Positions 1 to 29,753 of a DNA stretch of 29,753 bases are shown here, one piece after another; the stretch's first letter is position 1, and each line of letters starts with the position of its first letter. The stretch is from a virus: IMG/VR virus record IMGVR_UViG_3300010885_048717, positions 1 to 29,753 of that record; one strand, written 5' to 3'. Both the position numbers and the translations under genes were made by a program. The notes below the pieces were generated by a model. That model ran no database searches and was not told the DNA's origin. It was given only the letters and a program-made list of their open reading frames with translations.

Positions 1-351
1 GCAAGGTCTGCTTTCCTGTGCGAAGAGGTCAATCGCACCACCTCTTGGGGTCGTGGGCTTGAGTCCGACCTGTCTTGGGCAAGGGCTGAACTATTGATGG
101 TCAAGGCCGAGGTCGAGCGGCTGACCGGTGAACTCAAGTTTTCGGAGCACCGAATGATTTCCCTTGCGGAGGCGTTGGCCGACACCCGCCTTGGCTTCCA
201 AAAGAGGATTGAAGTCCTCCAGGAAGGGCGTTCCAATCCGAAGCGTGACCAAGGCACGAACAAAGCAGATAACAAAGGAAAACCTTCCCGATCTGGAGGA
301 AAGGGCGAAATCGTTAGGGATAAGCCTAAAAAAGGCCGAGGAACTTATTAA
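1..351 (+). CDS. Hypothetical protein, C-terminal part (5' end outside window)
   Basis: The frame is open from the first base, so this is probably the C-terminal 116 residues of a longer protein; an internal ATG at 97 could start a shorter one. The part encoded at about 100-230 is helical with heptad-like spacing (VERLTGELKF, LAEALADT). The last 35 residues are a Lys/Arg/Gly-rich low-complexity tail. The TAA stop overlaps the next ATG by one base (TAATG), which suggests coupled translation. I do not recognise the family. Caution: from about 245 to 430 a second frame is also protein-like, so the true reading frame of the 3' third is uncertain. Confidence 0.45.
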   Translation, partial: ARSAFLCEEVNRTTSWGRGLESDLSWARAELLMVKAEVERLTGELKFSEHRMISLAEALADTRLGFQKRIEVLQEGRSNPKRDQGTNKADNKGKPSRSGGKGEIVRDKPKKGRGTY

Positions 352-599
352 TGTCCCAACCTTCGTCACCCCAGAACCAACCCCGCGAAAGCGCCGTAAG
401 CCGAAAGACAAACGGTCTGCCGGCGCTCGGTCGAGCGATAATGGCCGCGAAGCGTGGGAACCATTCGTTTGTGATGATGAGCTTGGATGCCGCCCTGGAG
501 GTTCACGCGGTCACCAAGGTGATCCATAAGCTTAATTATCAAAAAGAATACCAGCGAGGATATCGCAAGGTACTACGACAGAGGGCTATTAAGAAATGA
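351..599 (+). CDS. Small basic hypothetical protein (82 aa)
   Basis: This is an 82-residue basic protein. Its first 30 residues are polar and probably disordered. The remainder (RAIMAAKRGNHSF, then VTKVIHKLNYQKEYQRGYRK) is helical with many Lys, Arg and Tyr residues, as in small nucleic-acid-binding phage proteins, but no named domain is visible. The start is placed by the TAATG overlap with the preceding gene; an in-frame ATG at 441 would give a shorter product. The TGA stop overlaps the start of the phosphoesterase gene (ATGA), so the two are probably translationally coupled. Function unknown. Confidence 0.5.
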   Translation: MSQPSSPQNQPRESAVSRKTNGLPALGRAIMAAKRGNHSFVMMSLDAALEVHAVTKVIHKLNYQKEYQRGYRKVLRQRAIKK

Positions 600-1321
600 A
601 GCGTGTATCCCAAGGGTCTGGCTGGAAACGGTTTATGGCCTTGGGATGTTCGCACGGCAACTTTGCCGACCCGGAAGCGATTGCGGCCGTGCTGAAGTTT
701 AAGAAGGACTTCAAACCGCACCGAGTGATCCACCTGGGTGACTTTATAGACCTCTCTGCTTTTATGGGTGGTACGGATGGTGAAGGGGAGAAGGTTCGAC
801 CAGACCTGGATGCCGGCCTGGATTTCCTTCGCGACTTGGAGCCAACTGATGTGCTATCCGGCAATCACGAAGACCGCCTATGGCGAGATCTTAAATCCAG
901 GAATGAGCTCCGCGTCCTGGCGGCCGAGACGGCCATCGAGGAGATCGAAACTACAGTTCTGAAGCTTCACGCGCAGTTGTATCCCTACTCCGGGGTGTGG
1001 CAAAGGATGCAGATCGCGAACTATATGTTCACGCACGGCACCGTGTACGGCGAGAACGCTCCGCGAGATATGGCCGAAATGTATGGCAATGTGATCTTCG
1101 CTCACACGCACAAGACAGGCCAGATGACCGGCCGGCGCATCGACTGCCCCCAGGGGATTTCTGTCGGTACGCTAACGCGCAAGGGGGCTATGGACTACGC
1201 CAAGAACCGCCGAGCCACGCTTTCCTGGTCGCAAGGCATTGTCTATGGTGAGTATAACGACACGCATCTTCACCCAATCCTCCACTCCCAGAACCCCGAT
1301 AGCAAATGGCGCATAAGCTAA
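596..1321 (+). CDS. Calcineurin-like metallophosphoesterase
   Basis: This 241-aa protein has the ordered metal-binding motifs of calcineurin-like phosphoesterases: a first motif GCSHGNF (residues 17-23), GDFID (48-52), GNHED (89-93), a THG histidine motif (146-148) and AHTH (169-172). Such enzymes use two metal ions to cleave phosphomonoesters or phosphodiesters, and phage members have been linked to nucleotide or nucleic-acid processing. The substrate here cannot be read from sequence. Odd feature: the first motif is normally D-x-H, but this protein has C-S-H, so one metal ligand is replaced by Cys18. The gene overlaps both neighbours in an early operon that also encodes a primase-helicase, which suggests a role in DNA metabolism. 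Confidence 0.85.
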   Translation: MKRVSQGSGWKRFMALGCSHGNFADPEAIAAVLKFKKDFKPHRVIHLGDFIDLSAFMGGTDGEGEKVRPDLDAGLDFLRDLEPTDVLSGNHEDRLWRDLKSRNELRVLAAETAIEEIETTVLKLHAQLYPYSGVWQRMQIANYMFTHGTVYGENAPRDMAEMYGNVIFAHTHKTGQMTGRRIDCPQGISVGTLTRKGAMDYAKNRRATLSWSQGIVYGEYNDTHLHPILHSQNPDSKWRIS

Positions 1322-1563
1322 AAAAGTCCAAAGCCCAGGAGCTCCTGGAAAAGCTTTTCACCGCTACCGTAGAGAAGACCGAGCGTGTGCCTAAAGGATT
1401 TTTCAATGTAGACACCTGGTGTAAGAAGCTTGATCTGGAACGGAGTCGAGCAAGTCAGTACCTGGTTGCCGGTGTGCGTGGTGGTATCCTGGAGGAGCGT
1501 AAGTTCCGAACTTTTGAGAAGGGTCGTTACTATCGCCGGCGTTTCTTCCGAGAAATAGTTTGA
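1306..1563 (+). CDS. Small winged-helix-like DNA-binding protein (85 aa)
   Basis: This 85-residue basic protein overlaps the end of the phosphoesterase gene by 16 bases. A Lys-rich N-terminal helix (KKSKAQELLEKLF) is followed by a segment resembling a helix-turn-helix (FNVDTWCKKLDLERSRASQYL). The rest reads like a winged-helix wing (GGILEERKFRTFEKGRYYRRRFF). This pattern is common in small phage regulators and replication accessory factors. It could regulate the early operon or bind the origin. The fold is inferred by eye from the spacing of hydrophobic and basic residues; no specific family is recognised. Confidence 0.55.
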   Translation: MAHKLKKSKAQELLEKLFTATVEKTERVPKGFFNVDTWCKKLDLERSRASQYLVAGVRGGILEERKFRTFEKGRYYRRRFFREIV

Positions 1564-1565
1564 CG

Positions 1566-1606
1566 ATAGTTTAGGTTGGGAGAACATCGCCAACCCAACA
1601 ACTATG
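1566..1606 (+). promoter_or_regulatory. Possible start-codon-sequestering hairpin
   Basis: ATAGTT (1566-1571) can pair with AACTAT (1600-1605), and GTTGGG (1575-1580) with CCCAAC (1594-1599), giving a two-part stem with a three-base bulge and a 13-base loop. The AT of the ATG at 1604-1606 lies inside the stem, so the fold would hide the start codon of the next gene. GGGAG at the stem-loop edge could act as a ribosome-binding site. Confidence 0.3.
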
Positions 1607-1816
1607 CCAGGTATCAAACTTGAACCCCACGAAACCTTTAAGAAGGCCATTGTTGGCCGGACTAAAAAAGGTTTCACCATCTACTCATATGTGAAGCTCG
1701 TTGAGATCTTCAAGGAGATGAACGGATGGGATGACCAGGAGTGCGCCGAGTGGATCGATTATAATATCGAGAGCATCGCCTGTATGGGCTTGAAGATCCG
1801 CTATCCACGCGGCTAA
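1604..1816 (+). CDS. Small conserved-looking phage protein (70 aa)
   Basis: This is a 70-residue protein with the layout GxTKKGFTIYSYVKLVEIF, then GWDDQECAEWIDYNIE. From memory, small phage and bacterial proteins of unknown function share this architecture: a short beta strand, a Tyr-containing linker, a helix, then an acidic helix ending in (D/E)-(F/Y)-N. I know of no assigned activity. It sits between the winged-helix-like gene and the primase-helicase in the same direction, so it may act in replication or its control. The ATG at 1604 is preceded by a possible hairpin and by GGGAG about 20 bases upstream. Confidence 0.6.
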   Translation: MPGIKLEPHETFKKAIVGRTKKGFTIYSYVKLVEIFKEMNGWDDQECAEWIDYNIESIACMGLKIRYPRG

Positions 1817-1837
1817 TAATTTACGAGCCACCAAACA

Positions 1838-3820
1838 ATGACCGCCCAAGACCGCATCAAGGGTGCGAGGAACTATCTCGCAAAGCTCCCACCAGCCGTA
1901 GCCGGCCAGGGGGGACACCCAGCCACCTATCGCGCCGCATCCATTCTCGCCCACGGCTTTGAGCTGGGCTGGGACGATGCCTGGGCGCTTCTCCAGGAGT
2001 GGAACACTTCCCATTGCTCGCCGGCCTGGAGCGAGAAGGATCTTCGCCACAAGCTGAACGATGCCTTCGTCAAGCCACACGAAAGGCCGAAGGGCTGGCT
2101 GTCCGGGCGCGAGCGCACGGTCGGCTCCAATGGCCGGCTGATGTTCGACCCGAAGCGAGTGGCCGAGATTGCTTTTGGATCCGTACCACTAACCACGGCA
2201 GACCTTCTCCTGGCGGCCTTTAAGGACGATGATGTCATCAGTATCACGCACGAAGCCGGACAGACCGAGGACGGTCGTTTCTTCCCGGCCAGCAAGGGCA
2301 ACTTTCTCACACGCGCCGAATGGATTAAGCGGTTCTTCGGGCCGGACGGTAAGAGCATCTTCACCGGCCTGGAAGCCGGCGCTTGGATCCGCATCAATCC
2401 TTTTAAGAAGGATGACTTCACCGGTACAGATGGATCGGTAGCCAGTTACCGGAATGTCCTGGTCGAGTTCGACAAGAAGGACAAGGAAGAGCAGATTGCC
2501 ATCTTTCATCAGTCTAACCTCCCTATCACGGCACTCATCGACTCCGGAGGCAAATCAATCCACGCCTGGGTAAGGGTGGATGCCGACAGCAAGGAGCAAT
2601 GGGAGGAACGCCGTAATACGGTGTATGACTTCCTTTCCGACTACGAACCAGACCCGCAGAACAAGAACCCTTCCCGCTGGTCTCGTCTGGGCGGCGTAAT
2701 GCGCGGAGAGAATGAGCAGAAGATCCTGGCTCTCTCGGCCGGCGCAGATGATTGGGATAGCTGGGTGGTGTGGCGCGATGGCCACGACCTCCCGGAAGAG
2801 CTCAACACCGATTTCCTGGAGACCTACGACACACAGCACGACCCTAACCATATGATTGGCCACGGCCGATGGTTATGCCGGGGGGGGTCTCTTTTGATCA
2901 CCGGTCAGTCTGGTATCGGAAAGAGCTCCTTCACGATGCAGACGGCGTGCTCCTGGGCGCTCGGCCGAGAGCTGTTCGGTATCCCGGTTAAGAAACCACT
3001 CCGTATTGCAGTAGTCCAGGCCGAGTGTGATGTAGGTGACCTGGCTGAAGCCTACCAGGGGGTTACCTCTGCTATGGGGCTAACGCCGGCCGATCGCCAG
3101 GTGCTAAAGGAAAACCTGCGGTTCTATACCGAGAACACCAAGACCGGTAAGGACTTCGCCGACCTGGTTCGCAAGATTGTGGTGCGGATGAAGCTCGATG
3201 TCATCTTCTGCGACCCTCTACTCTCGTATGTGGGGGGAGATCTATCCAAGCAGGAGGTGGCCTCCCACTTCCTCCGTAACCTTATCCAGCCCATCCTCAA
3301 GGACACCGGATGCATCATCGTCTTTACCCACCACGAAGGGAAGCCGAAGCCGAAGGAGGTTACCGAAGGCCAGACTATCAGCGATATGGCGTACAGCGGC
3401 CTGGGGAGCTCCGAGCTCGTCAACTGGGCGCGCGCCATCATCAATGTCCGGCGCGAGTCGAAGGACTACCCCATCTTCAGCTTCAACCTTACCAAACGAG
3501 GCAAGCTGGCCGGGATGCGTACCCAGGACGGCAAGCCAACCCTCTCCCTCAAGCTCCGGCACGCCGAGGGCAAGGTGCTCTGGGAGGTCGCACCCCTGTC
3601 CTCCAAGTTTGAGCTTCTCAAGGTCGGCGAGCAGTATGCCCATTTTGCCACCAAGCCCTCCACCGGCCGTGGCTCGATCCTCAAAGAGCTGGAACAAGAC
3701 TATGGCCTAAACAAAGACCAGGCCGAGTCTGTGCTCAAGGCTATGGTCACAAATGGCATCCTTTCCCCTAAAAAGATCGGGGCGGCGTTGTTTTACGAGG
3801 GAACCTCCTACGGAGAATGA
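1838..3820 (+). CDS. Primase-helicase (AEP-like primase plus RecA-like ATPase)
   Basis: This 660-aa protein looks like a bifunctional replication enzyme. Residues about 20-80 (GQGGHPATYRAASILAHGF, then GWDDAWALLQEWN) match the helical D5_N/PriCT-like module seen next to phage primases. Residues about 200-290 carry acidic EFD (210-212), SGGKSIHAW (236-244) and RWSRLGG (280-286), as expected of an archaeo-eukaryotic-type or RepB-like primase core. Residues about 350-560 form a RecA/RepA-like ATPase with Walker A GQSGIGKSS (356-364), a Walker B ending in CDP (458-460) and a THH sensor region (497-499). The C-terminus resembles a winged helix. It should prime and unwind DNA at the phage origin. 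The order primase then ATPase is clear; the exact primase subclass is inferred. Confidence 0.85.
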   Translation: MTAQDRIKGARNYLAKLPPAVAGQGGHPATYRAASILAHGFELGWDDAWALLQEWNTSHCSPAWSEKDLRHKLNDAFVKPHERPKGWLSGRERTVGSNGRLMFDPKRVAEIAFGSVPLTTADLLLAAFKDDDVISITHEAGQTEDGRFFPASKGNFLTRAEWIKRFFGPDGKSIFTGLEAGAWIRINPFKKDDFTGTDGSVASYRNVLVEFDKKDKEEQIAIFHQSNLPITALIDSGGKSIHAWVRVDADSKEQWEERRNTVYDFLSDYEPDPQNKNPSRWSRLGGVMRGENEQKILALSAGADDWDSWVVWRDGHDLPEELNTDFLETYDTQHDPNHMIGHGRWLCRGGSLLITGQSGIGKSSFTMQTACSWALGRELFGIPVKKPLRIAVVQAECDVGDLAEAYQGVTSAMGLTPADRQVLKENLRFYTENTKTGKDFADLVRKIVVRMKLDVIFCDPLLSYVGGDLSKQEVASHFLRNLIQPILKDTGCIIVFTHHEGKPKPKEVTEGQTISDMAYSGLGSSELVNWARAIINVRRESKDYPIFSFNLTKRGKLAGMRTQDGKPTLSLKLRHAEGKVLWEVAPLSSKFELLKVGEQYAHFATKPSTGRGSILKELEQDYGLNKDQAESVLKAMVTNGILSPKKIGAALFYEGTSYGE

Positions 3821-3870
3821 CAAAAACCGACCGCCAAGGCGTTTTGGTAGAGTGGTTGGTGTCCTGCTAT

Positions 3871-4179
3871 TCACCCTTTGGGTTTAAGCGTCCTGGCGTA
3901 ACGCAGGACATAGTCCAAGACCTCCGGGGCGCAGTAGCCGGCGGCTCCTACACAGGCAAAGCGAAGGGACTCGCTTTGGATCTGGTCAGCAATAGCCCAG
4001 CCAACGAAGGCCGAGGTAACAGCCGCCGCCAAGACACGGCGAATAACCCAGCCGGCCGTGACCGGTTCGGTCGAAAGCAGAAGCCGGCATACCATAGCGA
4101 TTGAACCCAGGGCGGCGGTTACCACGCCGTCCTTGGCAATCTGTTGTAAATCTTCTGGGCTACTTGGGGTCGGACTCAT
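3871..4179 (-). CDS. Putative holin (LydA / phage-holin-3-like)
   Basis: This 102-aa protein has three hydrophobic segments (around VVTAALGSIAMVCRLLL, VLAAAVTSAFVGWAIA and FACVGAAGYCAPEVLDYVL). The final G-x-x-A/S-P-E-V motif is typical of the LydA-like holin superfamily, which makes timed holes in the inner membrane. The start at 4179 overlaps the upstream lipoprotein gene by 20 bases; a longer frame upstream lacks protein character. It is the last gene of the late operon and faces the primase-helicase gene tail-to-tail. No endolysin is recognised beside it, which is unusual for a lysis cassette. Confidence 0.6.
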   Translation of the reverse strand: MSPTPSSPEDLQQIAKDGVVTAALGSIAMVCRLLLSTEPVTAGWVIRRVLAAAVTSAFVGWAIADQIQSESLRFACVGAAGYCAPEVLDYVLRYARTLKPKG

Positions 4180-4867
4180 TGGCGTTAACCGAGTCCCGAA
4201 CCTTATCCCATAGCCAGTATATGCCCAGGCCAGCAACGGCGAGGAGCGTACCACCAGCAATGTATGTAAAGTAAGGTGAGTCGATAATAAATGGAATAGA
4301 GCCGCAGAACGCGCCGGCCAGGAGAATGGGAATGCCTATGCGGGGGGAGGAGAAAGCACAAGCAAGGCCACCGATGACGGCCAGGGCCGCGCCGGTGATA
4401 GTCCAGATGTTCTTACTGGCCTCTGCTTTCACGCGCTCGATCTCGGAGGTCAGTTCGGCAATCCGTGCGTCCTTGAGTCCAGATACACGCTTTGCCTCCA
4501 GGGAGTCAGCCTCAACCTTTGCCCAGTTAGTGTCGATAGTCGCGAGGAGTTTCTTCCCAAAGGCTTCAGCCTGGGCGTAGTCCTTTTGGTCAGCTTTGGT
4601 GGCACGCTGGCGTGCAATTGCCAGTTCCTCCAGCGTAGGTGCCGGGAGAAAGGAAAGGGCAACGGTGGTCTCGGCCTTGACCACTTCGGGTTTTGTGGCG
4701 TTCTCTCGCGCCACCGAGATGGAGGCGGCAACCTTCTGGTCAGCCGTGTCCCATTGCTTGCTTACCGTGTTAACGATGCCGCCATCTGTGGGGGCATCTG
4801 GTTGCTTGGGAAGATCAGAAGTCGTAGCGCACCCGACCAGGAGGACAACTGGAAGGGTGCGCCACAT
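4160..4867 (-). CDS. Lipoprotein with C-terminal membrane segments; candidate unimolecular spanin
   Basis: The 235-aa product opens with a short lipoprotein signal and a lipobox LVGC, giving Cys13 as the lipid attachment site. A polar Ala/Glu/Lys-rich helical stretch follows (about 80-150, coiled-coil-like near 118-150). Three hydrophobic segments come at about 154-173, 177-195 and 199-220, then a charged tail. An outer-membrane lipid anchor joined through a periplasmic helix to inner-membrane segments is the topology of unimolecular spanins, which fuse the two membranes at lysis of Gram-negative cells. Classic examples have one C-terminal segment, so three is atypical. The holin-like neighbour supports a lysis role. 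It could instead be an unrelated membrane lipoprotein. Confidence 0.55.
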   Translation of the reverse strand: MWRTLPVVLLVGCATTSDLPKQPDAPTDGGIVNTVSKQWDTADQKVAASISVARENATKPEVVKAETTVALSFLPAPTLEELAIARQRATKADQKDYAQAEAFGKKLLATIDTNWAKVEADSLEAKRVSGLKDARIAELTSEIERVKAEASKNIWTITGAALAVIGGLACAFSSPRIGIPILLAGAFCGSIPFIIDSPYFTYIAGGTLLAVAGLGIYWLWDKVRDSVNANESDPK

Positions 4868-4870
4868 TGA

Positions 4871-4999
4871 TCACTTCTTGCCCTTGAGGGCGGCCAGGAG
4901 CTCCTTGCCTTTGGCAAGCTTGGAGCTGTCGGCGTTTTTAACTCCGGCGTAGAAACCGCCGGCAAATCCGATGAGGAGAGAGATGAGTGCGAGGATCAT
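4871..4999 (-). CDS. 42-aa single-pass membrane protein
   Basis: This tiny protein has one N-terminal hydrophobic segment (ILALISLLIGFAGGFYAGV) and a Lys-rich cytoplasm-type tail. The ATG at 4997-4999 lies directly against the TAA stop of the fibre gene, and its own stop is three bases from the lipoprotein start, so it belongs to the same operon. Size, topology and position between fibre and holin/spanin genes suggest a lysis accessory such as an antiholin or small holin, but this is inference. The longer upstream frame overlaps the fibre gene and was not used. Confidence 0.6.
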   Translation of the reverse strand: MILALISLLIGFAGGFYAGVKNADSSKLAKGKELLAALKGKK

Positions 5000-5000
5000 A

Positions 5001-7697
5001 TTAAGCGGGTCGAAGGCCGATGCGGTAGTTAGTTCCGTTGATCGTGACCAGGAGGTCGAGCGTGTCCGAGCCACCAGTATGGGAGGCCGTGGCTGTAGGA
5101 TTGAAGGACAGTCCGTTGAACGAGATGCCGTTGGCATCAACCTTGATGGCCGCAGTAGCATCCGGGGCAACGCCCACGCCGACCTTGCCAAACTGATCAA
5201 CAACGAACTTGGTAGCGTCTGGGGTTGTGGAGTCCTCGACCTCGATGGCGTTGCCAGCCCCGCGTTGAGTGACGCGAAGCGCGGCGGTCGTTGCGGAGCT
5301 CGTATCAATCACCATCTGGTTCGTGAAAGTGTTGAACTGATTTAGGACAGGCAGATTGTAGTTAACACCGCCCATCTTGTATGTCAGTTTAGGAGCGGTG
5401 GCGTTGGAGATCCAGAGGTCACCGTTGGCCGCAGACGATGGAGCGGAGTCGCATTGACCACCAAGGTTGATGCTTGGAGTTGCTACACCAAGCGTTGCAA
5501 GGTTAACCTTCCCGGTGAAGGTCGCGCCAGTAAGGGGAGCGTAGAACAGGGCCGCGCCAGCTTGTGTCAGATAGGACTGGGAGATCACCCAAGCCTGGGT
5601 AGCGTAACCAGCAAGGGAAGACGAAGTGATGTAGCCAGCAGGATTGCTCGACAGAGGGTAGAATTGAGTTCCAGACCAATACTGTGAGGCGATATCACGG
5701 ATCACAGATCCGCTGACATAACGCATATTGCTTCCGTCAAACCAGAAGTCTCCATTTTCTGGAGAGTTAGGGCTTGAAGTTCCGAAGTGAAGGCGAGCCG
5801 AGGTAAAGGTAGGAGCAGTCTCGATGACTCCTTCGATTAGCAATCGGCCAGAGTTAGCGTTAGTGTCCCAAGAGATGTCGCTTGTAAGTCCAGTAAGCGA
5901 AGGAGGAGGTACGGAAGTCAGATATCCCTGCGACTGAACCCAAGACTCGGTAGCATAACCCTGCCCAGAAACCCACGACTCGGTAGCGTATCCGATAAGT
6001 GCGTCACCAGTAATGTAACCTTGCGAAGTAACCCACGACTCGGTTGCATAACCGCTGAAGCCTGGGAAAGCGGTGGACTGCTGGGTGCTATCGGGGAAGG
6101 TGATAGCCGTGTTATTGATTGAAAGAGTGCTTCCAGAACCACTCAAGATCAACGCTTGCGTATTCAACTGCGTGAACGCACCGCTCTGGTCAAATTGGAT
6201 TTTCTGACCATCGTTTATGCAACTGGTATTATAGGTACTGTTATTGATAGTTACGCTACCATTAATCGTACCTCCAGAAAGTGGTAGTACGGTCTCCCAC
6301 ATTCCGTTCTTTCGTCCGTAAGTATTACCATCCGCGCTCGCATCCTGGATGTAGCCATTCGGATTGCTGGCATCGTACTTGCTGTCCAGGGCGCTCTGGA
6401 GATCAGTCTGGTCAGAGAGCGTCCCTGTGATGTTGCCCCAAGAAGCGCCAAGCCCAGAGATGTCTCCAAATGTGACGAAAGGATTAGCTCCAGAAGGAGC
6501 AACAGACGAAGAGAGCGCGGAGACCACATCGTGTCCATCGTTTCCAGTAAGACCAAGGTTACCCCAAATCTGGTTCTTGGTCGGAACATCTGGAGACTGG
6601 TCTGCATCCCGGCGCACGAAGCGCGCGTTGGCAACCTGTTCGGACATAGCCGTACCAAGGGGTAGCGGCTGAAGAACTCCATTGGAGATGACATCCGAGC
6701 TAACTACGCAAGGAACCTGGATAAGGGTTTGAGGGATGCCTCCGGCTTCAATGGCCACCTCAAGGGTGGTCTGCCGGCTGGCCAATCCTCCGATGAACTG
6801 ATGGATCTCGGCCGTGCTGAAGTTCACATTGCCAATGAAGCCAAGGTATCCGATCAGACCATTGCCATCCGCAGTAAGGGTGACATCCTCATTAAAAACG
6901 ATGTCAAACTGGGTTTCTCCGGTCTTATATGCTTTAGCACCGGCAAAGTCCTTGGAGATAGCCGTGGTGATGTTGTCGGCCGTAGCGGCGTAAGAAAGGG
7001 TGTAGCTCTTGGTAGAAGCTCCGGCAACGGTAAGATTATAGGATCCTGCCTTCGGTGCCGGTTCGATATTGAAGCGCCAGGTCTTGGTGGTTCCGTTCCA
7101 GGCGGTAACCTCTTCGACCGTCATAACAGGGGTAGGCAGGGGATCCCATTCAACGCCAAGAGCTACAGGAGCCTGGCGAAGCTCGATATAAATTACCTTC
7201 CGATTATCAGCCGTACCCTGCTGGACAAGGCTGATAGACTCATAGGACGAGGGAACCAGGGTGTCAGATCCGATGCCGATGTCCGGCTTGGTTCCGTAGG
7301 TGTTCCAGGTAACGGTGTAGCCATCGCCATTAAGCGCGGAGGTAACGCCGCCGGCGGCCTGGACGGTAGCCAGGGCATTAAGCGCGGCTTGAACCTGGGC
7401 TGGGGTGGCATTAAACGGCATATCAGCCGTCTCGACATCATCGACCATCAACTGCCAGGTACCAGAAGTCGGGAAGGCGTTGACCTGGCCAACGGCCAGC
7501 TTGATCGATGCGCCGGCCGGGAAGGCCACTTCATAGGGGACTTTGCCAACGCCGGCTCCGGCCAGGATGTGGAGCTCGATACGCGCGGTGTTGCCTTCAT
7601 AGAAGACAGGGTTCTGCGCGGGGGAGAATGAACTCGGCCCGGACAAGAGTCGATTGCTCTCCGGAGCCATCCATAGTTTCAGCGTAGTAATAGCCAT
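5001..7697 (-). CDS. Tail fibre / receptor-binding protein (898 aa)
   Basis: This long protein is rich in Ser, Thr, Gly, Asn and Ala, as expected of a trimeric fibre. About the first 330 residues form a beta-rich region, probably the virion-attachment part. The middle carries the fibre-type module WGNITGTLSDQTDLQSALDS. A cluster of GYATESWVxxQGY repeats follows (DNA 5939-6053), with one degraded copy nearer the C-terminus. The C-terminal part has further Ser/Thr/Gly-rich fibre repeats, including a DxWISNAT segment. No C-terminal chaperone is obvious. An AAAGGA ribosome-binding site precedes the ATG. It most likely recognises the host surface; the receptor cannot be inferred. Confidence 0.8.
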   Translation of the reverse strand: MAITTLKLWMAPESNRLLSGPSSFSPAQNPVFYEGNTARIELHILAGAGVGKVPYEVAFPAGASIKLAVGQVNAFPTSGTWQLMVDDVETADMPFNATPAQVQAALNALATVQAAGGVTSALNGDGYTVTWNTYGTKPDIGIGSDTLVPSSYESISLVQQGTADNRKVIYIELRQAPVALGVEWDPLPTPVMTVEEVTAWNGTTKTWRFNIEPAPKAGSYNLTVAGASTKSYTLSYAATADNITTAISKDFAGAKAYKTGETQFDIVFNEDVTLTADGNGLIGYLGFIGNVNFSTAEIHQFIGGLASRQTTLEVAIEAGGIPQTLIQVPCVVSSDVISNGVLQPLPLGTAMSEQVANARFVRRDADQSPDVPTKNQIWGNLGLTGNDGHDVVSALSSSVAPSGANPFVTFGDISGLGASWGNITGTLSDQTDLQSALDSKYDASNPNGYIQDASADGNTYGRKNGMWETVLPLSGGTINGSVTINNSTYNTSCINDGQKIQFDQSGAFTQLNTQALILSGSGSTLSINNTAITFPDSTQQSTAFPGFSGYATESWVTSQGYITGDALIGYATESWVSGQGYATESWVQSQGYLTSVPPPSLTGLTSDISWDTNANSGRLLIEGVIETAPTFTSARLHFGTSSPNSPENGDFWFDGSNMRYVSGSVIRDIASQYWSGTQFYPLSSNPAGYITSSSLAGYATQAWVISQSYLTQAGAALFYAPLTGATFTGKVNLATLGVATPSINLGGQCDSAPSSAANGDLWISNATAPKLTYKMGGVNYNLPVLNQFNTFTNQMVIDTSSATTAALRVTQRGAGNAIEVEDSTTPDATKFVVDQFGKVGVGVAPDATAAIKVDANGISFNGLSFNPTATASHTGGSDTLDLLVTINGTNYRIGLRPA
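5939..6053 (-). repeat. GYATESWV repeat units in the fibre gene
   Basis: Three near-identical copies of a 22-23 base unit encode GYATESWV, at about 5939-5961, 5971-5993 and 6031-6053. A degraded copy (GYATQAWV) lies near 5590-5615. Such units are common in phage fibres and can recombine to change fibre length. Confidence 0.8.
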
Positions 7698-7711
7698 AGT
7701 CCTTTAAATAG

Positions 7712-7728
7712 CCCCCTGTCAAAGGGGG
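7712..7728 (-). terminator. Small GC hairpin between two tail genes
   Basis: CCCCC (7712-7716) and GGGGG (7724-7728) pair around a seven-base loop, right next to the stop codon of the 559-aa tail gene and just before the ribosome-binding site of the fibre gene. There is no U-tract in the - strand transcript, so it is more likely an mRNA-stabilising or attenuating hairpin than a full terminator. Confidence 0.3.
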
Positions 7729-9408
7729 TCAAGCACCAGGTTTCTTTACAGAAGTTACCTCGAAATCCTTAATGTAGGTGATCAAGCCCTCGAAAACAGG
7801 AAGTTCAATATCCTCAAGCTTGAAGCCAAATTGGGTATAGTTCACGCCAGGCCTTTCCTGTCCGTCACAGGTCTTGGTGTTGGACTCGTCCACGACCACC
7901 GTGAACTCAAGGACTTCGTGTTCCTCTCCGTTCTCATAGTCCGGAGTAAAGGCGCACCCCCAGTAGTGCATATTGACCTGGAGTGGTACGCCATCGTAAT
8001 CCATCCCTGTAGGCTTCCCGGTCTGGAAGCCGATGATTGGGTCTTCAAATGTACCGCGCCCGGTAAGTGGGCCTGGTAGGTTCACATTGATCCATCCAGG
8101 GACATTGTCGTAGTACCGAGATGGCGCGTAGTATTTATAGTTGAAAGGTTCCTCCGTGTACCACGCAACACCTCCGACTTCCCAATTAGTATAACTCCAA
8201 GGATGGCCAGCATATGAGCTGGCGTAAGGATACTTAACAGTATCAATTTGATGGTTCGGGAAGAAGCAAGGTTTAGGAGGACATTTCCAGATGTGTACCT
8301 TGACCATCAATTCAGTACCGATATTCCAGCAACTACCATTGGCCGTTAGGAACAGGCCGTGTGTTGATTTGCTTTCGTATGCAACGGAACTTACTTTCGT
8401 GTTATCTGGTGTTACATTTACAATCCACCAAGGGGCTCGATACGCACCTGTTGGATAAGGATTAGATGTGTTACCATATGCGTCCTGGTCGTACTGCCAA
8501 AATCCGTGATCCGCAATCACAGCATTATTGAAGGTTGTTGCATCTGCCGGATTATACGACCCCCTTGGGTTCCAGGGATGTACGATAGAATACGGAGTAG
8601 ATCCTACTGCATACTCCCCCACGCTTGTGAACTTGTATGAGAAGTCCCAGAGTAACTGGGTCTGCTGGTAAAGGCTTCCGCTTTCTTTTCCATATGCAAC
8701 GCGCCAAGGTGAGATGAAGTCTGCCGGGGTTTGGCTTCCAGGCTGAACTACATCGCCACCATCGCGCGTCTGCCAATACGGATCTCCATACTCTGGCGTG
8801 ATGCGTAGAGCTGGGCTTAACTGGAACCCTACACGATCCCATCCATCCTCATCCGTCCACCTTGGATACAGAGGATATGTTTCGACATTATCTGGAGGGT
8901 CTTCTCCGAGCAAATCGGTGACATCATCCACGGTCTTGAAGGAACCATTAAGCGCGGAATTGAATACTGCTACTCGTTCTGGTAGGTAAACAATCTCGCT
9001 TGGTACGGTAAAGTAATCGCTTGGAAGATAGTCGTTAAGCCTCCTTACTCCATCTGGAAATGTCTGAACGCAGGTAGAACTGTCATATTGCCAATCGTAA
9101 CCTGTGGCCGCCAAGTCTGGGAAGTTATGGTTTAGTTCTGTCTTGTAGCAGACGATAGTGAGGAAGTTCCTTGGTAGGGTCTCTGAAGAGTAATCAACAC
9201 CAGCAGATGCCGGATTAAGGCCAAGAGTGCCTGCCACTTTGACGATCACAGGGGATGGGGTTGTTTCCGGGTAGGACTTGAAGTAAGTATGGAACCCTCC
9301 TCCGTATACGGATGGGTTCAAGATATGCTCCGGGTCTCGTTCCTTTGAGCCCTCATCTTGGCCAAAGACAACATAGGCCGCGCCAACTCGATGTGGTAGG
9401 CCAATCAT
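7729..9408 (-). CDS. Putative tail-tip / minor tail protein (559 aa)
   Basis: This 559-residue protein is unusually rich in Tyr, Trp and Pro, with scattered Cys, and has no signal peptide or membrane segment. Such composition suits a compact beta-rich virion or receptor-contacting protein, but I recognise no family. It is linked to the upstream 785-aa gene by an ATGA overlap (9405-9408), so the two should be made in linked amounts. Its place between tape measure and fibre implies a role at the tail tip. Minor tail protein is inferred from context only. Confidence 0.5.
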   Translation of the reverse strand: MIGLPHRVGAAYVVFGQDEGSKERDPEHILNPSVYGGGFHTYFKSYPETTPSPVIVKVAGTLGLNPASAGVDYSSETLPRNFLTIVCYKTELNHNFPDLAATGYDWQYDSSTCVQTFPDGVRRLNDYLPSDYFTVPSEIVYLPERVAVFNSALNGSFKTVDDVTDLLGEDPPDNVETYPLYPRWTDEDGWDRVGFQLSPALRITPEYGDPYWQTRDGGDVVQPGSQTPADFISPWRVAYGKESGSLYQQTQLLWDFSYKFTSVGEYAVGSTPYSIVHPWNPRGSYNPADATTFNNAVIADHGFWQYDQDAYGNTSNPYPTGAYRAPWWIVNVTPDNTKVSSVAYESKSTHGLFLTANGSCWNIGTELMVKVHIWKCPPKPCFFPNHQIDTVKYPYASSYAGHPWSYTNWEVGGVAWYTEEPFNYKYYAPSRYYDNVPGWINVNLPGPLTGRGTFEDPIIGFQTGKPTGMDYDGVPLQVNMHYWGCAFTPDYENGEEHEVLEFTVVVDESNTKTCDGQERPGVNYTQFGFKLEDIELPVFEGLITYIKDFEVTSVKKPGA

Positions 9409-11762
9409 ACGCGCGCGTACCAGTATCGGGCCGGCTTGTCACCGCACTTGAACCGTTCACCCCAAAGTGATCCGGTAAGGAGCTGGAAGATCTCTCCCTG
9501 TGAGGTTACTCGCGCGATGGAGATGTAGCTTGTGCTTTCATCGTCAGCCGGGACGGATGATCCGCTCTCGATATCAGATGACACAGGGAACTCGTCATCC
9601 GATGCGCTATTTGCAACCCAGATGAAACCATCAAAGTATTCAAACTGTCCACCACCTGTGGCGATGATATTATTGACCATCCCTTCGCACACCGTGAAAT
9701 ATGATGTATCTCCATCGTTCTCGATATGAACTTGGAATGGATGTTCACATACGCCACCGTTACATCCTCCATCGATGGTGAAGTCCGGGTTCTTTGGTTC
9801 ATCTCCACCCATCGGGTAAACTCCGTCCGTGATCACATCTCCTTCAAAGTCCTTACAACCTATGCAGTCATCACGATTGATGATATCCTTCCAAGCTGGA
9901 TCGCTTTCCTTGTTTTTGTTATAAGGGTCATCTGCCTCGGTCAAACCAGACTCGTTCATCAGCTGGGTCATACCCATCTGCATTGGCGTTGTGAGATCAA
10001 GGTTACCTGTGTGGAATTGAATTACATTAAACCGTTTCTGGAAACTTGTTACACCGCTAATATTGGCCGTGATTTGAGGTACAGGAAGACCCTGCAACTT
10101 ATTGATGAATGTGATGTAGTATGTACGATAACCGCCTTTAGATACCTGGACATTTCCTGTTAGAGATGGGATTGCGTTTAGTGAACGGAACAAGGCAACC
10201 TCATCTGACTCTTGTACGCTAAAAGGCGTATACACATCGGTTACAGGGAAAGGAACAGCAGATGGAATACCGTCATAAGAGAATACGATAGCGCCACCAG
10301 AAGGCTCACCTCCGAGCAATACATACTGGATCGTGTTACAGATCAAAGGAACTCCTACTTGTTCAAAACCAATATAGCACGCAAACGGCCCGGCGTTGCT
10401 TGAGGTAATCGATGCGATTGCCTTGTAGTTATAACCAAGCTTGCGTGGGTTAAGCCAGGTAGTGTGACAATGACCCCAGTCACCTACGAGCTCTGTATCA
10501 GAGTTCTTGTATCCAGTCATATACTGGATATTCATAGTCTGTTCGTAAATTGAAGGGCCGGGATCTTTGGTGATCTTGTTAATATCTGTTCCGTTGCTCT
10601 GCTTGAAGATGCCAAGCGTAGGAAGTCCGTTTTCAACAAAAGGCCCGACATCTCCGATGGCGCTACCGGCATCCCACTTGAAAGCATAAATCACATACTG
10701 TTCATCGGTATCGTCCAAACGGAAACCACCTCCACCATCCATAGCGTTATTAGACCAGGATGGATCCGGATCGACGGAAGGACTCGGCCAGATGTCGTTG
10801 TAGTCCGTGCGTGTGCCGGAAGGACAGATCTGAACCTTATTAAACCAAGCTTGTTTCGTGTGTGTAAACGCGCCGCTATTGATGATCGGCATATCGCTTT
10901 GGCTATAGGATACCGAACCTGTTGCCATCTGAATATAACGCTGGCCATTGACCTCTGTGATTTGAACCTGGAATGGAGACCAAGCGCCGCCGCCGCCGCC
11001 ACCTGTCTTTAATTGAGCCGGTAGAACATTCTGTTCAGTACCCTTACCTTTACCATCGCCAGGAAGGGTCATAGACCCGATGAAGTTCTGCGTGATCTGC
11101 CAGCCGCCGGCAACAGGCGGTTCTGCTTCCGGATCTGGTTCGATATAGGTTACGCTACCAATCTTAACACATTCCCATACTGCTCCATCAACAGGAGGAG
11201 TTCCTGGGAAAACTACCGGACAAGAAGGGGCATAGTCTGGTGCCGCAATAATGATAGGTGGAATATCCGTAGGCAGATTGGTAGCCTTGAAGATGAAGAT
11301 GCCGATATCTACTCCGGATACATTAGGTACACGGATACCACCATCACCGATGTAGGTAGATGAGTCATCATCAATGATCGGGAAAGTGGGTAGATTGAAC
11401 CAATTCTCAATGGTGATCTGGGTCGTGCAAGCCGTAGGCATCGGTACGCCTGGCACTTCAAGTAGTTTCGGGTTCCATACAACCTCACCTTTCACGACAC
11501 GAATGATAGAGAAAGACTCGTTGCCGAGTATCTCGTAAGGTTCGGCCACGATCTGGAACTGCTCAAGGCGAAGAACCGTATCCTGGTAAGGGATATCAAT
11601 CGACATCGCCGTACCAAAAGCACCCTGGGTGTAGGCAATATTGTTCTGCGTGAAATTGGCAGTATCAGCTTTTGAAGCGAGCTCGTTAAGCGCTCGCGCG
11701 CTCAACGGTTCTCCGTTTTGGAAATTGTAGGTGCTGTTTCCGTCAAAGCCTTCGATGCTCAT
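9405..11762 (-). CDS. Putative tail-tip / fibre-connector protein with duplicated domain (785 aa)
   Basis: The N-terminus (NGEPLSARALNELASKA, 16-32) resembles the attachment end of phage tail-tip or upper-fibre proteins. A six-Gly run (254-259) precedes SPFQVQITEVNGQRYIQMATG (262-282). A second related block, HPFQVHIENDGDTSYFTVCEG, lies at 674-694, so a small beta domain seems to occur twice. A Cys-rich loop (Cys633, 636, 667, 672) comes just before the second copy and could bind metal or form disulfides. The stop is ATGA-coupled to the next gene. The role is inferred from position downstream of the tape measure gene and from composition. Confidence 0.55.
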   Translation of the reverse strand: MSIEGFDGNSTYNFQNGEPLSARALNELASKADTANFTQNNIAYTQGAFGTAMSIDIPYQDTVLRLEQFQIVAEPYEILGNESFSIIRVVKGEVVWNPKLLEVPGVPMPTACTTQITIENWFNLPTFPIIDDDSSTYIGDGGIRVPNVSGVDIGIFIFKATNLPTDIPPIIIAAPDYAPSCPVVFPGTPPVDGAVWECVKIGSVTYIEPDPEAEPPVAGGWQITQNFIGSMTLPGDGKGKGTEQNVLPAQLKTGGGGGGAWSPFQVQITEVNGQRYIQMATGSVSYSQSDMPIINSGAFTHTKQAWFNKVQICPSGTRTDYNDIWPSPSVDPDPSWSNNAMDGGGGFRLDDTDEQYVIYAFKWDAGSAIGDVGPFVENGLPTLGIFKQSNGTDINKITKDPGPSIYEQTMNIQYMTGYKNSDTELVGDWGHCHTTWLNPRKLGYNYKAIASITSSNAGPFACYIGFEQVGVPLICNTIQYVLLGGEPSGGAIVFSYDGIPSAVPFPVTDVYTPFSVQESDEVALFRSLNAIPSLTGNVQVSKGGYRTYYITFINKLQGLPVPQITANISGVTSFQKRFNVIQFHTGNLDLTTPMQMGMTQLMNESGLTEADDPYNKNKESDPAWKDIINRDDCIGCKDFEGDVITDGVYPMGGDEPKNPDFTIDGGCNGGVCEHPFQVHIENDGDTSYFTVCEGMVNNIIATGGGQFEYFDGFIWVANSASDDEFPVSSDIESGSSVPADDESTSYISIARVTSQGEIFQLLTGSLWGERFKCGDKPARYWYARV

Positions 11763-11765
11763 AGT

Positions 11766-12689
11766 TTATCCGACAGTAGCGTCGTCGCTATATGGATAAA
11801 TGTCAGAGTCCCATCCTGCAACACCAGAAAGCATAAGGTCTGCCTGGCACTTGTAGAGCGCGCCGAATACTTCGACATTACAGCCGGTCACGATCCAGTT
11901 CTTTTGGGTAGCCTTCTGACCCTGTGTGGCAACGAAATCAAGGCCATCGTGGGGGATTTGCGTATAAGGTTCCGGAAGGTCAAAAGGCCCGAAGTTTCCG
12001 CTCGTAACCCATCCAACTTTCTGGACTGCTTCAGTAGCAAGCTTTCCGTTGGTGGTGTAGCAAAGGAGCTTCATCGTGATGTTCGGACGGAAGTAGTTCT
12101 TCACGCCGGCCTTACGGTTGACCTCCTGGTCAGACTTCTGGGAAGGCAGGAAGTCAACGAACTGATACGAGGTAGTCTGGCCGCTGGTGCTTGGGATCCA
12201 CTTGGCTCGGAAAGGGTTTTCTGCGGCATTGACCTCGATGGGCGGGGGGTGATTACCGCCAAGGATAGCGCCGCTGATCTGCGGAACCTGGTTCTTGGTA
12301 AAGTTAGGGTGAGACTGGATTGGCTCCGATACGGCAGAGCTATGGATCGTTACCTGGGTGATCGTGCTATCACCAGAGATGTCCGGATCGATGCCGGCGT
12401 ACTGCACGGTGGCCTTTACGAACTCACCGGCCATCTTGCTCATCGAGCACTTCACAACGGTACAGGTTCCGTAGGAAGACATATTGGTGATATTAGCATC
12501 GGACAGGGCATCACCTCGCTGGAAGTCCTTGGTGATCCCATCACCGAGAGGCTGGTCGGCGATAAAGTTAAGCGTAAGCTGAACAAGGCCGAAACCATCA
12601 GCTTGCATCGTCCAGTCGCTCTGGAGAACCCATTCAGCGCCACTATCGCCAAGGGTTAAGGAGGTGGTAGAGTTAGAGTCGTAGGCCAT
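11766..12689 (-). CDS. Putative tail protein following the tape measure (307 aa)
   Basis: This is a 307-residue, Thr/Ser/Gly-rich, probably beta-rich protein without membrane segments. It is separated from the tape measure stop and from the next gene by only three bases on each side. In long-tailed phages this slot holds a distal tail or tail-tip protein. Since the usual tail-tube slot upstream of the tape measure is filled by only a 111-aa protein, this larger protein could alternatively be the tube subunit. I cannot choose between these roles from sequence. The ATG has no Shine-Dalgarno; its leader is AT-rich. Confidence 0.5.
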   Translation of the reverse strand: MAYDSNSTTSLTLGDSGAEWVLQSDWTMQADGFGLVQLTLNFIADQPLGDGITKDFQRGDALSDANITNMSSYGTCTVVKCSMSKMAGEFVKATVQYAGIDPDISGDSTITQVTIHSSAVSEPIQSHPNFTKNQVPQISGAILGGNHPPPIEVNAAENPFRAKWIPSTSGQTTSYQFVDFLPSQKSDQEVNRKAGVKNYFRPNITMKLLCYTTNGKLATEAVQKVGWVTSGNFGPFDLPEPYTQIPHDGLDFVATQGQKATQKNWIVTGCNVEVFGALYKCQADLMLSGVAGWDSDIYPYSDDATVG

Positions 12690-12692
12690 AAA

Positions 12693-14093
12693 TTAGTAAC
12701 CTGGAGCGCGAGGCAGGACGCGCGGGGGTGGAGTGAACTGTTGGTTCTTGTTTTCTACGAGGAACTTGGTGTTCTCTGCGGTCTCGCGCGTGAACTGCGC
12801 GATATCCTCCATCGGGCCTCGGTTAATAGCAGAAAGGGTATCGCCGCCGCCCATAGCCTGGAGCGAACTTGCCATAGGTAGGGAACCGGTGTTGAAGTCA
12901 ACTTTACCGGCCTTCAGATCGGCCATAAACTTTGGGAGGTCAGCCAGGATTGCATCCTTTCGTCCGGCGAACTCAACATTGTCCTCAAGGAACGCCTTGA
13001 TAGATTGAGCCCATTGCTCATCGGTCATATTGTCTTCACGCATACCGACATCTACCTCATCACTCGACCAGGGTGTAGTGATGCCGCTTTCTTTGCGCTT
13101 ATGCATAAGCTTCAGCGCATCATATCCTGTATCGGAACGACTAATAGCCAGGGCGGCTCGACCTGTGTTATCGATGTTATTTGCCAGGACTACCGGTGCC
13201 GCAACGATTGATCCAACGAAATTGGTAGCAGACTCTTTTAGCGTATCGATTGCTTTAGACAAAGAGTTCAAAGCCCGGACGGTATTGTCGCTCATAAATG
13301 GAGCGGACTCGCCAAGCTGTTCAATGCCTTCTTTGCCCATACGGAGCATCGGGATTAACTTGTGGAAACTATCTCCGTAAATGGAAGCACCGATAGCGGC
13401 TACGCGCGCGTCATTGCCGTTCGTCTTGTAAACCTCGGCCAGGCGCATAAGAACATCTTGGGATGTCACAGCTCCGGTACGGATATCCTGCATTGTAAAG
13501 CCAAGCCGCTCCAGGGCAACAACGGTGTCTCCACCGGCAAAAATACCTTTACCCATCTTCTGTTTGCCGACTTCAAGGGCGGTATAGAGATCCTTGGAGT
13601 CAACGCCGGCCTGGCGTGCGGCATAACCGAACTTCTGGAGGTTTTCTGCCGTAATATCTGTGGCGCGAGAAATAGCAGTAAGCTCGGCGGCTTTCTGCAT
13701 AGCTCGCTGGGCGTTTTCTGCGAACCATTCAAATGCGGCAACCGCAAGCTTGAGCGGAGAGAAGCCTCGCTTAATGGAGTTTCCGAGGTCTTTCTCGAAC
13801 TCATCCATAATGTCTTCGGCCGGCTTGGCCGGCTTACCACCCTTGCCACCCTTGCCACCCTTGCCAGAGTCATCTCCAGAACCGCTTCCAGATCCTCCAG
13901 GAGGCGATACAGGGGGTACAGAGGCACCTCCACCCCCAGCCCCTCCGGAGGTCTGCCTTGGGCCAGGCTGGCGGCCTCCGGCTGGCGGCCGGCGAGGACG
14001 CTTGGCGCGCTCAATCAAATCCGGGATCTTATTAGCTTCCTGCTCTACGGCGCTAATATCTACGGACAGCTTGATCTTTAGGTCTTCAGCCAT
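12693..14093 (-). CDS. Tail tape measure protein (466 aa)
   Basis: This 466-aa protein starts with a short amphipathic helical region, then a Pro/Gly-rich linker at about 35-95. The linker contains GGKGGKGGK, coded by three 9-base repeats. A helical body follows (AMQKAAELTAISRATDITAENLQKFGYAARQAG, continuing at VLMRLAEVYKTNGNDARVAAIGASIYGD), with the pattern of tape measure proteins that recruit chaperone and set tail length. A hydrophobic stretch lies near 290-310. At roughly 1.5 angstrom per residue it predicts a tail near 70 nm, short for a siphovirus. AGAAGGA is a good ribosome-binding site, and the start overlaps the upstream gene by eight bases. Confidence 0.75.
   Translation of the reverse strand: MAEDLKIKLSVDISAVEQEANKIPDLIERAKRPRRPPAGGRQPGPRQTSGGAGGGGASVPPVSPPGGSGSGSGDDSGKGGKGGKGGKPAKPAEDIMDEFEKDLGNSIKRGFSPLKLAVAAFEWFAENAQRAMQKAAELTAISRATDITAENLQKFGYAARQAGVDSKDLYTALEVGKQKMGKGIFAGGDTVVALERLGFTMQDIRTGAVTSQDVLMRLAEVYKTNGNDARVAAIGASIYGDSFHKLIPMLRMGKEGIEQLGESAPFMSDNTVRALNSLSKAIDTLKESATNFVGSIVAAPVVLANNIDNTGRAALAISRSDTGYDALKLMHKRKESGITTPWSSDEVDVGMREDNMTDEQWAQSIKAFLEDNVEFAGRKDAILADLPKFMADLKAGKVDFNTGSLPMASSLQAMGGGDTLSAINRGPMEDIAQFTRETAENTKFLVENKNQQFTPPPRVLPRAPGY
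13837..13863 (-). repeat. 9-base tandem repeat in the tape measure gene
   Basis: CCACCCTTG occurs three times in a row on the + strand, coding for GKG units in the linker of the tape measure protein. Copy number could vary by slippage without breaking the frame. Confidence 0.8.
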
Positions 14094-14664
14094 TGGGTTC
14101 CTTCTTACTATTTAGCGACTTGGCAAACTTGATGGCGGCCAGATCGTCCTCGGAAACAATGGTGGTATCAGATCCTTCAGCAATGGCCAGGGAGCTGTGC
14201 ATCCAGATTGCCTGGCACTCCGGCATAGTCCACGCTTGTTCCAAGCTGATGCCGCACTTTACCAGGTTGCAGATAACATTAAGCATCCAGGGGACACCAC
14301 GGTCTTTTCCATTGCTCTTCTTGGTTTCCCAGAATGTAGGCCACTTTGCGTTCTCATTGATATAGGCCATTACCTGGGCAATCTGCTCCAGGAATAAAGA
14401 TGAGTTATCGGTCATCTTCTTCATCCATTCACGATCCTGGTCGGTGGCTTTCATACTGGCCACATCGAGGATGTCGGTAGTAGAGAAGATGCGCGCGGCA
14501 ATGATCACATCCATCGGCTTGGCTTTCAAGCCGTCCAAAAGGAATGGAGAGTTAAATGCTTCAAGCAACAGACGATGCCGTAGGCATAGCTGTTTAGTGT
14601 TATAACCGCAAATACTCCTCTGCTTATGCAGAAGAGTAAATGCTTCAATGAAACGGCCGTCCAT
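14086..14664 (-). CDS. Putative tail assembly chaperone (192 aa)
   Basis: This 192-aa, mainly helical, soluble protein lies immediately upstream of the tape measure gene and overlaps it by eight bases. That is the position of the gpG-type assembly chaperone, which coats the tape measure protein during tail assembly. Family similarity is not obvious by eye, so the call rests on position and helical character. No slippery heptamer or second frame for a gpGT-like extension is seen at the 3' end. The start at 14664 (MDGRFIEAF) is chosen because upstream residues look non-coding and a 13-base gap then separates it from the previous stop. A strong hairpin lies 27 bases inside the gene. Confidence 0.5.
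   Translation of the reverse strand: MDGRFIEAFTLLHKQRSICGYNTKQLCLRHRLLLEAFNSPFLLDGLKAKPMDVIIAARIFSTTDILDVASMKATDQDREWMKKMTDNSSLFLEQIAQVMAYINENAKWPTFWETKKSNGKDRGVPWMLNVICNLVKCGISLEQAWTMPECQAIWMHSSLAIAEGSDTTIVSEDDLAAIKFAKSLNSKKEPNG
14614..14637 (-). promoter_or_regulatory. Hairpin near the 5' end of the chaperone-position gene
   Basis: On the + strand ACTCCTCTGC (14614-14623) faces GCAGAAGAGT (14628-14637) around TTAT. In the - strand mRNA all ten positions pair, one as G-U. It begins 27 bases after the start codon and could slow ribosomes or tune expression. Confidence 0.35.
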
Positions 14665-14677
14665 AGGCCGACTGCTG

Positions 14678-15013
14678 TTAGGCGATCTCCTGGTACTTGA
14701 CAGCGCGGATCGAGACCTTGCGGTAGTCCATATTCGTACCACGGTCGGTCACTTCCTTGATGATGAAGTTCTCGCTGTAGTAGGAAAGACGATCTCCAGG
14801 CTGAACGACATCGTTGGTCTGAAGAATACCTTCGACAGAAAGCTCGTAGCGGAAGTCGTCCAGGCGGTCGGTGATGACTCGGCCTTCCTCGTCCTTGATT
14901 TCAACATCAAGGGCGTACTTCATACTGATGTCATCAGACTGGAGGGTGAGAGCAGTAACTTCGCCTTTAAGGCCGAAGATGTGAGCAACGCCAAACTCTT
15001 GTTCAGTTCCCAT
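14678..15013 (-). CDS. Small beta-rich tail protein, possible tail tube (111 aa)
   Basis: This 111-aa protein reads as alternating short strands (VTALTLQSDDISMKYALDVEI, LSYYSENFIIKEVTD, YRKVSIRAVKYQEIA) without membrane segments. It sits between the tail-terminator-like gene and the chaperone-position gene, where the major tail tube gene normally is. A tube protein of this size would be at the small end of the family, so the call is tentative. It could instead be a second connector. The ATG follows an AT-rich leader (CTTACTACTATG) without Shine-Dalgarno. Confidence 0.4.
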   Translation of the reverse strand: MGTEQEFGVAHIFGLKGEVTALTLQSDDISMKYALDVEIKDEEGRVITDRLDDFRYELSVEGILQTNDVVQPGDRLSYYSENFIIKEVTDRGTNMDYRKVSIRAVKYQEIA

Positions 15014-15041
15014 AGTAGTAAGTTATATGGATAGCCCAGCG

Positions 15042-15470
15042 TCAAACTTGAGCCGGGAGCACGCACATCAGGGTAAAAGTGATAGAATTGCCGTACCGGC
15101 GCTGGCTCATACCCTCCTCGTCATTCTCAATCCAGATCTCGTAAAGCTTGCCATAGCCGGTACCCCAGAAGGCCTTTAGGGCGGCGCTGTCGGTCAGAAG
15201 GCCGTGAACCTTGGACACGCGGAGGCGGTGGGCCTCAAGGGTCTCGTCATCAGCCGAGCTGTAGACATAGACCTTTAGGTTGACCCGGTAATTTCCATAA
15301 TTACCAGCCCCCATACTGCTTGGCTTAATAGCCCCATCAGCATAAGCAATGATAGCCGGCAGAACCCGGAGATCATTAGTAATGCCTTTATGGATGGAAA
15401 CGCCGGTGATCTGACTGGCCAGGTAGGCGGTTACCCGGTCTTCCACGATGGAACGGATGGAGGTGCTCAT
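15042..15470 (-). CDS. Putative tail terminator protein (gpU-like, 142 aa)
   Basis: This 142-aa protein opens with a helix (IRSIVEDRVTAYLAS), then alternates strands and helices (YRVNLKVYVYSS, TLEAHRLRVSKVHGLLTD) and ends in a strand (NSITFTLMCVL). This alpha/beta layout and size match tail terminators of the lambda gpU group, which cap the tube and bind the head connector. The ATG overlaps the preceding TAA by one base (TAATG), indicating coupled translation. The call rests on size, secondary-structure pattern and gene order. Confidence 0.55.
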   Translation of the reverse strand: MSTSIRSIVEDRVTAYLASQITGVSIHKGITNDLRVLPAIIAYADGAIKPSSMGAGNYGNYRVNLKVYVYSSADDETLEAHRLRVSKVHGLLTDSAALKAFWGTGYGKLYEIWIENDEEGMSQRRYGNSITFTLMCVLPAQV

Positions 15471-16447
15471 TAGAAGGGTGCTTCGGTTACAATGAAAAGG
15501 TCGGCGTTTTCTGCTCGCCTGGCAAGCTCAAGTAGCTCCAGGGCTTGACCACGGTAGATCATAGTTCGGACGATGTCATTACGAATAGCGTAACCGCGCC
15601 GGTTTAGGGCGCTCTGGAAACCCTTGGCTCCAGGATCCTTGGACATACGGTAATGCTTCTTGTTTTCAACGGTGATTGCCGGCTGGGTTTTGTTATCCAG
15701 CTCGTCATATACGCCGCCTGTTCCCCATTGGTTGCTGACAATCCAGGCCGGTGCTTTCCAGTTGTCCCCAAGTAGTACGGAAGATGTATACCAGCCGGCC
15801 TTGAGTCGGCCTACGCGCTTCTGGGCGCTACGAGTGTAGTTTGCCAGGTTGCGTTTATAATCTGCGATAAAGTAACTTTCTGAAGAACCCCTGGTATCAT
15901 AGTCTGCCGGGCCTCCACGATTTTGCTTATGAAGCATCTCAATCGTGGCTTCGCCCCCGCGCGCATATTCAAAGTTAGGGCCGCCAATTTCAAGCATACC
16001 AGGCTGATCATCATCCATAAACGCTCGCTGGAAGCGCTGGAACTCTCCGACCCCCATTTCTCCTTCAAGCCAATGAGGTACCGGTAGGTTGTCGCGCTTT
16101 CGGTCTCCGATGAACATAGCAAACACGCCGTAGTCGTTATTACGAGCAATGTCACCATAAGCGGCGCCAGATAGCGGCTTAAATAGGTGAGCAATTTGTC
16201 CGGCTACAACCTCCATACCGTGAAGCTGGGCGGCCTTGCTGGTACCCTTTCCCGGCCCCATACTGTCCTCAACAGGGAGTGTATAGTCCAGCATCTCACG
16301 GCACATCAGCTTCGCTTGTTTGGTCAGTAGCTTTTTGTAGCTACCTCCCAGGGCGATGAGGTACAATGTCAAATGACGGCGAAGGCCATCTGCATCGATG
16401 GAAATGTTCTCACCGGCAAATACTGTGGTGAAATCCGGCTCACTCAT
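15470..16447 (-). CDS. Hypothetical tail-completion-position protein (325 aa)
   Basis: This 325-residue soluble protein has helical and loop character (LRRHLTLYLIALGGSYKKLL, LTKQAKLMCREMLDYTLP). It sits between the connector and tail-terminator candidates, where lambda has gpZ and many phages have an HK97 gp10-like tail completion protein. It is about 130 residues longer than those families. The opening helical region about a tail-completion-style LxxxAKxxxxxMxxxTP pattern is compatible with that role, but the rest is unfamiliar. Its ATG is coupled to the upstream gene through ATGA (16444-16447). Confidence 0.45.
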   Translation of the reverse strand: MSEPDFTTVFAGENISIDADGLRRHLTLYLIALGGSYKKLLTKQAKLMCREMLDYTLPVEDSMGPGKGTSKAAQLHGMEVVAGQIAHLFKPLSGAAYGDIARNNDYGVFAMFIGDRKRDNLPVPHWLEGEMGVGEFQRFQRAFMDDDQPGMLEIGGPNFEYARGGEATIEMLHKQNRGGPADYDTRGSSESYFIADYKRNLANYTRSAQKRVGRLKAGWYTSSVLLGDNWKAPAWIVSNQWGTGGVYDELDNKTQPAITVENKKHYRMSKDPGAKGFQSALNRRGYAIRNDIVRTMIYRGQALELLELARRAENADLFIVTEAPF

Positions 16448-16782
16448 TGCACCTTGGTCTGAACCTTGGCAACCAGCCAGGCAGACGGAGGCCGGTTGGC
16501 GATAGCCACGATGCGGTATTCTTCTGCGTTGTAGGCGATTATATTGCCGAAGGCGAACAGCCCAGGGTGGGTGTCGGCGGTGGTGCGAAGCACCTTTACC
16601 TCAAAAGTAGTCTGGTTAAGGAAGCCACCGGTCTCCATATCCTGGAGCACCATCGGCTGGGTAACCATTGCCTTGAAAGCCACAGGGGTACCTCCAGGGA
16701 CTTGCTTGATGGTAATATCTTTACCGATCTCATTGAGAACGGCTACGGCATCAGCTGTGAACTCGGCGTAGATATCGGCCAT
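16444..16782 (-). CDS. Putative head-tail connector / stopper (gpFII-like, 112 aa)
   Basis: This 112-aa protein is first helical (YAEFTADAVAVLNEIG), then beta-rich (FKAMVTQPMVL, TTFEVKVLRT), with a conserved-looking final strand pair, EEYRIVAIANRPPSAWLVAKV. Size and this strand-loop-strand ending match the gpFII/Gifsy-type stopper family, which joins the head to the tail tube. It is the first gene after the coat gene and its terminator, as in lambda-like maps. The start has no clear Shine-Dalgarno. Reasonably likely, but based on pattern and synteny. Confidence 0.6.
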   Translation of the reverse strand: MADIYAEFTADAVAVLNEIGKDITIKQVPGGTPVAFKAMVTQPMVLQDMETGGFLNQTTFEVKVLRTTADTHPGLFAFGNIIAYNAEEYRIVAIANRPPSAWLVAKVQTKVQ

Positions 16783-16797
16783 ATAGGTAGCAGTCCG

Positions 16798-16837
16798 TCA
16801 AAAAGAAGAGGCCCACCACTTCTGTGGTGAGCCTCTC
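16798..16837 (-). terminator. Rho-independent terminator after the coat gene
   Basis: In the - strand transcript a 12-pair stem with one mismatch (right arm 16825-16837, left arm 16808-16820 on the + strand, four-base loop) is followed by TTCTTTTTGA. This is the clearest intrinsic terminator in the window. It lies between coat and connector genes and would lower expression of downstream tail genes relative to the coat. Confidence 0.85.
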
Positions 16838-16852
16838 TGCATTGGCGCGGCG

Positions 16853-16873
16853 AGGGGAAGACTTTTCCCCTCT
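16853..16873 (-). terminator. Second hairpin just after the coat stop codon
   Basis: GAGGGGAA (16853-16860) pairs perfectly with TTCCCCTC (16866-16873) around a five-base loop, seven bases past the coat stop. It lacks its own long U-tract, so it may protect the mRNA 3' end left by the neighbouring terminator. Confidence 0.55.
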
Positions 16874-16879
16874 GAAACT

Positions 16880-17776
16880 TTAGTCGAAGATGATCTTCTG
16901 GAGCGCGTCCGGGTTGCCCTTCGCAGAACCCACCAGCCAGTTGGCCGAGAGCTTGTGAAGACCAGCCGACCAGTCGTACCAGTAGCGCAGAGCGTACGAG
17001 AACTGGCTGTCCGGGTCGGTAACGATCGTCTGTTCGCCACCACCGGTGGTAGGAGCGGCAGGGACGCGGGTCACGACAACGAGGCCTTCCTTGCAGGAGA
17101 CGACACCATTGAGACCAGCTTCGATACCAGCGACATCGAAACCATTGTATTCGTAGAAATCGATACCGTGGATCATACCGAGGCGGTTGCCGCGGATGAC
17201 ATCGGAAGTACCGATGGAGAACGCCTGGGCGATCACCGGGTCAGAGATCAACTGCTGGTAGGCATCGGGGCTGATAAGAGCCGAGCGGCCTTCCTGGGGA
17301 AGGTTGGCCTTGGTAAGGCTCTTGGCGATATTGGAGACCGCGATACGGTTGAAGTTTGCCTGGGGGTCATTGAAACCATCAGCGAAGTCGCCGTCAACCT
17401 TGGTGAGAACCTGGTCGAAGAGGGACTTGACAACAGCGTTGGCCATCGGAGCCATAAAGAGGCGGCGAAGGCGTTCCAGGGAAAGCGTAGCGACTTCGTA
17501 GTCAGTAAACGCAATCGTGACGTGTTTTTGGTCAACCAGCGTCACAGGGACATCGGTCGAAACAGCATCCTGCTCGGCAAAACCGGTAGCGCGGTTGTAG
17601 TTAGCGGCCGTGAACTTTCCGGCGTAGCGGGTGTGAACCGTGGTACCGCGTTCAGCGACATAAGCGCCGAAATCGGTAACCGCGATCTTGGTGAGGGGCT
17701 GAAGCTGGGGAACAAGCGTCCGCAGAGACTCTTCGGCCACAAGCTGGAGGGTCAAGCCCCCGATAGCATTAGACAT
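16880..17776 (-). CDS. Major capsid (coat) protein, HK97-fold type
   Basis: This 298-aa protein follows the scaffold gene. Its early pattern (YVAERGTTVHTRYAGKF, then AEQDAVSTDVPVTLVDQKH) suits the strand-rich N-terminal and E-loop region of HK97-fold coat proteins, most reminiscent of the P22-like group. A helical spine follows (LERLRRLFMAPMANAVVKSLF), then an alpha/beta part with VVVTRVP and a final strand. It should form the icosahedral shell. Expression control fits a highly made protein: two hairpins, one a strong terminator, lie directly behind it. The ATG follows CTAACTAACTACTATG, with no Shine-Dalgarno. Confidence 0.8.
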   Translation of the reverse strand: MSNAIGGLTLQLVAEESLRTLVPQLQPLTKIAVTDFGAYVAERGTTVHTRYAGKFTAANYNRATGFAEQDAVSTDVPVTLVDQKHVTIAFTDYEVATLSLERLRRLFMAPMANAVVKSLFDQVLTKVDGDFADGFNDPQANFNRIAVSNIAKSLTKANLPQEGRSALISPDAYQQLISDPVIAQAFSIGTSDVIRGNRLGMIHGIDFYEYNGFDVAGIEAGLNGVVSCKEGLVVVTRVPAAPTTGGGEQTIVTDPDSQFSYALRYWYDWSAGLHKLSANWLVGSAKGNPDALQKIIFD

Positions 17777-17804
17777 AGTAGTTAGTTAGGTTTGAGGGTA
17801 AAAA

Positions 17805-18266
17805 TTAGCGGAGTCCAGAAGCGCGCAGGATAGAAGCGCGGTTTTTGGTATAGAACTCGGAGGCGGCCTTCGGATCCTTCTGGCGAAGGACAGCCCACTC
17901 CTGGGCGATCTCGTCATCAGTCTTGCCGGCTTCGGCAACGAGTGCGGGGGAAACTTCGACAGGCTCGACACCGACAGAGGCGGCAATCTTGGCGGCCTTC
18001 TTGGATGCGGTCTCAAAGGAAGCTTCAACGGCGGCCTTTTCCTTGATGGCCTTCTCGGCGGCGGCAACAGCCTCCGCGAGCTTGGCTTCGTTAGAGGCGA
18101 TCATAGCTTCAAAGTTAGCAAGCTTGGTAGCGACCTCGGAGAGCTCCGCTTCCTTGGAAGCAAGAACCTCGTTCAGTTTGGCAACCTGGGAGGCGTGCGC
18201 TTCAGCTTCGGCAGTCTTGCCGGTGAACGCTTCCTTGAGCTTCGTAAGGGTATCTTCGAGAGACAT
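17805..18266 (-). CDS. Putative capsid scaffolding protein (153 aa)
   Basis: This 153-aa protein is Ala/Glu/Lys-rich with a nearly continuous heptad pattern over residues about 20-100 (VAKLNEVLASKEAELSEVA), then a shorter C-terminal helical domain (EIAQEWAVLRQKDPKAASEF). Long coiled coils directly between a capsid protease and the coat gene are typical of scaffolds that guide shell assembly and are then digested. Unlike lambda Nu3, it is a separate gene and not nested in the protease gene. The short C-terminal domain would be the likely coat-binding part. Confidence 0.7.
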   Translation of the reverse strand: MSLEDTLTKLKEAFTGKTAEAEAHASQVAKLNEVLASKEAELSEVATKLANFEAMIASNEAKLAEAVAAAEKAIKEKAAVEASFETASKKAAKIAASVGVEPVEVSPALVAEAGKTDDEIAQEWAVLRQKDPKAASEFYTKNRASILRASGLR

Positions 18267-18298
18267 AGGGATTTGTTAGAGATAGCGTAGAGTCAAAG

Positions 18299-19111
18299 TT
18301 AGACCGCTTCAACGGCCTCATCCATAGAGCCATACAGGCCGGTGACCAGGCCGCGTGCGGCGGCCTTCTTGCCACTAAAGACCTGGCCTTCCATATCGGC
18401 ATCCTGGGCGAACATACGGACTCGCTTGACCGAAGCCTTAAACTCGGCGTGGGTCTCATTGACATCGTTCTGGAGAAGTTCGCGCTGTTTGTTAGTAAGG
18501 GTGGTTCCCTCGACTCCCATAGCCTTATATTCACCAGATTTGATCACTTCCATCTTGATGCCTTCGGCGGCATAAGCTTCCGAGAAATCGGCAAAGGCGA
18601 TATAAACACCAATAGCGCCGATATCGGCGCTCGGAGACGCGCAGAACCGCTTGGCCTGGGATCCGATGAAATAGGCGGCCGAACAGGCTTCGCTGTCGGT
18701 ATACGACATCGTATCCTTGGTCATCTTGAAGATCTGGTTGGCCAGCTCCGGTACGCCGGCGGTGGTGCCGCCAGGGGAGTTGATATCGAAGATCACATTC
18801 TCGATAGCAGGATCGGCTTCAGCCTGGGCTACATACTCGGAAATGTCATCTACATCACAAGCGCCACAAAGTTTCTCCAGGTCAGACAATCCCTTGCCGA
18901 TGACACCCTGGATGGGGATGATTGCCGTATTGCCGTGGATCTCCATTTGGCGAGGCTTACCAAACATAAGTTCCAGCATCTGGCGAACATCGGATGCCTT
19001 GGAGTCCAGGGTAAAGGTGACATCCTTGGTGCTCTCGATATATGCTTTGGCCTTGGTAGGTTCAAGCATCAGAGTGCGGCCGGTCTTGAGGGCTTTGATG
19101 AGATGGTTCAT
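18299..19111 (-). CDS. S49-family capsid maturation protease (SppA/gpC-like)
   Basis: This 270-aa protein matches the S49 peptidase core: an early strand AIIPIQGVIG (63-72), VIFDINSPGG (106-115) forming the oxyanion/substrate loop, ACSAAYFIGS (142-151) with the candidate nucleophile Ser144, and IKSGEYKAMG (190-199) with general-base Lys196. The 52-residue Ser-Lys spacing equals that of Bacillus SppA. It is expected to act inside the procapsid and digest scaffold and itself. It is shorter than lambda gpC because the scaffold is a separate gene. The leader just upstream is almost pure A/T with no Shine-Dalgarno. Confidence 0.85.
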   Translation of the reverse strand: MNHLIKALKTGRTLMLEPTKAKAYIESTKDVTFTLDSKASDVRQMLELMFGKPRQMEIHGNTAIIPIQGVIGKGLSDLEKLCGACDVDDISEYVAQAEADPAIENVIFDINSPGGTTAGVPELANQIFKMTKDTMSYTDSEACSAAYFIGSQAKRFCASPSADIGAIGVYIAFADFSEAYAAEGIKMEVIKSGEYKAMGVEGTTLTNKQRELLQNDVNETHAEFKASVKRVRMFAQDADMEGQVFSGKKAAARGLVTGLYGSMDEAVEAV

Positions 19112-19138
19112 TGTGGTATAAAAAATAAAAATAAGTAT

Positions 19139-20758
19139 TTAGTCCCCCATAGGGTCTTCAAAGGTATCGTCCTCGCTATCGAGCTTTTCGACCTCCTTCT
19201 TGGCCTTATTGGCTTCGCGCTGTTCATTTTCCTCGTCCTCGTCCATACCAGCATCGTCCTCGGCCTCTTCCGGTTCTTCGCCGGTGATATCGGCCAATGC
19301 TACATTGGTTGGTTTGAGAAGCATCCAAAGAGGCACATCGAACTCCTTGGCGGTGTCCTTATACATCTTGGCTTCAATGGCGCGGCGGCGAAGAAGTTCG
19401 GAGAAGTGTTCTCCTTCTTCCTGGCAGTTCTCACCGATGGTCTTGAGACCCATCTCGATGTCGGCGCGGTTCTGGGCGGCATCTCGGCCGGCATCGACCG
19501 TGACTCGCTTCGGGGTAGTCCAGATGACCTTCTCCCAGCCATCACAGCTGGGTAGCTCACCTCGCGCAATAGCATCTCCAATCACATAACCCCAGACAGG
19601 GGTTAGGAAACGGTTGATCATAACGGACTGAATATATTGGAACTTGCGGTCTGCCTTGGCAACGATGAGTCGCATAGCCGCACCGGAAGCCGCACCCGGA
19701 TCACAGATGAACTCATACGGAAGAACGCCCATAACGGAGTCACGCTGTAGGTGCTCCATAAATCCGTTGAAAGTCGGGTTTGGTCGGTTGGACTGGAAGG
19801 ACTCAAGCTTCTCACCAGGGGAGAGGGCCAGGATCTTGCCTCCGATAAAGGTGGAAGCTTCGTTCGGATCAGTAAGGCCATCGTTCACATCCTGTGGACG
19901 CATACCGAAAGCTTCAAAGTCAGACTGGGCTCCATCAAACTGGGCAGTCTCGCGCGAGATAGTTCGGGTGATGTCTCCGTTCATTTTCACCGCAAACTTT
20001 TCCAGAGAAATGATTTCCAGCATATCCACGATATTATTGATCGAGTGCTGGAGGGGGCTGTAGGCGCGAGCACCGGAAGCGACTTCCGGCTCATAGATGT
20101 GCATAATCGCCGGGGCTGGTACGCGCCGGCTGGAACCATCGGAACGGATGATATTGTACCAATCCGGCTTACCGTAAGGGCCAAAATGGATGCCGTCCAC
20201 CTCGTTGGGAGGAGGAGCTCCGCTCTGATTGCTTGAAACCCGGTGGGCTTCGATCATCTGTAGTTTTGGTTCTTTGGAACCATCACGCGTCTTGATGACA
20301 AAGATCTCGCCGTCACGATACATCAGACGAGGAATAATCTTCTGGATCTCGTAGAAATTGAAGCGACCGGTAATGTCGCAAGGGTTGCGCGCCCAGGTAT
20401 CAAAGTATTCTTCATACTTGTGATCCATAGCGGCATTGCCGGTGCGAGCCTGGGCTCGGATACCATTGCCTACCGTGTAGAGGGTGACATCTGACAGGAT
20501 CTGACGGATGATGCCGGCGTTCAGCTCCATCCAGCGCATCTTGCGCGTGGTCTCCAGACGGTCGAAGACCGTCATCGTCTTCTTGAAGTCGGTCGGCCAG
20601 GAAGACCAGATCCAGGAACGCTTATTGGAGAACTTGGCGCTCTCGAAATTAGAGAAGATACCGGGGCCGCCGGTAGCTTTCTTCTTCAGTTTAGGATCAG
20701 CTCCTGCACCCTTCTTTGAGGGAATACTGGAAGCTTTCTTGATTTTTTTGCGCGCCAT
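19139..20758 (-). CDS. Portal protein (lambda gpB-like)
   Basis: This 539-aa protein is close in length to lambda gpB (533 aa). It has the family's helical entry region (LETTRKMRWMELNAGIIRQIL), an aromatic motif YFDTWARNP, a central segment with PAPAIMHIYEPEVASGARAYSP, and GVLPYEFICDPGAASGAAMRL near the middle. The last 60 residues are strongly acidic and likely disordered. The portal ring is the vertex through which DNA enters and leaves, and it contacts terminase and connector. It lies between the gpW-like joiner and the protease, as in lambda. Confidence 0.9.
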   Translation of the reverse strand: MARKKIKKASSIPSKKGAGADPKLKKKATGGPGIFSNFESAKFSNKRSWIWSSWPTDFKKTMTVFDRLETTRKMRWMELNAGIIRQILSDVTLYTVGNGIRAQARTGNAAMDHKYEEYFDTWARNPCDITGRFNFYEIQKIIPRLMYRDGEIFVIKTRDGSKEPKLQMIEAHRVSSNQSGAPPPNEVDGIHFGPYGKPDWYNIIRSDGSSRRVPAPAIMHIYEPEVASGARAYSPLQHSINNIVDMLEIISLEKFAVKMNGDITRTISRETAQFDGAQSDFEAFGMRPQDVNDGLTDPNEASTFIGGKILALSPGEKLESFQSNRPNPTFNGFMEHLQRDSVMGVLPYEFICDPGAASGAAMRLIVAKADRKFQYIQSVMINRFLTPVWGYVIGDAIARGELPSCDGWEKVIWTTPKRVTVDAGRDAAQNRADIEMGLKTIGENCQEEGEHFSELLRRRAIEAKMYKDTAKEFDVPLWMLLKPTNVALADITGEEPEEAEDDAGMDEDEENEQREANKAKKEVEKLDSEDDTFEDPMGD

Positions 20759-20764
20759 AATGCT

Positions 20765-21007
20765 TTAAAGGCCTCGGAAGTTGTTGAGCATATTGCCAAC
20801 ACGGACACGGTCGATGCCGCCGTAGACTTCTGGGAGCTTGATCTGGAGGGCGTAGCGGCACTCCAGGAGAATGGTGGGAGGATCAATCGGCCAGTCCTTG
20901 CGGATGTCGGTTCCGGAGTCCTTATATTCCATAATCGTCTTACCTTCAGTAACAAGTGAGATGGCCTTCGCTCGGACTGCTTCAATCTCGGCCACAGTAA
21001 GGGTCAT
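20765..21007 (-). CDS. gpW-like head-tail joining protein (80 aa)
   Basis: The 80-residue product reads VAEIEAVRAKAISLVTEGKT, then IMEYKDSGTDIRK, then a second helix ILLECRYALQIKL. That helix, beta-hairpin, helix layout is the gpW fold. Lambda gpW is 68 residues and sits between terminase and portal genes, exactly as here; it plugs the portal after packaging. I chose the ATG at 21007 because AAGGG lies eight bases upstream; an upstream in-frame ATG at 21055 would add 16 residues with no family support. The gap to the terminase gene (21056-21149) shows nothing clear. Confidence 0.7.
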   Translation of the reverse strand: MTLTVAEIEAVRAKAISLVTEGKTIMEYKDSGTDIRKDWPIDPPTILLECRYALQIKLPEVYGGIDRVRVGNMLNNFRGL

Positions 21008-21149
21008 AAAAATGCCCTTGGGAGAGGTAGACCCACGATAATGCACAAATGCCATAACAATTAGCGAATAGTCAAAGGTGGGCCTGTCACCCTCCCAACA
21101 ACACGCATCGAGAGCCACCCAATACGAAAAAAGAGGGCAACAGGCTTAA

Positions 21150-23003
21150 TCATAAGCTCGTCTTCTCTTCGGGTTTGTCAACAGGCTTTTCGTCAGCGTT
21201 CTTATTCTTACCTCGGCCGACCAGCTTGGCCATCAAGGCGGGGAGCATCCCGATGACCTCACAGTCCCATAGGTGGTTGGCTCGCTCCCCGATCTGGAGC
21301 CAGATCGGCTTGCCGGCATCGGTTCGGGTACGGTGCTCTGACTGCATCTGCTTCCGGTACTCTTCGCCGGCATCCTGTGGGTAGGTGTGTAGGCCAGCCC
21401 TCCGGAGGCGGGTGATCGAGTCTTTGAGCACCAGGTTGGAGAACATAAACATACGGCAGGACTGCTTGCCAACCTGTACGACCTTGGCCGGCGAATAGGG
21501 TCGGTAGGCAATCTTCATCCCATATGGGGTTGAGACCTTCCAGGGGAACTCATTGTTACCAGACCCCTTGGTAGCGTTCCATCCGTGGGCGGCGCAGTTA
21601 CGATAAACTTCGTCCATATTAGGGCCGTCACCGGAGTCCACAAACACAAAGGTGTCCGGCACACCCCATCGGCGCTGTTCGTTGCGTACATCTTCCCAGG
21701 AGTCCAGATACCCCCACCAGACCAGGCGGGAGCGACCTTCAACGCTCCAGGAGCGTACAACACCGTAGAAGCCCTTTCGTTGCACATCGACCGCCAGGAA
21801 GCGGAGACGGTTGAACATCGGCTTGGTGCGATCCTCTTCGGTAAACGGAGGGGGACAAAGCTTTCCGTTAAAGTTGGCGGCTTCGTCAGACCATTCCTCT
21901 CCCATCAGATATCCGCTGGGCAGGACTTCGCCGCCGTTATCATCGGGGTCATCAGACCAAGGCAAGGCCAGGCGCTTTTGTTTGAAATCCTTTCGCTTCG
22001 ACTCTTCTCCGTGATCATCGAAAGATTGAGATGCCTCAATACATTCAACGGCCAGATCTCCCCAAGATAGCCCCCAAAGCATTGCCAAGGAATTAAAATG
22101 AAACCCACGCCGGCCCTTTGGTGCGTTCAGATTGATAGGCACATATTCGGCCTCCTTCGACATCTCCGCTCGGACGCTATTACGGTCAAGATAGATGTGC
22201 TTGCAATGCTTGCACTCGTAGGTCGTACCGGAACGAACCTTGTCCAGATCCCAACCATTGGCGGTCTTGGCTTCTGCTGGGTACTTGATCTGCACCCATT
22301 CAAAAACCTGGCGGGTACCGCAAGAAACGCATTTGAACGACCATTCAGATCGGTCTGTGGAATTAAATAAATCGGTGAACTCATCACCCTCCACGCCCCC
22401 CTGTGACACGAACACGGACTTGCCTTGCCAGGTGAACGCCGTGCGGCGAGCCAGGGCTTGCTTGAGGTGACCTTTAGGCCATTGCCAGCACTCGTCTCCA
22501 CCCAGGAAACGGATGGATCGGCGCTGGAGGTTACGCTCGTTGTTCGCGCCGAGCACCCAGGTCACATTGCGTTCAAACTGTGTCGTGTGCCACTTGCTAC
22601 GCTCGGCCTGGGAAAGCCGGTCGCGCGTGGGGGGCGTGTTCTCCCACAAAGGTCGGAGGCGGGTCTGTTGCCAGTCCTGCGCGTTTAAGTCCACATCCTG
22701 GAGCAGTAGCATAGGGCCTGGTGTGCGCGAAGGCACGAAGGCCGACCACAGCTCTAAAACCATCGACTTACCGGACTGGACATTGCCCATCACCACGATC
22801 GTCTCGACCTCCGGATCCTGTAGCGCGCGGAGGATGGGAGCGAGATATGGGGTTGACTCTATGCGGAACGGCCCCGGTTGTGGGGAGTAAGGCACATTCT
22901 TGATGTTCTTCTCCAACCAGTCGATGATGTCTCCGTCCGGGTCTGGCGCAAGCAGACTCCGGAGGGCGGCTTCAAATAGGATCTCCGTCTTGCTGGATTT
23001 CAT
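21150..23003 (-). CDS. Terminase large subunit (GpA family)
   Basis: This 617-aa protein is close to lambda gpA in length (641 aa). The ATPase half carries a Walker-A-like GNVQSGKS (73-80) and Walker B FLGGDE (166-171). A zinc-ribbon-like pair CVSC (225-228) and CKHC (264-267) is typical of the GpA family. The nuclease half shows FLAVDVQ (402-408) and FVFVDSGDG (452-460), whose Asp residues should bind metal. It drives DNA into the procapsid and cuts the concatemer. GpA-type terminases often make cohesive ends, so a cos site may exist outside this window. The start overlaps the small subunit gene by 32 bases. Confidence 0.92.
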   Translation of the reverse strand: MKSSKTEILFEAALRSLLAPDPDGDIIDWLEKNIKNVPYSPQPGPFRIESTPYLAPILRALQDPEVETIVVMGNVQSGKSMVLELWSAFVPSRTPGPMLLLQDVDLNAQDWQQTRLRPLWENTPPTRDRLSQAERSKWHTTQFERNVTWVLGANNERNLQRRSIRFLGGDECWQWPKGHLKQALARRTAFTWQGKSVFVSQGGVEGDEFTDLFNSTDRSEWSFKCVSCGTRQVFEWVQIKYPAEAKTANGWDLDKVRSGTTYECKHCKHIYLDRNSVRAEMSKEAEYVPINLNAPKGRRGFHFNSLAMLWGLSWGDLAVECIEASQSFDDHGEESKRKDFKQKRLALPWSDDPDDNGGEVLPSGYLMGEEWSDEAANFNGKLCPPPFTEEDRTKPMFNRLRFLAVDVQRKGFYGVVRSWSVEGRSRLVWWGYLDSWEDVRNEQRRWGVPDTFVFVDSGDGPNMDEVYRNCAAHGWNATKGSGNNEFPWKVSTPYGMKIAYRPYSPAKVVQVGKQSCRMFMFSNLVLKDSITRLRRAGLHTYPQDAGEEYRKQMQSEHRTRTDAGKPIWLQIGERANHLWDCEVIGMLPALMAKLVGRGKNKNADEKPVDKPEEKTSL

Positions 23004-23628
23004 CGGCTTGCGGATTTACTGTGTCCTCCTTGATCACCTCAATCGTAATAACCTCCTGGACTGCTTCCTGTGCTTCTTCGGCCTGGTTGGACAATCGCTG
23101 AAGGATGCGGGTCACTTCTAGCTCGATTGCCTTCATCGCCGTGCCTGGGGAGTCCGGATTTGCTTTGACGGCCAGCTTGGTCGGTAGCTGGGAAAGCTCG
23201 TTGCGGATTGATAGCAGAACCTTGCCGAAGCGGTCGATGGCGGTCTGGGTCTTGATATACTCCTTGGCAGAGATACCGCGCGCGTGGAGTTCCTTTTCCA
23301 GGGCTACCAGCGTCTTGACCAGCTTGTCGTAGGTGGCATAGCTCTTGGACTGGTTGGGCGATTGCTCGTCCAGATCCCGCATATACTGACGATAGGCCAA
23401 CGCCTTGAGTTCCCGGTGCTGTTCGACCAGCTGGGAGAAATCCTTGTCCTCTTCGTTGGTTTCGGAATTAAAAGAAACGGAATTATCGGTTCGCCGGTGG
23501 GCGCGTGAATTGTACCAGGCTTCGGCCGACTCGATGGAGTCGGTCGGCATACCCTGGTTGATGAAGCCGTTGATGGCTTGACGAGAGATGCCCAGGCGCT
23601 CGGCAATGTCAACCGGTCGGACGCTCAT
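22972..23628 (-). CDS. Terminase small subunit (Nu1-like)
   Basis: This 218-aa protein begins with a winged-helix/helix-turn-helix segment (VDIAERLGISRQAINGFINQG), as in Nu1-type small terminases that bind the packaging site. Long helices rich in Glu, Gln and Lys follow (about 80-200), likely for assembly and contact with the large subunit, then a short acidic tail. It lies directly upstream of the large subunit gene and overlaps it; its own start overlaps the previous stop as ATGA. The role is supported by both motif and position. Confidence 0.8.
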   Translation of the reverse strand: MSVRPVDIAERLGISRQAINGFINQGMPTDSIESAEAWYNSRAHRRTDNSVSFNSETNEEDKDFSQLVEQHRELKALAYRQYMRDLDEQSPNQSKSYATYDKLVKTLVALEKELHARGISAKEYIKTQTAIDRFGKVLLSIRNELSQLPTKLAVKANPDSPGTAMKAIELEVTRILQRLSNQAEEAQEAVQEVITIEVIKEDTVNPQADEIQQDGDPI

Positions 23629-24107
23629 TTCTTCTTGCGCGCATTGGAATACGCTTTGCAGAGTTTCTCGGATCGCATATAAACGCTTGGTTCCAAGCCG
23701 ATGCGCTTCTGGATATACTTCACGCGCCAGGAGATCATCGCCTTGGAGGTGTCGTGTCGTTTGGCAAGCTCGCCCATCGACTTGTAGCCAGGCACGCCAA
23801 GAGCCATCTTCATACAGTCGGCGTGGAGCTTCACTTCCGGTGAGCGGGAACAGTCAAAAGCGTCTATGACCCTGGCCACCACGCTGACCATAAGGTCGTG
23901 CATTGGGCTTTGTTCTTCCACGGCCTGGCGCGCGGCGTGTTTCTCGATCCACCACTCGTTGGTGATATACCGGTTCGGGCCTTGGGGTGGATCCGGATTG
24001 GTAGGGTTATCCAGGTTCACGCCATTGCCCTTCAGCTTCAGTTTCTCTTCCGGGGAAAGCCCAGCTAAAAAAGAAACCCATACTTCCTCCAGGGTGCGGG
24101 GCTTCAT
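23625..24107 (-). CDS. Helix-turn-helix protein, putative late regulator (160 aa)
   Basis: This 160-aa protein ends in a clear helix-turn-helix-like region, GELAKRHDTSKAMISWRVKYIQ (about 112-133), followed by a basic tail KKK. The arrangement resembles sigma-factor region 4 or a small-terminase-type DNA binder. The first half is Pro- and Trp-rich (NRYITNEWWIEKHAARQA). Genes on both sides are joined through ATGA overlaps, so it is made with the terminase. It may control late transcription or help recognise the packaging site. No named family is recognised. Confidence 0.55.
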   Translation of the reverse strand: MKPRTLEEVWVSFLAGLSPEEKLKLKGNGVNLDNPTNPDPPQGPNRYITNEWWIEKHAARQAVEEQSPMHDLMVSVVARVIDAFDCSRSPEVKLHADCMKMALGVPGYKSMGELAKRHDTSKAMISWRVKYIQKRIGLEPSVYMRSEKLCKAYSNARKKK

Positions 24108-24310
24108 CGATCTCGTAAATCCTTCAGCTGGACGATAGTGTTGGCGATAGTTCGCGCATCTTCGATCATACCGTCCAGGAGATCGCGGCTGTGCTCATCA
24201 TTGCGTTCGGCGTGATAGGCCAGGCCGGAGTGGATGAGCTTACCTACGATGACCGAAAGCTTCTCGATGCTTGCATCAAATTGCTCCTTCTCTGTTTCGG
24301 TCAAAGCCAC
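24104..24310 (-). CDS. Small helical hypothetical protein (68 aa, GTG start)
   Basis: This is a 68-residue protein of two or three amphipathic helices (DASIEKLSVIVGKLIHSGL, then DGMIEDARTIANTIVQL), slightly acidic and without Cys. It starts with GTG, since no in-frame ATG exists upstream; a clear Shine-Dalgarno is absent. Its stop overlaps the next gene as ATGA. Family and function are unknown. Size and helical content suit an anti-host, anti-repressor or assembly-factor role, but nothing in the sequence selects one. Confidence 0.55.
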   Translation of the reverse strand: MALTETEKEQFDASIEKLSVIVGKLIHSGLAYHAERNDEHSRDLLDGMIEDARTIANTIVQLKDLRDR

Positions 24311-24346
24311 TATGCCAAAGTTCTTATCCTTGGCAAGTGACAGTTG

Positions 24347-24709
24347 TCAAGGGGCAATCTCTCCTCGGTAGTCGATGAGGTAATCGCCATCCGGCTGACG
24401 AAGGAATAGGCCGGCCTTGATACAGCTCCGGGTAAGCGACCAGGCCTTGGTCGTATTGAGATCCTCGCCGTACACCTCGTTCCAGTTCTCGGCTACCTGG
24501 TCGCGGAGCACCGATGCGCTCATCGCCCTGGCCGGCAGGAGGTGGACGATCGCCCGGACGGAGCTGACGCGCTCGGCGGCCTTCTGGATCTTGGCTCGGT
24601 TGAGCGCATCCAGGTGGTTGACCATCGTGTCGCGCTTCTCGCGCCAGATCTTGCGCCAGTAGCTGGCAAAGTGGGGGCGGCGGTTCTGTGGCTGTTTGGG
24701 TTGTTTCAT
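24347..24709 (-). CDS. Hypothetical protein with possible winged-helix domain (120 aa)
   Basis: This is the first gene of the late unit. The basic N-terminus (KQPKQPQNRRPHFASYWRKIWREKR) is followed by a helix-rich part and a pattern that could be a small winged helix (LRDQVAENWNEVYGEDLNTTKAWSLTRSCIKAGLFLRQPDGDYLIDY). A recognition-like helix sits before a hydrophobic strand and a terminal wing. It might be a DNA-binding regulator of its own promoter, about 100 bases upstream. The ATG at 24709 is preferred over a longer frame whose extra 59 residues run back through the promoter region. No Shine-Dalgarno is present. Confidence 0.55.
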   Translation of the reverse strand: MKQPKQPQNRRPHFASYWRKIWREKRDTMVNHLDALNRAKIQKAAERVSSVRAIVHLLPARAMSASVLRDQVAENWNEVYGEDLNTTKAWSLTRSCIKAGLFLRQPDGDYLIDYRGEIAP

Positions 24710-24812
24710 CGTGAGGGGGTGAGGGGAGAAGAGAAAGGAACTCCTTTTCGTAGCCACCGTAGGTAGGCGTAGAGAAAAGGGGAAGGGCGATAGCCCGACC
24801 TTTCTCACATTT

Positions 24813-24840
24813 ACTATATAAGGCGTTAGCCTTATGTAAA
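24813..24840 (-). promoter_or_regulatory. Putative late-operon promoter with internal operator palindrome
   Basis: Reading the - strand, TTTACA (complement of 24835-24840) is separated by 16 bases from TATAGT (complement of 24813-24818), each five of six to the sigma70 consensus. The spacer is almost entirely a perfect palindrome, ATAAGGC-GTTA-GCCTTAT (24818-24835), which would be an ideal operator. Transcription would run left into the 120-aa gene and the whole late unit. Other bacterial lineages use different boxes, so the promoter call is moderate; the palindrome itself is certain. Confidence 0.45.
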
Positions 24841-24875
24841 TGTATGTAAGGATATCTGGTTTTCTATATGCTCGG

Positions 24876-24896
24876 ATATATGTCAATCACATATAT
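24876..24896. repeat. AT-rich inverted repeat
   Basis: ATATATG (24876-24882) and CATATAT (24890-24896) are perfect inverted copies around seven bases. They lie in the most AT-rich part of the window, just upstream of the putative late promoter, and could be a second protein-binding site or part of an unwinding element. Confidence 0.55.
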
Positions 24897-25054
24897 TGGC
24901 CGTATATCAAAACATCAATTTTAACACTTTACCCCCGGAAAAATAGCGAGGTGCGTTTTTCCAACCGCTCCCCGGTTCCGGGGGGTCAAATAGATTTCTT
25001 CCGGGGGGAGGCCGGCCTGGGTAATTCGCGCTTTTTCCTCGTTTTTCGCGGTCG

Positions 25055-25296
25055 CGACCAGGCCGACCGGCCGCGCCAGGATCGCCGACCAGGTTGATCA
25101 GGCTCGACCAGGGACAGCTCGACCAGGGCGCGCGCGGCCAGGATCGAGGCCGACCAGGGCGGCCGGCCGGTGGGGATCTTGACCAGGCGAGCGCCAGGAG
25201 CTCCGACCAGGCACGCGACCGGCCGACCTGGGCGCGCCAGGATCGACCAGGACAGGCCGGCCTGGGTGGGGTAGGGGGTAATCAAGGCCGACCAGG
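25055..25296 (+). repeat. CGACCAGG direct-repeat array (iteron-like)
   Basis: Eight exact CGACCAGG octamers start at about 25055, 25086, 25105, 25120, 25151, 25204, 25244 and 25289, plus a TGACCAGG at about 25180, all on the + strand within 242 bases. Spacing is irregular (15-53 bases between exact copies). The same octamer occurs elsewhere in the GC-rich block but less densely. The array borders an AT-rich stretch, as do iterons at many origins. Confidence 0.6.
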
Positions 25297-25408
25297 GCAA
25301 GCGCTCCAGGAGGCCGGCCAGGTGGGCGGGATCGCGCGCCCAGGATCTGGACGCAAGAAGGCCGGCGCGGATTGCTCCGGCCGGCCTGGTGATCGCCTGG
25401 TGTCCTGG

Positions 25409-26374
25409 TTAGCTCCGGCCGGCGTTGGCCGCGCGGATCTCTTTCGCCTGGCGGCGGTAGTCGGCCGCGATCCTAACCTGGCGATCGTGCTCGGCCTGGG
25501 CGATGCGGAGGATCTCGGCCTGGCCGGCCTTGACGCGCGCCAGGATCTCGGCCGCGGTGCGCTCCGTGCCGGCCGCGTCTCGGTCAAGTTCGTGCGCGAT
25601 CGCCAGGGGGCGCTCCGGGTCGTGCGGGTCTTTGTGGCCGGCGGCGGCCAGCTTGGCGGCGGCCTGGCCAAGCTCGCGCTTGGTCTCGGCCAGGAAGAGG
25701 TCGGCCTCCTCCAGCTCGGCCTGGGCGGCCGGGAGGCGGGAGCAAGGGTCGTTGCAGTTGATGAGCCAGGAGACCAGGCCGGCGGCCTTATCCTGGGCGG
25801 CCTCGCGGTCGGCGATCTCCTCGCGTAGCTCCAGGATCTCGGCCTGGATCTCGGCGATCGCGTCCGCGTCCAGGGCGTCCTGGGCGGCCTCCTGGGGCGC
25901 GATCTCGGCCGGAGCGGCCTGGGTGTCGGCCTGGGGCGCGATCGCGTCCTGGGCGATCTCCTGGGCGGCCAGGGAGAGGGACGCGCGCTCGGCATCGGCC
26001 ACGGAGGCCGCGGCCAGGTCGCGATCAAAGCGCGCGGAGTCATCGGCGAGCTCCAGGCGATCCAGCTCGGCCTCACGGCGCTTGAGCTGGCCGGCGGCCT
26101 GGTTGCAAAGGCGCTCCCAGGTCTCGCGCTCGTTGCGGATCTCCAGGGCGCGGCCGGCCGGGAGGATCGTGGCGCGCTCGGCGCGGTGGGCGGCCGCGAT
26201 CTTGGCGATCGAGGCCTGGCGAGCTTCCAGGGCGCGGCGCGCGATCGCGACCTGGGCGCGCTTGCGCTCCAGCTTGGCGGCGATCTCGCCGGCCGCGATC
26301 TTGGCGGCGTTGAGCGCCAGGTTGCGAGCGGGGAGCTCGGCGGCCAGGGCGGTGAGCTGTTCGGTGAGGTTCAT
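25409..26374 (-). CDS. Long coiled-coil protein, unknown function (321 aa)
   Basis: This 321-aa protein is very rich in Ala, Glu, Arg and Leu with long heptad stretches (ALNAAKIAAGEIAAKLERKR, 22-41 region; IAEIQAEILELREEIADRE near 175-195), so it should be mostly coiled coil. A short break with two Cys residues (INCNDPCSRL) interrupts the helices. No catalytic motif or membrane segment is seen. It is the last gene of the right-hand operon, followed by the repeat array. A structural, scaffold-like or DNA-organising role would fit, but none can be shown. The ATG follows a C/A-rich leader (CCCAAACCTATG) without Shine-Dalgarno. Confidence 0.6.
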   Translation of the reverse strand: MNLTEQLTALAAELPARNLALNAAKIAAGEIAAKLERKRAQVAIARRALEARQASIAKIAAAHRAERATILPAGRALEIRNERETWERLCNQAAGQLKRREAELDRLELADDSARFDRDLAAASVADAERASLSLAAQEIAQDAIAPQADTQAAPAEIAPQEAAQDALDADAIAEIQAEILELREEIADREAAQDKAAGLVSWLINCNDPCSRLPAAQAELEEADLFLAETKRELGQAAAKLAAAGHKDPHDPERPLAIAHELDRDAAGTERTAAEILARVKAGQAEILRIAQAEHDRQVRIAADYRRQAKEIRAANAGRS

Positions 26375-26380
26375 AGGTTT

Positions 26381-26412
26381 GGGCTTGGGTTTGGGTTGTT
26401 GGTGGGAAGGGG
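26381..26412 (+). repeat. G-rich (TTTGGG-like) tract before a start codon
   Basis: Four or more G-runs (26381-26383, 26387-26389, 26393-26395, 26404-26406, then GGGG at 26409) lie on the + strand just upstream of the - strand start at 26374, giving CCCAAA-type mRNA. The DNA could form a G-quadruplex. Confidence 0.45.
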
Positions 26413-26751
26413 TTAGAAGTTATAGATCTCGGCCACGAAGGCGTTCACCTCGGCCTTGCCCAGGGCGCTCGCGGCCAGGGTCTTCATACTCCAGGCCGAG
26501 ACCAGGAAGTCGAGCGAACCGGTGACCTGGTAGGCGTGGGCAAAGCCGGCTTCGCGGATCGCGGAGTCAAAGGCGGCGCGGCGATCGGGCGCGGCGGCGA
26601 TCGCGGCGAGATCGATGCCCAGGGTGACGGCCAGGCCGGAGCCATCGCGCTTGCCGGCAAGCTTGCGGGGGTTGCGGCCTTTGCCGGTGGTGTCGCGGAA
26701 GGCGAGATTGACGGCGATCAGCTGGAGGTTCGTGCGGGTGGTGATGTTCAT
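26413..26751 (-). CDS. Hypothetical protein (112 aa)
   Basis: This 112-aa protein has less biased composition than its neighbours: a beta-like N-terminus (TNLQLIAVNLAFRDTTGKG), a basic loop GRNPRKLAGKRDG, then alpha/beta alternation (LAVTLGIDLAAIA, AFDSAIREAGFAHAYQVTG, FLVSAWSMKTLAA). It may be a small globular domain; I do not recognise it. The ATG at 26751 is chosen over an upstream GTG because the extra 15 residues are Pro/Lys-rich without structure. The 158 bases upstream (26752-26909) are mostly non-coding, with CCGGGGGGTC at 26809 and two GACCAGG units near 26845-26860. Confidence 0.55.
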   Translation of the reverse strand: MNITTRTNLQLIAVNLAFRDTTGKGRNPRKLAGKRDGSGLAVTLGIDLAAIAAAPDRRAAFDSAIREAGFAHAYQVTGSLDFLVSAWSMKTLAASALGKAEVNAFVAEIYNF

Positions 26752-26909
26752 TTTAGTGCGGTGTTTGTTGGGTGGAGTCGTTGGTGACGAGATCACACAA
26801 TCAGAAAACCGGGGGGTCGTAAAGGTCTTTTTTCAACTTTCTTTGACCAGGCGCAAGCGACCAGGGCGCGGCCTGGGTAGGCCGGCCTGGATCGCCTGGG
26901 CGGCCTGGG

Positions 26910-27242
26910 TTAGCCGGCCGGCCTGGGGCGCTCGGCCTCGGCCAGGAGCTCGGCCGCGATCTCCAGGATCTCCTCGACCTGGAGCGGGTGGAACCAGGGC
27001 GGCCTGGGGCGCGCCAGGGCGGCCAGGGATCGGCCTAGGCGGCCGGCCGCGGCCTGGGCGATCTCCAGGCGATCCAGGGGCGAGCGCTTGCCAGGCCGGC
27101 GCGGAGGGCGGCACGCGATGCCAAGCGCGGAGGCCTGGGCGATCGCGCGATCATCGCCTGGCCAGCGGCGGGAAAGCCATATGTAGCCGGCGCGGTTCGA
27201 CAGCTTGGCCAGCTCGGCCAGGCGCTCCTGGGGCGAGCTCAT
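26910..27242 (-). CDS. Hypothetical helical protein (110 aa)
   Basis: This 110-aa basic protein is helical, with a central RWPGDDRAIAQASALGIACRPP resembling a short helix-turn-helix region, then an Arg/Pro-rich linker and an Ala/Leu/Glu helix at the end. The start at 27242 is fixed by AAGGAGG about seven bases upstream and by an ATGA overlap with the previous gene; a longer frame would reach into that gene. DNA binding is possible but unproved. Function unknown. Confidence 0.55.
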   Translation of the reverse strand: MSSPQERLAELAKLSNRAGYIWLSRRWPGDDRAIAQASALGIACRPPRRPGKRSPLDRLEIAQAAAGRLGRSLAALARPRPPWFHPLQVEEILEIAAELLAEAERPRPAG

Positions 27243-27580
27243 CGGCCGGCCTCCTTGAGCTCCTGGGCGTTCGCGGAGCACTCGGCCGCGATCTTCGCCC
27301 AATAGCCGGCCAGCTCGGCCAGGCGCGGCCGGTGCTTGTGTCCGGCGACCAGGTCGGCCTGAAGATCGGCGAGCGCTCCGGCCAGGTTGTCCAGGCGCGC
27401 GGCCAGGTTGTGCGCCAGGTTGTGCTGGCGCTGGCGGTCGGCCTCCAGGCGCTTGTCGAGATCCTGGGCGAAAGCTTCGAGATCCTGGGAGACCTGCCAG
27501 GCCAGCCCTTGGCCGGGAAGCTGGGCGAGCGCGCGGAGGGAGATCACCAGGGCGCGCGCTTGATCGGCGACCGGCCTCAT
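27239..27580 (-). CDS. Hypothetical helical protein (113 aa)
   Basis: This 113-aa protein is almost entirely helical (ADQARALVISLRALAQL, then LDKRLEADRQRQHNLAHNLAARL, then LADLQADLVAG). It resembles a short coiled-coil or helical-bundle protein, without catalytic signature. The start at 27580 is supported by AGGAGG upstream and by the ATGA overlap with the preceding gene; the much longer open frame through 28357 is Pro/Arg-rich and shadow-like. Its stop overlaps the next start, again as ATGA. Confidence 0.6.
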   Translation of the reverse strand: MRPVADQARALVISLRALAQLPGQGLAWQVSQDLEAFAQDLDKRLEADRQRQHNLAHNLAARLDNLAGALADLQADLVAGHKHRPRLAELAGYWAKIAAECSANAQELKEAGR

Positions 27581-28059
27581 CGGGCGGCCTCCTTTCCGGC
27601 CGGCGGCGGCGGGAAACCGACCAGGCGGCGCGATCGCGCGGCCTCCTTTGAGACCAGGCCGGCCAGGGCGGCGGCCTCCGTTGCCAGGAGATCGGACAGG
27701 CAAGCCGGGTCGGACAGCTCCAGGGCGTGATCGGCCAGGCGATCGGCCGCGGCCTCGACCGGAGACCAGGCGGCCAGGAGGGCGCGCAGGTCGTGCTCTG
27801 CGGCCTGGCGGCCGGCGGCGAGCTCCATAGCCAGGCGTAGGAGGCCGAGCGCCAGGTCGGCCTGGCGGCCGGTGGCGGCCGGCGCGGTCTCGGCGATCGC
27901 CTGGGCGGCCGCGACCAGGTCGCGCTCCAGGTGCTCCAGCGGCCGGATCGTTGGCGGGTGCTTTGCCAGGTAGGCCGGCGCGCGCGCCAGGATCTTGTCG
28001 GAGATCGGCGCGGCCTTGGTGGCGCGCCGGGTGGGTTTGGGTTTGGGTTTGGTGCTCAT
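27577..28059 (-). CDS. Hypothetical helical protein with KPKPKP start (160 aa)
   Basis: This 160-aa protein opens with a basic, flexible tail (STKPKPKPTRRATK) coded by a CCCAAA-type repeat, then Ala/Leu/Glu-rich helices (LEHLERDLVAAAQAIAETA, then LLRLAMELAAGRQAAEHDLRALL) with two short acidic turns. The N-terminal Lys/Pro/Arg tail could contact nucleic acid. No family is recognised. Both ends overlap neighbouring genes as ATGA. There is no Shine-Dalgarno; the leader is CCTTCCCGATG. Confidence 0.6.
   Translation of the reverse strand: MSTKPKPKPTRRATKAAPISDKILARAPAYLAKHPPTIRPLEHLERDLVAAAQAIAETAPAATGRQADLALGLLRLAMELAAGRQAAEHDLRALLAAWSPVEAAADRLADHALELSDPACLSDLLATEAAALAGLVSKEAARSRRLVGFPPPPAGKEAAR
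28029..28052 (+). repeat. G-rich (TTTGGG)n tract at a start codon
   Basis: GGG runs at 28029-28031, 28033-28035, 28039-28041 and 28045-28047, then GG at 28051, resemble a telomere-type repeat on the + strand. They code on the - strand for the KPKPKP start of the 160-aa protein and could form a G-quadruplex in DNA. Confidence 0.5.
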
Positions 28060-28562
28060 CGGGAAGGGGGCGCTTGGATCGAGGCGGCCAGGTGACGCGC
28101 GGCCAGGATCGCCTGGTCGAGGCGCTCGGCCTGGAGATCGCCGGCGCAGTCCTGGAGCTCATCCAGGCGCGCGGCCAGCGCGTTGGCGCGCTCGGTCGCG
28201 GCGCGGAGCTGTTCGGCCTGGAGCTCGGCCAGGTCGAGGCCGCCAGGCGCGGAGATCTCGGCCGGCGCTTGTACCGTCCAGGAGTAAAGGCCGGGCTTGT
28301 CGAGCGCGCCGGCCAGCTCAATCCGGCCGGCGGCCATAAACCAGGCATAGGCGGCAAGCTTGGCCGCGCGTGCGTGATTGCCGGCGCTGTCCAGGTCGTG
28401 CCGCCAGGTGTAGATCGCCGGCTTCGCGGCGTGCTCGGTCGAGGCGCGCACGCGCGCGCCCAGGCGATCGCCGGCGGGGACGAACTTGGTGGTGATCACT
28501 CCTCGGCCGAGCTTGGCGGCCGGAAGCTCGCGATCGGTGGAGGGGTAGGGGTCGGAGCTCAT
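28056..28562 (-). CDS. Hypothetical alpha/beta protein (168 aa)
   Basis: This 168-aa protein is less helical than its neighbours at first: a beta-like part (GVITTKFVPAGDRLGARVRA, YTWRHDLDSAGNHARAAKL, AGALDKPGLYSWTVQAPAE), then two Ala/Leu/Arg/Glu helices (LDLAELQAEQLRAATERANALAARL, then LQAERLDQAILAARHLAAS). It may be a small globular domain with a coiled tail. Family unknown. The start shares an exact 18-base sequence with the start of the 67-aa gene at 29147, and ATGA overlaps lie on both sides. Confidence 0.6.
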   Translation of the reverse strand: MSSDPYPSTDRELPAAKLGRGVITTKFVPAGDRLGARVRASTEHAAKPAIYTWRHDLDSAGNHARAAKLAAYAWFMAAGRIELAGALDKPGLYSWTVQAPAEISAPGGLDLAELQAEQLRAATERANALAARLDELQDCAGDLQAERLDQAILAARHLAASIQAPPSR

Positions 28563-28566
28563 AGGG
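28549..28566 (-). repeat. 18-base start-site repeat, copy 1
   Basis: GGGTCGGAGCTCATAGGG on the + strand spans the start codon of the 168-aa gene. The identical 18 bases occur at 29134-29151 around the start of the 67-aa gene. On the - strand the repeat reads leader CCCT, then ATGAGCTCCGACCC, which codes MSSDP. Confidence 0.85.
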
Positions 28567-28930
28567 TGGGCGGGGTGGTTTGGGAGTAGTGGGCGGCGCG
28601 GTAAAGCGCTTGGTAGTCCGGCGCGGCCTGGCGCGTCTCGGCGTGCCAGCGCCGGGCAAGGCCGGCCGGAGATCGGTCGGCCTGGAGCGCGACCGGGGCG
28701 AGCTGGCCAGGATCGGCCAGGGTGACGGCCAGGCCGGAGTCGGCCAAGGCCTGGAGCTGGCCGCGATCCAGGGAGCGGCGGCCGGCGATCCTGGTGATCG
28801 CCAGGGCGGCCGGGGTGGCCGGGTAGTAGATCCTGCGGCCGTAGAGATCGCGGCCGAGGAAGTGGAGCACCGGCGCGGCGGCCTGGCTGGCCTCCTGGGC
28901 GGCGTTTGGGGTTTGGGTAGGGTCGTGCAT
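28559..28930 (-). CDS. Hypothetical protein (123 aa)
   Basis: This 123-aa protein has a Pro/Thr/Gln/Ala-rich N-terminus (HDPTQTPNAAQEA), a short aromatic segment (LHFLGRDLYGRRIYYPATPAAL), then helical and beta parts and a disordered tail. LHFLGRDLYGRRIYYP looks like a paired-strand motif, but I cannot name it. The ATG at 28930 is preferred over an upstream TTG at 28963, which would overlap the previous gene by 20 bases. The leader CCCCTTCCCCTATG has no Shine-Dalgarno. Its stop overlaps the next start as ATGA. Confidence 0.55.
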   Translation of the reverse strand: MHDPTQTPNAAQEASQAAAPVLHFLGRDLYGRRIYYPATPAALAITRIAGRRSLDRGQLQALADSGLAVTLADPGQLAPVALQADRSPAGLARRWHAETRQAAPDYQALYRAAHYSQTTPPTL

Positions 28931-28943
28931 AGGGGAAGGGGTG

Positions 28944-29147
28944 TCAAAGGCCTTGACGGTCAAGCTGGCCTGGTTTGCTGGCGGCCTCCTGGGCGCGCCG
29001 GTTCGCGGATCGGATCGCCTTGGCGGCGCGTACCAGGGCGCGCGCTTGAGCGAGCGCCAGGGCGGCCTGGTCGAGATCGCCGGCCAGGAGATCCTGGGCG
29101 GCGGCCTGGATTAGATCCTGGGCGGCCTGGATCGGGTCGGAGCTCAT
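28944..29147 (-). CDS. Small Ala-rich helical protein (67 aa)
   Basis: This 67-aa protein is essentially one or two amphipathic Ala/Gln/Leu helices (DPIQAAQDLIQAAAQDLLAG, then LDQAALALAQARALVRAAKA) with a basic tail, in part reading like a repeated 11-residue unit. The start at 29147 is set by an ATGA overlap with the upstream gene; a longer frame to 29351 lies inside that gene and is Pro/Arg-rich. The start region duplicates that of the 168-aa gene, and no Shine-Dalgarno is seen. Function unknown. Confidence 0.55.
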   Translation of the reverse strand: MSSDPIQAAQDLIQAAAQDLLAGDLDQAALALAQARALVRAAKAIRSANRRAQEAASKPGQLDRQGL

Positions 29148-29151
29148 AGGG
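29134..29151 (-). repeat. 18-base start-site repeat, copy 2
   Basis: This is an exact second copy of the 18 bases at 28549-28566, again centred on a start codon. Two identical start-site modules 585 bases apart suggest gene duplication followed by divergence, or selection on the start region. Confidence 0.85.
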
Positions 29152-29638
29152 AAGTCAGCACGCGATCCAGGCGCGTCCAAACCGGAGCCCAGGTCGTTGA
29201 CTCCGGGAAGAGATCCAGGAGCTCGGCCGCGGCCAGGGCGCGCCGGCCAGGATCGGCCAGGCGGTCGCGGCGCTGGAACAGGTGGAGATCCAGGGCGGCC
29301 TCCGACATTGCCAGGTGCGCGGCGCGGATCGCGTCCTGGCCGGTTTGCCAATCTTCTACGCGGTGCGCTTCCTGGAGGCGGCCGGCGGCGAGCTGGAGCG
29401 CCAGGCGCAAGCCGTCCAGGTGCTCGCGATCGATCTCGGCCTGGATCTCGCCGGCCAGGCGGTCGGCCAGGTCGGCCTGGCGAAAGAGCGCCGCGGACTC
29501 GGCGGCCAGGTCGCGGTCGCAGGATCGCGGCCGCGGCGTGCTGTCCTGGCGGTGGCGCTCATTGCCCAGGAGGCGATCCAGGGCGGCCTCTCGGCGAAGC
29601 TCGGCGATCCTGGCCAGGCGCGGGTCGGCGGCGCTCAT
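29144..29638 (-). CDS. Hypothetical helical protein (164 aa)
   Basis: This 164-aa protein is mostly helical, rich in Ala, Leu, Arg and Asp (LARIAELRREAALDRLLGNE, then LAAESAALFRQADLADRLAGEI, then LRLALQLAAGRLQEAHRVED). It ends in a more mixed part with Trp residues (LFPESTTWAPVWTRLDRVL). It has no recognised motif; a helical bundle is likely. The start overlaps the previous stop as ATGA, its stop overlaps the next start the same way, and a GGAGG-like run (29643-29648 complement) is weak. Function unknown. Confidence 0.6.
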   Translation of the reverse strand: MSAADPRLARIAELRREAALDRLLGNERHRQDSTPRPRSCDRDLAAESAALFRQADLADRLAGEIQAEIDREHLDGLRLALQLAAGRLQEAHRVEDWQTGQDAIRAAHLAMSEAALDLHLFQRRDRLADPGRRALAAAELLDLFPESTTWAPVWTRLDRVLTSL

Positions 29639-29753
29639 TTGCGGAGGCCTCCCTTGCGGCGCGCCGCGATCTCGCGGCCGGTGTCGGCCAGCTGGCGATT
29701 GAGGCGCTCGGCGCGCTCGCGCTTGATGCGCTCGGTGAGCTCGTAGGCCTGGA
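29635..29753 (-). CDS. Hypothetical protein, C-terminal fragment (cut by window edge)
   Basis: The - strand frame ending with TGA at 29635-29637 is open to the window edge. The visible 38 residues are a helix of Arg, Glu and Leu (YELTERIKRERAERLNRQL) and a basic tail RRKGGLRK. The stop overlaps the next start as ATGA. This is the end of a further gene of the right-hand operon, too short to identify; a basic helical end could bind nucleic acid. Confidence 0.55.
   Translation of the reverse strand, partial: QAYELTERIKRERAERLNRQLADTGREIAARRKGGLRK

Follow-up and report, generated by a model that had tools for sequence, protein, structure and literature searches.

The stretch of DNA analysed here (the window) is a virus record of 29,753 bases from IMG/VR that contains an incomplete phage genome, from which several kb are probably missing. 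Its core (1..24800) encodes a primase/helicase, tail proteins, a lambda-like portal and a GpA-type terminase, and a near search returned no close DNA match to the core among known phages. Forty-seven relatives were retrieved from IMG/VR via the terminase, giving a family series of about 48 contigs. Because the terminase relatives in bacterial genomes fall within the Verrucomicrobiota (an Akkermansiaceae MAG first, then 54 of 286 genomes of that class), the host of this water-borne phage probably belongs to that group.

Positions 25010-29753, 4.7 kb at one genome end, form a block rich in a few short words and consist of a non-coding stretch and a minus-strand operon. An AT-rich, promoter-like stretch and a conserved region (24800..25009) separate the block from the core. 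The conserved region lies past the 399 non-coding bases, and since the contigs of nine relatives begin there, their starts agreeing to a few bases at one homologous point, it is probably a cos end. The non-coding stretch (25010..25408) joins the end of the operon to this probable cos region and carries 22 CCWGG, 8 GATC and 17 GGCC sites together with nine copies of GACCAGG, all on the plus strand. It folds more stably than its dinucleotide shuffles (z -4.5), as follows from its many inverted words. The idea that it is a decayed gene was rejected, as the word positions display no clear codon phase.

The operon (25409-29751, minus strand throughout) comprises about ten small orphan genes, several with four-base overlaps, whose products are rich in Ala, Leu, Arg, Glu and Gln; the block as a whole has a GC content of 72% and an Ala/Gln/Leu/Ile-rich make-up. 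An Ala-rich protein of 321 aa without Pfam or PHROG match is encoded at 25409..26374, and one of 112 aa without relatives in viral contigs at 26413..26751. An intergenic gap (26752..26909) containing six CCWGG and four GGCC sites separates these from genes for proteins of 110 aa (26910..27242), 113 aa (27239..27580, overlapping its neighbours by four bases), 160 aa (27577..28059), 168 aa (28056..28562), 123 aa (28559..28930), 67 aa (28944..29147) and 164 aa (29144..29638), and from the end of a further gene (29635..29751), an open frame cut by the window end with 38 aa visible. None of the operon proteins matched Pfam above the cut-off, three block genes had no relatives in viral contigs, and a distant search of known phages with the block gave no match. 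The sole block gene with a detected relative is 26910..27242, whose product matches (64% over 44 aa) a protein in the corresponding GC-rich block of contig L012.

Word counts bear out a preliminary description of this DNA, which had counted by hand about 23 CCWGG and about 13 GATC sites between 25441 and 26040; both numbers are exact. Its remark that further palindromes abound there holds for GGCC (27) and GCGC (12, with 20 CGCG besides), but AGCT occurs only four times in that segment, yet 43 times across the block. Blockwide densities are 36 CCWGG and 19 GATC per kb. The probable host class does not share this usage, with 2.2-8.1 CCWGG and 1.9-8.9 GATC per kb in ten 20-kb samples; host word usage was rejected as the source on these samples, the class itself being suggested only by the terminase relatives.

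The excess extends, as had been claimed, into DNA that encodes no protein: relative to dinucleotide shuffles, the non-coding stretch contains 22 CCWGG for 2.0 expected and 8 GATC for 2.1, and the gap at 26752-26909 contains 6 CCWGG for 0.5. The excess also survives when synonymous codons of the block genes are shuffled, for CCWGG (141 observed, 78 expected, z 14) and GATC (81 and 50, z 9); GGCC (149 vs 120), GCGC (114 vs 76) and AGCT (39 vs 31) likewise exceed expectation, there is no enrichment of TCGA in the block, and palindromic 4-mers as a class exceed the other 4-mers there (p = 0.006). Codon choice alone is thus insufficient, as the preliminary description had argued from the spread of the words into gene-free DNA. 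It had also noted a weaker CCWGG excess elsewhere in the genome, and core genes do hold CCWGG at twice the codon-shuffle level (154 vs 74); GATC is neutral in the core (132 vs 128), so that, of these two words and in this incomplete genome, only CCWGG is over-used genome-wide. A third-order Markov model derived from the block itself predicts 161 CCWGG against 170 observed, formally the kind of match that the preliminary description had named as counting against its claim. Such a null, however, already contains CCAG and CAGG, the very thing to be explained.

The preference is also apparent in the context of individual codons and triplets, most clearly in the Ala codons that precede ATC. In the block, CAG lies within CCAGG in 148 of 193 coding cases (77%) and 22 of 26 non-coding cases (85%), compared with 174 of 829 (21%) in the core; ATC lies within GATC in 168 of 190 coding (88%) and 16 of 18 non-coding (89%) cases, compared with 296 of 1001 (30%) in the core. 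The Ala codon preceding ATC is GCG, which makes GATC, in all 13 instances in the block and in none of 28 in the core, and before codons other than ATC the block uses GCG for 64 of 294 Ala residues. For Leu, a G in the following position greatly raises the use of CTG (odds ratio 20). A local preference at synonymous and non-coding positions is found for GATC and GGCC and, weakly, for AGCT. The fraction of 8-mers that are distinct is only 0.60 in the block; an unrelated viral contig with a GC content of 71% reaches 0.86, and the core 0.92-0.94. Because non-coding DNA, which is free of protein constraint, has ten times the shuffled number of CCWGG sites, we conclude that the block preference acts on DNA rather than on protein. 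The excess is real, and neither codon choice nor protein explains it.

The idea that the phage is indifferent to restriction targets proved wrong. About 20 restriction-type words, including many known Type II sites, have been eliminated from the whole genome, block included: codon shuffles predict about 708 matches to the purged words in the core and 168 in the block, where 8 and 4 are observed. In the core, the observed and expected counts are 0 and 103 for CATG, 1 and 68 for ACGT, 1 and 77 for CTAG, 0 and 62 for GAWTC, 0 and 61 for GGWCC, and 0 and 60 for GCWGC; they are 0 and 96 for CTNAG, 0 and 45 for CASTG, 0 and 37 for CYCGRG, 1 and 31 for GRCGYC, and 0 and 13 for CACGAG. Odd words, namely GGCGGA, GCCCGC, GCAGGC, CCCGT and CGTCG, are purged in block and core alike. 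Degenerate sites are emptied as units, which is a mark of Type II restriction avoidance. The purged sets differ between relatives: GATC, GCGC, AGCT, CCGG, CGCG and CATG are missing from G004 and L015, and CCGG, CGCG, CATG, ACGT, CTAG and GTAC from L031. Across the family, a mean of 6 4- and 5-mers per 10 kb are missing, compared with 1.4 in a small control set of nine other viral and host contigs.

Avoidance on this scale could by itself generate some over-use, since forbidden words would squeeze GC-rich coding DNA into the allowed ones without any positive preference. When the purged words are forbidden in the codon shuffles, the CCWGG expectation for the core indeed becomes 100 instead of 74 (154 observed) and that for the block 89 instead of 78 (141 observed), the GATC expectation in the block is 52 (81 observed), and block GCGC and CGCG are nearly explained. 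Enrichment of GCGC in the block, and likewise of CGCG and CCGG, reflects mostly composition and the purging of other words, contrary to the earlier listing of GCGC among the enriched words. A fit to every depleted word, which is nearly circular, comes close to the block counts (CCWGG 128-130, GATC 67-68), and most of the coding excess vanishes. In the non-coding stretch, however, forbidding the purged words still gives only 1.9 CCWGG for the 22 observed. CCAGA is absent from the block but occurs 102 times in the core, and words of this kind, being common in the core, are not restricted; at Ala-Ile pairs, moreover, the block favours GATC, which the core disfavours there. Purging thus explains part of the excess and none of its non-coding part, and is already insufficient as the sole cause; that the over-use is purely such a by-product appears unlikely.

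Comparison across lineages shows that the word tendency recurs at the block locus, though not universally. In the sister genome G001, CCWGG is doubled over codon shuffles (214 vs 107; 55 vs 26 in the early genes), while G006 has half of the expected number and L004 none. G002 and L012 have GC-rich blocks at the corresponding place, made up mostly of unrelated genes. The ratio of CCAGG to CAG is nevertheless 0.34 in the G002 block and 0.08 in its own core, and 0.33 and 0.12 in L012; for GATC to ATC the values are 0.57 and 0.19 in G002, and 0.53 and 0.25 in L012, whose block is also raised in GCGC and CGCG. Codon shuffles of the G002 block, for which gene calls are rough, leave a CCWGG excess but no GATC excess. 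The L020 and G015 blocks have little word enrichment. Of 452 5-mers compared between the window and G001, CCAGG is the most conserved, but this was set aside as proof of selection, being unspecific: G005 and G007 give the same result without an excess.

No DNA methyltransferase family was detected among the window proteins scanned, nor in an extra 5.5 kb of sequence from G001. Six relatives (G002, G003, G005, G006, G007 and G008) encode a C5-methyltransferase (PF00145) at one genomic place; no match was obtained there for G001, G004 or the window. The relatives' enzymes have conserved ends and a recognition region that varies in sequence and length. Bacillus phages of the SPR/phi3T type encode multispecific C5-methyltransferases, and the conserved ends and divergent recognition region of the PF00145 enzymes are in keeping with that type; unlike those phages, the window and G001 lack the enzyme at this place.

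The account that we favour, tentatively and at somewhat below an even chance, is that a restriction-evading phage lineage over-uses palindromes that escape restriction, chiefly CCWGG and GATC, which are presumably methylated. The lineage has eliminated about 20 restriction-type words genome-wide, and palindromes presumably unrestricted in its present hosts, chiefly these two, would be used freely and then over-used. Solitary methyltransferases resembling Dcm and Dam, encoded by the host or by phages, may modify CCWGG and GATC and so make them safe, and solitary methylation of both words is a probable background. The palindromes could then be multiplied where protein constraint is weak, either through selection for words that methylation renders safe or through a biased, methylation-linked process of the kind proposed for the HIP palindromes of cyanobacteria, an effect that the Ala/Gln/Leu/Ile-rich, GC-rich make-up of the block would amplify. 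Weak protein constraint would account for the order of the excess, in which non-coding DNA equals or exceeds the small orphan genes and both far exceed the core. The counts themselves establish the purge, the DNA-level preference and its gradient. Several observations speak against this account: GATC is neutral in the core, so that a genome-wide GATC drive needs a reason for acting in the block only, and the lack of a detected methyltransferase, the low enrichment in L020 and G015, the GATC result in G002 and the all-depleted-word fit point the same way.

Alternatively, the block could have been assembled from genes of other phages or plasmids saturated with CCWGG and GATC, the usage of the donors being retained. 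The difference in word usage between block and core within one genome would be expected from such an origin, as would the orphan genes and the blocks of other lineages, where mostly unrelated genes are nonetheless enriched in CCWGG and GATC. However, block and core have been purged of one common set of words, odd ones included, and the block has therefore long been under the same restriction; the excess also extends into non-coding DNA. No donor was found among the phages or viral contigs searched, and a 17-mer built from block words matched only contigs without word saturation. A retained donor usage is accordingly doubtful, to about the same degree as the by-product of avoidance.

The spread of short repeats, which the preliminary description had put forward as a cause, would proceed by slippage or local duplication and produce low-complexity, word-rich DNA in genes and gaps alike. 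This proposal is weakly supported: nine GACCAGG in one orientation within 399 bases, repeats such as CCTGGATCGGCGGC in the equivalent position of L012, short imperfect tandem repeats and the low proportion of distinct 8-mers are consistent with it. There is, however, no large tandem array; Tandem Repeats Finder reported none in 25010-25408, where CCWGG spacing is irregular and a head-to-tail arrangement was not found, and the copies have little in common beyond the word itself. Repeat spread gives no reason to expect palindromes to be favoured over other words, and the synonymous context effects and codon phase would require selection on top of it, which makes it quite improbable as the explanation. 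Still less probable is a role in binding or protection, in which an oriented CCTGGTC-like word, close to the end at which the DNA enters, would halt a host exonuclease in the manner of Chi, or the palindromes would bind a phage protein. The block does adjoin the probable cos end, and the orientation of GACCAGG is 9:0 in the non-coding stretch, 9:2 in the coding block and 9:7 in the core; but these numbers are small, GATC and GGCC are left unexplained, and the array is not kept in L020, G002 or G015. Very-short-patch (Vsr) repair turning CTWGG into CCWGG, which would fit high CCWGG and nearly absent CTAG, was rejected as having a negligible chance, since CTTGG/CCAAG is over-used rather than depleted (114 vs 76 in core genes), CTAG is missing in every context and GATC is not addressed.

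Among known systems, the word bias is best classed with over-represented palindromes, here in a genome that avoids restriction sites to an extreme degree. Rusinov et al. 2018 (PMC6286503) described the complete or nearly complete loss of Type II sites in roughly one in ten viral genomes, and here too such sites are absent or nearly so where codon shuffles predict many; unlike in those cases, about 20 words are affected in one genome, the sets vary among close relatives and the remaining palindromes are over-used. In cyanobacteria, the over-used HIP palindromes, HIP1 (GCGATCGC) and exceptional HIPs such as GGCGCC and GCSGC, track cognate methyltransferases (PMC4390886). As with HIP (PMC4390886), short palindromes of the methyltransferase-target type are grossly over-used in coding and non-coding DNA, the choice of word is lineage-specific, and a palindromic word stands far above the expectation from composition and codons in genes and intergenic DNA. 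The present case differs in concerning a phage whose host is not known to be cyanobacterial, in combining several words of 4-5 bases, in being strongest in one accessory block, and in that no cognate methyltransferase was found in the window. That the phage possesses a counterpart of HIP, its cos-side end rewritten into palindromes of solitary methyltransferases and restricted words erased genome-wide, as a dictionary of words safe in its host, is conceivable but on balance rather unlikely.

Two opposite word-level forces are thus met in one small genome, near-total erasure and gross over-use in one accessory block. With the family series one could ask whether the over-representation of palindromes, which has lacked an explanation since HIP1, follows methylation, and the purged words could help to pair uncultured phages with hosts of known restriction enzymes. 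A single word, CCWGG, is erased in L004, neutral in the G002 core and multiplied in a third lineage. The HIP1 word itself occurs nine times in the coding part of the block and is absent from the core.

The C5-cytosine methyltransferase genes of relatives of the window phage (L050:1684-3672, L052:10584-12149, L054:9359-10516 and L055:7192-8280; minus strand) are flanked by metallophosphoesterase and primase genes. The ends of these proteins, which are 362-662 aa long, are conserved (~70-78% between closer pairs), and their recognition regions vary in both sequence and length. This combination of conserved ends and divergent recognition regions suggests that target-recognition domains have been swapped. 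No C5-cytosine methyltransferase match was present at the metallophosphoesterase-primase place in the window, its sister phage G001, or another relative, G004.

Many restriction-type words are almost wholly erased across the family (the window and 47 IMG/VR relatives found via terminase, L002-L048), the set being specific to lineage and unlike even between phages with terminases ~80% identical; CACTG/CAGTG is absent from nearly all members. In the relative L004 (5,795 bases; terminase 83% identical), CCWGG occurs 0 times versus ~16 expected, and GATC is at twice expectation. The non-coding stretch L012:4700-4820, which corresponds in position to window 25010-25408, is made up of the repeated words CCTGGATCGGCGGC and GAGCGCGGCGGC.

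Nine contigs (L003, L005, L007, L008, L009, L013, L017, L022 and L023) start at approximately one homologous position, which corresponds to window 24800-25009 and precedes the first late gene. These coinciding starts adjoin a conserved element (AAGGAATCTCTTAGGGG ... GTCGAAGAC ... CCCCGGAAAAAAGGCGGGGGTATTGTG), and the position is probably a cos end. In the sister phage G001, whose terminase is 96% identical over its best segment, L049:1-5560 contains early genes that the window record lacks; they encode a helicase, a PD-(D/E)XK nuclease and a transglycosylase-like protein.
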